Shown here piece after piece: positions 1 to 64,000 of a stretch of DNA of 64,000 nt. The stretch is from contig JAYKXP010000063.1 of assembly GCA_037176845.1 (NCBI GenBank), positions 124,001 through 188,000 of the forward strand, written 5' to 3'. How positions within the stretch are numbered: position 1 is the first letter of the stretch; the number at the start of each line of letters is the position of its first letter. The position numbers and the translations under genes were made by a program. This DNA comes from Paramarasmius palmivorus (lineage: Eukaryota > Basidiomycota > Agaricomycetes > Agaricales > Marasmiaceae). The notes beneath the pieces are model-generated. The model saw only the letters and a list, made by a program, of their open reading frames with translations. It was not told the DNA's origin and made no database searches.

Positions 1-257
1 GAGTGCATCGGTTACATGATTCCAGACCAGCCAATCATTACACGTTGAAAACCCAGAAAACTGTACAAGGGTCACAGGAACAACTGGGGTAAGTGATCAT
101 ATACCTCTTCTTTACCTGTACGAGGATACTCCCTTTAGCATTTCTCCCCCTACAACAGCCTTTCGTGCGCTATCAGATTCTCACAATCACAATTGCAGAT
201 AACTGTCACACAGAGCGAATTGCCTACCACAAAGTGTTGAAGACACCCCACCACGTC

Positions 258-363
258 ATTCAACAGTAATGGTGGTTTCACTATAAACAGCGGTGCAATC
301 AATAATGTCGTCCCATATGTCGAGCCTACTACCCCGACGTTTCGAGCTCTTGAGGACTATTGA
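258..363 (+). pseudogene. Relic of a GAFNNV-motif small gene, start codon lost
   Basis: Reading from 259 gives FNSNGGFTINSGAINNV, which matches the N-terminus of the intact family member at 47538 (MFNNSGGFNMNGGAFNNV). The bases before it (gtca-ttcaac) align with atcatgttcaac, so the ATG seems to have lost two bases. The frame runs to a TGA at 361-363 without the usual Gln/Asn/Gly continuation or the conserved splice donor. No function can be expected from this copy. It matters because it shows the family was dispersed and has been decaying here. Confidence 0.6.
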
Positions 364-1379
364 GGACATGAACGATACCGTGGCCCTTCGGTTCGCAATT
401 CAGCCCGCCCGTCGCATGTCCGTTTCCAGTACTCTGATACCCAGGACATACCCGCTCCTCCATGAGTCCAAGAGCTCTTAGATTTGCGTCGGATCAGATC
501 AAGATGGCGATAAATTCGATGAGGATGTTGGCCACTCAAAATTGTATACCAAGCGCGTACCGGCGGGTCTTCTTCTTGCAGCACCCTTCGGGAACGACTA
601 TTCAACCGCCATCGACGGAGACACGAATACTACCAACAATGAATCTCATATATCTGATCAACAGACGAACAACACGCAAATCACGCATATCAGTAGGTGC
701 TTCAAATTGCATTAAGTCCAATGAGTCTCATCTTCCACCGAGATATTTCAAGACCTAATGCAGATGCGGAAACGGAAAGTGCCTCAGTCATCTTCGGCAT
801 ATCCCTCCGACGATAATGAGTCCCATGGGTAGCAATATACTCGATTAATGCTAAATGCCAAGAAAGACTATCCGTGAAGGACTCACTCATTGATCCAAGC
901 AATCTCAAATTACGAAGCAGGCTTGAGAACGATGATAGGGTGTGTCTTCGTTATATATGAACAAGCTCTTTTACCCATGCTGGACGCTAGGATACAAAGA
1001 GCTTAGGAGCTTTCTTCTTGTCGTAAAGCTGCGCTTCTTATGTTCCCGAGAACACCATCGCGAACACCCACAAGGCCGTTTCGTGATCCCGCACATTCGG
1101 AAGCCCGAAAATGGATCGAATACGCCGAACATGTTCGTGGAAGGATCGTTGATAAGACCCATTAATTGTATCTCAGTTCTCATTGTGAGAAATGCACTGC
1201 GGGGTATAATCATGTGCTTAAACCATGAGCCGGCCTTCTGTAACCCTTCTTCTCACAGTACAGGACGATGTCACTTACCAATGCGCCCATCACAACTACC
1301 GTTGATTGAACGCGCACCCATCTCATGTACCTGAGGGAAGGCTGAAGAAGACAGTGTTTATTTGAGGTGTCAGGCTGTA
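364..1379. other. Stretch without a supportable gene
   Basis: Short open frames occur on both strands, but none has a recognisable domain, consistent splice signals or a second copy in this window. No RNA gene or repeat was recognised. Confidence 0.5.
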
Positions 1380-1990
1380 GATAGGATGGTTTGGTAGACT
1401 AGGTTTCCAAAATGAAACGGTAGCCGGACCGTCCTCGGAAGATGATGGCTTTCTGTCAAGGATAGGATCAGCTTTAGGAAGCTGCCGCGTTGTGCACGTA
1501 TTACCATCAATTGAACGAAAAGTAAACTGGCGCTATTCCTCTTCAAAAATTTCTTCTCAATCAATTGAACTACATTACTGTAGCATATCAGTGCGAAGGT
1601 ATACAGAAAGACCGTACTTAAGATAGGCAAGCACGGAATGCAATATGTTCATTGCGTGAAAGAGTGATGTACTTAACTCAGACTGAGGCTGACGGTCGTT
1701 GAGACAAGACAATCCCAACTTAGCATTCATAAAAATGCATTAGGAACATGGTATATACTATGATTGAGAGTAGTTACAACGTGTTGAGACGCATGCAAAC
1801 TACAAAAACTGGTACCCCCTGCTACATCATGAGAATCCTTTATCAAGTAAATAAATGAAGTGACCAAGTGAAATATTGACTTGGAATTGCCATGACCCGA
1901 TGACAACCCAATAAGAGCCAGTACATAAAGATGTGGAGGGTGTACCATGTCAGAATACCAGCGTGCAGCTCTGGTTTCGCATCTGACCGG

Positions 1991-2740
1991 CTAATCGTCT
2001 CCTTCGTCCCCTTCCAAATCATTTCTATCACCATGATTAGCAACCCCACCCCTTCCACGTTGCCTTCGCGGGAGATCGGGGACATCTCCGTCATCTCGCC
2101 GGTTTGTGTCAAAGTCTTCGGCGGCAGAATTGTCGGGAGAGCACTCCATCTGTGGACGTGGTGCTGGAGCAGCTCGTCGACGGCCATTCTGCCGTGGCTG
2201 TTCGTATGAATAATTGTCGTCGAAATCACGATATTGCCGATCCTGAGCCTCGTAGCTATGATCTCGTGCGTATCGACGGTCGTCTTGATACGCCTCATGT
2301 CGAGGAGGTGGTCCATAATAAGGTCTGCGATGATAGGGCGGCGGTCTATAATGATCCTCATCATCGTAACCGTCATCGTAATACCGGTCGGGGGGAGGAC
2401 CACGATAACGTGGAGCAAAACCGTCATAGCGGTCGTTCATCGGCGGGTGTCTAGAAGAATAATCTTATATATCGGAGGTCTGTCATTCATTGGCTCGGAT
2501 GCTAGGTATAGACATACCTCTATTCCCATTGTTCCCATAATTATATTGCGGCCCATTACCGTTGTTTTGGCCGCCACTACCATTGTTATGGTTGCCACCA
2601 TAGTATTGACTGCCGCCATTGTTGTGGTGTTGAGTACCGCCATTGTATTGATGCCCGCCACCACTGTTGTTGTATTGACCACCTTGCACGTTGTTGAAAG
2701 CACCACCGTGAATATCGAATCCACCAGAGTTGTTGAACAT
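1991..2740 (-). CDS. Two-exon Asn/Gly-rich GAFNNV-motif protein with Arg/Pro/Tyr-rich tail
   Basis: Exon 1 (2740-2518) starts MFNNSGGFDIHGGAFNNV and continues as about 55 residues of Gln/Asn/Gly/Tyr repeats. It ends at Arg-Gly with a strong GTATGT donor (2517). The intron is about 67 nt and its acceptor cttctag ends at 2451. Exon 2 (2440-1991) encodes 149 residues starting MNDRYDGFAPRYRGPPPD, rich in Tyr, Asp, Arg and Pro, with an RRRAAPAPRPQ block and an acidic end. Joining the strong donor and acceptor puts exon 2 one base out of frame and meets TGA at its own ATG. A weaker donor two codons on (GTCTAT) would keep frame, or exon 2 may start by itself at 2440. The product looks intrinsically disordered; no enzyme motif is seen. 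The gene is duplicated at 6278-7540. The motif also occurs at the NACHT N-terminus at 55 kb. Confidence 0.6.
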
Positions 2741-2810
2741 TGTGGGACTAGGAGCAGGAAACTGGGGCGGGAAAGGTTGAGTGTGGTTTTCCTAGGGCGT
2801 GTCTCAGTTC

Positions 2811-2820
2811 AGTTTAAAAG
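2811..2820 (-). promoter_or_regulatory. TATA-like box of the GAFNNV gene
   Basis: CTTTTAAACT on the minus strand lies about 73 bases before the ATG at 2740. The sequence from here to the ATG is almost identical in the duplicate (7611-7620). Confidence 0.4.
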
Positions 2821-2849
2821 GTGTTATTCACGAGGTCTTTGCAAGGAAC

Positions 2850-4019
2850 CCCCCCATCGTCAGCTCGCAGCATCAACAAGGCAGAACACTGGATGAGGAG
2901 TTCCAAATCAAGAAAGTGGACAGGCGCATTCTGCATGGTAGTTCTATTCCTGGCCTAAACACGCGAAGATAGAGTTCGATATGCGGCTTCCCACGGGAAC
3001 ATCCCAGAAGCATGTTACCACAGTGCATAACTGGAGTGAGAATAGAAGTATCCGATCATAAACTCCGCATCTCAGCCACTAATCAGTGAGAATCACAGGT
3101 TAAGTGGGGAAAAATGTGGGGGAGCATCTCGGTTCTTGGCCTTCGCGTGTCGCCCTTGAGCAGCACAAAGGTGCTTCATCGAGGATATCGATTGATAGTC
3201 CAATTGTATTTTTCACTTAGGGGTCGAGAAATAGTGACTTACAAGATCTAGAGAAGTTGGAAACCTGGCTGGCGTTCCATGAGATGGTGCCTCAGCTTCT
3301 CTGAATTGAATTCCGGCCCAGGACGCCAGGCATATATTGAAGTCCCATCTTGGCGTCCCCGTTGAGGCACCAGTGGTGCTTCAGGTATATTCATTGGTGA
3401 TAAATCAATGTTCTTGGGCCGTGTACGGTGCGGAGAAATGATCCTTCATTAAATTTAGCTTCCTTCAATGATTCTTGGTAACTTTCATCGATGAATTCTT
3501 ACGTATCCGGGAATTTCCGTGTGTTCTGTGGATGTGCAGCAGGCCCTGAAAATATGCAAACGAGCGGATTGCATTTCAACTGTATGTAGTTGTGCAGGAG
3601 AGCGAGAGGGGGATATACATGGCATGTACATCTCTGTTTGCAGCTGCCTTCTTTCCGGAAACACCGCGAAAAAGCAAAGGAGAGACGGTGAAAACGAGGG
3701 AAGGGTAGCTCCACGGGACGTTGGTAGTAGCGTGTTTTCTGTTGCCGTTAGTCTGGTCTAGTGCTTTTTGAAATAGATTGTTCAATGAATGCCTTCCTGC
3801 ACCTAAGCCCCGTCCTGCAAGGAGAAACTTGCAGAATCCGGTTGGATCGAAAAGGGTGCGTTCGACAGTGCTGTCAACGAAGCAGGACACGCAATCCATA
3901 GAACCTATGGGTATCGGATTCCCAGTAATGCTTGTTATATCCTCAAGACGGCACGATAACCAATAGAGCTGAAAACGGCATTCTAGCTCCAGCGCTAAAC
4001 ACAATCCGAGACTGCTGGA
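2850..4019. other. Upstream region, no supportable gene
   Basis: The part up to about 3450 belongs to the segmental duplication and is not conserved as an open frame between copies. A 142-residue minus-strand frame at 3576-4004 has no start context, domain or homologous copy here and is not called as a gene. Confidence 0.4.
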
Positions 4020-4150
4020 TTAAGCGCTCACACTTCCAAAAATACCACCCCCTCACCGACAGTAGTTCAGTGCCCCATCCGAGTCCGTCACTGACAACAC
4101 GTTGCACCTAGATAATGCTTAGCGTAATCCATCCCGATGGGTCCGAGTAG
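4020..4150 (+). repeat. Short dispersed repeat, copy 1
   Basis: About 130 bases match 8760-8895. Both contain an aagcgc start, a ccccctc-ccgac run, a gcacct-gat run and the shared 'cccgatgggtccgag' end. No coding potential is seen. It may be a fragment of a non-autonomous element. Confidence 0.6.
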
Positions 4151-4330
4151 GGATGGGCACCGTACCCGTATGTACGGTGGTGACGGTACCGGTCGTACTG
4201 CTCCGTACCCGTGTCCGAGAGCCACTTGAGTTGCTCCCCATACGGTACGGTGACGGATACGGCTCAGAACCATACGGAAGGTCCGTACACCGCGAGTACG
4301 GCCGTACATACGGCGCTTAATAAGCGCCAT
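4151..4330. repeat. CGTAC/CCGTACGG-rich palindromic tract
   Basis: The tract contains many CGTAC, GGTACGG and CCGTAC words in both orientations. It starts directly after the repeat copy at 4020 and ends near agcgccatctagcgcc. Such tracts are seen in basidiomycete repeats; the function is unknown. Confidence 0.55.
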
Positions 4331-4639
4331 CTAGCGCCCAAATATCTCCCCACAATTATTCCTAAAAAGGCACCAACAGTGACTGCGAAAGTTGTATGAT
4401 AAGTCGATATCAAGTTGTGTAAAGAAATAAGCGGCACTAAGAGAAGTAGGAAACGAATTTTCTATAACGCATCAAATAGCGAGGTATCGCCAATGTCCCT
4501 CTTTTCTCCATATACAATTTTCTTCTGAGCAATTCCTGTTTGGTACCTCCTTAGTCTCAGTGATGATAGACAGGCTGTTGTAGTTATATAGCAGGAAACC
4601 AGGGGTAAGACGTCGAGAGGGATTCAGCCTGTACGTGGC

Positions 4640-5080
4640 ATCCTTCGCTCTTCAAGTCAGTATTCGGTATCTAGAACGTCGTCGAGCCGATTACCAATGT
4701 GAGGTGAAGGCAGTCTTCGCGGTTCTGATAGGTAGACATGTATCAGGTAGATGATCTCCGGTAGCTGGTGCATGCGAAGAAGTGGGTAGAGGGCTAAACG
4801 TCTCGAAGATAAGCCTCCTGGAGTATGATGAAGGAGTTGAGGATGCACCAAGGACGTACCGGTGGGTTATGAAGGGCCTTGTGAGAATGGTATCCCTTCT
4901 CACTCCTTTCCTGTCCGCTTTTTCCTCGACTCTTCCATGCGCGGTCAAGATGTCTCCATGGAGGGGGCGACATGGGAGCGGCCAAAGTTGGGATGCATCC
5001 GCAGAGTGTACTTTGGCACAGATGGATGTAAGAGGCCGGAGGTGTGTCTGAGTGCTAGGACTTGTTTAGATTGAGAGCAC
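4640..5080. repeat. Dispersed repeat, copy of 9560-10100
   Basis: Shared words with 9560-10100 include 'gagtatgatgaagg'/'gaatatgatagaga', 'gaggatg-acc', 'aagatgtctcc'/'cgatatctcc' and a ggggcg(a)cat run. Fragments on both strands are open but interrupted. The unit is loosely related to the repeats at 19-21, 29-31 and 56-57 kb, and seems to be a decayed member of an unassigned multi-exon gene family. Confidence 0.4.
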
Positions 5081-5131
5081 CACATTGCATACAGTCTCAA
5101 TCCAAAGCAAGCCCCAGTTGTCTCTTATTTC

Positions 5132-5395
5132 ATGTCCGGAAGTCACCGTGACGCCGATCATGGTATGTCCCACTATTATGCATACTAATCCAATGCGCTA
5201 CCGTCTTTTCATCAAGGTCTTGCTCATGTTGACTTGCGTACCAAGGTTATGACTCGTGTAGGAAATGTTAAAAGAAATAAAAATTGGGTATCGTTTCTTC
5301 GCTATATGGAAGGTGAAGCCATGTACCTGAGGAAAGGCTCAAGAGCCGCCACTGTTGTATTACTGCCCCTTCACTTTATTGACAGCATCACTTAG
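5132..5395 (+). CDS. Small two-exon hypothetical protein (69 aa)
   Basis: ATG at 5132 opens MSGSHRDADH. A GTATGT donor at 5163 and an atcaag acceptor ending at 5216 define a 54-nt intron with a ctaat branch-like site. Exon 2 (5217-5395) is open for 59 codons, GLAHVDLRTKVMTRVG onward, and ends at TAG. The same first exon and 54-nt intron recur at 11578-11662 (MSGIHHDTDHG), with diverged sequence after the second exon begins. Conservation of the splice structure argues for a real gene or recent relic. No domain is recognised; the first residues are His/Asp-rich. Confidence 0.4.
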
Positions 5396-6277
5396 GACGC
5401 TGATGGCGCCGTTTTCATCATTGAAAAAAGTGTATAGATGTCAAAACTAAGCTCTTCTGAGTGCTTAGAATGACTGCAAATGCCACAGAACTCATTCCGG
5501 GGAAAGTTAGATCAACTGGCAATGGGGAAAAATGCCCAGCTTTCACGCATAGTATGTAACATCTTATAGCTTTGTCACCAAATGCCACTATTTCTTCGAC
5601 TTCTTCGTGCGGACGTGGTACGTCCGTAGGCCACGCATTAGTTTTGTGCAAAGTACCTGTACCAGATTCCGAGTAACAGCTGAGTGATCATGCACATAGC
5701 CGCCAGAAAACGCATATTGCCAGTTTTCAATGGGTTCCCAGATATGGAAACCCAATTGGAAGCTTGATCAACCAAAACCACCCAACTTGCGCTGTTCCTC
5801 TTCTCTCTCCCATTCAATTCACTGTACTTACCTTTGCGATTTGAAATCCATTGAACCACTGACTGCAGTATATCAGTGTACACGTGCACAGAAAAATAAC
5901 GCATTGATAGAAAGTTGGGCAAGTACGGAATAAAATGTGATTTATGAATAGAATAAAGGCTTGATAAAGGCAGACCGGTTGGGTGAAAAAGTAGTGTACT
6001 AGACATACCTACCTCAGGCTGACGGTCGTCGAGTCAAGACTCAGCGGTGCAACGTATTGAAATGCCTAACAACTACAAAATTCCGGTACCCCTACTATAT
6101 CATGAGAATCCTTTATCGAAAAGCTGATTTCAAAGTAAATAGATGAAGTGACCTAGTGAAATATCGACTTGAATTTGCCATGACCTGATGACAACCGGAT
6201 AAGAGCAAGGACATAAAGGTGTGGATGGTGTAGCATGTTAGATACCACCGTGCGACTCTGGTTTCGCATCTGACTGG

Positions 6278-7540
6278 CTAATTGTCACTCTTGTCACCTT
6301 CCAAATCATTTTTATCGGCAACCCCACCCTTTCCACGTTGTCCTTGCGGGCAATCGGGGACATCTCTGGCATCCTGCCAGCACTCCTCTGCGTCAGAGTA
6401 TTCTGGTTCAGAATTTTCGGGAGAGCGCTGCCTTTGTGGGCGCTCCTTCTGTGGGGGAGGACGTGGTTGCGGAGCGGCTCGTCGACGGTCGTTCTGCTGT
6501 GGCTGTTTGTATGAATAATTGTCGTCGAAATCACGATATTTCCGAGCCTGAGGCTCGTAGGCATGATTTCGTGCGTATCGACGGTCGTCTTGATGCGCCT
6601 CATATGGAGGTGGTGGTCCATAGTAAGGCCTTTGATGATGAGGTGGAGCTCCATCACCTCCATCTTGTTCTTCCAAATCCTCTTTATCACCATGATCTGC
6701 CATCCCTCCCTTTCCACGCTGTATTCGCTGGTGATCTGGGACATCTCTGCCATCTCGCCAGTTTGTGTTAAGGTCTTCGGGTGCGAAATCGTTGTTTGGA
6801 GAGCACTCCTTTTGTGAACGTGGTATCGGCGCGGCTCGTCGACGGCCGTTCTGCCGTGGCTGTGTGTATGAATAACTCTCGGGAGAACGCTCCTGCTGTG
6901 GACGTGGTGGTGGAGCGGCACGTCGACGGTCGTCCTGCTGTGGTTGTTTGTATGAATAATTGTCGGGAGAGCGCTCCCCTTGTGAACGTGGTGGCGGGGC
7001 GGCTCGCCGACGGTCGTTCTGCTGTGGCTGTTTGTATGAATAATCATCATCGAAATCACGATATTGCCGATACTGAGGCTCGTGGGTATGACCTCGTGCA
7101 TATCGACGGTCGTCTTGATACGCCTCAGGTCGATAGTAAGTCCTACGTGGATGATCCTCATCGTCATAACCATCATCGTAGTACTGGTCGGGGGGAGGAC
7201 CACGATAACGTGGAGCAAAACCGTCATAGCGGTCGTTCATCGGCGGGTGTCTAGAAGAATAATCTTATATATCGGAGGTCTGTCATTCATTGGCTTGGAT
7301 ACTAGGTATGGACATACCTCTACTCTCGTTGTTCCCATAATTATATTGCGGCCCATTACCGTTGTTTTGGCCGCCACTACCATTGTTATGGTTGCCGCCA
7401 TAGTATTGACTGCCGCCATTGTTGTGGTGTTGAGTACCGCCATTGTATTGATGCCCGCCACCACTGTTGTTGTATTAACCACCTTGCACGTTGTTGAAAG
7501 CACCACCGTGAATATCGAATCCACCAGAGTTGTTGAACAT
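6278..7540 (-). pseudogene. GAFNNV-motif gene with nonsense codon and expanded tail
   Basis: The exon 1 region (7540-7318) is almost identical to 2740-2518, but codon 22 is TAA (about 7475-7477) where the sister copy has CAA, so MFNNSGGFDIHGGAFNNVQGG is followed by stop. The exon 2 region (7240-6278) stays open for 320 codons and has expanded. It carries a run of 27-29-residue units of the form NYSYKQPQQNDRRRAAPPPR followed by ERSPD-like residues (three in a row, one more later). It also has a second copy of the RPYYGPPP...DDRRYAR block. The same one-base frame conflict at the intron occurs as in the sister gene. Exon 2 could still be translated from its own ATG at 7240; otherwise the locus is dead. 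Confidence 0.6.
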
Positions 7541-7610
7541 TGTGGGACTAGGAGCAGGAAACTGGGGCGGGAAAGGTTGAGTGTGTTTTTCCTAGGGCGT
7601 GTCTCAGTTC

Positions 7611-7620
7611 AGTTTAAAAG
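7611..7620 (-). promoter_or_regulatory. TATA-like box of the duplicated GAFNNV gene
   Basis: Same CTTTTAAACT word and spacing as at 2811-2820. Confidence 0.35.
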
Positions 7621-8270
7621 GTGTTATTCACGAGGTCTTTGCAAGGAACCCCCTTCGACAGCTCATCTTGCACCATCAAGGTAGAACACTGAATGAAGAG
7701 TTCCAAATCAAGAAAGTGGAGCAGGAGCGTTTTGCCTGATGAGCCTATATATTCTTGTCCAAAAGACGGGACGATGTGCTTCAAGATCCATATAGTTGGC
7801 GACTTCCTACGAGAGTATCGCAGATGGATATTTCCGGAATGCACAAGTGAACCTTGAAGTGAATAGAAGTATTCGACCACAGACTCCACATGCCATCCAC
7901 TAATCGATGGGAATTAGCGAGGTTAAGTGGGCGAAGATCTAGAGGAGGATCTCGATTGCTAGCCACCGCGTGTCAACCTCGAACTTGCTCGACACAAAGG
8001 TGTTTCATGGACTTGATCGATTACTAGTCAAATTGTGAATTTCATTCGGAGGTCGAGAAGTCGTGACTTACAGAATGAGAAGCAGGAACCTGGCTGGCGT
8101 TCCCCGAGATAGTATCTCAGCTCCACTGAAACAGATTTCAGACGCAGGTCATATAGTCTGCATTATCGAGGTCCTACTTGAGAAACCAGCGATGTTCTCG
8201 TTATATTTGTTGGTCAGAAATCAATGTTCATGGGCTATGCGGAGAAATGATCTCATTTTGAAAGGCCGGT

Positions 8271-8759
8271 GAAATGGGAACTTGTGTAGTTTATAGATGT
8301 CAGTTCAATAGCTGAGATCCGAACACAAGGACGGAAAACATAGATCATCATGAAGAGGAGACAAATGTCGAAGTAGAAATGATAACTCATGCACCTTCAA
8401 AAGGCAAACGACTCGGAAATGAAAATGAGGAGCTTACCATGAGTTCAGTGGCAGAAACTATGTCCTTCATATCGCCAGATGTTTAGTAATAGATGCAGAT
8501 GTGATTGTGATCTATTCTTCAGGATGTTCACAAATCCCTGAGTGTGACATTAAACCAGAATCGTGCGTTGTATCGCCGCATATGCCCCCTTCCCATTGCC
8601 GTACTATAACGCATGCCCTAAGTACTTCACGCCTCGATGTAGGTGTGAGGAATATCGTGTAGGCGTGTAAAGGCTAAGGTCTTTCGCTAATCCTCACACA
8701 GAGGAATAGGATGCATGATTTACGGAGGGAAGAGTGGCAGCCAAACATCCGATATCGAG
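8271..8759. other. No gene recognised
   Basis: No open frame with support, RNA gene or recognisable repeat was seen between the duplication and the short repeat at 8760. Confidence 0.5.
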
Positions 8760-8895
8760 CGCTAAACTTCACCTTAAGCGCCCATGCCTCCAAAACTACC
8801 TCCCCCTCGCCGACCGCCATCCAGCACTCCATCCATCATTGAAAAGCACGCAGCACCTGGATGAGATCTTGTGTAACCCATCCCGATGGGTCCGA
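8760..8895 (+). repeat. Short dispersed repeat, copy 2
   Basis: Partner of 4020-4150 (aagcgcc start, ctccccctcgccgac, 'cccgatgggtccgag' end). Here it is followed by a gtgcgatatcgcac palindrome instead of the CGTAC tract. Confidence 0.6.
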
Positions 8896-9559
8896 GGTGC
8901 GATATCGCACCAGTATAGATCATTATTGTCGGTTCTGAGGAATCAAGCTAGAAACCCTCGCTATGCACTAGCGCAAGGAGTCGGGAGCCCATGGAAGGTA
9001 GTTATAGGAGGTGAATGAGATCAGGTGTGCCCTGCTTTTGAAGAGGTTGTGGAGGCTTGTTGGCCAGTTGACTTGAACCTGGGATATCGCGCGCTAGCCT
9101 TCTTGACCGACAATTGGTGCGAGAGATGTATGATAAACAGACGTAGGTAGGTGTCTAGTAATGGTAGCGAATTAGTAAAGAGATGAGCGGCGCTCAGGTA
9201 AAGCGGAAACGAACCTTCTATAACGCACCCGAGATCGAGGTACATCCACTGTCTTTCCTTCCTCAATGTGCGATCTTCGTCAGAACCGATCCCGATCCTG
9301 AGAGCCTCTACTCCTAGTCCCGTTCATCTTTCTCTTCGGCCACTTCCCCTGTGGTTATAGCGAAATATGATAAAAATCGGGGTAAGCCACCGAAAAGGGA
9401 TCAGAATGTGACTGAGGGACCCCGCATTCAGACTCTTCCTGTTGCAGTGTTTCCTATGAATACAAGCTACCAGTCGGTACGAGGATATTGTTCACAGGCA
9501 GGAAAGGGAAGGGGATGGCACGGTTTGTTGGTGAAAGGTGGAGGAATGGGTATGATGGG
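8896..9559. other. No gene recognised
   Basis: Only short unsupported frames on both strands. The stretch contains a small palindrome, gtgcgatatcgcac, at its left end. Confidence 0.4.
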
Positions 9560-10110
9560 CGTAGGGGATGGGAGGCGGAGATGGATGAGGATCCCGGCGC
9601 ATGTTCAGCAGTGGGTAAGGAGCTGCACCATTCTCGGATTCAACTTCCTGGAATATGATAGAGAAGGGGCAGAGGATGTACCGGTGGTTGTATGGAAACG
9701 GACCTGGGAAGCGTCTTGTGTGAATGATAGCATCTCTTCTATAGCATCTCTTCTTGCTCTTCGCCTGGAATCCTCCGCTTCAAGAGTCCAAACCCTATAA
9801 CTCTTCTGCTCAAGGTTACGATATCTCCGTCGAAGGGGCGGCATATGGATTTGGAAGGATGCAGGAACGCGCAGCGTATCCCAAGTATGCTAGAAGAGAG
9901 CGGTATAGGATGCGGAACCAATACATCGTGTCGATATGAGCCATGGAGGTTGTTCAAGTTTCGATACTGTCTGAGGTAGGGAGGAACGGTAGAAACTGAG
10001 ATACACCCAACAAAGGGCTTGGGACCATCCGTGAAAGGTGCAGGGATGTGGTTTGGTACCGATGGATGGAAGAGGACGACGTTGTGCAAGGGACGTGTTC
10101 ATAGCTTGAT
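9560..10110. repeat. Dispersed repeat, copy of 4640-5080
   Basis: Same ordered landmarks as 4640-5080, with scattered substitutions and indels. Both strands contain broken frames. The similarity is consistent with an old duplicated gene, but no domain is recognisable. Confidence 0.4.
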
Positions 10111-10573
10111 TACAGTCTGAGTATTGCCGAGTAGGTGGATCGTTCGATGTGTTCATACGAGATTGAGTTACAATTGGTTACGGGGAATGGGAAGATAGTA
10201 TCGGACGACATCGACTGAATCGCGCCAGGTGAATCTAGGTTCGGTATGTAGGCAATGAGGGATGTTCAGGTTACTGGATAGAGGGATGAATGTCCGGTGG
10301 AACGCAATCTTTGGGTCGTTAGTACTCTACAAAGACCCGAGGGAACAGAAAACCATACCTTGAGGAGCGTCGGTCCCTTTAGCCTCTCGTTCACAATTCA
10401 TTCGGAACCATCCCGAGCAGGGTTACCAGCATCATAAAGCTAGACCGAGAACTTCAGATACAAAGAAATGAAGGAAAATACGGAACATACCACCTAATCC
10501 AAGCCTGAAACTGTTGGTAATCCTTCAGTTACTTTTCTGTGGTGCCCCTGGTTAGTTCTCCTTGAAATTACTC

Positions 10574-10738
10574 ATGACAGCGAAAAACGCACCTGGTCTT
10601 CCGGATGGTCATCTAAAGTATCTTGTCCTGGAGGCAAACCGAGGGCGATATGAAGAGCTCATGGCCGTCGAAGAAAACAAGCAACTTGAACCATTGCCAC
10701 GTGGCCGAGTTACCTTTCCTGTGATGTCATCACATTGA
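10574..10738 (+). CDS. Small ORF, 54 aa, hypothetical
   Basis: An ATG-initiated frame MTAKNAPGLPDGHLKYLVLE... runs to TGA at 10736-10738. It is charged (Arg, Glu, Lys) and has no recognisable domain. It includes the CCACGTGG word (10696-10703) shared with several repeat copies, so it may be coincidental. Confidence 0.2.
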   Translation: MTAKNAPGLPDGHLKYLVLEANRGRYEELMAVEENKQLEPLPRGRVTFPVMSSH

Positions 10739-11250
10739 TTGCTCGTCGCTTGATCCTGGACCATCTTGCTCGCGAGCCCAAATACGCCAGGTGTGGGTTT
10801 AACATCCGGAGGGTAAATACACCTTCAAAGATGGAGCATCCACGAGGTGAGCTGGATTAGGTATACTGTGTTACTTATCCCTTGATGACACAGCGCTCAC
10901 GTTTTACTTCTGGGTGCTTGTATTTCGTTTTTTTCTACTCACAGCAAGCAGAACGTGACACCACATATACGTCCACTCGTCGTGTATCGGTTTCTATTTG
11001 GTTTCTATTACGTGTGCCTATGCTATCGAGTGAGTCTCGAGTTCCATATAAGCTCACCATTCAGGAAATACTACATCACTGACAGTGTATTGGTTTAGGC
11101 TGTCCCCGTAGGGATTTTCTTGATGAGAACCTATCAAATTTCGACTCCCAGCCAAGCTCATGTACCTCTCCTTCACGGTTTCTATGCCCTTACATCAGGT
11201 CAGCGACACGCGTTCTCTGGATCCCCCAATCACCTCATAGCATCTTTCAT

Positions 11251-11508
11251 CTAGACCACGAACAAATTAAGCCTCGTTCCCACCAGATATAGGTCTGACG
11301 GAATAGGGTTCACACAATATCTCTTTGTAAGTGGGTCACTAGGCTTAACTGATACCTCCCACACCCGCAGTGTCGTCGACCCAGTAGAGACATTTTTGGC
11401 AACTGGTATTCTATCGGTTTCTGCACTCACCTTCAAATAAGGCGTGATCTCAGGGCTCGACTCCCAGCCAGAAGGTATCAAGAATTCGACGTTCCCGATT
11501 TTGTTCAT
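11251..11508 (-). CDS. Hypothetical exon or fragment (85 aa)
   Basis: An open frame MNKIGNVEFLIPSGWESSPE... with ordinary composition for a beta-rich domain. It weakly resembles the fragment at 31866-31651 (LIPWSPFPRQTS...), part of an unassigned repeated gene family. No complete gene model could be built. Confidence 0.25.
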   Translation of the reverse strand: MNKIGNVEFLIPSGWESSPEITPYLKVSAETDRIPVAKNVSTGSTTLRVWEVSVKPSDPLTKRYCVNPIPSDLYLVGTRLNLFVV

Positions 11509-11577
11509 GCTTATTAATCACGTTTGCATCTACTCTGAATTAAGAGTAAGCCCCAGTGTTCTCTTATTTCTTCACCC

Positions 11578-12570
11578 ATGTCCGGAATTCACCACGACAC
11601 CGATCATGGTATGTTCATCTACCATATACTATTTTCAATGCTTTAACGTTCTCTTCATCAAGGTCTTGCTCGTGTTCAAATGCGTACCCCATCACAATCA
11701 CCGAACCCGCGTATCGCTACATGCTTCAACTTGCTCTTTTCTACACAGCCAAAGTAAAGCCTCTAACGCCAGGCTGGACAATGCCTTTCTCGTCACAACG
11801 TCCTTCGCATATACATCACATTGACGGCTTCAGGACGGTACCAAGCCTATTCGGAGTAGAATCCGACTTTGTGCTTGTCAGATCACTTCGGACTGGTGCC
11901 AGTGGTGAGGACAAACGCCTGGAAGTATGATTTGCACGTGTCGATATTAAATCTCAACTTGACACTAAGGTGGCCATGGTTGTGTTCAAGTTTCACATTC
12001 CGTCAAGGCGACATCTTCCTACCGATGAGGGTATCGAGAACGGCACGTACATTACACCTTAACGGGCGGTTGAACGTCAGTTCGATGTCTTGAAAGATAA
12101 TGAATACCAGGACCTTCCGTATCGTTTGGAAAATCTCGAGTGAGTATTCGATCACACTCTACAGTTTATGGTCGAAGTTCACGTTTTGAAGTACATTCCT
12201 CGTTCGTTCATCAAAACTATTCTGGACAATGATTGCGACGCACATAAGGAACTGCAGGGATTCTCTCTCTCTTGTGAGTGGTCTATAAATGTACCATCCC
12301 GGACAAAGAGCACTCGCTCACGTCTGTTCATTCAAGTTCAAAGTCACCATAGCCCTGTCGAGGCCCATCGTATGGAGATCCATCAATGTAATATCCATGA
12401 ATACGACATGTTCTTCTCCAAAGACCAAGCACAGATGGTATTCATTGCTTGGCGCAACATCGCAACATTGCGTTGAATGCACCAAATCTCATGCACCACT
12501 TTTGGATTTCCGTGATTTGGTGCAGTCATTTTTGAGATTACAGATCGGGGAATGGGTTTTGGAGAGGTGA
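11578..12570 (+). pseudogene. Relic of the MSG-HxD-ADHG small gene family plus downstream fragments
   Basis: Exon 1 (11578-11608) encodes MSGIHHDTDH, followed by a 54-nt intron (11609-11662). Its donor, acceptor and phase match the gene at 5132. After GLAR the frame diverges from the 5.2-kb copy and stops after about 30 codons. Further frames (11640-11930, 12168-12476) may be later exons, but no continuous model holds. Function unknown. Confidence 0.3.
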
Positions 12571-12956
12571 CTATGTATGTGTTGAGGAGAGTCATCCTCG
12601 GATGTTATACCCGGACCCCTAAATATTTCTCCATATTTGATATTCTATCCTACCTATAAAATACCTACGATACCGAATGAAATACTTAACTTTTGACCTC
12701 CGACTATTACCTCTAACAGTATGACTCGGAATGACGAAGAGTTGTGGCAAAAGGTACGTACAGGAATATGGATTTTTTGACCGAGTGGGAGAGCATTCCG
12801 AGAGAAGAGACGAGGAAAAGCTCAAGGGAATCTGTGTGTATGCCCTTGGTGTCCCTGTGTTCTCAGTCCTACCTGTTGCTTCCCGGCCGATGATCCATAG
12901 ACGGCAAAATTCACGGCACGTTGTCGACATCGGCAATGGAATGAAATGATCACGTT
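12571..12956. other. No gene recognised
   Basis: Intergenic stretch before the F-box leader. No supported frame, RNA or repeat. Confidence 0.4.
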
Positions 12957-13074
12957 GAAGTGACAAGTGTGACATGTCTTCCTTGAACCGCAACCGCAAC
13001 CATCGACGGGCAAAAAGGTGTGTATGCATCCTCTCACAAAATTTGCAGCGCTGATGTCAAATCATCTCACACAG
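12957..13074 (+). promoter_or_regulatory. Conserved F-box-gene leader and 5' intron
   Basis: 'gacaagtgtgacatgtctt' followed by ccttgaaccgcaaccgcaaccatcg is also found, in the sense of the gene, before the F-box genes starting at 23831, 27730 and 56004. In all cases it is followed by a GTGYGTAT donor. Here the donor is at 13018 and the acceptor cacacag ends at 13074 (57 nt); in the 23.8- and 27.7-kb genes the intron is 74 nt and ends two bases before the ATG. This is a shared 5' untranslated exon and probably part of the promoter. Confidence 0.6.
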
Positions 13075-13105
13075 CTCTAAAATCGCTTCGCAAGCGTCGG
13101 CAGCC

Positions 13106-14551
13106 TTGCACGCTGTCTCTTCATTCAAATCGGCACTGATCACATTTCCTCCTGAGATCCTCTCCAGCATCTTCGTATTCAATCTGGACGATAGCAGCAT
13201 TTCAAGCTCTAAGATTTCGTTCTCCACAGGCCGTCTCTTAGGAAGTGTATGCCGATACTGGAGAAACATTGCATTACAAACCCCGGCTCTTTGGTCATCG
13301 ATATTCATTTCTGTATCGAGTGACGGTGATCATTATCCCCAAGACCCAGAATGTCTTCGAATACATTTCGAGCGGTCAAAGCTTCAGCCTCTGTCCGTTG
13401 TACTGCATATGGAGTATATCAATCATATCGATTTTATGGTTTCAATATATGAATCGGAGGATAACGACACCTTGCCGAGTTACGTCCAAATCCTTCATCT
13501 CCTCCGTGAACAAGCCGACCGCGTATTCAACCTCGCTCTCTATCTCACCGACCACGATTTGCCCGAATTCATCTCTATAATGGGGGACCTGGAGGTTCAT
13601 TTCACCAAGCTCACCAAGCTCATTGTGGAGGTAGAGAACTGCGATGATCCATGTGAGCTAGTGGCCGCATTCTCTGAATCTCCTTTTCTACGCACTATCC
13701 ACATGTGGCCTTGCACACCTTCTCCACCATACTTCCCAGTCACTCACCTGACTAACATCGTCCTCGGAGATACAGACGCCGATGATTTCAGTACCATCTT
13801 AATCACCTTTCCCATGCTTCAATCAGCAGACGTCACCTTCGTTGATAACTCGGAATACAAAGATACGACCCTTTCCCCGGATATGTCAATACCCCCTCTC
13901 CAGCACCTTCGAACGCTACGCGTTAGATTTAGGGACGATGACTTTGTCACGTTTGACGCCTTTCCGGATCTTTTCGGGCTATTCAACTTTCCTGCGCTGA
14001 GTAGCTTATTACTTCAGTTGCCACAACAGGATATGCAATCCCATCGTAGGGGACCGGATGCGCTGCGAACCCTGAATGATTCTCTTCAGTCCCTCGCCAA
14101 CGAACTCATTTCCTTTGTTGGCCGATGTCCCAATGTCGTAGATTTCCATCTCATCTCAGCATGCTTAGATGAGCAGCATGTCATGTCGATCCTTGAACGG
14201 ATGACAAACGTCGTGGTGTTTTCCATCGCCGACATTTCTGGCAGGGGGCGTACTCTCTTCACCAAGGATTTCTTGCAGGAATTGGGGGATGGAAAGATTT
14301 TACCGAGGTTAAGGGACTTGAGTCTCGAGCTTTCTCGTCATGAACTCGAGAAGGGTGCATTCGAGGGTATGCTGCGGCGTGCGAGGTCCACTGAATCGGC
14401 GCGCTTATTCCAATCTGCGTGTCTGAGGGTAACCCGTACAACGGCATCGGATTTGGACCTGGAATACCTGCGAGAGCTGCAACGCGAAGGTTTTGCTGTT
14501 CGAGTGGTGCAATACGAGGACGAGATTCTTGGATACACAGGAGATACCTAG
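13106..14551 (+). CDS. F-box domain protein (divergent member)
   Basis: The N-terminus contains LITFPPEILSSIFVFNL and, after a spacer, SVCRYWRNIALQTPALWSSI. This is the two-part F-box typical of basidiomycete F-box proteins, which as a family bind Skp1 in SCF ubiquitin ligases; the substrate is unknown. A serial ILR-like hydrophobic region follows and the C-terminus (REGFAVRVVQYEDEILGY) matches that of the sister genes at 22.3 and 26.2 kb. No in-frame ATG precedes the F-box: after the 5' intron (ends 13074) the frame is open from about 13075, and where the sisters have ATG this gene reads ATC. Position 13106 is a TTG. The first in-frame ATG lies beyond the F-box. Either translation uses a non-ATG start or the start was lost and this is a young pseudogene. 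Confidence 0.7.
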   Translation: MHAVSSFKSALITFPPEILSSIFVFNLDDSSISSSKISFSTGRLLGSVCRYWRNIALQTPALWSSIFISVSSDGDHYPQDPECLRIHFERSKLQPLSVVLHMEYINHIDFMVSIYESEDNDTLPSYVQILHLLREQADRVFNLALYLTDHDLPEFISIMGDLEVHFTKLTKLIVEVENCDDPCELVAAFSESPFLRTIHMWPCTPSPPYFPVTHLTNIVLGDTDADDFSTILITFPMLQSADVTFVDNSEYKDTTLSPDMSIPPLQHLRTLRVRFRDDDFVTFDAFPDLFGLFNFPALSSLLLQLPQQDMQSHRRGPDALRTLNDSLQSLANELISFVGRCPNVVDFHLISACLDEQHVMSILERMTNVVVFSIADISGRGRTLFTKDFLQELGDGKILPRLRDLSLELSRHELEKGAFEGMLRRARSTESARLFQSACLRVTRTTASDLDLEYLRELQREGFAVRVVQYEDEILGYTGDT

Positions 14552-14838
14552 TTGTTACGTGAGGTTTACTGCTTTATGTCTTACACTTGATCTCATCGAT
14601 GGTAAAAGTATGTCTCCGTACACACCAAACGGGTGAAGGAGTGAAACATAATTCAAACATCTTGTGATTGACTGTGACATCTTTTTGTAGAGATATCTTT
14701 GTTTCTCAAAGGCTTGTACAATTACAAATACATGTAGTCACACACGAAAAGAGGCTCCTACTCAAACAATTTGATACTATTCGGTTAAGTAGCGGAAGAA
14801 TATAACATCACTGTCCGGACGTTACTATTTAAATACAC
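14552..14838. promoter_or_regulatory. APH-gene promoter region, separated from its gene by a transposon
   Basis: 'ttcggttaagtagcggaag' (about 14780) and ctatttaaatacaca match the promoter of the intact APH gene at 24370-24450, including the TATA-like TATTTAA. The Harbinger element begins immediately downstream, so this promoter is now 3 kb from the APH pseudogene's ATG. Confidence 0.65.
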
Positions 14839-14841
14839 AAT

Positions 14842-14868
14842 AGAGAGTATTCGTGGGCGTATATACGG
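14842..14868 (+). repeat. Left terminal inverted repeat of the Harbinger element
   Basis: 27 bp, a perfect inverted match to 17859-17885. It is followed by AT-rich subterminal sequence. Confidence 0.9.
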
Positions 14869-15058
14869 TTTCCGTACATACAAATTTGACTTAGTTCTTC
14901 ACGCAAATTTCCCAAAGTGGAGCTGCAAATTTCCTGTAAATTTTACAAAGTGATATGTACTATACATGTGTCCTGGCCCAAGAAATACCCAAGAAAGACG
15001 TTGCGTAAGGCGTGCCAGGTGCGACTCAGCAACGTGGGAGACAACGGGCACGTCGTCA

Positions 15059-16232
15059 TCACTCATTGTCCTCCTCGACCCCCATACCCTTCGCCAGAAT
15101 CTTCGCATACCTATCCTGAGCATTTTTGTATGCTTCCAGGCTCTGCTTGCTTGTCTTTATCATCTCCGCAACCTGCTCCTTGCTTTCCTCTACCTTCTTC
15201 TCCAATGATTTGATCTGCTGGTTGAACTGAGAGGAAATGTCGCTGAGGTTGCTCCCAGAGCGAGCGAGTTTTGCCTTCTTCTTGGGGGGCTCTGAGCTTG
15301 AGGTCTGGCTACTACTGGGTGTGGTGTTCTCTTCGTCAGATGAATCATCCTGATCAGATTCGACCTGGTGAGCGTTCCTTTTTCCAGGGCGAGTTTGCAT
15401 AGCTTGCTGACGAATACTCATGCCTCCTGCAGTGTTCTCCGCAACAATCTACAACGACGAATTAGAGAGAGAGGTTCAGGAGGCCAGGATGGGTCAAAAG
15501 TGCGTACCTGTTTATGTGCTTCTCGCTCCTGCTCCGTTTGAGACTCACACACCTCTTTCTCCCTTCCAATCTTGTCCAGAAGAGAGGCGGTGTTGATTTT
15601 CACTCGTTTGGTCATACCTCTGGTGGTGTCGAAGCTCTTCCCATCCTTAAATCAAGGGTAAGTGTCCAGACTTGTGTTAATGGACAATGACTTACTTTGT
15701 GGGCCTTTAGCATGTCGTCGACTCGCTTCCTCAATGCTGCTGCTGTCACACCCTGCATATGACCCATTGCATTCAACTTCTCACGTACACTCTCCCATCC
15801 CTTTCCCTTTTCGCCATGCCCAGCGGTATATGGATTCTTGTCGTTGACAAGTCGAACAAGTTGCTCGAGTGCCACTGGCGTCACCTTCACGTTCGGAGCC
15901 CTACCCTTTGTTGGTGCCTTATCTTTCACCGGAGTGGCGGCCTTAGGCTGGGTAGCATTCTGAGGCGGACTGCTGTTAGACGAAGCAGTTGACGGAGAAG
16001 AGGAAGGTGGTGGAAGGCTGCCACCAGAAGAGGATGGGGTTGAGAGTTGAGGTTGAGAGGGCCTAGCACGCTGAGAGGACTCGTAGCTTGGTTGCGGAGA
16101 GTGCAGGGCCGGGTCGGAGGTATCAAATAGAGAGTTCAAGAAGTCGGCGTCTGGAGAAAGGTCGAATGCGAGAGCCAGCTCCTCTCGGGAGACTGGCTGA
16201 GACATCATTTGGCCAAAGAAGTTAAGATCCAT
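15059..16232 (-). CDS. Harbinger accessory Myb/SANT-like DNA-binding protein
   Basis: Three exons give an uninterrupted frame: 16232-15696 (179 codons), 15645-15508 (46 codons) and 15448-15059 (130 codons with stop), separated by 50- and 59-nt introns with GTAAGT and GTACGC donors, all in phase. The protein (354 aa) starts MDLNFFGQMMSQPVSREELA, then has a Ser/Pro-rich linker. A helical domain (about residues 113-200, VTPVALEQLVRLVNDKNPY...GWESVREKLNAMG) is of the Myb/SANT-like type found in the second gene of PIF/Harbinger elements. A basic PPKKKAKLARS stretch could be a nuclear localisation signal, and a Glu/Lys-rich coiled coil ends the protein. In this superfamily the partner binds element ends and helps import the transposase. 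Confidence 0.8.
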
Positions 16233-16465
16233 GGTGCGTTTGTTGCTTCTCTGAACGAGTTACGGTGGCCTTAAATACCTTCCAGGATGGACTTCGGCTA
16301 TTGTTCCACGCGTCACTGTTCCTGTCGAATGAAGTCATTCCACCGTGAAGAAAGAGCATCTGTAGCCTGTTGGTAGGGTCCTGTATATTGCACTGCAGTG
16401 CCAGTTGCAAGGGGCACAGTACCGCCGACGTCACCCTCTCCATCATCATGCTGCTACACATTTAT

Positions 16466-17702
16466 TCAATCGTGAAAGTACTCGTACAGAGTGGGAGGTG
16501 GACAGTTAAAGGCTACTGATACTTGGTTGGGCCGTAGACAGTTCAGAGCATTGTTCATGAGTGCTGCAAACCTGTAATATGAACCCACGGGAGACTGGTA
16601 TACCTTCATCTTCCATGAAGCATTGAGAAACGGCCAGTTATTAGTGACAATACCAAAACCATGTTCCACTTCAATCCTGACTGACGACATGGCATAATTC
16701 CAGTCTAACTCCTCCCGCGTACGTTCACCGGCTCCGCTGAAGGGGCTAAGGAGCTGTCGGCTTAGCCCGTAGGCTGGATCTCCAAATAACTGTAAGAATC
16801 GTTCCTCCGAGTCGATACCCTCTCGAATGGCGTATAATGTGCATGACTGGATGAGGCCGCTTTCGTCCAACAAATAGTTATCGTTGTTGCGTCCAGGAAG
16901 AGGTCCGTAAAGGTGCCCGAACATCCCGTTTGGGAGCATGACAGCCTGATACTTCAGAGCATGTATCTTCTTGTATCCATTGTATGCGACTCGTTGATAG
17001 AATGTGGGACGACATATCTTTCGGATAGTGCAGTCTAAGAAGCCCCAAACACCGGACAAGGGGGCCCCTGCTCGATGAACTGCGTCTGCATATCGCGCAA
17101 GGTTGGCTTTGGAGAGAAGATGTTCATGGTCGAAGTCGAGAAGGTGCTTCCATCGATCATTTGCCCACATGGTAACCCAATTGACGACCTCAGAGATAGC
17201 AGACTGGCTACGACTGAACTTGGCACAAAGCTCAAACAGGTCTCCTGCACTCCGAAAGCGTGCCAGTGTGAGGCACAAAGCTTCAATAGCTGTGAAGTGG
17301 TGACCTGAACGAGTTACGACCAGTTCCGGTAAGCGTATTGCTGAGACAATTGCAAAGAGTTCTTGAGCAGTTGCACTTGGTGAATCCATATGAGTAACAC
17401 TTCCTCAATCCTCTACTAATCATTGAAACATACCGAAACTGCCATATGTTCTCCTCATCACTCCGTTCCAACAACCACTCTTTTGAAATCCGTACACCGC
17501 CTTGTCTTGGACGTGGGCTAGTCCGACCATGACTTTGGAGAAACGTGTAATGTGCAGCACATAGGGATGCCGTTGCAACGAACGTCGTCACATAGGCAGA
17601 AGATAGATGGACCGAAAAATCATTGGTGAGAGTTTGAGGTAAGGCAAGTTGAGAGAGGAAGGGAATCGCACCGAGAACTAATACCATGGTATCTCGTGGC
17701 AT
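16466..17702 (-). CDS. Harbinger DDE transposase
   Basis: Exon 1 (17702-17434) and exon 2 (17375-16466) join across a 58-nt GTATGT...AG intron to give 392 aa: ...EENIWQFR then ATAQELFAIVSAIRLPELVV. The conserved fungal Harbinger helix-turn-helix region is TAIEALCLTLARFRSAGDLFEL. DDE residues are seen in GVWGFLDCTIRKICRP, PGRNNDNYLL and SVRIEVEHGFGIV. The YNGYKKIHALKYQAV block is also diagnostic. ATG 17702 (MPRDTMVLVLG) is chosen because it opens the long exon; an upstream in-frame ATG at 17894 lies outside the element. Both catalytic blocks are intact, so the gene may be active. It is followed by the minus-strand Myb-like gene after about 230 bp. Confidence 0.9.
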
Positions 17703-17858
17703 AGTAGCTGAGGACAAGGTAAAAAGGAGCTGAAACGTCGTACAAAGATAATTGTATAGAACCAGTATATACGACAAATGTCCTACAATTCTTACAACTT
17801 GCGGATTGAAAAATTCTCCGGATATACAAAGTGGAGCATGTTTTGTACGGGAAAAATT

Positions 17859-17885
17859 CCGTATATACGCCCACGAATACTCTCT
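17859..17885 (-). repeat. Right terminal inverted repeat of the Harbinger element
   Basis: 27 bp, a perfect inverted match to 14842-14868; followed by the AAT target duplication. Confidence 0.9.
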
Positions 17886-17913
17886 AATACGCAAGAGTTC
17901 TCAAATTCGAACC

Positions 17914-18388
17914 ATGCCTCCCTTGCGTGAAACTCTTCTCACGTTCATTTACCGAGCACTGGGATTTGTTTCCGATGTTTTGGACGACATTCTATTGCCC
18001 TTTTGGAAACCTGTAATCCCCATCGTCAGTAAGTTTATTTCCATTAGTCTAAAAGAAAGTATTGGCAGGGTCCGAATGAAATTGACGACCGGAGCGGCGA
18101 TGAAATCCTAGAGTGTCCCGAATTGCCACCTGACCACCCAGCGCGCATTCCAGCCTTCCGGACTTGGTTCTACAGCCTACTAGTACGCCTACCATCGTCA
18201 TCAAGGAGGAACAATTGAGGATGGACGATCCTAATGTACGGTCACGTCCAGACTGGTGGGCCCAAGCCGTATATGCATTTTTTGATTGTATACACCATAC
18301 GACCATGTTTTCCATGTTACGTTCGAACTACCCGACTGCAGATAACCCCAAGTACTCAACAGATTACAAGGTAGTCATTCTCGATTAG
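17914..18388 (+). pseudogene. APH-like kinase pseudogene with kinase core deleted
   Basis: Exon 1 MPPLRETLLTFIYRALGF... (17914 onward) is nearly identical to the intact gene at 24479 and is followed by the equivalent short intron (gtaagt...ggcag). The second exon has a one-base deletion near 18150 that breaks the frame. Then MDDPNV joins directly to RSRPDWWAQAVYAFF: the whole catalytic core of the paralogue is missing. The C-terminal tail (to TAG at 18386-18388) is better preserved here than in the intact copy. The Harbinger element sits between this gene and its TATA box. Confidence 0.85.
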
Positions 18389-18835
18389 TAGATACCCTCG
18401 AATTCGACAATACCACTCATGCGGGATCATTCTTGCGTCCAAAACGTGTCGTTCTTCTAACTTCTCTTTTCTATTGCAAACGTTAGTCCATCTCTTTGCT
18501 TCACTGGCAATCACAATATAAACCTATGACTACCTGCTCTTCACATTAATTGCTAAATCTCAACTCGGAACACAGATGCCCACACCCAAGAATGAACAAC
18601 AAAAGTAATCAGGAACATACAAATAAGCAATCCCTGGTTAGTTCCGCTCTTAACAATCCTATAACTCAAATCCCAGGGGAACTCGCCCAGAAGGGGGCAT
18701 TGAGCTCCCTTTACAAGTTCTAAGCGGAGTGAAACAGAATCTATCGCTTATCGGTATCAATTCTTGAGTTTACTCATCGACAGTGGCAGGTGCAGCCGAT
18801 CCACACTTGAAAAGCGCATCTCCATGCTGCACAAC
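18389..18835. other. APH 3' flank with SINE-like body sequence
   Basis: A block at about 18500-18620 ('atataaacctatgac', ctcggaacacag, aacatac) recurs at 18960-19045 behind the tRNA. No gene is recognised. Confidence 0.4.
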
Positions 18836-18927
18836 TCCCTGGTAGTATATCGGTTAGTACACGCGCCTGTCATTGAGGCCTAGCTTATAGACCGCGCGAA
18901 AGCTGGGTTCGACTCCCAGCCAGGGAG
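18836..18927 (+). tRNA. tRNA-Asp (GTC) with intron
   Basis: TCCCTGG pairs with CCAGGGA as a 7-bp acceptor stem with discriminator G at 18927. The anticodon arm is CGCGC-CTGTCA...C-GCGCG with anticodon GTC, and the T arm is CTGGG-TTCGACT-CCCAG. A roughly 20-nt insertion after position 37 (ttgaggcctagcttatagac) is where eukaryotic tRNA introns lie. B-box GGTTCGACTCC is intact. The D arm (TAGTATATCGGTTAGTA) is plausible. It is the only complete copy; fragments of the same tRNA lie at 25938 and 28425. Confidence 0.85.
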
Positions 18928-20359
18928 AGATTTCGTCATTCATTTCCTTTTGCTTCGTTGACATATAAACCTATGACATTACATGATCTCCACTCGGAAC
19001 ACAGGATATATTCAAGTATCGAGCACCAGGAAAAACGAACATAAGATACGAGCATTGAAATGCGATCTACGGATCGAGAACGAGGCTCCACGAAGAGGTA
19101 TCTTCGACTTCGACGCCTGACATGTAAGGGTATCAAGTGGTGTCAGGGTAACGTCGAAAGGAAGCATCCGGATGAGAAGATGAAGAAGCGACGAAAACGG
19201 AAAGGAGGTGGTAGAAATGTAGTTGGGGAATCTCAGGTATCGATCGAATGTGGTACTGGTAGACCTTGGTCCGTCTGTTCGCATTCCCGTTCCCAAACCT
19301 CCAAAGCCCCGAACTCATATCACACTCTCCTCCTAACGAGCCACCCAAAACGAAAGAATACACCACCAGTCACCATTCCTTGTAATAGCGGCCCCGAAAA
19401 CTCCATATCTTCGACGAGTTACATCGGTTCTATGGTTGGGCGCCATGGATAGACGAGGGACGAGAGCAGGAGGTGCTTATGGAGGGATAGAAAGGGGTGT
19501 AGAAATGGAGTTGGGGAATACAGGTATTGATGGAAGGTAGTACGGGTCGACGTTCACTCTGTTCGCGTTTCCAAGCTGAAAACCCAAAACGATGACTACA
19601 ACACCATTCATTCCTCGGAATCAGCTCTCTGACATCCGGTATATCGGTCCCGGTACACGCTCGATGAAGGAAAAGGAAATGGCTCCTCGCTATGGGGCGA
19701 CGGGGGTGACAGGGGCGAGGGGTTGAAGGTTCTGGGATACCCGGAAGGTGATATGCTAGACCCCAACGTCCATAGTGACATGTGGGTGTTTGAACCAAAA
19801 CGATATCTCCACTGGAAGAGGCAGGCGTTGAGAAGGAGCCAAGGAATATCTTCGGTATCGAAGGTGCCACGAGAACAATCAACACGGGTATGTCTATTTC
19901 CGGTTCAGAGTTAGTGCTAACCCCGAGAACCTGAGACGAACAGATACTACATACCGCACAACAACACCATTCACAGCCCATAACGCCCCTTGACATCACC
20001 CACACCACGGTGACTTTGTATCTTTTGCTCCCCAGTCCTGTGTGATCGCTCGAAATCGTGCTATAGCCTGGTTTTCCGCCATGGGTGTATGGAGGATGAG
20101 GCTATGTGTTAACCGCATCCGGCGGAGAGGGAGTCGAAGGTTCTCTCCTCCACACACACAATGGGGAACTTGAGGTATGAGATACAGGCTGAGATGGTAG
20201 CGAGGAATGGGGAAGGACGAAGCAGCACGACGACAAACGAAAACCCGCTCCTGGTGTGCGCCAAAATGAGGTAGGCGCTATGGCAAGCGAGAGGTACTGG
20301 TATATGTCGTTAGATAGACGCTGAAAAGGGTGCTAGCAGGTGGAAAGGGTTCAAAGGGA
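18928..20359. repeat. Two tandem-like units of an unassigned repeat
   Basis: Units at about 19040-19440 and 19440-20000 share ordered landmarks (gatgaga/gatgaag, 'gtagttggggaatctcagg'/ggagttggggaatacagg, gttcgc-ttcc, 'aaccacaca/caacacca'). Related units occur at 29160-29900 and 45780-46040. A 192-codon minus-strand frame (20008-19430) spans one unit but is not conserved in the others. No domain is recognised. Confidence 0.4.
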
Positions 20360-21750
20360 GCGTCGTGTTGACTTCCTCTAGGAGCAGAAGACAGGTTGCG
20401 TCTCCGGGACCGGTGTTTGGGAGTCCTGCCAAAGAAAAGTTAGCTCGTAGACCACATCCCCAGAATGGAGCGATGAGCGTACCTCCAAGGCCATACAGCT
20501 CATCGTCTTCGCGGTATCAAAGTCGCGGTCCGTGGTGGAGTAACCCAGGCCGTTCTGGTTTGATATTGATCCTGAGAATAAAAAACACAAGGTGGAAGAG
20601 AGTAAGACGTACTGGTAGTCTGGGAATCTCCACATCGTTGATATGGCGGTATTTGCCTGCTGGTAGCATGCTCGTTGACCATCTTGAGCCCATACTTTCC
20701 TAGTCTGACCGTCAGATAAAAAAAAAAAAAACCAATCGAGAAGATAGCTTACCTATCAGTCCTTTATCCCTGACAACTCTCCGAAATTATCTTGCGATGC
20801 TATTCGTGTGTTCGATGGAAAGGTTGATCGTCGTCGAGGAAAAAGAGAACTCCTGCCACGTGGCATAAAGAATCACCTGACCCCAAAGAAGCGCCCGTGT
20901 ATCACCGCGATCTTTTTCCCATAACGAGTAGCTCGATGGACAGATCGATTCGACTACCAAAATCCGACCGACTGAGAAGGCTTCCTCGTGTTCTCGATCC
21001 GTCGACACGTTCCTCCAACTCCGCCCAATTCGCCGGCGTCCATGGGTTGGCTTTGATAATGCTGTTCCTAGTTCGCTCATGAACAGAATACCTGCACTGA
21101 CCAACTTCTGCTAGTGATCTCACAAGGCTCACGCTCTCGTATCCAATCTACACATTCCAGAATCTTGATACCAGAGATATCAGTCACTCTAAGTCAGTCC
21201 TGATACCGACTGAATACACCAACTTTAAAGACAACTGGGTTCTCTCCGATGCCTCCTTTCAATTTTGTGGGATTAATTCTTATACCTGGCTTTCAACGTC
21301 ATTGTAGGAGTGTCCACTAAGTCATCGCCCTCGGATGGAATCGACATTCACGATGCGATCCAGAGTGATCTATTCATATCCTTCTCGTGTTGGTTTTTCA
21401 CCTTGTCACACTTCCCCTCATCTTCCCATTGGTAAACGTCTCTATCGATACGGATGCGAACACTAGAAGGTCAAGTTGTGCGGCTTTGCAACGCATGTAT
21501 ATGTACTGCAGGCCCAATATCGAACATTCGCAATTGACGTCCCGATACCTAGGAGCTCGTTCCTAAGCAGACATTCTTGGCTGTAATCACACGCTCACTG
21601 GTTGGGATATAAGGTTTAGAGCGTTTACAGTACGACTTCACTCGAAATTGGGGGATATACTTGAAGCGAAGAAGACAAAGTGTGTGTCTACATTTTATGA
21701 ACAGAGTGCCTCCGAGTCCGCCAGCTTCCATCTGTGATCTCGCAAAGGAC
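20360..21750 (-). pseudogene. Decayed member of unassigned multi-exon family, copy 1
   Basis: Similar ordered blocks occur at 56330-57660 and 29900-31870, and in part at 51564-52790. Shared signs on the minus strand: an EHEEAFSVGR-like exon (about 20990), the CCACGTGGCA word (about 20855), SFSSTTINLSIEHTNSIAR (about 20840; compare SFANLSIEYLRLYTNSIV at 56950), an intron ending atctgacggtcagactag (about 20708), and later exons with GTACGTC donors. TAA interrupts the exon after NSIAR. No domain can be named. The repeated intron positions argue for former genes, not random repeats. Confidence 0.4.
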
Positions 21751-22000
21751 GGTGGCTTTTAATTTTAACGTCATTGCGGGAGTATTCATCCAGTCGCCGT
21801 TCTTCACGCTGCAGGTGGAATAATTCGACCTTTTTCACCTGATCACACTCCCTCGTCTATCACAATAAACCTCGGTATCCTGGATGATGATTTTGTTAAG
21901 GTTCTCCAGCGATATCTCATTTTTGGCAACACTCTTGTTTGTATAGATACGAAAGCCAAGGTTTCGACTTTGAAAGACATAGCTATGAGGTTGCAAGTAG
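21240..22000. repeat. Local direct duplication
   Basis: About 21280-21470 and 21755-21960 share order and words (acgtcattg-aggagt, tcacctt/cacctga-cacact-cct, gatacg-a). No open frame spans either. Confidence 0.4.
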
Positions 22001-22307
22001 TTTGACCTTGCCAATTATACAGCCGGAGTCGAGTATAAGTTACCTGTTCGAGTATAGGTTTGTTCTACCACATTTATTTCTCTGGGGTTGTGTAGTGTTT
22101 CAGTGCATACTCTGAGGATGCGCTTACCTTGTAAATGCGAGATCGGAGTCCAGGAATGGTAAAAAGAAGGGGGTGTTACAGAACGATACATGTCGGGTAA
22201 TGGCTTATCACAGTAGAGCACTCGGAAGACAGGAAACGGAGAGATGATGTACAAGATATAACTCGAGATTCGGGATAGGTGATCAAAGGAGAACAGGACA
22301 TAAGTAG

Positions 22308-23831
22308 CTAAGATTGAATCCTATACCCAAGTAATTCTTTCTCCTCGTCCTTTAGACTTGAATATACGACTCGAACCGCCAGTCCTTCGACTTGCAACTG
22401 TCCCAGTAAACAGATATCTAATCTCGGTACCGTTTCATTCCTGAGCCTCACATACGCAGACCAAAGTCCGCGATCTTTCCTCCGTTGAAGCATCTCCCCA
22501 AACGTAACCCAATCAAAGTGTTTCAAATGAGTCTCAAAGCGGAGGTCCCTTAGCTTTGGAACCAGGTCCCCACTACCCATGTCTAACCAAAACTCCTTCG
22601 ATATCTCCTCATTTACGAGCTCCAATATAACAAGACGTGGCATGTTTTTGAGGAACCCGAGCACATCGTCGCCCTTGAAGTATATCGGCTGAATTCGAAA
22701 ACTTTCGATGTTGGGAGACCGCGTGATGAAGGAGTCGAATGCGAGTATAAACTGTGCAAGGCCTCTCGGATAGTATATTTTGTATTGCGAGTTCCAGTAG
22801 TGATGAACAGGGCAAAACTCGTCAAGCGACAGCGTGGTCAAACCCGGACAATTGAGCACGTTGATGAGGCTTGTGTAAGCATCAAAGGAACCACCATTGA
22901 ATAAAACTCGCAAGGTACGCAATCCTAGGGGAGAAGGAATCGTGATATTATTGCGTGGATTTGTATGACTGCCGCCGTCGACCAGACGAACGTCTGCTGA
23001 TGTTAAGTATGGGAGCTCGCGCAAGACCGAATAGAAATGCGAGATATCCATGTGGTCGATAGTGATATGAGTTAAGTTGGTGTTTGGAAACCGTGGTTGT
23101 TCATATGTTGTGTAATGGTCATATCTGCGTAAGAGCGGTAACTCAGAAAGCGCCTGGGGAATGCAGTCAGGATCATTCCGAGACCCTAAAGGATGGAGGT
23201 GAAGGATGATATGTTCAAGATTCACGAGGCGATTGCGAATATGAGGGATCGTATACAACGCAAAATCGTATTCCTCAATCTCCGCGGAATAGAGATAAAG
23301 GGCGCGAATTCGACTGCCGTGATTAAGAACCAACTGAAGGAGCCTCCATGAAAGCGATTCATTGCCGACATGGATCCCCTCTGATGGTGCCATGAAGTCA
23401 CCGAAGCCTTGGTGATACAAACACATTAGATTGAGGGTGATTGTGAGAGGATGGGATTTAGAGCGCTCGAGATGTGCTTGTAAGCGTTCAATGGTGTGTG
23501 CTGGATAAGCGAATCTCGGTTCATCACATATGTCCAGCCAAAGATAAGACCAAAGGGCTGGTGTCGATGTGGACACGTTACGCCAGCTATGGCACACGCC
23601 GCCCAAATCCGAACCGAGGGAATATGAGGGGGCACTAGAGTGATAGAATGGCTCTGGCGGACGAACATGAAATTCACTCTTGTACTCCAACTTTGCCATA
23701 TTCCAATGATAGGAACCAGCACGGTTTGTATGGGGGACCAAGGCGAGAATTTTGGAAAGGATTTCTGGGGGCAAAGCTTGGATTGGGGAGGATGCATTCG
23801 GAGGCGCCTCTACCAGCAGCAGTTCGCTCAT
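22308..23831 (-). CDS. F-box domain protein (507 aa), intact
   Basis: ATG at 23831 (MSELLLVEAPPNASSPIQ) follows a 74-nt 5' intron (23907-23834). Residues about 18-100 hold the F-box: IQALPPEILSKILALVP and GGVCHSWRNVSTSTPALWSY. The rest is a long hydrophobic-repeat region as in other basidiomycete F-box proteins, ending EGLAVRVVYSSLKDEEKELL. F-box proteins are substrate adaptors of SCF ubiquitin ligases; no substrate can be inferred. It is about 75 percent alike by eye to the gene at 26216-27730 and shares leader and 3' flank with it, so the pair is a recent duplication with the APH gene between. No interruption is seen. Confidence 0.88.
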   Translation of the reverse strand: MSELLLVEAPPNASSPIQALPPEILSKILALVPHTNRAGSYHWNMAKLEYKSEFHVRPPEPFYHSSAPSYSLGSDLGGVCHSWRNVSTSTPALWSYLWLDICDEPRFAYPAHTIERLQAHLERSKSHPLTITLNLMCLYHQGFGDFMAPSEGIHVGNESLSWRLLQLVLNHGSRIRALYLYSAEIEEYDFALYTIPHIRNRLVNLEHIILHLHPLGSRNDPDCIPQALSELPLLRRYDHYTTYEQPRFPNTNLTHITIDHMDISHFYSVLRELPYLTSADVRLVDGGSHTNPRNNITIPSPLGLRTLRVLFNGGSFDAYTSLINVLNCPGLTTLSLDEFCPVHHYWNSQYKIYYPRGLAQFILAFDSFITRSPNIESFRIQPIYFKGDDVLGFLKNMPRLVILELVNEEISKEFWLDMGSGDLVPKLRDLRFETHLKHFDWVTFGEMLQRRKDRGLWSAYVRLRNETVPRLDICLLGQLQVEGLAVRVVYSSLKDEEKELLGYRIQS

Positions 23832-23833
23832 GA

Positions 23834-23980
23834 CTGAGCAGTCAGTGGCTAGAGCTATAACCAGTTTTCAGTCTTCCACTCCACTTAAAAGAAATACAGA
23901 TACGCACGTTTATCAACTCTTCCCTGACGATGGTGATGGTTGCGGTTCAGGAAGCAATGTCACGCTTGTCACTCAATGAC
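23834..23980 (-). promoter_or_regulatory. Conserved F-box leader exon and 5' intron
   Basis: 'gacaagcgtgacattgct' then tcctgaaccgcaaccatcaccatcg, with donor GTGCGTAT at 23907 and acceptor ctgctcag ending at 23834. The equivalents are at 27733-27875 and 56008-56150. Confidence 0.6.
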
Positions 23981-24437
23981 TTTTAGACGCCCAATTTGCC
24001 GACGTTCTGGAATCTTCTAATTCCTCACCACGAGGCGGTATAGTGCCCTGAATTGAACGCGGTTTCATGGGCATTCTACTGTCGCCTGCTTTGAAGAGCA
24101 ATTGAAAGTTGAAGAGGTAAGCGTTAAGTTGTGTGATCATGCAACGAAGAAATGGAATTCCCTTGATCATGATGTAGGTTCAATCTCATTTCGAAGGCTC
24201 AGATAGTGTTACAGCATCAACAGCTTCTTGGAGGTCATACCTCCGTGTCTGCGCTTCCCTATGTTTGTTGCTCCACTGCAATACAAAACACTATTTCATC
24301 GCTGTTTATCCTCAACATGCGTCTGCACTGTTGCTGGTGTCTCTTCCCAGGTTGCGTCGAACTTAATACTTTTCGGTTAAGCAGCGGAAGAAGCGTCAAG
24401 GCTTACGACACCTGACATCACCATGTCCCGACGTTGC
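23981..24437. other. Divergent intergenic region between F-box and APH genes
   Basis: It holds the upstream side of both genes. The 'ttcggttaagcagcggaag' element at about 24375 is shared with 14780 and is likely part of the APH promoter. No other gene is seen. Confidence 0.5.
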
Positions 24438-24444
24438 TATTTAA
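24438..24444 (+). promoter_or_regulatory. TATA-like box of the APH gene
   Basis: TATTTAA lies 35 bases before the ATG. It is conserved at about 14826-14832, where the transposon inserted just downstream. Confidence 0.5.
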
Positions 24445-24478
24445 GTACACAATACGCAAGAGTTCTCAACTTCGAACC

Positions 24479-25542
24479 ATGCCTCCCTTGCGTGAAACTC
24501 TTCTCACGTTCATTTACCGAGCCCTGGGATTTCTCTCGGACGTTTTGGACGATCTTTTATTGCCCTTCGCTAGAAAACCTGTAGTCCCCCTTGTAAGTAA
24601 GCTTATTTCCATTTTCACTGTTAGTCTAAAAGAACGTCTTGGTAGGGTCCGAATGAAATCGACGACTGGCATGACGATAAAATCCTAGAGCATCTCGGAT
24701 TGCCACCTGACCATCCAGCGCGCATTCCAGGTCTTCCAGACTCTGTTCTACAGCTTACGCCCACTATCATCGTCAAGGAAGAGATCCTAAAGATGGAAAA
24801 TCCTGATATATGGTCCGTTGAGGCCGAGACAATCAGGCTTGTCTCGAATCATACAATAATCCCAGTACCACATGTTCGAAGGGTCATAAGGGCAGACGAG
24901 GCCACATTGGTTATGGTGATGGATATCATTCCCGGCCAGCCCCTGGATCGTGTATGGCCTTCCCTGCCATTTCACAAACGACTTTGGGTAGCATTCATGC
25001 TGAGAAGATATATTCGACAGCTTCGCAACGGACTTCGTGCATCATCTCTCACACCCCCCGGTCCTCCTTGTCCCGGATCTTTGGGCCCAGCTAGATGCCA
25101 TGCCCCTTCCGTATTGGATAATCTGGGCATACCGTTGGCATTCCAGACGCAACAGGACTTCTGGCGATACTTCAACAGCCTGGGACAGGATCATTCTCCA
25201 CCTTTGCGCAGAAAGGGTTATGACGAGAGTGTACCATTTATCCTATCTCACCTTGACTTGACTCAAAGGAATATCATACTCGGAGACGATGGACAGCTGT
25301 GGTTGATCGACTGGGGGTACTCAGGTTACTACCCCCAGTGGTTCGAGTTTTTGGCCATGAGGAATATGGGGGATCCGGATGATAACACGTTTTGGAATCT
25401 TCTGATACCTTTCATATGCGGTCCCAGCTTTGAAGAGGAGAGAATGTACAGGTAAATTCTTCAACATTTGTTAATGTTCAACAAAAACTCAATCTCCAGC
25501 CCAGATTCCTTTGACAAAGTAGTATCACATCCAGACTGGTGA
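24479..25542 (+). CDS. APH-fold phosphotransferase (kinase-like) protein
   Basis: Three exons: 24479-24592, 24646-25451 and 25500-25542, with introns of 53 and 48 nt (GTAAGT...TTGGTAG and GTAAAT...CTCCAG); all join in frame for 320 aa. Exon 1 encodes a short hydrophobic N-terminal segment (MPPLRETLLTFIYRALGF). The core shows the family order: PTIIVKEEI with the probable ATP-site lysine, VSNHTIIPVPHVRRV, LVMVMDIIPGQPLDRVW (hinge), the catalytic loop LSHLDLTQRNIIL (HxDxxxxN) and LWLIDWGYSGYYP (metal-binding D). Fungal members are called aminoglycoside phosphotransferase family, but the substrate is unknown. The C-terminus stops at HPDW-TGA, where the 18.2-kb pseudogene continues WWAQAVYAFF for about 45 residues, so the tail is probably truncated by a small indel. 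Confidence 0.82.
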
Positions 25543-25937
25543 CCTACGTCACGTATGCATTGTTCGATTGTGTGCTCCATATGCGGTCATGTTCTCTCCG
25601 AGTTACATCCAAAATACCCGTGCAAATTCGCCGTGTGCAATTAATACTGATGTCCCCAAGTACTTGTACATTCAGGGAACATCTCGAACTCGATAATACT
25701 ACTCCTGCTCTATCAACCATTAGTCGTCCATTTTCCATTCCTTCGATTTGGATAGAAAATTGCTCCAGTTCACGCATTCCACGCATGAAGATTCAAGTCG
25801 TTTCTTAATGACTTATTGTCGATATCAATGCTTGAATCTAACACGTTCAATTCGTCAATAGTTCTTATCGCGGTCACCTCCGTTCTCCACAATCTACACC
25901 ATATTGCTATACCAGTGATGCTCCTCACCCTAACAGC
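25543..25937. other. Former C-terminal tail and 3' flank of the APH gene
   Basis: 25543-25620 still reads TYVTYALFDCVLHMRS in a shifted frame, matching the tail at 18260. The rest corresponds to 18400-18480. No independent gene. Confidence 0.55.
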
Positions 25938-25980
25938 TCCCTGGTAGTACGCGCCTGCCATCCAGAATTGGGATTCCACT
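25938..25980 (+). pseudogene. tRNA-Asp fragment
   Basis: TCCCTGGTAG-TACGCGCCTGCCA equals the 5' half of the tRNA at 18836 with the D arm deleted and the anticodon GTC changed to GCC. No matching 3' acceptor strand. Confidence 0.65.
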
Positions 25981-26215
25981 ATCATAAAATACTATCACAA
26001 CAGTTAATTAGATGCGCTCGTTTTGGATCACCGTTCGACGGAGTAGTTACAAGTTGAAGTGATAGCCTTGAGAGTTTTGTGATCATGGAGTAATATCGTT
26101 CTTGTATCACAGTAGAACAGCAAAGATACTCGGAAGACAGGAAACGGAGAGATGGCGTGTAAGTAAACATTCGAGCTTCGCAATAGGTGAGCAAAGGAGA
26201 ACAGGACATAAATAG

Positions 26216-27730
26216 CTAGGATTCAATCCTATACCCAAGTAATTCCACTTTCTCGTTACCCCATGAATATGACGAATGGACGACTCGAACCGCCAGTCCT
26301 TCAACCTGTAACGCCTCGAGCAGACGGATATCCAATTCCGGTACCGTTTCATTCCTGAGCTCCACATACGCAGACCAAAGTCCGCGATTTTTCCTCTGCT
26401 GAATCATCTCCCCAAACGCAAGCCAATCCCAGTGTCCCGAACGGATCTCGAAGCGGAGGTCCCTCAGCTTCGGAACGAAGTCCCCATTACCAATCTCTAA
26501 CCAAAACTCCTCTGTTATCTCCTCATGTCCGAGCTCCAATGTAATCAGATGTGGCATCTTTCTAAGGAGCCCGATCACATCGTGGGCCTTGAGGTCCGAA
26601 TGAAGTCGAAAACGTTCTATATTGGGGGATCGCTTGATGAACGAGTTAAATGCTAGTACCAATTGGGCATGGTCTGAGTTCGACTCAGAGGAATCTTCGT
26701 AAGGACCGCCAATTGACAGTGTGGTCAAAAACGGACAGTTGAGAAGATTGACGAGGCGCGTGAAACGGTCAAAACTCTCTTTGAGGAAGTGGGTGTCAGC
26801 GTTGAATCCCACGCACAATGTGTGCAAGCATAAAGGGGATGGAATCGTGATATTGTCGGGTACGGTTGTAATCCAGCGGCTGTCAAGGCGATCAACCTCT
26901 AGCGACGTTAAGTATGGGAACTCGCACAGAATCTTATAGAAGTTCGCGAGATTCATGCGATCAATAGTGATATGAGTCAAGTGAGTGGTTGGAAAGCGTG
27001 GTTGGCCGTATGCTTCGCAATTATCAAATCTTCGTAAGAGTGGTAATTCGGAGTACTTGAATGCCTCTGCAACGCAATAAGTATCCTTCACATACCCTTC
27101 GTCAGACAATGCCATGCTGAGGTATTCGAGATTCGTGACGCGACTTCGAATATGAGGGATCAAATGAGCCGCCAACGAGTGTGTGAGAGCATCGTCAGAA
27201 TGGAGGCAAAGAGAGCGAATACGGCTGCCGTGATTAAGAACCAGCTTGAGTAGGCTCCACGAAACGGGCTTACTGCCGGCATCGGTCTCCTCTGATGACG
27301 TCATGAACTCCCCGAAGGCCTTTTCACCCGAGAAGAGATTGAGGGTGATTGTCAGAGGATATACTTTCGAGCGCTCGAGATGTGCTTGTAAGCGTTCCAT
27401 GGCACATTCTGGATGGGGATACTGGTCAAATACATCCAGCCAAATGTAAGACCAAAGGGCTGGTGTGGACAAGGACACGTTACGCCAGGTATGGCACACG
27501 CGACCCAAATCCGAACCGAGGGAATATGAGGGAGCATAGTAGCTTGATTCTGAACGAACACGAAATTCGCTCTTGTACTCCAACTTTGCCATATTCCAAT
27601 GATAGGAATGAGCATAGTTGATACGAGGGATCAAGGTGAGTATTTTGGAAAGGATTTCTGGTGGTAGAGCTTGGATTGGGGAGGCTGCGTTCGAACGCAC
27701 CTCTAACGCCGGCGGAGGAGGTTCGCTCAT
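26216..27730 (-). CDS. F-box domain protein (504 aa), intact
   Basis: ATG at 27730 (MSEPPPPALEVRSNAASPIQ) follows a 74-nt 5' intron (27806-27733). The F-box is IQALPPEILSKILTLIP...GRVCHTWRNVSLSTPALWSY. It is a close paralogue of the gene at 22308-23831 with uninterrupted frame and the shared ending EGLAVRVVHSSYSW...KVELLGYRIES. The central region differs more than the F-box and C-terminus, as expected for a fast-evolving substrate-binding surface. Role as an SCF adaptor is inferred from family. Confidence 0.88.
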   Translation of the reverse strand: MSEPPPPALEVRSNAASPIQALPPEILSKILTLIPRINYAHSYHWNMAKLEYKSEFRVRSESSYYAPSYSLGSDLGRVCHTWRNVSLSTPALWSYIWLDVFDQYPHPECAMERLQAHLERSKVYPLTITLNLFSGEKAFGEFMTSSEETDAGSKPVSWSLLKLVLNHGSRIRSLCLHSDDALTHSLAAHLIPHIRSRVTNLEYLSMALSDEGYVKDTYCVAEAFKYSELPLLRRFDNCEAYGQPRFPTTHLTHITIDRMNLANFYKILCEFPYLTSLEVDRLDSRWITTVPDNITIPSPLCLHTLCVGFNADTHFLKESFDRFTRLVNLLNCPFLTTLSIGGPYEDSSESNSDHAQLVLAFNSFIKRSPNIERFRLHSDLKAHDVIGLLRKMPHLITLELGHEEITEEFWLEIGNGDFVPKLRDLRFEIRSGHWDWLAFGEMIQQRKNRGLWSAYVELRNETVPELDIRLLEALQVEGLAVRVVHSSYSWGNEKVELLGYRIES

Positions 27731-27732
27731 GA

Positions 27733-27875
27733 CTGAGCAATCAGCAGCTAGAGCTATAACCAGTTTTCAGTCTGCCTCTCCAATTAAAAGAACTACCGAT
27801 ACGCACGTTTGTTGGCTCTTCTCTTTACTAAGACGATGGTTGTGGTTGTGGTTCAAGAAGTAATGTCACGCTTGT
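27733..27875 (-). promoter_or_regulatory. Conserved F-box leader exon and 5' intron
   Basis: Same gacaagcgtgacatta / aaccacaaccacaaccatcg leader as the other F-box genes; donor GTGCGTAT at 27806. Confidence 0.6.
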
Positions 27876-28424
27876 CACCCGCTGACTCAATCAAGTAACC
27901 TTTAGACGCCCAATCTGGTGACGGCGCATAGGCGTCCAAAAGTGAATGCGCTTCTATTCCACTCTCACAGAATACTATCATGATTGGGGTATTTCTTGGA
28001 TATAAGATTCAATTTTAGCTGCCCTTTTCTGTTCCGCTTGGAAATATCAAAGCGTGAACACTGTTACAGTGTTAAGTATGCCATACCTCCATTTCTGCCC
28101 TTCTGTATATATCTCTTCAATGTGATACAATCTTGCATTCCCAACATGTCTCTGCGATTGATTATCCGTCTCGACACATAATTGTCAAATTTCAATTCTG
28201 GATCTCAAACTCGACACCATTGCGAGTACCATTTCCTGTTCACGTTATCACGCTCTAGCTCAAGCTGGAAATCATTTCCCTTGATCTTGGTTCCTTTGAA
28301 GATTCCTAGTACCTTGTTTTCGGTCCCGGTTCTTGAATCTAAAACGTTCACTCGTTGCTTCGTGTCTATTCCGAGCCTTGGTGCGCAGTCCTACTGATTT
28401 TACGAGCATACCTACAGTAGCTGT
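27876..28424. other. No gene recognised
   Basis: Short frames only. The stretch lies between an F-box promoter and a degenerate tRNA-like sequence. Confidence 0.4.
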
Positions 28425-28511
28425 TCCCTGCTAGTATACGCGGCGCGCGCTTGTCATCTCGTGATTGAAACGGATTCGCGCGAAAGCTGGGTTCGACTAC
28501 CCGCCAGGGAG
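28425..28511 (+). pseudogene. Degenerate tRNA-Asp-like sequence
   Basis: TCCCTGCTAGTATACG starts like the tRNA at 18836 and GAAAGCTGGGTTCGACTACCCGCCAGGGAG ends like it (written here in part: GGGTTCGACTACCC). The D arm is missing, the anticodon arm is altered around TTGTCAT, and the T stem is broken. It could be a pseudogene or the head of a tRNA-derived element. Confidence 0.6.
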
Positions 28512-29159
28512 ATCGCCGAGTGTTCGAATCTCTTTTCATTGACTGCCTTCGATCAAGGATATCTCGACTCAGTACACGTTCGGATGTATTACTATTGGAT
28601 AACACCACACGAAGACATACAAAGTAACTCGTAATGAGTAACCCCTCGCAACGTTGAGGCTTGAATAATCCGACTCCTATAACCAAAATCCCATCATCCA
28701 ATATCCGCATGTGACAAGGACGAAGTGTACTTGTATTCCAAGGGAAACGAAACAGCATATAGTCTATCAGTACCACGATAAATACCAAAGCAAAGTAACG
28801 AAAACAGACCCAGACCCCTCATTCTATCCAACATCTCACACCCCTCGCGTTCTCCACGTCGATCACGGAGAACATTTCATCTCGACCTCCTGGAACTTCC
28901 TTCTACCCCGCCGAACTGGGTTGAATGGAGGGGAATGACACTAACCGAGGTATGTGAGGAGAGGTAAATTCCAGGTAATGCAGACGCTTTGCTGCATGAG
29001 GATCCTCGACGAGATCTGAGGTCTCATGATGAATCATAGAACAAAGACTTTCAACGGTCGAGTGGATATCTCGACTAAAGACAAGATGGTAGTGGCGTGA
29101 TATATGCGCTCGAAGAGACGAAAATAACAGGAGAAAGAGCTCATTCTCTTCCATTCTCG
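28512..29159. other. Region with one unassigned minus-strand frame
   Basis: An 83-codon minus-strand frame at 29154-28903 (MEENELFLLLFSSLRAHISR...) has protein-like composition but no recognised domain. The segment behind the tRNA-like sequence (28530-28700) loosely resembles 18940-19050. Confidence 0.3.
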
Positions 29160-29900
29160 GTAGTGACTCCTAGATAACTTGGTCGATGGTCTGTCTGCTC
29201 CCGTTTGCGAACCTGGGAACCCAAACTACAACACCCCGTGCACCAACCCTTTGATATCCGGTATGTCAGTCCGACATGCAGGCGCGATGAGAGAAAAAGC
29301 ATTGGTTCTCCGCCATGGGGACAGTTGGGTGAGAGGTCGAAGGTTCTGAGATGTTGAGGAACTAGGTAGTGACTGATCCCCGATCATGAGTAATGGTATG
29401 TGATGTACGCCAGCAAAAGGAAAGGTAGCGACATGTAGATAATCGAGACGTTAGGCACCGTAACGAAAGATCCACCGTACCGACCTACGTACGAGACGTG
29501 GTGAGTATGAAGCTGTGCCAGGTGAACGGTGGAACAAAGCCACTGATGGGTAGGCGGAAGACGAGGATGCCTTGGACAAAGACACGACTGGATGTGGCGT
29601 TGTGGCGGCAGGCGTGGTAAGGGAATCTTCCATATCAATAGGTTTGTTCTGTCTGTATCCGTTTCTGATTGAGTGACATTCTCGAAAACCCAACACGAAA
29701 ACATACCACATACCACACACCACAACCATTGTTCCATACACCATTCCTCCGCATGTCCAGCCCTTTAATATCGCTGCAAAAACTCCATATCGTTGTCCCG
29801 CTTTCGACGAGTTATATCAGACCCATGTACCCGCTCGATGTAAAAACACTGTGTAGCTTGGTTCTACGCCACGGGTAAACGGGAGGAGGTACATATCGGT
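29160..29900. repeat. Two diverged units of the 19-20-kb repeat
   Basis: Units at about 29160-29400 and 29400-29900 share gtctg-tcccgtttgc / gtctgtatccgtttctg, cgaaaacccaacac and tatccggtatgtcagtcc landmarks with 19255-20000. No intact frame. Confidence 0.4.
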
Positions 29901-31870
29901 GGAGGACCGGAGTACGGTGAGATGTCAAATGTTCTCTCCGGCGTGCATGGTATCACAGACGGGGAGAGATGAGAAGAACGAAGGACTAGTACTGCGAAAT
30001 GAGGTAAACAATTGGTTTGGAAGAAGGGATAGACGAGATGCCGGTGCTGGACTGGAGGACGCTAAAGGGCCTGGGGGTGTACCTTGCGGCATTGCGAGTG
30101 GGAGAGCGAAGGCGGTGGAAGGCTCTCAAACTTGGGCGTACATGTTGTAGAGAGGGAGAAAGGGAAAGGAAGCGGTGGAGAGGTCCCGAGTAACGTAGGT
30201 GAGAGGCCAAAGATCTTAGCATGACCAAGAGGCATGGCATAACCCCGATCGAATTCCACCATATTCACGATGCAGGAGATGTATCGTGCAGCGTATAACG
30301 AAATGAGGTAGGCACTGGAAAGACAGCGCCAGGAGCGGTGCCGGAAAAGAAACTGGACACGTGAAAAGGGGGGGACTGGGAGAAGGGGTAGACGAAACGC
30401 CGTTTGGGAGAGCTCGGAGGAAGGCCGAGGCTAAGACGCTGTGGTTCCATATCAAAAGGTGCTGCTGGTACTGCACAGGAGGATTGAAAAGATTGTGCGT
30501 AGGGTAGCGAGTAGGAGATAGAAGGAGAGCGAGAAAGTCGATGCTTGATGGGATGTATTATGGGGTTGGCTGCTTCCATGAGAGCAGGTCGTGGGTTGCG
30601 CTTCCGAGCGCACCACCCGGACCATAACCCCCATCATCGACGCTTCTATCCGTGATAGAGTAACCTATAGCGGAATAGCCGGAGGAAGAGGTTGGAGAAA
30701 GGCTAGGCTCATCTGCGTGTAAACCTGGGGTTTGATATTGAGAGGAAACACAGAGGAAGAGTGCTCGACGTACCGGCATTCCAGTGGGTCCTGTATTTCC
30801 AATATCGCGTACTTTGTGGTCTGGTAGCATCTTGGTCGACTCTTGAGCTCATGTCTTCATAGTTCGACCATCAGATAAGAATAAAAGATCGAGGAGAGAA
30901 GACATTACCTATCAGTCCTCCGTCTCCGGCAACTCTCCAATATTATCTTGCGATGCTGTTCGTGTAGTCGATGGAAATATTTCCGAAAGGATGCTCGTCG
31001 TTGGAGAATAGCTGGCGCAACATCGTTGTCGTCGAGGAGAAAGAAAATTTTGGCCACGTGGCATGCAGAACCGATATCATCTGACATCAAAGAAGCGCGG
31101 GTATCGCCACGTTCTTGCACTGGGTGCATGGACCATTATCCTACGACAATATATTGATGGTGTATAGGTTTTATATTGATCAGCATAATGGCGGTCAATA
31201 AGGTGGTCAATAAAATACCTATATCTCATCAATATACTGTCACATTGTATTGGTCCATGCACCCAGTGTTGTCCTATAACGAGTAGATCAATGAACAGGT
31301 GAATCTCGAATGCTCCCTGAATTGTTTTCGTCCCGTTCAAAGTCTATATATGCGTCCCTTGAATTACCCCCGAGACAACCGCGTTTCGCCGGCATTAATT
31401 GGTGTGTGATAAAATCCCAGAGCTATCTGTTCTTGTAATCGACTTTGACAAAATGTACTAGGGTAGCATTTGGCCATACTATGCCCATCGAATTCCTTAT
31501 AGTTATGGTCTGGGAGAAAACGGTAGTCGAGAATCTCAGTAATGTAGCACCTCGGACTACAGAACACGAACAATATCTCGACTTCCATAACGCCATTCTC
31601 AAGTCTAAGTGCATCATCGTCCGAGGATGCACCAGTGCACAACTATAACCCTACTGGCAACCCGTAGCTTCAAAGATATCTCTGCCTATCATCAAAAATC
31701 CATCCAGCTCTGGTCCCCCTAATGCTATTATACACATATCAACTGTCGCCACTCCACACATCTCCTCCATCGCTTCAGACCGTGAATCTCTCAGTTCCTC
31801 ACTGGAGGTGATGCTTATACGCACTACCAAGGAGGTCTGTCTAGGAAACGGGCTCCAAGGTATCAAGATG
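29901..31870 (-). pseudogene. Decayed member of unassigned multi-exon family, copy 2
   Basis: Shared blocks with the 20.4- and 56.3-kb copies, on the minus strand: a frame at 31642-31364 containing FDGHSMAKCYPSTFC (compare FDASMVQIHARCACTFCPYA at 57420), CCACGTGGCA (about 31055), ISIDYTNSIAR followed by TAA and YWRVAGDGGLIG (about 30960-30905), an intron ending near 30858, then MLPDHKVRDIGNTGPTGMP and a Ser/Gly-rich exon to 30558. It contains the MITE at 31118-31268. Several stops indicate a relic. No function assigned. Confidence 0.4.
31118..31268. mobile_element. 151-bp MITE with CACTG termini
   Basis: CACTGGGTGCATGGACCA at the left end is repeated inverted at the right end (TGGTCCATGCACCCAGTG), and the similarity extends inward (tatattgatg-gatatagg). 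A TTG duplication flanks it (31115-31117 and 31269-31271). The related sequence at about 20905-20925 lacks the insertion. CACTG ends and a 3-bp duplication suggest a CACTA/EnSpm-group MITE. Confidence 0.8.
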
Positions 31871-31938
31871 AGTGCTGATGGATATCGTAGTCTTCCCGAG
31901 AAAATCTTGAAACTCTTGGTGATATAGCACCTGCAGCC

Positions 31939-32367
31939 TTGAATTTGAACGATAATCTCGGGTTAGATGATGCTATTCCTAGGCTTACGTGTGTCATTCG
32001 AGGCTGTAGAAACCGAGAAATGGTCACTGTGAAAGCGAAAACAACTATATCTGAAACTGGTACCTATGCAAGAGTCAACCCTGCCCATGAAAGTGACGGC
32101 GCAAAACTCTCCGCCAGATGTGAATCATCATTTTCGATCCTAATATACCCAGAGTTACCGTCTGTACTGAGGAAATTCCGAGGACGTCATACAGATTTGA
32201 TTGGATATGATGAGCCCCGGGATTTGGTAAGCGATTGTGTTAGTCCTGGTTGTTTTTTGACTTTTATCGGCATTTATAGGACATCGACGAAGATGATTTC
32301 TATTCTGAGGACCGTGGTCTTTCTTCTGGTCAAGATGTTTCCCAATCTGAGAGTGGTGAGAGTATAA
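31939..32367 (+). CDS. Hypothetical ORF (142 aa)
   Basis: The frame MNLNDNLGLDDAIPRLTCVI... is open for 142 codons. The first 95 residues have the composition of a folded domain, and a possible GTAAGC donor occurs at 32227 after DEPRDL. No domain is recognised and no second copy was found. It may be the remains of a gene on this strand or part of the flanking family. Confidence 0.25.
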   Translation: MNLNDNLGLDDAIPRLTCVIRGCRNREMVTVKAKTTISETGTYARVNPAHESDGAKLSARCESSFSILIYPELPSVLRKFRGRHTDLIGYDEPRDLVSDCVSPGCFLTFIGIYRTSTKMISILRTVVFLLVKMFPNLRVVRV

Positions 32368-32639
32368 GTAATGACCTGTGTAGAACAAACGTATTAGTCA
32401 ATATATCAACACAATATTGATAAGTTTAAATGTCTGCGCCAAGTACCCAGCATCCAATAAAGGTGTGAAATGGGGATATCAATGCTGAGCAATTGCCATC
32501 CTCTGACTTCCACACTGTAGACACATATTTCATTCTGCTGGATTAATCCTCCACCCCAATAGCAGTACGAAGGGATAATCCTATCAATCCAGATTAATCC
32601 CCATGTCAGCTTCCACCACCATAGACCTATCATGCGTGA

Positions 32640-32905
32640 TCCAATCCAATCCAATCCTACGCCCTATCCACGTGGATTAATCCAATCCAATCCAGTGTCC
32701 ACATAGTACATAAATCCCAATCCAATCCCGTGTCCGTGTATATTAATCCAATCCAATCCAATCCCGTGTCCATGTATATAAGTAATAATCCGTGTCCGTG
32801 TATACGAGTACTAATCCAATCCAATCCAATCCAATCCAATCCCGTGTCCGTGTATATGAGTACTAATCCAATCCAATCCCGTGTCCATATGATATGTAGT
32901 GAATC
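32640..32905. repeat. AATCC minisatellite with CCCGTGTCCGTGTATAT units
   Basis: Runs of (AATCC) alternate with a longer unit, cccgtgtccgtgtatat, five or six times. Frames through it are repeats of D-W-I-G-L and are not genes. Confidence 0.85.
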
Positions 32906-33032
32906 CACATAAACAATCTGAACAACAATTACACTGTACAGTCAATCCGTTGCAATCCAATCACCTGCCGAGAGTTAGCCAACGTTATCGAGATAGAATC
33001 CACCATAATCCGACTCACCAGTCTACGATCCA

Positions 33033-33665
33033 TCAGTTTCTATTAGCCCGTTGACTCTTGCGGATGCCAGCAACTACCTTTGCACGTTTGCCAGCCCTAG
33101 TCACTGCCCCCAAACCATCAGAAGATGCCTTCTGCTTCTGAGTACCTTCAAGATCAGAACTACCAGCCGTATTGGCTTGGCCAAATACACAACGACGTCT
33201 AGCCTTGCCACAAGGCACACATCGTACTACCTTGGACTTGGGCATGCTGTCTTTGAGGCATACCTCGTTCCGAGTGACACAGTGGTCACACGGTGCTAGA
33301 ATATATAAATTACAGGAGCATTCATCCGAGTACAACCGGAACCACTTACGATCATGCACAGAGATGTGATCCACCTCAATGACCTTGGACCCTTCCTTAT
33401 CAAGATCAGCCAATTGAGTCCCTGGAGCGTCGTCAGCTGAAGCTGGTGGGGGTGGCACTGATTCCTCCAAGTCAACTTGTGCTTCCTCAGGTTCCAGAGT
33501 CTTCTCGGCTTCAGGAAGAGTTGGAGCTATCACCTTGCCATCGGAATCAGTAGGCAAAGGAGGAATATCGGGATGGTTAACGACAGCAGGAGATTGCGAC
33601 TGCAAGTCCGGTTCTCCCACGGTGGTCTCAGAAGCAGGAACAGGCGAACTTGATGGGATGTTCAT
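33033..33665 (-). CDS. Cys-rich (zinc-cluster-like) protein, transposon-associated type
   Basis: ATG at 33665 starts MNIPSSSPVPASETTVGEPD, followed by an acidic/Pro-rich 105-residue region. A 54-nt GTAAGT...TTCTAG intron (about 33349-33296) is in frame. After splicing the sequence reads SVHDPPCDHCVTRNEVC and then VVRCVPCGKARRRCVFG: six cysteines in a C-x2-C-x6-C...C-x2-C-x6-C pattern. This resembles the short Cys cluster common in basidiomycete proteins linked to mobile elements. A basic Lys/Arg C-terminus could aid nuclear location. Function is not known. It lies 0.2 kb from the Copia LTR but is not clearly part of that element. Confidence 0.5.
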   Translation of the reverse strand: MNIPSSSPVPASETTVGEPDLQSQSPAVVNHPDIPPLPTDSDGKVIAPTLPEAEKTLEPEEAQVDLEESVPPPPASADDAPGTQLADLDKEGSKVIEVDHISVHDRKWFRLYSDECSCNLYILAPCDHCVTRNEVCLKDSMPKSKVVRCVPCGKARRRCVFGQANTAGSSDLEGTQKQKASSDGLGAVTRAGKRAKVVAGIRKSQRANRN

Positions 33666-33939
33666 GATTTGAGCGTCCTTTGTAATCTCTGAGTGCCATT
33701 CTCAGTAACAATATCAACAAGACATGAACATAATGGATTACTATCTGCCCCCTGGATTCTATGGATTACAATGGATTACTTGGTTCATGACTCCCCCGCT
33801 AGCTGCCTTAAGATTAATCTAAATAATCTAGATTATCCTTTTGTACTCTTAACTAAGTGGTGGATTAATCCACCGAGCTGATATTCCTGACTGTAGAAGT
33901 CTAGAATAGAGAATATGATACTCAGACACTGTGCATAAG
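33666..33939. other. Copia flank with an internally deleted LTR scrap
   Basis: 33899-33940 reads tagaatagagaatatgatac directly joined to tcagacactgtgcataag. In the LTR these two pieces are about 58 bases apart. It is a partial, internally deleted LTR copy. No gene. Confidence 0.55.
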
Positions 33940-34149
33940 TGACTTTATTGGATAGGTACCTAGAATAGAGAATATGATACTAGATACCATATCAGTAAGA
34001 GTGGAATATGCAAATGTAAGTGGCAACATACCTCAGACACTGTGCGTAAGTGACTGAGGTATGTGTGAGGCGCGGCAACACGTTTGTACTTGTTGCCACG
34101 TGTATTTATGTAATCATTGTCTCTCGTCTTCTGCTCGTTGCACTCAACA
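33940..34149 (-). repeat. Copia 3' LTR (by element strand)
   Basis: 210 bp, TG...CA, nearly identical to 45478-45687. It contains GCCACGTG and an internal cctcagacactgtgc direct-repeat word. Confidence 0.9.
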
Positions 34150-34156
34150 CTCCTCC

Positions 34157-34684
34157 TCAACGTGCAGCGTACTCCTTATTCAGGAAGTCGTCATGTTCAC
34201 CAGACCCATCCATCTTTGCAGCTTCAGGAATTGGGATACAGGGAGGGCCCCTGGCCTTCGTGAAGGTGTCCACGATGTTGTCCTGGGTTGGTACCCGGAA
34301 AAATTCAACATGTTTTCTCTCGACACATTCCCGAATGTAGTGATGGTCCTTGTCAATGTGTTTGGAGCGTTGGTGAAGTGAGGGGTATTTGGTAAGTATT
34401 TTTGCACCGTTGTTGTTGATCATAATTGGTGATGCATTGGTTTGCGTGAAGTTGATTTCTTTAAGCAGGTTGCCCAACCACACAGCTTCTTTGCTTGAGA
34501 AACATGCGGCAATGTATTCGGCTTCGGTTGATGAGGTGGAGACCGTGGCTTGCTTCTTGGACATCCAGGATATGAGGCCATTACTAAGAGAGAAACAGTA
34601 GCCCGATATGGACTTTCTGGTGTCTGGGCAGTTGGCGAAATCTGAGTCTGTGAATCCTATTAGGTGCTGCCCGTTTTCCGCCAA
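34157..34684 (-). pseudogene. Copia RNase H domain (detached 3' part of pol)
   Basis: GFTDSDFANCPDTRKSISGY is the start of Copia RNase H, followed by STSSTEAEYIAACFSSKEAVW (catalytic E and D region) and HIDKDHHYIRECVERKHVEF. Its N-terminal neighbour, RT, lies 6.8 kb away at 41.5 kb because the Plavaka element inserted here. The frame is shifted relative to RT after LGGK, so a small indel is also present. Confidence 0.9.
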
Positions 34685-34939
34685 GTTCATCAGGAAAATT
34701 CCAAAATGCGAATTTGGAGAAGTTTGTCCGATTTCAGCTAATGGTGATAACTCCGAATATTTTGTGCAAGTTTGCTGAATTAGTGATGATTCGGATGGAT
34801 TTGCATACACATCCCTATACCCCTACAAAAATTCTCAAATCAGCAAGGAGTTTCTTGGGAACTAAATTGCAGGCTTTTGGTTGTGTCATTGCCACCTAGG
34901 ATTTTATATTAGGATAACGAGTGTAATATACACAACATC

Positions 34940-37900
34940 TTAATATACAGTAGCATACGTAGAGTGGTCAAGAAAGTCATTCAAATAAAAGGTGTCGCAA
35001 AGCTCAAGAACATTACTAGATTTCCAGTCCTGGGGTGCATGTGATCCAAATCTGGGAAAGAGATGAACACTCCGGCGAATCAAATCAACAGGGACGATAC
35101 TGGCAAGCCTCGCGTTTTCACTGGGGCAGAATGCGTGGGAAACCTTGTACATGAGATGATTGGCTTCGGGCCCTCGTTTGAACGGGGTGAACCACTCTAC
35201 ATATGCCAAGTACTTGGCTGGTTGGACTTCTGGCATCGGAAACCACTCCTTTAGAGCTGCCTTCGGTAGCGTAAACACGCAGTGAACCTGGCCCACTCGA
35301 TATCCTACAGATTGGGAAATTAGCATTGAGCATACACAAAGTGCAAATGTATCAATTACCTCTGACGCCCAGACTAGCTTCTCCTTGGGTATTCACAAGG
35401 ACAGTATCGAATCTACCAGGTACCACCCGACCATACTTATCCTTCCGATTTGGTTCTGCATGAACAGCATCAACTATGTATTCAGAGCCTTTCGTGATGC
35501 TGTACGGATCGTTCTCCGTAAACTTGATGCAATGGTACACCGCTACCTTCCAAAACGGGACAAATTGTATGATTCGATGTGTTGCCATGTGAAGCGCTGC
35601 TGCAGAGAAGTGTTGGTGTGGTGCCTGGGCCTGGGCAACATATTCTCCGAGTGTGTATTCGAAATCCTTCGCACCATAGTCAGAGACAAGTCTCTGAAAT
35701 GGCACTGCACTAACTGAAGGATACTTTGCCATGTGCAGCTCCCGGTGTGGAACCAATATCGGCGGATGACGCAGAGTTGTGAGGGCGAATGTCGAAGGGA
35801 TAATGGATCCAGTTAAGCGGCGGTGGATGTATCGCTCATGATGAACCACTTTCTCTTTGCGCTCTAACCATACCGTCATCTGACAGTACTCGTCTTTGTG
35901 ATTGGTAGCTGCATATGCGTCCTTCGTTGTGTCGATGTGCAAGTGCTCTGTATATTCGGTATTGCAATTGTCCGTGGTTCCAAACTGCTCAATCAGCATT
36001 CTGTAATGGCGGCAAAAGTGAAGCTTTGGGATGTTAAAATGCTTGCAGATGCCTAAATCAACAAAGATTTGTTTATTCTCATGAAACCGGCAAAGAGCAT
36101 TCTTGAGATTATCGAGCATCTCACTGGAATGGACCGGATATTGAGCAAGAAAATCGAGAACTGCCCAAACGCAGTGAATCAGGTGGACAGAGGAAAGTCC
36201 ATTAGGAAGGCACATGTCGATGATGATGCCGAGGATGAATTGACAAAGTTGGGCATGTTCAGTGCCCATGATGCAAGAAAGATGGGTGATGCCGTTGGCA
36301 AAGATTCAGATACTGTGATTTGGGGGCAGTCAGCGGCAACGTGCATCGATTTCCTCATGGCCGAAGGTCTGCTTCAACCACGAGAAAACATGCTTGATCA
36401 CCCCCTGAAGGAGTTGATGTAGAATATCCGGCACTATGGATAAGTAGATGTTGGTGTGAGGGAAATGGCGCCAAAAGATGTTCTGGGTTGGCTTGATGCC
36501 GACTGCAGAACAAGCCCTATAGAACTCTTTGTAGCCACTATCAATGGTGCCCAAGGCTTCACGTATACCAACGATATCCCGAGGTATGCACGGGACCTCG
36601 AGATCACCAAGTTCATCCTTCTCTACATTGCCAACAGGACATTGTCCGTTCTTGAGTGACGTTACAAGCAACTGCTCAGGGTAGTCACCAACGAAGAGTG
36701 CGTAAACAGGGAAACCCCGACAAATGGCACCATCACCGCTAACGAGATTCATGCCCTCTTCCCCAGCGGGAACAAGGGGATCTAGAACGAATGACATGCA
36801 TGTGTGAAAAAGGTTGGCAAGGACTCGGCGACGGTTGGCCTTCACTTTGATGTGGGTGAGTTTTGTGGTGGGAAGATAGGCGATGAGGATCTGAGCGAAT
36901 CGGGATGGCTTTCGTCGAATAAACTTGGGTAAATTCCCAATAGTCATATATACAGGATATGCGGCCTTATTACGGAAGAGTGTAACTTGAGTTTTGTCGG
37001 AGGAAATAATGATTGGCACTACGGTTGCCCCGAGCTGGGTCTTCTTGAATTCCTCCTGTGAAGGAAACCTGAGGTAAGAGATTGTATACAAAGCATCAAA
37101 AACGTCGACACATACCTGAGTCTCCCACCACCAGTCACCAGTATGCATATCATGATACAATCGTATACTCCTTGCTTGATCTCTGTAATGACGTTCCGGA
37201 GCGAAAACGAGATAGGGAGCGAAGTCGGGATCACCCCATAATGCTTTGATGCATTCCTGGATATCTCTATAAAAGAACTCAAACGTTTTGTCGGCAATTG
37301 TAACCTCTTCTCGGTGGAAACGTGGGCAGGTTGGAAGTGAATCAATGAGCCTGTTCAGCTCATTGGATGTTGAGAATGTCAGGCCGAGGTGATTACAGAA
37401 CTAATCAGATGGTGACGTTTGTGAGTACTTAATCGAACAGTTGAATGACAGCTTGTATGCTGGCACTTACCCCTTCAATCTGTAACAGCTCTGTAATTGC
37501 TGTCGATCCTGGTCCACATAGTTTGGCCCATCTTGCAACCTCCCACTCAAGTTTCGATGTAAAAGGTGCGTACAGGTTCCTCTCTGAGTCTGAGATGCGA
37601 TTGGTGTAACTCGAATCATTGGTCTGATGATGTTGATGTATAGGAGCTCCTGCCAGCACTGACGGAAAGCTCTCCACAACAATGTCTTTGTGGAGCCTCT
37701 CCTCGATGACCTGCCGTGTTGTCGGTGGTAATGGCTCTACAAAACTTTCCTCGTCCTCTGGTGTGTAATGGGGTCTTGACAATGGGGCATCCCGCGGAGG
37801 TTCCGGAACCTGGTCAAGGGATATGCGTGTTAGAATTATTTATCCTTTTATGGTTTCATTTGATGATCTTTACTTTACATCGTTCATCTCTGATATTCGT

Positions 37901-38588
37901 ATTCGTTCATCATTGTTCTATACACTGACCGCACGGTCCCATGCTTCTTGCTGTTACTCCATTGCCTCGGTGTGGCATCTTCATTAGTACATATTCGTAT
38001 TATGCTGTTGAACATTGGTCTATATAAACTGTACATATCTACTGCTGAATATCATCGTCTCTTGCTATTGTCTTGCACCAGTACTGCTAAACCCAGTCCC
38101 AAGGCTCTTCACAAGTCTTTCGATCACCAATCGCTGTCCTTAGACCTTGCTGATTCGCTTAGGCGTTGATCACGGTCCACTTGATTTGGCATCAAGTGTT
38201 AGGTGCTTCACCACTCGCTTAGATTATTGCTGCTAACAATGCGTTCCATGGCTTCTATATCTTCATCATCTGCTAGCTCACCATCCTTCTCAACTGCAAC
38301 ATCCGAGTCATTATCCCTGTCCAATCCCTGTCCAAAATGCTCAGGTAGATAATTTGCGCCGAAGTAATCGCCTTCAAACGGCACCTGCGGGATGCCTTCA
38401 AAGTCGCTATCGTCGTCGTCGTCTTCATCACCCTCGTTATCTGTGCCAGAACCAGAGTCGGAGGGAATATAGGAGAAAAGATGCTGGAAGAGCTTGCAGC
38501 ATTCAGGGTTCTGACTGAGACGAAGGTGAGTCTTGTATCCTTGATAAGACAATGACTTTGTTTTGCATGCTGAGCACTGGAACGACAT
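34940..38588 (-). pseudogene. Plavaka-family transposase gene with nonsense codons
   Basis: Exon 1 starts at 38588 with MSFQCSACKTKSLSYQGYKT and H/C residues of a C2H2-like finger, then an acidic stretch. Later exons (about 37830-37470, 37380-37117, 37073-35357, 35296-34940) join at normal GT-AG sites. Diagnostic blocks: LYHDMHTGDWWWETQ, TVVPIIISSDKTQVTLFRNK, MTIGNLPKFIRRKPS, MNLVSGDGAICRGFP, IVPDILHQLLQGVIKHVFSW and GLSSVHLIHCVWAVLDFLAQ. This is the basidiomycete Plavaka/CACTA transposase. Two TGA codons at 36330-36332 and 36306-36308 fall in R-LPPNHSI- where the family normally has Arg, so both look like CGA to TGA changes. Otherwise long open stretches remain, so inactivation is recent. 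Confidence 0.85.
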
Positions 38589-38786
38589 GCAGGAGTACTA
38601 GGGCAGCAGAAGCAGTGACGTAGAAAGCTGTAGAAAGCTACGGAACGTTGCGGAATCCAGTCACGGTCAGTCACACTCAATTTTTTTCTTTTCCTACCAC
38701 ACTCACAGGCGCTACCTTCCCATTCATTTGCCTCGCAATCTGCTCTTTATTCATTCATTTTATTCCATTCATTTCATGCTTCCCTG
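38589..38786. promoter_or_regulatory. Divergent promoter region inside the Plavaka element
   Basis: About 200 bp separate the ATG of the transposase (38588, minus) and the first ATG of the other gene (38787, plus). CT-rich tracts (ttttttcttttcctacc) are present; no clear TATA. Confidence 0.4.
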
Positions 38787-41181
38787 ATGTCACAGCCACT
38801 CAGCCGTTCGCAAAAGGCAGCGGTGACCAGAGCGCGGAACAAGCAACGAGAACAAGAGCAAGAACAGTTACTACAGCAACAGGTTCAAGCTTCTGGAGCT
38901 CGAAACTCCAAGAGGCATGCTGAAGAGCATAAGTCGTTACTTTTATGCCTTTTTGATATCGGTCAGGCTGACTATGGCTAGGATGGGCTGGTGTCATGCC
39001 TTCAAAACGACAAAGGGTCAATACGGCTGCCTCCCATGAGCCAGTTACTGGTACGATTCATTTTTTTTTTTTAATTTCCGAGTCATATGAGATATCTTAA
39101 CTCTCCTGCAGACTGTCGGCAACCATCAAGTAATATTCAACAGGCTGACGGTGCCAGAGACGATGACTCCGAGGCTAGTTTTTCAGACTCTGGATCCAAG
39201 CATAGCCAAGGTCAACGCGATTACCATCATGTCGATGATGAAGGTGGTCAAGACAATTCAGATAATGACGACCTGCACTCTGTAGCGTTGGTGGACATAG
39301 AGGCTAGATTGGCCTCCGAAGTAAGTCGTGTGTTGTCTTATTAGGATAGCCACTGATCTCTATGCAGGCACCGGATACTCACCGCTCTCGTCAAGCTCAA
39401 CATCTTTTTGACAATGATGAAGATGTTGAAGATGTTCCACCACACAACACCTCACTTGACTATGGCCGTGACATTTCGCTGCCACCCATATCTCATCATC
39501 TTCGATCTAGCTCCGTACATTCGGGTTCGAGCCACACATCTGGGTATAATATGCACCCACCTACAACTGATGAAGAGGACTTTCAACATATCACTAACAC
39601 AGAAGATGAGGAAAATCCATCAAAGGGACATCGGCTTGACCTCAGAGAGTTGTCGGCTGGGACTCAAATGCAACAGAAGGTACGTGACCTCACCTTCATT
39701 CTCTTGCCCTTCTCATGCTATCCAGGCTCGAGATACTCGTGATACCTCTAGGCGTCAGGTAACCCATTTTTGATTCTATCTATCACATACTGAAAGCTTT
39801 TATCCACAGGGCGTAAGAAATAAACAACCCCAGCAGCCACGTCTGGTGAGCCGTCAGACTGTCCAGCCACCAACACAAACAGGACCCCCGACAACGTCGA
39901 AGAAGACCGTTCACCAGCAAAATTTCGATAACGAAGTAAGTGCTGGTTGCAGTTACAAACCTCTTCTAACAATGTTCTCAGGCACCTATGGTTCAAAGGA
40001 GCACTATGGGACAGGCCCAACATCAAACTCAGAAGGTTCAAGCTAAGGTAAAGCCAAACATTGAGCCTGAGGCTAAGGAATGGCCCGTCTGTGCTCAGTT
40101 AGTCCCACACCCTAAAGGGCAAAGCACGATGCAGCTTACCGATCAGTCTACCGAGGTGCAGCGGGTCATACAGCATGCTATCAAGTCTACCAGTATCGAC
40201 CTTATCTACTGCCATGCATTCCCTGATCCCATGGAGCTGAGCTGCACGATGCGCAAGGTCATCCTCACTTCCACCAGGTCCCTCGTACAGATATACCCCC
40301 AGCTTGGTTTCAAGCACATCAAGGAACGTATCAAGTACCCTGATCATGACTTTACTGATGCCATGGCGAAACCAGTGAGCTTTCAGTTCTTTAGCTTTAC
40401 ACTTTCACTAAATGTTACTTACAGGTAGCGGAACACTTTTCAACAACCTGTGGAGACGCAAAGGAGATTGCGGACAACCGTATCGTCGGATACGATCTCA
40501 GTGGACAGAAGGATATATGTAAGGCACGGGTACGAGTGCTGTTGCAAGATGACAACTACACATACCCTGGAGATTGGGATCCCGAAAGTCCCCCGGTAAG
40601 CATATTTAAACTCGCGTTGTTTGGGTTATCAACCGATGTTTGTGTAGGCTTCTCAGAGAAGGCGAATCGATGAAGGAAAACCGTTTGCAAGCTCGCCCAT
40701 GATTGCATGCATGCGAGCTCTCTGCAAGAAGTTTGATGCCCGTCATGCCTCGGACCTTTTTGTTTCAAGCATCGCAAACATGCCCAACGAACTAGAGTTA
40801 CCCCCTGGCCTTGTTGCTCTTGCAGCAATGGCAGTGAGTCTTTGAGTTGATCTCTATCACATTCCCGAGTAACTTATTCCATTGTCAGATATTTGCGGTC
40901 CTTTGAGACTGGCAATCAGGCAAGTTGGAACGCTTGGACTTTGAAGGAAACATCTACAACTGGACCTACAACACCACTCTCAGCTGGTTTACTAGAGCCA
41001 AGGAGCACAATGCCATGAACTACCATTGGCTAATGCATGGACTACATCGGCTTGTGTGGTATATGGTTCAATAGCTCTCAATTAATCTGTATTGATGGAC
41101 ATTGTTAGGGAACAACAGGACGATACTACCGTGATGACGAACACAATGGCTGTAAATAAAATAGATTATATTAGTTTCTAA
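38787..41181 (+). CDS. Plavaka-associated protein, DUF6532-like
   Basis: A multi-exon plus-strand gene. Early exons give MSQPLSRSQKAAVTRARNKQ and MPSKRQRVNTAASHEP with basic, nuclear-type signals, then Ser/Asp-rich disordered exons (39090-39680). The conserved C-terminal half is EVQRVIQHAIKSTSIDLIYC HAFPDP (40155-40230), DFTDAMAKP / VAEHFSTTCGDAKEIADNRI, FASSPMIACMRALCKKFDAR and LERLDFEGNIYNWTYNTTL. This order resembles the basidiomycete DUF6532 family, often found with such elements; I recall it from family knowledge and cannot test it. A TGA at about 40903 (AVL-TGA-DWQSG) interrupts the frame unless spliced out. The last exon ends at 41181. Confidence 0.55.
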
Positions 41182-41479
41182 TATCTCTTTAAGTAGTGTG
41201 CAATACAATAATCTGGAATTTAGCATCGTTCACTGTCCTAGAAGTGATGAAAAGGAGCTGAATAGTCTGATATATTCTGGGGAAATTAATCCAGATACGT
41301 GCTAAGCCAAACAAATTTGATGTAACCTGCAGATGGGATATTGAATTCGGACTAGCCGAACAAATGATCAAATTTGATGGGTTTGAGCAGTTTTGCTCAC
41401 TTTCAGAGAGATTTGCACAAACCCAGACAAATCCGTTGACATCCGTCACTATTAGGGATTTGGGATTTTCCTGATGTTC

Positions 41480-42972
41480 CAGTACTAAGTTTCGTGTTCC
41501 TTTTAGGTATCGTACTACGCGTATGGCCTGTTCCCAATGTTTTTGCCCATAGCAACCATTGAAGCATGACAATTGTCTGACTGCGTAACTGATGTCAGGT
41601 CTGGTCCCAACTGCGAGGTACATCAGGGATCCAACCAGTTCTCTGTAAGGTAGGTTCTCAGCCATTTCCCTCTGCTCCTCCTTGGTCTGAGGACTGTCTT
41701 CTTTTGATAGTCGGATACCTGGGACCAGTGGTGTTTTAACTGGGTTTGCGCTGGTTTGTCCAAATTGGGTGATGATCCTGTCGATGAGTGCGGTTTGGGA
41801 GAGGTGGATGATTGTTTTTGTGCGGTCACGGTGAAGTCGTATCCCAACTACAAAATCAATGGTGCCGCCAGAGATCTCCCACTTTTCCCTCATCTGCTGC
41901 TTTAATTTTTCGATTTCTTTTTGGTTGCTGGCAGCACAGGTGAAGTTATCCACATGCACTGCACATAGGATTGTACCTGACTCAGATTTTCGGTAGTACA
42001 GGCAGTGTTCAACGCTGACTCGTTTGAAGCCCCAGCCGATCATTGCTTGGTGCATGGTTTGGTACCAGGTGCGACCACCTTGTTTCATTCTTTTTGAAGC
42101 TCCCACACATAGTCTTCCTTTCCAGCTTCTTCAAATCCTTCAGGTTGTTCCATATAGCAGGCTTCTGGCAGGATCCCGTGTAAGTATGCTGTTTTGGTGT
42201 CGAGCTGTTCCAGTTCCCAGTCAAGGGAGGCTGCAATGTGGCTGATGATTCTTAGGGTTTCCAGTCATCCAGTCGGAGAGGATGTCTTGTCATAGTCTTG
42301 CCCGTAGATGGCTTCAAAACCTCAGCAGACCCAATGGACTTTGTACCAGTAAACTTGACCATCTCCATTCCGTTTCCTTTGGAAGACTGGCTTGCCTTTC
42401 ATGATCTTCCGTTCAGCTGGGACTGCTGAGCGTGGAATGAGTTTGTAGACCCCGAGTTGTTTGATGGAGTCCATCTCCTCCTGAAGTGCATTGATCCAGT
42501 GTTCTCTTTCAGAATCAATGCTGAGGGCCTCTTTCATAGAATTTGGGTCATCGGGGTATTGTACCTCAATATCTGCGTTGGCAGCTGCAGTGATGGACTC
42601 GTCCAACCACGCTCTTGTTATATCTGGGTCCTCGACCTGGTCTGCCAACTCTAGTAGAGTTTCCTTGGGTGTGTGGAGGTCATTGTCCCACTCTGTATGT
42701 TTTGCAAGGGTTTCTTCCAGCCATGTGTGCAAGGCTTCAGCATTTCCTCCATCAGCCAGGATTTCTTGAAGCTGTGCTTGGGCAGCTTCCCATGCAGCAT
42801 CCTTCTGTGCACGCTCTGCCTTCACCCGTTCTCCGCTGGCCTTGGATTCTGCAATGACATGTTCTAGACGACTTGGTCCCGGTTCATGGTCCTTTTCTTC
42901 GGCTAAGCATGTAGAGTGTCTGACACCTGTTGTAATAGGTACCGGGGCTGCTGGTATTGGTGGTTCTGGCAT
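41480..42972 (-). pseudogene. Copia reverse transcriptase region
   Basis: 42972-42322 encodes the linker and RT start (SEREHWINALQEEMDSIKQL, MKGKPVFQRKRNGDGQVYWY). It is interrupted by TGA (42322-42324) then GFEAIYGQDYDKTSSPTG-TGA (42265-42267)-LETLRIISHIAASLDWELEQ, then a short frame slip into MKQGGRTWYQTMHQAMIGWG. The catalytic YVDD position reads HVDN (VHVDNFTCAASN), so the second Asp is lost. PYRELVGSLMYLAVGTRPDI and QAIRVVRYLKGTRNL mark the end of RT. Where related elements have GFxxxxG-DYDxTFSPxxR, the Arg is TGA here. Confidence 0.88.
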
Positions 42973-43008
42973 GGATTCCTCGTCATCTGAGCTGTAGTCA
43001 TCTGTTTG

Positions 43009-44349
43009 TCACTGGAGGCTGAATGGTTCTGGGGGAGCTGGTTTTATGGTTGTGATCCGCTTGCGGCAGAGTGGCCCTGATTCATGTGACTCAATGAATT
43101 GGACATGGTACGAGGTAATGACACACTGGGACTGTGGATGGTAGCAGAGATATGCTTTGGAGTCTGGTGAGTAGCCAATCATAATGCATTTGAGGGATCG
43201 TTCATAGATCTTTGGGTTGTTTTTGTGTTGTATCAGGACGTATGCCTCACAGCCAATCTCTCGGAGGTGGGAGAGGTTTGGTTTCTTGCCTTGTAAAGCT
43301 TCATATGGAGTTTTCCCTTTTATTGCAAGTGTGGGAGATCTATTGGCAGCGGCAGTTTTGATGAAGTGATCCCATAGTTTAACTGGTACTCCAGATGTGA
43401 TTTGCATTGCTCATGCATGTCCAAAAAGTGTGTGGTGTGATCACTCCACTTTGCCTATGTGGGCAGAGGTGTATGGTGCGGTGAATTGTTGTTGGGTCCC
43501 AACTTCCGCTAACCATTTTTCCATTTCCTCAGATTTCAGTTCTCTGTTGTCTGTCCGATAGGTACCAACTTTGAACTGGGGAAATTTGAGTTCATGTTGT
43601 CGTTCCCATTGTTTCAGCTTGGGGAATGCCATGGCTTTGGAGGTGAGAGGTATAGCCCATATGGAATTTGTGCATTCATCGATAAGTTCCGTTGAATATA
43701 GGTTACATCTAGTGGATGATACAGCTTCAGGGCCTGTGAGATCTACATAGACCACTTCAAACAAACAAGTAGCCTTTGGATTCTCCCTCTCCTTTGGCAC
43801 TGGGGTCTTTGTTTGTTTTCCCTGAATGCATGGTGAGCACTTGGGTGGTGTATGTGATAGGTCTGCTCACATACCTTCGGCCATATTGTTTCTGATCATG
43901 TGTTCCACAGATGCAACGTTTACATGACCCAGTCGGCGGTGCCACATCTCGAGAGTTGGTAGGCATTGGGTGATATGGGCATGTTCAACTTTGGTGGATG
44001 ATGAGCCATTTAGGGCGTAGAGTTTCTTGTTCTGGCAAGTCCCCGTTGTGACGGTGATGTTCTTGGTGCGTTCTACAATTGAACATGTTGTGTTGTCAAA
44101 AATGACTTTATAACCTTTGTCACAGAGACGTCCAATGGAGAGTAGATGGACAGTGGCCTGTGGGATGTAGAAGGCTTCCTGCAATCGGAGGTATGTTCCT
44201 CGTGCAGTTTGAAGTTTCACTAGGCCAACTCTGACAGTGTCGATACTGCTCCCTCTGACACCTTTGACAGGGAATGATTTGATTGGCTTGAGTTCAAGGA
44301 AATCGGAGTGTTCAGGGGTAAGGTGGATAGTGCATGCACTGTCAAGGTT
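43009..44349 (-). pseudogene. Copia protease-integrase region
   Basis: Just after the TGA at 44350-44352 comes NLDSACTIHLTPEH, the aspartic protease site in the form DSA. MWHRRLGHVNVASVEHMIRN and KCSPCIQGKQT give the HHCC zinc site of integrase. VVYVDLTGP, YRTDNRELKS and HIGKVE mark the D, D, E catalytic residues. TGA codons at 43867-43869 (after AEGM), 43441-43443 (after GKVE, where ERSHRT is usual) and 43411-43413 (HA-TGA-AMQ, usually RARAM) break the frame. The rest (SGVPVKLWDHFIKTAAANRS...) matches the integrase C-terminus. Confidence 0.88.
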
Positions 44350-45463
44350 TCATGGTCCAGTGTCTGTGGTCATGTATGCGAATTTCGGTCCAGAGATGGG
44401 TTTGATGGGGGTGTCTGGAGCAGCTGTGGTGGGTTTGGTGTATTCGTGCCAATTGACTAATGCTTTTGCATCTGCCATGAGGTTTTCCGTGAGTACCATT
44501 GAGAGTTCACTATCAGAGATGTTGGAGTAACCGTATTTCTCTGCCGTAGCGATGAGGTTGTCATTTGGTGTGATGGCACTTGCCGCAACTTCAGTGTCCT
44601 CCTCCTCGACAAGGCGATAGGCCTTCCCAGATTCATCCACAAATCTGCATCCCTGCTTTCCCTTGTCGTTCGAACTCTTCCCCTGCTTTGCCTCTCGTGC
44701 CTTCTTCCTTGCTGTGAGAACTTCATCCCTCTTCCATGGGCCCACCTGGTGACCAACACTCTTCAGTTTTATGTGGTCCCAGGCAGCCGGGGACCGTGCA
44801 TTTTGGCCGGTTCTTGTTTTATGGTTTGGGTGTTCGAGCTGCATGAGCTATGGCATTTGCACGCTCAGAGTCCTTTAGCTCCTTTTCCACCACGCGGAAT
44901 TCCTGCTCGAGACGGGTAGTGATGCTGGACAGTGTGACGTTTGGTGACGAGATTAGGAGTGTGTCAAGGGATTCGCGGATGTTGCGTAGCTCGGTGCCCA
45001 TCACATTGAGGAGTATGATTTTATGGAAGGCGTCTTGAGTGGATATGCCAATCTCAAAGATGTGTTTGATGAGGTTGGCAATTTTGGACATGGTGTCAGG
45101 GATGGTGGTGTCTTGTACAAAGCAAATGCTGAAGGCTTCCTCAATGAGGGAGATTTGTGTGATGTTTCCTTGCTTCCGGTGACAGGTCTCAAGCGCTTCC
45201 CACATTTCGTGTGCGGATTTGCAGCCGCGTATATGTTTCTTCTCTGTTGCGGTTAAGCGCATTCGGATGCATGCACACGCCATGTCGTTGTTGTCCTCCC
45301 ATGCAGCAAGATTGTCCTTGTCCATGGCCGTGGGTTTCAGCACCTTGTTGAGCATGTAGCCCTTTAGCTGAACAAGTAATAGTGTATCGAGGCAGTTCTC
45401 GGACCAATCAGTCCAGTTGCCTTTGATGATGTCGAGTGGCGGGAATTCTTGGAATTTGGACAT
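44350..45463 (-). CDS. Copia gag region
   Basis: 45463-44819 encodes 214 aa starting MSKFQEFPPLDIIKGNWTDW, with LNKVLKPTAMDKDNLAAWED and AHEMWEALETCHRKQG. This is the UBN2-type Copia gag. The frame then slips into 44844-44350 (MQLEHPNHKTRTGQNARSPA...), where the zinc knuckle is eroded, ending at TGA 44350. Start 45463 lies 14 bases after the LTR. Gag forms the particle; the knuckle normally binds RNA. Confidence 0.8.
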
Positions 45464-45477
45464 GTCTTTGATGCGAG

Positions 45478-45687
45478 TGACTTTATTGGATAGGTACCTA
45501 GAATAGAGAATATGATACTAGATACCATATCAGTAAGAGTGGAATATGTAAATGTAAGTGGCAACATACCTCAGACACTGTGCGTAAGTGACTGAGGTAT
45601 GTGTGAGGCGCGGCGACACATTTGTACTTGTTGCCACGTGTATTTATGTAATCATTGTCTCTCGTCTTCTGCTCGTTGCACTCAACA
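45478..45687 (-). repeat. Copia 5' LTR (by element strand)
   Basis: 210 bp, nearly identical to 33940-34149. Gag begins 14 bases inside. The few LTR differences point to a fairly recent insertion. Confidence 0.9.
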
Positions 45688-46292
45688 CACACGGCCCCTC
45701 TGAACCAAGAGGTGTATCTCATTTCAAGTTATGGGGAGGCTTCTGATGAGCGGCATTAAGTAGTGTCACGGTAAATGGTAGAGCGAAGAGGGGTATATCT
45801 CGGTCAATGATCGAATGGAGGAGGCGTGACGAGCGCTTAGGAAGCAAGTGCCCAGATGAGAAGGTGAAGGGTAGAACGGGAACGGAAGGGAACAAGGGAA
45901 AGGGTGCCGGATGTATGAGACAGCTCCTTCCTTACCTGGTATCTATTCCCAGAAGGAAGACTTCGAATGTCCAGCGAGCAACGCATTGGAGGAACCAACT
46001 CCGGGGCAAGGCGATGGAAAGGTCCGATAGTACATAGAGTCCTTCCGAGCAGAATATTTTACAGTTACGGTGTGTCTTCTGGGTGTATTGCCCAATACAA
46101 ATATTGATCACAAACAGGCACAAATCCGTACCACATGCTATATCTGTCCATGTACGTGTGAGACCCTGCACTGATCAATCCCTAGCAGGTCAATCTTTTG
46201 TCAATGGTCTATTGTCAGCCATTCAGGACAGGGACCGACATCTAAGAGGTGTATTTATTTGAACTCTAGTCTTCGAGGGAGAAGCGTCAATC
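45688..46292. repeat. Copia right flank with a diverged copy of the 19-kb repeat
   Basis: 'cagatgagaaggtgaag' (about 45850) and nearby aacgg-aacgg words match 19160-19205. No gene. Confidence 0.35.
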
Positions 46293-46445
46293 ATGCCGAA
46301 TATCACTCGGAATTGTGGGCCGACCGGCAACAACGCGCATATCAGTCAACAGCACCGAGAAAGAGCTGTAAATGTCAACAGCAAACGGAGGGGCATGAGC
46401 CAACTGAGATTCCATAAACTTGTTCGTATTTCAACAAAGATGTAG
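46293..46445 (+). CDS. Small ORF (50 aa), possible relic of the GAFNNV family
   Basis: ATG at 46293 (MPNITRNCGPTGNNAHISQQ) is preceded by a TATA-like gtatttattt about 40 bases upstream. The run NVNSKRRGMS recalls the ...NNGNRGMS end of exon 1 in the 2.7-kb gene, but the GAFNNV core is absent. Weak. Confidence 0.22.
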   Translation: MPNITRNCGPTGNNAHISQQHRERAVNVNSKRRGMSQLRFHKLVRISTKM

Positions 46446-47537
46446 GTACAGTAAGTAATCGAACCTCTAGGCACAAACACAGATATTAACATTTGACATC
46501 AAGTTCTCAACCTTTTCGTCCATGAGTATAAAAGCATCCACGGAAATCGTAGTTGATTCATATGCTGTAACTAATTATTAACGCCCACTCTTCATATTAT
46601 TCTCCTTTCGTGCTTCATTTGCAAATTGGTAAGCAAAAGCTCGGTTCACGGATGAGGGGACAGATAACCTAGCAGTTCATTCTGTGCTTCTGCTCCACTC
46701 AATACGCATTCGGTAAGTACATTTGGGCAATACTCAATTGGTACTATATCATTCATTTCGGATGGGCTTGTGACCTGCGGCCGCCTATCTATTCACACCG
46801 ACAGTACCAAAAAATATGCTCGACGGATATGTGTGCTGAAATGCTAACGATTAACCATATCGGGCGATCACATGATGCGATTGTCCTTATATGGCTTATC
46901 ATTCGATATTTTAGAACACCTTTCAGTGGGGGTTTGAGGGATATCCACTGAGCAGAAATTTTGGTCCTTCCGGAGTGATTAGTGACCTGTCAAATGGCAT
47001 GGGTGCGGTATGTGACCACAAAGAAATTTTCGGATGTCAGCGCCGGGCAATCTGTAACACGTCTGCGTCAACTTCACCACACACGGCTGCGTATGACCTG
47101 TGTTTATTCGAGTAAACGAAGAGAGAGCTACAACGAGCTAAGCCGACGCGGGAGACATGGTGGTAAAGAAGTAACAAACGAGTAAGGTACGTAATGTATG
47201 TAATGAAAAAGATATCCCTGATATGAGCGCTAGTACGGCCGCCTTACACAATCTTTGAGCTGTCGCTTGTGCTCGCGTCCAGGTTTTAGATGGCCTCCGA
47301 TGACCTGTGACCAAACGAGAAATTCTTGCCATCAGAAATGAACGGATTGGTGCAGTATTATGGCAGCACCCCTTTCATCAGTCTAATTCAACAGAGATAT
47401 TGTTACGAGAAACAAACGTCAATATCAGAAGTTGTGAACACGCCACTAGACTTTTGAGATGCTCAAAAGGCATCCTGTGGTACCTCACATCTCAGATATA
47501 CGTTCCCACCCACTGTTCCTTTCACTCTACTTCCATC
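46446..47537. other. Upstream region of the GAFNNV gene, no other gene supported
   Basis: Only short unsupported frames. CT-rich sequence precedes the ATG at 47538. Confidence 0.4.
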
Positions 47538-48440
47538 ATGTTCAACAATAGCGGCGGGTTCAACATGAACGGTGGTGCATTCAACAACGTTAGTGGGAAT
47601 CAATACAATAACTCGGGTGATGGTCCCCAGCACGCCGGTGGAACCCAGCACTACGGCGGAACGCAGAATCAGTATTCTGACGGGAACCACTACAACAACA
47701 CCGGTGACGGTCCTCAGCATGTCAACAGTGGCCACGGTACCCAAAATAGCCACATGATCGACAGCCGTTCACGAGGTAAGTCTATCCAAGAGACTTGATC
47801 ACAAGCTGAGGTCCCCAATATAGTAGGCCCTGGACAGCCCGCGGGCTGGGAATTCGAGCGACCGGAGATGTATCACTCCCCTCAATCAGAGCCGTGGGCC
47901 TATATGTCTAGCAGTCAACCAGGACATAGACATTATCTAAACCCTGCTCTCCTTCAGCCACGGCTAGATTATTATCAGCATGGTCGCTCCCGAGATTTCA
48001 GCCATCCTTATGATGCTGGCTGGGGCATCTCTCAACCGGAGGGAAATCATTTGCAATACATTCCAGGACGAGATTCTCGGTCTCCACCCACTAGCGACCG
48101 GCACCCATATCCTCCTCCACGAGCCCCATCCGAAGGAGACAATCATGTACATCTTCGGGGAGCGGCACCGCCCGCACAACGACCAGCTCCTCGACCAACC
48201 ACTCATTCTGCTCCTGGTTACGTGGAAGAGGGTTATGTACACCCCGACTCTCGTTCCTCACAAGATAACTATGTGCCTTATGGTACCCCAGCCTCACAGC
48301 AACCAAATCAAAAGAATACGCACCGAGCGGCGCCTGAGTCTGGCGAGGATGAAGATGCTGATGGTGCTCGCGACGAAGGACTTGGAGAGCCGGTCCGTAA
48401 TCCTGAATTGCACAAGTTTGTTCGCTCAGATCCAAAATGA
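47538..48440 (+). CDS. Intact two-exon GAFNNV-motif protein (283-284 aa)
   Basis: Exon 1 (47538-47775) encodes MFNNSGGFNMNGGAFNNV, then Gln/Asn/Gly/His/Tyr repeats (AGGTQHYGGTQNQY...), ending RSR-G at a GTAAGT donor. The acceptor is a tandem TAGTAG: exon 2 may start at 47824 or 47827, both in frame, giving one optional residue (intron 48 or 51 nt). Exon 2 (to 48440) reads GPGQPAGWEFERPEMYHSPQ and continues Pro/Tyr/Arg/Ser-rich, with an acidic ESGEDEDADGARDEG patch near the C-terminus. No enzyme or membrane motif; predicted disordered. Exon 1 is a polar, Asn/Gln/Gly-rich sequence with two related strand-like motifs (GGFNMNG, GGAFNNV). It is the clearest functional member of the family and the only one with an undamaged frame across the intron. 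Confidence 0.72.
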
Positions 48441-49498
48441 TTGAGCATATATACGTTTAGATAGTCACTGTTGTATCTTTTTGTTTGCTGTGCTATAGCT
48501 AAACTCCACTATCCGTGCAAGGGCAACGGTACGAGTATTTTTGATACCAAGAAACATAAAACTCACCTCATCGTGGCTCATTATTTCCATACTTATAATA
48601 CAAAGTCCAATTGATGGATCTTTTATTCTACAAGCCAGATAGACCCGGTCAGTTGGGCTTGGATCTTTACTTCATAGCCCATCCATTATCTTGGTAATGT
48701 CTGCCTTGATATTGCACAGAGACGATTTTGCGGCACAGTGATCCTAAACCAAATGTCTCGTCCCCTCACGCAGTCGTGAGGCTCTGATGAGTTGGCTTAC
48801 TTGGAACACGATGCAACAGGTCAAATTCAGGTGATGGGTACCTAGTCGTAGCAACGGTTATCCATCTGTTTACATGCAGTACGACCGTTGCGCTGATTGC
48901 GTCGGTCCATAGCGGGTTTTATCTAATATCTAGTATTCAATATCAGTGTAAGCATCGTGGAGCCTACAAATATACGGAGAAACAGTAGGATTAGTGATGG
49001 ACATACACAATGTTCACAAGCATAGTTGATAGATGTTGTCGGCATTCACAGTTGACGCATCCGTAGCAGGACAATGAATTCCCGTTTGCGCTCCACAAAT
49101 GACATCTTTATGTGACCATTCGTTCGTGACAGTTCTTTCCTACATAATGGAGTTTCTTAGGCTTCTCTTGTGTCTTGTTGTGAGAAAAGAATATACTTAT
49201 TTATAGGGCGCCACCGAGGAGATCACTTAATCACATCGAGTACAGGCACTGTTCTTGCGAAGTTGAGTAAATATGGAACATTTCGGTGATAACGAGTATG
49301 ATTCTTGCTACATTTATATGATGCAGTAATTCAAAGTTCAAAAGGTTCATGAAACGAATGCCATTCTAATGACCTCGGGAACAATTCTTCTATCAGTACG
49401 AAGCGCGCAAAAGCCTTCCTTTTGACGCCGTAAAACTAGCCTAAATACGCTCTACAAACTACTGCTACTTCCCACACCTTTCTTGCACTGTACTCCCA
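48441..49498. other. No gene recognised
   Basis: Intergenic, AT-rich. No supported frames or RNA. Confidence 0.45.
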
Positions 49499-49526
49499 TG
49501 CCTCCCAGTAACACGAGTGCGTCCTC

Positions 49527-49800
49527 ATGCTAATTAAAAATATCAAAGGCTCACACGACAATTCAGGTAGTGCCAACACTTACAGTGAAGGCAAACACCA
49601 CAATAATAATGGTGGTGAACCCCAAAACATTAACAATGGTAATGGGCAACAGAACATCAATACTGGCGCTGAACCTCAGCATAACTATGACCCCAGAGGT
49701 ATGTCAATATATTCTTGCAACAATTGACACATTATGTATTGTTTTTATGCCTGAACAGTCTCCCCGGTCTCTTCCTCAGGAAAATGAAGCCGACAGAATA
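49527..49800 (+). pseudogene. GAFNNV-family member lacking its N-terminal motif
   Basis: The frame from 49527 reads ...SHDNSGSANTYSEGKHHNNN, then GEPQNINNGNGQQNINTGAE, ending PRG at a GTATGT donor (about 49701), the same Arg-Gly splice position as in the other members. An acceptor (tgaacag, about 49760) leads to a short exon that stops after nine codons. The MFNNSGG start and GAFNNV core are missing, replaced by MLIKNIKG. It is most like the member at 59755 (QNINNGSGSQNINTG). Confidence 0.5.
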
Positions 49801-49860
49801 GAGTATCACCAAGCGCGATGGATATGTCGACGTAGTCATGAAAAGTTGATTCCTTAGGAG

Positions 49861-50589
49861 ACAATAATGTGCTGGCACCGATTTTTGTTGCTTCGTAATT
49901 TCCATTCCCATCAGCTCTTTCCCTTTCAAAATGTTTTCAATTGCCGATAAATCATCACTTATACCCCCGATGGCAGAAACTATGTATTCCAATAACTTGA
50001 AGCATTAAATTCTTTCTTCATCGACACGAGGTCAAATTGGCATGTTTAGCGCGCCTCAATCTGTCAAACCTTGTGGGGTATCTACCATGAGCCTTCGGCT
50101 TCAAAAGCTAAGGTGATAACACATTTAGAAATCCACTGCGTGCCTACTACGCCACAATCCAAATCGTTCTCAAGGTTCACCAAATGTATCCCTATTGGTG
50201 GTGCTATATATTCCGACGTGCGTTCTCCACGGGCTAGCCATGTGTTTCCGCATATACCGGCCTCATGCCAACCAACCAAAGGTCGCAAGGACGGGTGGTG
50301 TTAAAGATGCTGATGATGTCTGTGTAGGACTAGAAGCAGGTGATGCGCACTTTCGTTCGATCAGATGCACGAGTTTGATTCGATCGCATACCTCATGGAT
50401 ATCGCTGTATAGGCCATACTCCCGGGTATTATCATAATAAAAGCGTTGTACAGCAATATTAGACGCTCGCCTATCTCCGTCTTTCTAAAACGTCCGGTTG
50501 GTGGCGCTCCTTGGGAAAATCACTTGATGGATGCATTGAGCTGTTAAAGAAGCTGTTATATGCGCGCTAACGCGTCTTCGTACCGAGAT
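49861..50589. other. No gene recognised; contains a short direct repeat
   Basis: About 50345-50440 (atgcacgagtttga-tcgatc, cctcatggat, gtataggcca) is repeated in the same orientation at 59845-59945. Confidence 0.45.
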
Positions 50590-53125
50590 TCACTGGCCAG
50601 ATGGTACTCATCAGGGCCCAGACTGAGTCCACGAGGAATCTCTCTAGTGAAGTAATCATGCTAGGTCCAATACAATGCTCCGGAACGGTGAAGGAAAGGA
50701 CATTCATCAGGGAAACAAATACTTATCGCTTCTCTCTCGTTCAGGTAGTTGCTGTTCAAGAAGCAACATTACGCGTGCCATTTCTGAGTTAAAGGGCGAT
50801 GGACGGGCGGCTCGCTGTAACCTAGAGATCTACCCGTGTATTCGTGTCCAAGTGAAGAAGCATACAAGAACGTTCATAATCATTCTCCGGAAGTTTCACC
50901 GGCACCCCTCGGGGTGATATGCAGGAACGATAAGCGCATGAGATCTAAGGCGACAAAAGACAGAACGGCGAATGTGACAACGCCGCTCATAGTACACGCT
51001 ACGTAATAGCGGGTATAACATAGGCGCTAGGATGATAGTATCTTTGTTCTTCGTCGGCCGAAAGGATACCTCGCGAATAGAAGGGAAGAAGTAGGGCTGG
51101 AGGACGTATCATCTGGGCCATTTCGTCTTCGAAGTACGCGTAATGAGCTGTAGAATATAACGGGCTAAATTGAGTTGCTGTAAAATCACAACAAAGTAGC
51201 GCCCATACCATTCATCCGACCAGACACGATGACATAAAACAATATGGGAACCGTGGTGAGACTACCTAGCCATCGGGTATGGGCGGGAAAGGTGGATGTG
51301 ATCGTTGTAAAAAAGGGTTTAAACAGTGGGGTGGCTCTCATCGTTACGGTAACGGGAGAAGAGGGATATAACGTGGGCGAACGGGAAGGGGCGGGAGTTC
51401 ATCAAGCTCGACATGAGTAGGGGTAACAAGAGAGAGCGATTTAGATATCATGAAGGGTGCAGCGCTTCAAGGGTTCGAACATTTCAGAGTCGTCTAATCA
51501 GCTTCTGTCACCAAAGAGTACGAAGTACGAGTTCAATAGATGGAGTTCACGCGTGCTCGCAAGTCAAGATGGTAGCAGATGGAAAGGGATCAGAAGATGC
51601 GGGATTGTGCTGGTTTCTTCTTCTCGGATGGCAGAATGTGGGTACTGTCTTTGTGGGTTGGATGCTTCAGCTGTATACGCGTTAGCGCTTAGTATCGCAG
51701 AGGGAGAAAGAACGAAGAACGTACCAGCAAGCCTTGTAGCCCATCTTTTCTTTGCGGAACCGCCGTTGGAATCTGTAGTAAAGCCATCTGATAACTCTTT
51801 AGCCATGACAAAAGAACGAAGAGGGGGTAGAGTACTTACTACTTTAAACGCTCTTTGCCGAGTGTCGTTGATCGATACAGGCATGACGTATGGGACGACG
51901 AGCTTGCGTGGTTGATATGAACAAGCATGAACGGATAGGCGTTGAGACAATTTCCTTTCGAAGTCGTTGCACGAGATGTCTTGAGCCTTTTGGGCATGGT
52001 TTTCAGCAAGAGGGACGGACTCGAAAGAGCGTGAGACGTACCGGTGTTCGAATTTATTCTTCACAATCAACTTCCGCGGGCTTGGAGGAAAGATACGGAA
52101 CGCGATCGAAAGGGATGCGAGAAGCGAGAAGAAAGAGAGTATCGACATACGAGGAAAGGAATCGAATGCGGAATGGGGTTGGAAAGACCATCGAATGAAG
52201 GCTGCGTGATCGGAGAGCCTGTTCTGCCATCGAGGCGACGACTTCGTGTAGGAGAAGGAAAAAAATCAATGTTAAGGCGTTGGGATGTTGCATGAGGGTG
52301 TTGCGGCTGTGCCCACGAGGCTGCAGTATTGTCGGGTCAGGGGACTGCTTCCTTCATGACGAGGGGAGTTGCGCTGAGAAGAGGAGGCGAAGACTTTATG
52401 GGGGTTTTACAAATTGTCCTGGGCCTGAAGAGTTTGGTTGTCAGGGAAGGCACAAAGAGGAATAGTGTGAGACGTACCAGCGTTCCAGTAACGCCATCAT
52501 TGATAGGGTGTCATGCGTGGCCTCTCATAGCACAATCGTTAGATATCTTGACCCATAGTAGCCCATGCTTTCAACCTGGTCGGACCATCAGATAAGAAAA
52601 GCCGACGAGAGATACACAACGTACCGTTCACGCCGATGACGTTTCTTGTATCCCGAAGATGATATTGAGCATACCCTACAGGAGTGTCCAGATGTTCAGT
52701 GGGAGTCTGGAAGGGTCGCCGTTCGAGAGTAGAGCGCAGCGACATCGTAGTCGAGGAAGAGAAAAAATTCTCCACGTGGCAGTCAGAACCGACATCGTGA
52801 CGTGAGATTAAGCGCCCGCCTCTTGATCCTCTACCACGACATCTTCAACGTCCAGCATAGCAAGGTTCCGTTTCGGAAGGTGTGAGCATACATCAAGTGA
52901 GCAAATCTTTCATAAAACTCATACTTGATTCAAACGACAGAACACCACCTTCGTTTCAGCTTTCCGAGTCACGGCGTTCAATGGATCATGACTCTATAGG
53001 TCCTCTTCAATTTCCCTTTTACACCTCGTTTAAAGTCATCCTGTCGCTCCTCATCAACCTTTACTAGCAATGTATTCATATTATGATATATTCGCGCTTC
53101 GCTGGGTAATAACTCAGACATTAGC
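50590..53125. repeat. Left arm of a large inverted duplication
   Basis: The reverse complement matches 59955 to 64000. Landmarks include the cacgcgtgtcac/cgtgccatttctgagttaaa run, ccgatggctaggcag, tttgcggaacc, gaccatcagataag and cgtttcggaaggtgtgagc. Identity is high but with many small differences. The right partner has an extra 1.82-kb fold-back insert and continues past the window end. Confidence 0.85.
51564..52790 (-). pseudogene. Unassigned multi-exon family member in the left arm
   Basis: Probable exons on the minus strand: MENFFSSSTTMSLRSTLERR...RDTRNVIGVNG (52775 onward, GTACGT donor); an intron ending gatggtccgaccag (about 52578); a short exon ending DGVTGTL before a GTACGTC donor; and later frames to 52148-51564 (CNDFERKLSQRLSVHACSYQ, then GSAKKRWATRLAG with GTACGT donor). 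CCACGTGGCA lies just upstream of the first ATG (about 52779), as in the copies at 20.9, 31.1 and 57.0 kb. Stops are present in the middle exons. No domain was recognised. Confidence 0.35.
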
Positions 53126-54150
53126 ATTCAAATTCAACATGGTTACTTCCGAATGCTAGCATCTCTCCCACCAAGCCATTCATGGGGATTGTCTACACGC
53201 TGTGGCTACAGTATCCAGGGCGTGACCCCCGCCAAAAGGAGCTCACTTCAACTCACCAAGGCACATGTTCTCGCACAACTCAACGACTTGACGATCGGAT
53301 TTCATTCCCGATTAAACGGGATTACTCAATGTCAAATTCCTTGTCAATGATCATCGACTACTTGTTTCGCGAACTCGAGAAGGATGTAATATACCTAATA
53401 ATCACCTATGAATGGTTTGCGACGAGCATTGCATTTCACGCGTCGACTTCACGCTAGGGTTTTAGCCCCGGTATGAGACGAGAACTCTTCCACATCGGCG
53501 GTCCATGCTGATCTTTCCAGGCGTCTCCAGGATAGTCATCAACTTTCTCAACCCCCGTCACCAGTGACTGTCACAGCAGATATTATGGCGGTCTCAATGA
53601 TGCTCCGATTCGCGTTCTAAATTCAGGCTAACTGCGAGTACGTCTACGAGGTTCGCGTTCACCATCAATTTCTTTTCACGTCAATCAACTCTTTTCAACG
53701 ACTTTTGAACAGCTTCTATCTCTACCGTCTTGTTCATTTGATGAACTTGGATGAATGTCTCGTGTATCCCAATCATAACGGCTTCGTATCACGTCTTCTC
53801 AATCTCAGCACATGGCGCTTTTGCTCTCTATCTTCCGTTATGTCCGCATTTCATATGCCAATCAAGGCATACTTGGTGCAGAAATCACTCTCAATGCTAT
53901 GGTACACTCGGTAACACGCTTCTAATTGTTGACGGTCTTCGCGTCTTATCTCGGCTTCCTCACTGAGACGCACCAGCATTCCAGTAACTCCATCATCGTC
54001 AATATCCTATCAAAATCTGTCGATATATGACCTAGGTAGGGTCCTATGATATCATGATATATTATATCCATATGCTACATAGCGGGTTTCGGAGATTATC
54101 TTGTCCTGTGAACCCAGGTATTCCGGGTCTTTGAAACCTCCTCACTCAAC
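53126..54150. other. No gene recognised
   Basis: Unsupported short frames. Near 53970-53985 a DDGVTGML-like minus-strand fragment matches the exon end of the unassigned family. Confidence 0.4.
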
Positions 54151-55046
54151 TCAGTGTTTCTCTCCAGCAGAACTCATAATAGGAGCTATCAAGTGCTCGA
54201 TATCACTTCTTGTTTCCTCATTGTCATCAAGGTTGAGCCGGCGTACAGGGGGAAAGTCCTCGTGGTCAAGTGTCTCTCGGATTGAGGGCTCAGGTCGACT
54301 ACAAAGGAGGATTCGGGGTAGGGGCTTGCGACATTTTGAGAGGAATGATGCAATGAGACATAAAACCTCTCGCTGTATGGGACCTGTGGAGCATTCATCG
54401 AGCGCATCGATGACTATAAGTCCCCTAGATTCGGTGTGCAATAGCGATGACCATGGCTCGAGGATCAACTTCTCAAGCTGCACGTCGATGGACGCCTTTA
54501 AGACACTTGGTGTCTGCTCAATAACCTGTTCGATAAGACGTCGGAACTCCGGAAATTTGCGGGCCAAGTCATGTGCGATGACGAGAAACAGCCGCGATGG
54601 GTTATTCCGTTTTGGCTCGTCCCGCCAAAAGAAAAAGCTTGACACAAGCATTCCTTCTGGGTCGGTCTTCTCTGCAATGGTTTGCGCAACAGCAGACTTT
54701 CCCACGCCGGCAGGGCCTGATAACCAACACAGACGCTCCGTCGTGGGATCTTCTCGAGCCCACTTGAGTATAGATTTCTGGATCCTTTCGCTTGTATCTT
54801 TGTGACACCGAGGCGGCGGATAGCAAGCGCCGGAGCTGTACATAGCCTCCACGCTGGCTATCTCATTCCAAAGCATTTGCATGGCTGAAGATCAAGTCAG
54901 AATTTTCCTGCAAATTAGCAAAAAAAAACAGAAGTACCATCATTTGGTTTCATAGTATAATTGTTTGTCTGATCACCACTAACATTGCTGAACTGCCCTT
55001 GATGAATGTTAATGTTGCCGGAATTTGATATGTGGAGCGCCGTTTG
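54151..55046 (-). pseudogene. Truncated NACHT NTPase (NLR-type) with N-terminal GAFNNV-like motif
   Basis: Exon 1 (from about 55046 to 54938) reads NSGNINIHQGQFSNVSGDQT then NNYTMKPND. A 53-nt GTAC...TTCAG intron (54937-54885) joins it in frame to AMQMLWNEIASVEAMYSSGA. The NACHT core follows: CHKDTSERIQKSILKWA, Walker A GPAGVGKSAVAQTIAEK, Walker B GLIVIDALDECS and LLCSRPEPSIRETL. In fungi such STAND NTPases oligomerise as immune or incompatibility receptors. The frame stops at 54151 after IMSSAGEKH, before the rest of NACHT and any WD40/TPR/ankyrin sensor. The motif exon has no ATG: an in-frame TGA lies at about 55047-55049 and the sequence beyond belongs to an F-box pseudogene. So both ends are truncated; it is a fragment captured in a rearrangement. 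Confidence 0.8.
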
Positions 55047-56004
55047 TCAAGCGACAATGTGGTCAAAAATGGACAGTTGAGTAGGTTGATGAGGCTTGTG
55101 TAAGCATCGCAGGAGCACTGAATGACACATCCAGGTTTTTAAAGCCTAGGGAAGAAGGAATCGCGATGTTATTGGGTCATGTGCAGTCGTCAAACAGATT
55201 AACGTCTGCTGATGTTAAGTATGGGAGTTTGCGCAGGACCGAATAGAAATGCGAAATACCCAGGGAGCAGAGAGTGATGTGAGTCAAGTTGGTGTTTGGA
55301 AACCGTGGTTGTTCGCACATTCCGTAATGATCGTATCTGCGTAAGAGCGGCAACTCGGAGAGTGCCTCGGGAATGTAATCAGGATCCCCACCCACAGGCG
55401 ATGAACTATCGAAGCAAAGGATGATGTGTTCGAGATTCGTGAAGCGACTTCCAATATGAGGGATTGTATAGAACGCAAAACGGCGTTCCCCAGTCTCCCA
55501 GGAATTGAGGTAAAGAGCGCGAATGCGACTGCCATGATTAAGAACCCACTGAAGAAGGTTCCATGAAAGTGTGTTATCGCCAATATGGATCCCTTCTGAT
55601 GACTCCATGAATTCCCCAAAGCTTTGATCATTCAAATAGACTCGATTGAGGGTGATTGTGAGGGGAAACGATTTGGAGCGCTCGAGATGTGCTTGTAACC
55701 GGTCAAAGGTGCGTGCTGGATAAGGTGCGTCGCATATTTCCAGCAAAAGGTAAGACCACAAGGCTGGTGTGGACAAGGATACGTTACGCCAGCTATGACA
55801 CACCTGGCTTAGTTCCGAACCAAGGGAATATGAACGGGAGTCTTCGGAAAGAGTCTGAAATTCGCTCTTGTACTCCAATCTTGCCTCAGCCAAACGAGAG
55901 GAGTTAGGGACCGAGGCGAGTATCTCAGAAAGCACCTCCGGTGGTAGAGCCTGGATTGGGGAGAATGCGTTCGGACGCGCCTCCACCAGAGGCGGTTCGA
56001 TCAT
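55040..56004 (-). pseudogene. Truncated F-box gene fused to the NACHT fragment
   Basis: ATG at 56004 (MIEPPLVEARPNAFSPIQ) and an intact F-box (IQALPPEVLSEILASVP...SQVCHSWRNVSLSTPALWSY) match the genes at 23.8 and 27.7 kb for about 270 residues. TGA then stops the frame at 55177 (LFDDCT). Sequence homology continues past it with a further frameshift: NNIAIPSSLGFKNLDVSF and, in another frame, YTSLINLLNCPFLTTLSLD. It ends abruptly at about 55040, where the NACHT motif exon begins. The last 40 percent of the gene is missing. Confidence 0.85.
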
Positions 56005-56329
56005 AACTGAGGAATCAGTAGCTAAAGTTACAATCAGTTTTCAATCTTCCTCTTTAATCAAAAGAAACACGAATACACACGTTAATCAACTCCTTTCTGA
56101 CGATGGTAGTGGTTGCAATTCAAGAAGCAATGTCACGCTTGTCACCCATTGACTCCCTTTAGACGCTCAATCTGATGGGATTCGAACGCCACGAGGCGCA
56201 TAGGCGCTCAAAAATGAACGTGGTTCCATTCCACGGAATACTAATACAATAACTAGTCACCTCCTACTAGAACCCCACTTCACAGTCTGGATGATGGTGG
56301 ATTGCCTCTCCGTGTAAATGTTACTCCCT
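56005..56329 (-). promoter_or_regulatory. F-box leader and upstream region of the truncated copy
   Basis: gacaagcgtgacattgct (about 56140-56123, minus) and the leader that follows match the other F-box genes; the GTGTGTAT donor is at about 56080. Nothing else is seen. Confidence 0.5.
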
Positions 56330-57660
56330 GAGGAACGTTAGCTTGTAGACTCCATTAACAGAAGAAAATAAAGAACGTACCACCCAGACCATGTAATCCA
56401 TCGTCTTCACGATATCAAGATTGCTATCACTGGCGGAGGATACGATAGCTCATTAGCCAGAGCAAGACGTCGTAGAACGGCTGTTTTCATCTTCCTGAGG
56501 TCGTGCTATTCCTGTGGGGTTTGATATTGGGAAAAGAGACGCTTTTTGTATAACCTTAGATAAGGGGAGGCTGAGAGACGTCTTATTTGGTAGGATGGAG
56601 AGGGGGTAGCTAGTAGGAGATTGAGGGAGAGCGAAATTCGTCTACATGGTGTCAGGGTTGGTATCCGTGGTACAGCGACCGACTGGATTCATCGTCCTGG
56701 GATATTGAGAAAAAACACCAAGAGGAAAGGAGTGAGATGTACGGTTATTCCAGTAAGTCCTTCCTCACCAATATAGCATACTCTGTCATCCGGTAGCCTG
56801 TACGTTGACTGTCTTGAGCCCATACGTTCCTAGTCTGACCATCAGATAGTAAGAAAAAAGATTGAGAAGAAAAGACTCACCCATCAGTTCAATGATAAGT
56901 CCTCCATCCCTGCGATAGCATATTACGATGCTATTTGTGTACAGCCTGAGGTATTCGATGGAAAGGTTAGCAAAAGAACGTTCGTCGTTAGAGAGCAGTG
57001 CCAGCAGGCGAGACATCGTCGAGAAAAGCGAAAGAAATTGACCACGTGGCGCTCAGAACCAGCATCACCTAACAGAGCTTTCTCCTCTGTCGGGCTATGT
57101 AGGGTGTTGGGAGACTGCTAGCTTCCTGCATGTTCGGACCAACATCTGAAGTAGTTCCCGTGGCACGCTTGATGGATGCCATGCGTGTAGCACGGAAAGC
57201 GGCCGTTTCTGAATGGGATCTAGTGCCGTTACTTCCCTTCCCTTCCCTTCCCTTCCCTAACATCAATTGACAATAGGCGCGTGGACACCCTTCTTTTCTT
57301 CTTCCATAATGAGTAGAGATAGAGTTTGACTACTTGGATCCGACCGAGAAGGTCTCCTCGTGTTCAAAATCCATATACACATACTTCGAATTCCTGGCGT
57401 ACGGACAAAATGTACACGCGCAGCGAGCGTGAATTTGAACCATACTCGCATCAAATATATCGTTCAAATATAATTTGACAGCAGACAGTAGTTGAAAGAG
57501 TTCGATAATGCTACCTTTGGATTCTCCGATCAGTCCTGACAAGCTTCGCTTGTCCTAATATACATACAGCATAATCGACACTATGCATCTCTTCAGGTCG
57601 CTCTAAACCATAAATCTCTCAGTTACTCACTTATTTCGGTACCCTCTTCGTACAAGGAGA
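56330..57660 (-). pseudogene. Decayed member of unassigned multi-exon family, copy 3
   Basis: On the minus strand: LSGLIGESKGSIIELFQLLS...FDASMVQIHARCACTFCPYA with EHEETFSVGSK (57542-57330), CCACGTGGTC (about 57045), MSRLLALLSNDERSFANLSI...GGLIIELMG (57016-56870, GTGAGT donor), an intron ending gatggtcagactag (about 56836), ERMGSRQSTYRLPDDRVCYI...GLTGIT (GTACAT donor, about 56745), then DDESSRSLYHGYQP. This copy lacks the TAA found after NSIAR in the other two and is the best preserved. The Cys pattern in CACTFC suggests a small metal site, but no family is recognised. Confidence 0.45.
57233..57258. repeat. CTTCC microsatellite
   Basis: Five tandem CTTCC units, inside the family copy above. 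Confidence 0.8.
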
Positions 57661-59548
57661 GCTCTAAGAATGAGGCAATGTCGATGTATAAAGGTACAGA
57701 ACGAGTTTACCGGTGGTACTCGTATACCAGACCACACTATAGTAGCGGTATCTGCAACCAGCTTCCAGCTTTCATTCGCACCCGTATGTGTTCATAAGAT
57801 GAAAGAGAATCGACATTGTCATCACGAGAAATGGTGTTGAATGGAGCAGTAGGAGCTCCACCAGATACCCCTCATGTCGATCTAGCAACGAAAACATGAG
57901 GATATTATACATATTAGCCCTCGAGATGTAGTGCTGAGTCGTGAAGATTTGAAGCTCTGCAAGAGAAAACGAAGATCACGCCTTACCCAAGGGATCAGCC
58001 ATCCCAGGATCGTGTCACGGAAGAAACAATGTGCGTGTCCTTCTCCATCGTCCGAATTGTTTCATTCCATCGATACGCACATTCTGAAACTACGATCATG
58101 AAGGAGAAAGGTTCGGTTGTAGTAGCGCACAAGGGCGAAGAAGACGACATCTACATAGGCGGCCCTAGTGTCGGATGAAATGCGGCGCAGGTGAATACAT
58201 ACGTATTACTACACAGAAACCCCCTTGCCCGCAGTAATACCATTTCCGGATCAACATGCGAGAAACACGTTATGAGGACCAAGGAAACTTTGATGGCCTT
58301 GACTTTGCGCTGCCACAACCACACCTCAGAACCTGGGTTCTGACGGCAAGGAACAGTCGGCTGGGACCAGACCCTATTTTCGAGCCATGCCTTTAAGTCG
58401 TGAGAGTCTTGGCGTGGCCATGTTCAAGGACATGCTTGCAACTGCTCCAGGAAACGAGGCATTTGCGAAGCCTGTCTACCCAAGGTTTTAATCCCATGTG
58501 CATTGAGGCTTGCGCCTGGCTTGAACAGGGTTTTTGTTCCCGGTTTCGGTGTAAGCTTGAATGGTTGTTGGCATTTTCAATACGTGTGGATACTTGTAAT
58601 AAAGGATTGCTCCAGGACTAGGTTCGGTGCAGATGAAGGGTTCATGATTCACGTTAGCTATCAATGTTGATATCGTATTCATGTCTCGACGCTTCGGGTT
58701 GCCGAGTACCTTGGCTAATCTGGCTTGGAACTAATGTAGCGAAGCACAGGCAAAAGGCATCGGAATGAGCCTTTGACAGGTGCAAAGAGAAATGCTGACA
58801 TCTGGTCTGAGTTATGGAATACAATGTTTATTTACCGTCACTCATGATTATACAAGAGTCGCTAAAGAGCCGACGCAATGTCCGAGGGTATATTGTATCA
58901 AGTCACGGCGAACGCTGGCTATAAAGGAAAAGGAACGTGGCACGGAGTCAGAATACTTTGTCAAAAATACGACATAAATCGCCAAAGGCTTGGATGAACA
59001 TATACGCAAAGTCTGAGGAGTGAAAGAATAAGTATAATCATGCAAATGGTCAACCAGCACGATCTCTTGCGGTAGTCGACGTTTGCCATAGCGTTCAGCA
59101 GCGTTGTTGTCACTTTCATCCTGCCTCTGGGATGCAAGTTCTGATACCCTCTGTGGGTGTGTGACGCTGGGTTAGTCTGTGTGCGTACGCTTTTGTGGTC
59201 TGGAATCGCACGTATAAGCTTTCGTCTCACATTTGAGATGGACATACCTGAGATGCCATCGCTTTGAGAGATAGAATTAGTTTGACGTTTGTAGGCTTGA
59301 GTCGGGTGTAAAAAATTCTCAGCTTCATTTTGTGCGTGATCATGAGTCTCAATGCTCTGATGAAATGGAGGACGACCGTAATCGTGGTATCTCCCCTATT
59401 TTTCATGCTCATTATTATGGTTCATTCAATAGCAATTGGAGGAATTATGCACTTCAGGTCCGGGTTCATATTCATTACGACGTGAAAGCGATTGTCCGCA
59501 ACCTACATGCAGTGTCATTTTCACGTCCAGATCTAAACTGTAGGCCTA
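57661..59548. other. No gene recognised
   Basis: About 1.9 kb with only short frames on both strands; no domain, tRNA or second copy seen. Confidence 0.45.
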
Positions 59549-59755
59549 TTACTTACCATAATCATTATACTGTTCACCCGAGCCGGTGTTTATGTTCTGG
59601 CTTCCGCTACCATTGTTGATATTCTGAGGACCGTCGCCGTTGTTGTAATAATGGGTGCCGTCGATGTAGCTATCCCCACTGCTGCTATTATATTGATCCC
59701 CTTCGACATTATTGACGGCGTCGCGGTTAACGTAGGCTCTGCTGTCGTTAAACAT
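59549..59755 (-). CDS. GAFNNV-family small protein (exon 1 or complete, 68 aa)
   Basis: ATG at 59755 opens MFNDSRAYVNRDAVNNVEGD, with QYNSSSGDSYIDGTHYYNNG, then two related PQNINNG / SQNINTG units. The motif core here is AVNNVEGDQYN, close to the NACHT-linked FSNVSGDQTN. A GTAAGT donor follows at about 59552 after DYG, the position used by the other members. The second exon was not located, so the 68-residue readthrough may not be the real product. Composition is almost all N, G, S, Y, D. Confidence 0.5.
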   Translation of the reverse strand: MFNDSRAYVNRDAVNNVEGDQYNSSSGDSYIDGTHYYNNGDGPQNINNGSGSQNINTGSGEQYNDYGK

Positions 59756-59844
59756 GTAGGGTCTACTGGGGAGAGGATAAAAGGGTAGGAAGCTGCATTG
59801 GAAGCTCTAGCCACATTAAAAAAGCCCCAAAAAATGTGTTCCGC

Positions 59845-59945
59845 TTCAGCATCGGATCAAATTAGGTGCACGAGTTTCATTTGATCACATATCTCATGGA
59901 TCATTACAGTTGTATAGGCCACACTTCCCAGGTATTATCAAGAGG
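59845..59945 (+). repeat. Direct repeat of 50345-50440
   Basis: Shared words are ggtgcacgagttt-att-gatc, 'tctcatggat' and tgtataggcca. Same orientation, unlike the neighbouring large duplication, which is inverted. Confidence 0.6.
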
Positions 59946-59954
59946 TAAGACCTA

Positions 59955-62900
59955 AGGTCTGAGTTATTACCCGGCGATGCGCGAATAGGTCATACTATGA
60001 ATACATGGCTCGTAAAGGTTGATGAGGAGCGTCAGGGTGAATTGAAACGAGGTGTAAAAGGGAAAGAGGACTTATAGACTCGGAAAGCTGAGACGAAGAT
60101 GGTGTTCTGTCGTGTGAATCGAGTATAGATGTTATGAAGGATTCGCTCACTTGAGGTATGCTCACACCTTCCGAAACGGAACCTTGCTAAGCTGGACATT
60201 GAAGATGCCGTAGTAGGAAATCAAAGAGGCGGGCGCTTAATCTGACGTCACGGATGTCTGTTCGACTGCCACCCGCTACCTTTCCAGACTCTCACTGAAC
60301 ATCTGGACACTCCTGTAGGGTATGCTCAATGCCATCTTCGGGATAAAAGACACGTCATCGGCGTGAACGGTACGTTGTGTATCTCTCGTCGGCTTTTCTT
60401 ATCTGATGGTCCGACTAGGTTGAAAGCATGGGCTCATATTGGGGCAAGATATCTAACGATTGTGCTATGAGAGACCACGCATGACACCTTGTCAATGATG
60501 GCGTTACTGGAACGCTGGTACGTCTCACACCATTCCTCTTTGTGCCTTTCCTGACAACCTAATTCTTCAGTCTCAGGACGACTTGTACAACCCCAATTAC
60601 AAGACAATATTCACCACAACGTCTCCACCTCCTCTCCTCAGCGCAACTGTCCTCGCCTTGAAGGAAGCAGCCCCCTGACCTGACAATACTGCCGCCTCGT
60701 GGGCACAGCCGCAACACGCTCATAAAGGAAACACCAATCACGCACCCTTCCTTGGATGGTTTTTCCATAATGTCGAACACCGGTACGTCTTGCGCTCTTC
60801 CGAGCCTGTGCCCTCGCCTTAAAAACCATACCCAACAGGCTCAGAACAACTTGTGCAACGACTTCGAGAGGAAAGTGTCCCAACGCCTACCTGTTCATGT
60901 TTGTTCATCAAATACGCAAGCTCGTCGGCCCATACGCCATGCTCGTATCGATCAACGATACTGAAGAATGTTTAGGGCGGTACGAACTCTACCCCCTCTT
61001 CATTCTCTCGACATAGCTGATAGATTATCAGATGGCTCTACCACAGATACCGACCGCGGTTCCGCAAAGAAAAGATGGTATACCGTTCAAAACGCTCAAA
61101 AATTATTTTGAGCGTACACATACAATGGTCACGGGAATATACACATACACATCATTTTTGCTGGAAGTACATACACACACATAGAGTATACGTTACGGTA
61201 CAGATCTCTATCCCATGTGCACACACATCAAATTGGGAGTTCTCAGAAGACTTTCATGCAAGGATAAATCACAACGGCCTGAATTCCCAAAATGTCCATA
61301 AAAGACCTATGTATTATCTTAGCTTATACATGGATAGAGTGATATTGGATACTAAGATTAAGGGTAATGATAGCTAACAGGTACTAGGTTCAGTTAGGTT
61401 GAGTAAAAGCAACAATGGAATTAACTACAGGTGATTATAGGTAATGGTAGGTTAGAAATGGTGTGGAAGAAATTGTGGAATCAATGGGAAATATTGAACG
61501 ATAAAGAGAGTGGTTTGGCATGGCAACAACTGCAGATGACGGCTGGCCGGAGTGATGATTGGAATGTTTCAGACGGACTGAGTGTCGAGGGAGATAGTAA
61601 ATTGTTGGGGACCATTGTAGGTTGAAGGATGTTGTCAGGAGTTGAGGGAAGTGTTGAGGGGTGTGTTGAGGGCTGGTTGAGGCTGCGAGGTGTGTCGAGG
61701 GAGTCGAAGGGAGTGCCAGATGATGGGGGAAGAAGTCAAGGGCGCGTGAGAATCCCTGATGAGCTGGCAGCGCCGTAAACCTTGAGCGCTCCGCTAGGCT
61801 TGTGACGGTGGATCCGGTCCGGTAACTCTGTTGGTGACATAAAAAATACTCGGTCCAGATTGTAACAGCACTGTCAGAGCCCGACGGAGGCTCACAGCAG
61901 CTCAGAGCCTCTCAGAGCCTGTCCAAGGTACTTAAAAAACCAAGGCGCTTAAATTTGAGAGGGAAAAGCTAAGCGCCTCATTGGCGCCGGAGCTGGAGCC
62001 AAGCGTCAGTCTTCCGTAGAGCTTATTTATAACATCTAACAAATTTATTGGTTGAATAGCTCTAAATAGTCGAAATTTGAGGATCTGAAAAATAATGTAG
62101 GAGTATGGTACTATCTGTTATTGGCACTACGCACTGAAGGAACGAGTATTTCATGTTTGTTGGCCGCCAATTATTACGTCATAACCTAGGTACCGGTCCG
62201 GATCATGATGTCTGCGCGGAGCGCTCAAGCTTTACGGCGCTGCCAGCTCATCAGGGATTCTCACGCGCCCTTGACTTCTTCCCCCATCATCTGGCACTCC
62301 CTTCGACTCCCTCGACACACCGGACGTCCTCGACAAGCCCACGACGCACCTTTCAACACTTTCCTTGGTACGTTCCTCCACAATCAACACCCCTGACACC
62401 ACCTCTCAATATTCAATGCCCCCAACTCGACACTTGGTCCGCCCACAATATTTCCATCACCACACCGTGCCATGCTGCAGCCATTGGCGCCGTTTATTAC
62501 TCACTCTCCTCCGTCGGCTTTACAATTTCATACCCACTAGTACTATCTCCAAGCCTCATTATTAGTCTGTACTTATAGTTACCTGTAGTTAGTTTCGTTG
62601 TCCCATGTACTCAACTCAGTAATGTCTGTTAGCTATCAATGTAATGCCTCTGTTTATAATTGATATAATAATACATGGGTTTATAGTGACATTCCATAAA
62701 TTCAGCCTGTTGTGACTTTATCCTTGCGTGAAAGTCTGATTCGAAAGCTCCCAGTTTGAAGTATATGCACATGTAACAGAGATCTGTGTGTATACTCTAT
62801 GTATGTGTATGTACCTTTGGCAAAAATGATGTGTATATGTATATTCCCGGACCATTGTATGTGTACGCTCAAAATAATTTTTGAGCGTTTTGAACGGTAT

Positions 62901-64000
62901 AAGATGGGCTACAGGGCTTGATGGTACGTTCTTTGTCTTCTCCCATCGCGATACTAAACCTGAACGTGTATACAGCAGTTGCATCCAACCCGCAAAGACA
63001 CAATCCATATCTCGCTCTGACGGAAGAAACTAACATGAATCCCCAACTTGCAAGTATGAGTACCTCTCGCTACCTCCATCGATCAAACTCAAGCTTCTTA
63101 TCCTTTGGTAACAGAAACCGAATATACGGCTGTGGAAGGTCTGAAGTTTTGCACCCTTTCCGATATCTACATCGCTGTCCCTTTTACCCCTGCTCATATC
63201 GAGCTTGATGAACTCCCGCCGCTTCTCGTTCACTCGTGTCACATGCTCTAAAGCCCCATCACCATTCGAACCCTTTTTTTTACATCAATCGGATTCACCT
63301 TTCCCGCCACGCCCGATGGCTAGGCAGTTTCACCACGGTTAAACTTACTGTACTGTTTTACTGTATGGCATCGTGTCTGGTCGGATGAGCGGTATGGGCG
63401 CTACCTTGTGGCCCAGATGATACTTCTCCAACCCCACTTCTTCTCTTCTATTCGCGAGGTACCCTTTTGGCCCACGGAGAACAAGGATACTATCATCCGA
63501 GCGCCTATCTTATACCCGCTGTTACGTAGCGTGTACTATGAGCGGCGTTGCTATCACATCCGCCGTTCTCTCTTTTGTCGCCTTAGAGCTCACACGCTTA
63601 TCGTTCCTGCATAATCAGGGATGAAACTTCCAGAGAAGGATTATGGACGTTTTTGTATGCTTCTTTACTTGGGCACGAATACACGGGTAGGTTACAGCGA
63701 GCCGCCCGTCCATCGAGCCGTTTAACTCAAAAGTGACACGCGTGATGTTGCCTCTTGAACAGCAAGCGACAAGAAGTATTTGTTTCTATTCCGGGCTCAG
63801 TGGAATATCAGACCCAGTTCCAATCGTACAGCCATGAGCTAACATTGACCAGCCGTCTGACGCTCAATCTGTTCTGGCCATTCACCCTGTTACATGGTGC
63901 TTGATGAGTCTCCTTCACCGTTCCGGAGCATTTGATCGTACCTAGCATGATTACTTCACTAGAGAGATCCCTCGTGACTCAGGCTGGGCCTGATGAATAC
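59955..64000. repeat. Right arm of the large inverted duplication (continues beyond window)
   Basis: Inverted partner of 50590-53125, containing the plus-strand remains of the family member (60290-61060, QDDLYNPNYKTIFTTTSPPP, TAASWAQPQ, CNDFERKVSQRLPVHVCSSN) and its last exons (62905-63060). The gene is split by the fold-back element in the exon for KKRW/MGYRA. About 63800-63890 is an extra segment not in the left arm. Confidence 0.85.
61079..62901. mobile_element. 1.82-kb fold-back (long-inverted-repeat) element
   Basis: Ends are TATACCGTTCAAAACGCTC at 61079 and its inverse at 62901. The inverted similarity runs almost 790 bp on each side (61079 to about 61865, about 62110 to 62901), leaving a loop of about 245 bp. 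AGATGG is duplicated at 61073-61078 and 62902-62907, while the left-arm partner has it once (51741-51746, inverted). The first 50 bases contain a smaller palindrome around CGCTCAAAA-ATT-ATTTTGAGCG. No transposase frame is present, so it is non-autonomous. Confidence 0.88.

Follow-up and report, generated by a model that had tools for sequence, protein, structure and literature searches.

A motif of about 25 residues, with the approximate pattern xFxxSxxFxIxGGxFxNVxGxQxNN, is almost certainly common to the N-termini of NLRs and of at least two other protein classes in the palm-associated agaric Paramarasmius palmivorus. The motif was searched for in the six frames of the window (the whole stretch of 64,000 nucleotides analyzed, G000:C63:124001-188000) and then in the whole genome (68.3 Mb, 393 contigs). 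In the window it precedes the NACHT frame and opens the small genes 47538 (+), 2740 (-), and 59755 (-), and the sequence confirmed what an initial annotation of this DNA had proposed for these three genes.

The same annotation had described a spliceable motif exon directly upstream of the NACHT domain. This was borne out by an in-frame join obtained when a 53-nt intron was removed, position 54885 of that description being the last base of the intron (54937-54885). The features of the locus are the following:

54938-55034, minus strand: motif exon of the NLR relic, ISNSGNINIHQGQFSNVSGDQTNNY / HISNSGNINIHQGQFSNVSGDQTNNYTMKPND, read from 55034, without an in-frame Met upstream.
54885-54937, minus strand: probable 53-nt intron (GT...AG) between the motif exon and the NACHT frame; paralogue L067 shows this junction too.
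54151-54891, minus strand: NACHT-coding frame of the NLR relic; 246 aa, cut short in comparison with L067 (447 aa).

The identity of the frame as NACHT was given by Pfam (NACHT, E 1.7e-12; NPHP3_N, E 2.6e-26). The motif, its recurrence and the splice sites stood as first described. The window copy of the NLR was considered a relic, since the stretch from the upstream stop to the motif contains no in-frame Met and the NACHT frame is truncated with respect to L067. In paralogue L067 (C63:217,001-218,900) a Met precedes the motif and the NACHT frame is 447 aa long; the homology of the window copy to it (85.7%) stops at residue 238 of that frame. Another paralogue, L062 (C149), has a Met at the motif, and its downstream frames lack the P-loop stretch. 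The public locus tags run consecutively, with no gap, from 012956 (C63:171.5 kb) to 012957 (194.8 kb), from which it appears that the window NLR and the 59755 gene are both absent from the public annotation.

The relic is adjoined by a frame (55177-56040) that by eye is of the F-box type, one of four such frames in the window that look like a single family (13055-14551, 22308-23867, 26216-27766, and 55177-56040), three of which share SPIQALPPEILSKIL or a close form. Two stretches, at about 52560-53100 (-) and 59960-60450 (+), were also alike by eye in inverted orientation (e.g., gaaacgaggtgtaaaagggaaa), a pattern that points to duplication of a segment around this relic and the 59755 gene.

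The small genes 47538 and 2740 and the two related loci of the window are organized as follows:

47538-47775, plus strand: exon 1 of VNI00_012956, with the motif followed by an N/G/Q-rich stretch.
47824-48440, plus strand: exon 2 of VNI00_012956, Pro/Tyr/Arg-rich and probably disordered, judging by its composition, with zero Pfam matches.
2518-2740, minus strand: exon 1 of the 2740 gene, with the motif MFNNSGGFDIHGGAFNNVQGGQYNN followed by N/G-rich repeats.
1991-2463, minus strand: exon 2 of the 2740 gene, Tyr/Arg/Pro/Asp-rich; 231-aa product in our own model, with an unusual acceptor (AAG) and no public model seen.
6278-7540, minus strand: second, tandem copy of the 1991-2740 gene; its motif is interrupted by a TAA stop, and expanded repeats follow downstream.
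259-324, plus strand: relic of a small motif gene (258 in the initial annotation), FNSNGGFTINSGAINNVVPYVE, which keeps FNSNGGFTINSGAINNV and has no Met.

The two-exon model of 47538, with its 48-nt intron, was identical to the public 284-aa protein VNI00_012956, and the 2740 gene follows the same plan. Both loci previously taken for relics of small genes (7540 and 258) were found to be so, the former by the stop within its motif and the latter by its missing start.

In the whole genome, three motif queries, of the small type (the 30-aa motif of 47538), the NLR type and the FTINGG type, detected 66, 65, and 40 places, respectively. Their union of 151 is a lower bound, since neither the window NLR relic nor the copies of the 59755 type were among them. 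Sixty-nine of these places preceded NACHT genes (40 read in sequence and 29 assigned by coordinate), 26 preceded members of a family of about 600 aa (23 read and 3 by coordinate) and 17 were unread. The other 39, sorted by reading of the sequences, comprised 21 small N/G-rich genes, 6 genes in an array on contig C32 and 12 unassigned places, and sequence was thus at hand for 102 places (40 NLR, 23 of the 600-aa class, and 39 others). The motif was located 207–301 bp upstream, on the same strand, of 40 of 85 Pfam-NACHT matches (from the best 86 of 222 candidates scored), which agrees with the earlier claim that it belongs to NLR N-termini; no motif place had a NACHT within 1.2 kb solely in another orientation. 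An in-frame Met was found at the matched start, or at most 15 residues before it, in 100 of the 102 readable places, a count that is partly circular, similarity to the motif having been the means of finding these places; among the NLR places read, 39 of 40 were Met-initiated. An HMM built from the NLR motifs alone and searched against 4,046 Met-start peptides, among which motif places are over-represented, recovered 22 small, 26 kinase-like, and 6 array peptides at E ≤ 0.01.

The array on C32 (C32:493-533 kb) consists of six genes (L035, L068, L077, L078, L080, and L086) with a motif such as MFSRNSGVSISGGQFNNVSGDQVHI, whose core GQFNNVSGDQ is close to the motif of the window NLR and of L062. 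The gene finder model of the array genes was ended by a stop at 50 residues.

The fold of the ~600-aa motif-bearing family was weakly kinase-like, with no catalytic motif seen by eye, and no known family was found for these proteins. The chain was taken from a simple gene finder, the same one that over-ran a small gene. No clear Pfam domain match was obtained for the kinase-like and small proteins scanned, and in the AlphaFold2 monomer model of one kinase-like protein residues 1–47 were without structure (pLDDT < 50). A whole-protein similarity search, with a query that included the motif, returned 11 proteins, nine from Moniliophthora roreri and two from P. palmivorus. The NLR-only HMM matched the N-termini of eight of them (six of the nine from M. 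roreri and both from P. palmivorus), each with E ≤ 1.4e-4, whereas none of 731 decoys, shuffled or internal, scored better than E 0.19. The other three were not separated from the decoys: the near-identical P0010 and P0013 (E 0.34) and P0016 (E 1.8). These matches indicated that the motif and the 600-aa body travel together in another genus. Within the P. palmivorus genome the motif was detected in only 8 of 76 coordinate clusters of this family (from the best 77 of 789 candidates scored, with narrow motif queries). Hence, the carriers initially expected, NLRs and small proteins, were found as such, but they are not the only ones, the kinase-like family also carrying the motif, in M. roreri as well. 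The M. roreri protein P0016 ends in a C-terminal hydrophobic segment, possibly membrane-spanning (HALLIGLLLAFTMGIWFIGAFPSLFI).

A motif of this kind has been reported in fungal NLRs. In the parts of their survey available to us, Wojciechowski et al. (2022; PMC9815663) describe the meta-family NLR05/08/22/29/44, with 689 NLR N-termini, restricted to basidiomycetes apart from a dozen, and their grammar-based analysis places such Agaricomycete NLR motifs among the amyloid-like ones. As far as that text goes, the P. palmivorus motif is similar in being short, usually very N-terminal on NLRs, and present in Agaricomycetes in dozens of copies per genome; in the published wording the core spans about 25 residues, has hydrophobic positions and carries a G[DN] close to its end, a description with which the consensus of our profile A3 (32 sequences) is compatible. 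From its position, length, taxon and worded pattern, we infer that the P. palmivorus motif is probably the NLR05/08/22/29/44 motif. The table of the survey, in the portion accessible, gives 0 neighbours and 0 effectors for this meta-family, C-termini and neighbours having been scanned. The accessible text does suggest a few links to cell-death proteins, namely to BaMLKL C-termini in M. roreri and Fibularhizoctonia and to a HeLo protein beside NLRs in Gymnopus, mentions some BaMLKL-motif-NACHT fusions and raises the possibility that orphan motifs have their interacting motifs elsewhere than at C-termini (PMC9815663).

Unlike what is listed in the parts of PMC9815663 available, the motif in P. 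palmivorus is N-terminal on the 600-aa kinase-like family and on small proteins as well. The literature searched, which did not extend to preprints and most subscription journals, contained no mention of such N-terminal copies outside NLRs. A search for PF17100 (BaMLKL/HeLo) gave zero matches, controls included. Profile A3 matched no HET-s or RHIM among the solved chains up to E 10. Its best PDB matches were beta-helix chains of phage T4 gp5, which were not significant (E 0.067–0.53), and any resemblance of the motif to beta-helix repeats is at most suggestive; with Pfam, four of the 32 members had a single weak match each (E 0.036 or worse). According to the accessible parts of the survey, its largest basidiomycete NLR motif group (689) was left without a tabulated neighbour or effector. 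The P. palmivorus carriers are concrete candidate partners from a single genome, with one class recurring in M. roreri, and once these carriers are named, what basidiomycete NLRs signal to becomes directly testable.

Homotypic co-assembly would be the likeliest function of the motif, although we place it slightly short of an even chance. The motif would be an N-terminal homotypic interaction module, probably beta-arch or amyloid-like, as described for NLRs of Agaricomycetes. Besides the receptors, three classes of candidate partners carry it: the ~600-aa kinase-like proteins, the small disordered two-exon proteins and the small proteins with a C-terminal hydrophobic segment. An NLR that oligomerizes through its NACHT domain would cluster its N-terminal motifs, these would nucleate an assembly and the motif-bearing partners would be recruited to it. 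In such an assembly the kinase-like proteins may act as scaffolds or executors, the tail-anchored proteins may bring it to a membrane and the disordered proteins may serve as scaffold or dampeners. We infer the self-assembly of the motif, the co-assembly of the classes and the direction of signalling.

The N-terminal position at nearly all readable places would also suit a common signal with another role (localisation, tethering, processing) and no self-assembly, and the lack of structure over residues 1–47 in the monomer model is consistent with it. Nevertheless, an amyloid motif is likewise expected to be disordered as a monomer, and such NLR motifs are counted as amyloid-like in the accessible part of the grammar survey (PMC9815663); we consider this signal unlikely, though a serious alternative to co-assembly.

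The selection acting on the small genes was analyzed by dN/dS. Whole-gene values in three pairs were 0.38, 0.38, and 0.44, and two pairs with VNI00_012968 were left out since the exons of that gene could not be placed. By segment (motif, rest of exon 1 and exon 2), the values were 0.10, 0.15, and 0.54 for 47538 against C63:194,792; 0.22, 1.32, and 0.34 for L016 against L020; and 0.34, 0.57, and 0.36 for L016 against L027. The motif was the lowest segment in all three pairs (0.10, 0.22, and 0.34), single values being rough because the segments are short. Thus the motif does open stand-alone small genes, as had been claimed, and these genes are under purifying selection. Two narrow searches for relatives of the small proteins returned 3 and 1 proteins, all from P. 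palmivorus, from 10 and 3 candidates, too few to establish their absence elsewhere. The gene at C63:74,589 corresponds to VNI00_012935.

The 59755 gene represents a subfamily of at least four copies (window, L029, L025, and L019) and shows the following parts in the window:

59557-59755, minus strand: exon 1 of the 59755 gene, tail-anchored type, with the motif MFNDSRAYVNRDAVNNVEGDQYNSS followed by an N/G-rich stretch.
58961-59395, minus strand: downstream open frame of the 59755 gene, ending in a hydrophobic segment at about 58997-59053, LTICMIILILSLLRLCVYV; the exon 1/exon 2 junction is provisional.

The hydrophobic-tail frame of the last exon was open in all four paralogues, with gaps in multiples of three, a dN/dS of 0.28–0.88 and 25, 20, and 41 differences at the first, second and third codon positions, versus a dN/dS of 0.9–1.8 and a stop in one of the four copies for the rival frame. 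In the window copy, whose gene model is incomplete, the tail had a mean hydropathy of 2.57 across 19 residues. The C-terminal hydrophobic segment is therefore likely to be conserved among the four paralogues and is a candidate membrane anchor. In exon 2 the pattern of the favoured frame matched nothing, and the rival frame, present in three of the four copies, gave a dN/dS of 0.46–1.45. In this subfamily the strongest constraint does not fall on the motif (0.20–0.85, versus 0.04–0.33 for the rest of exon 1 where these were defined). Similar, candidate hydrophobic tails were also detected after three further small genes on C23 and C45; the hydrophobic end of a frame following C149:28234 is perhaps spurious.

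The nearest motif neighbour belonged to the same class for 35 of 41 NLRs, 21 of 23 kinase-like proteins, 19 of 22 small proteins and 6 of 6 array genes. In no case was an NLR found to share its motif variant with a small protein, the best normalised cross-class score being 0.66; the variants are largely class-specific. Small genes were located within 20 kb of an NLR in 4 of 22 cases, compared with at most 4.8% of the genome, and within 50 kb in 8 of 22, compared with at most 9.7%. All four of the former and seven of the eight latter are on contig C63, and the nearest NLR was the window relic, counted as an NLR, for three of the four and four of the eight; this clustering is modest and its data points are non-independent. 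The 350 bp upstream showed no cross-class DNA match among 44 sequences (2 from the window and 42 places for which 300 bp or more were available: 18 small, 18 NLR, 5 kinase-like, 1 array, and 2 unknown), and on this ground it was rejected that one class had lately received a complete 5' cassette from another.

Mammalian CARD-only and PYD-only proteins cap or titrate, and the small motif-only proteins may by analogy be regulators instead of effectors, co-assembling with NLR motifs so as to cap or titrate them. Those scanned consist of the motif and N/G-rich or disordered sequence, with no clear Pfam domain, and the purifying selection on their genes would fit this role. However, the conserved hydrophobic tail of the 59755 subfamily exceeds the needs of a simple cap, and the small proteins have no close motif match to particular NLRs; we consider a regulator role unlikely. 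It is more improbable still that the small genes are by-products, in which motif exons copied from NLRs within a rearranging cluster would be drifting while their N/G repeats expand. Relics do exist (258, 7540, and the NLR copy), many copies lie on contig C63 and the 59755 gene is apparently unannotated, judging by the consecutive locus tags; but the three pairs with dN/dS of 0.38–0.44, the tail frame conserved in four of four paralogues and the upstream regions without any match between classes argue against it. Low-complexity convergence of Asn/Gly-rich N-termini, to which the N/G/Q-rich exon 1 of the small genes (by eye) might have pointed, is scarcely credible, since one shuffled small-type query gave 0 places and 0 candidates versus 66 places for the real one (a single shuffle with an empty answer, a weak control) and the NLR-only HMM placed 8 of 11 independent N-termini well above the 731 decoys, a better control of chance; on these two tests, chance or low complexity was rejected as the source of the motif likeness.

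If the motif does act in co-assembly, a wider network may be proposed for Agaricomycetes, unlikely as a whole in our estimation: one homotypic amyloid-like N-terminal motif would link dozens of NLRs, degenerate kinase-like proteins and tail-anchored or disordered adaptors, as an independent counterpart of RHIM (RIPK) and MAVS, with the partner motif N-terminal and the genes mostly elsewhere in the genome. If true, N-terminal partner motifs and dispersed genes would explain why few partners came from a search of C-termini and neighbours. As in HET-s/NWD2 (PMC4344463 and PMC4518210, in the parts accessible), the motif is common to an NLR N-terminus and other proteins. The partner's motif in that system, which the initial annotation had named as an example, is C-terminal, whereas in P. 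palmivorus the carriers read have it at the N-terminus (100 of 102 readable places); moreover, unlike in HET-s/NWD2, no pore-forming domain was recognised in the proteins scanned and the genes appear not to be regularly adjacent.

The joining of a short motif, common to other proteins, to a kinase or kinase-like domain resembles the RHIM of RIPK1/RIPK3, as described in the accessible parts of PMC9444067 and PMC12881547. Unlike RHIM, the P. palmivorus motif gave no profile match to the solved RHIM chains, and the kinase-likeness of its carriers is weak. The position of the motif in RIPK also differs from the N-terminal placement in P. palmivorus. Tail-anchored adaptors like MAVS have an N-terminal module, a disordered middle and a C-terminal hydrophobic segment, as in the 59755 subfamily. 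No CARD was seen in this subfamily, unlike in MAVS, and the likeness is one of architecture, homology not being claimed.

Other features were observed in the window. Pieces of a Copia-type LTR retrotransposon polyprotein were recognised by eye at 41189-45517 (-), and a stretch encoding NVSGNIPQTLCVSD, at 34007 and 45545, fits the loose motif pattern, probably by chance. The frame at 16466-17404 (-) is transposase-like and, by eye, presumably of the Harbinger type, and that at 24646-25455 (+) is one which we take to be phosphotransferase-like (HLDLTQRNIILGDDGQLWLIDWG).
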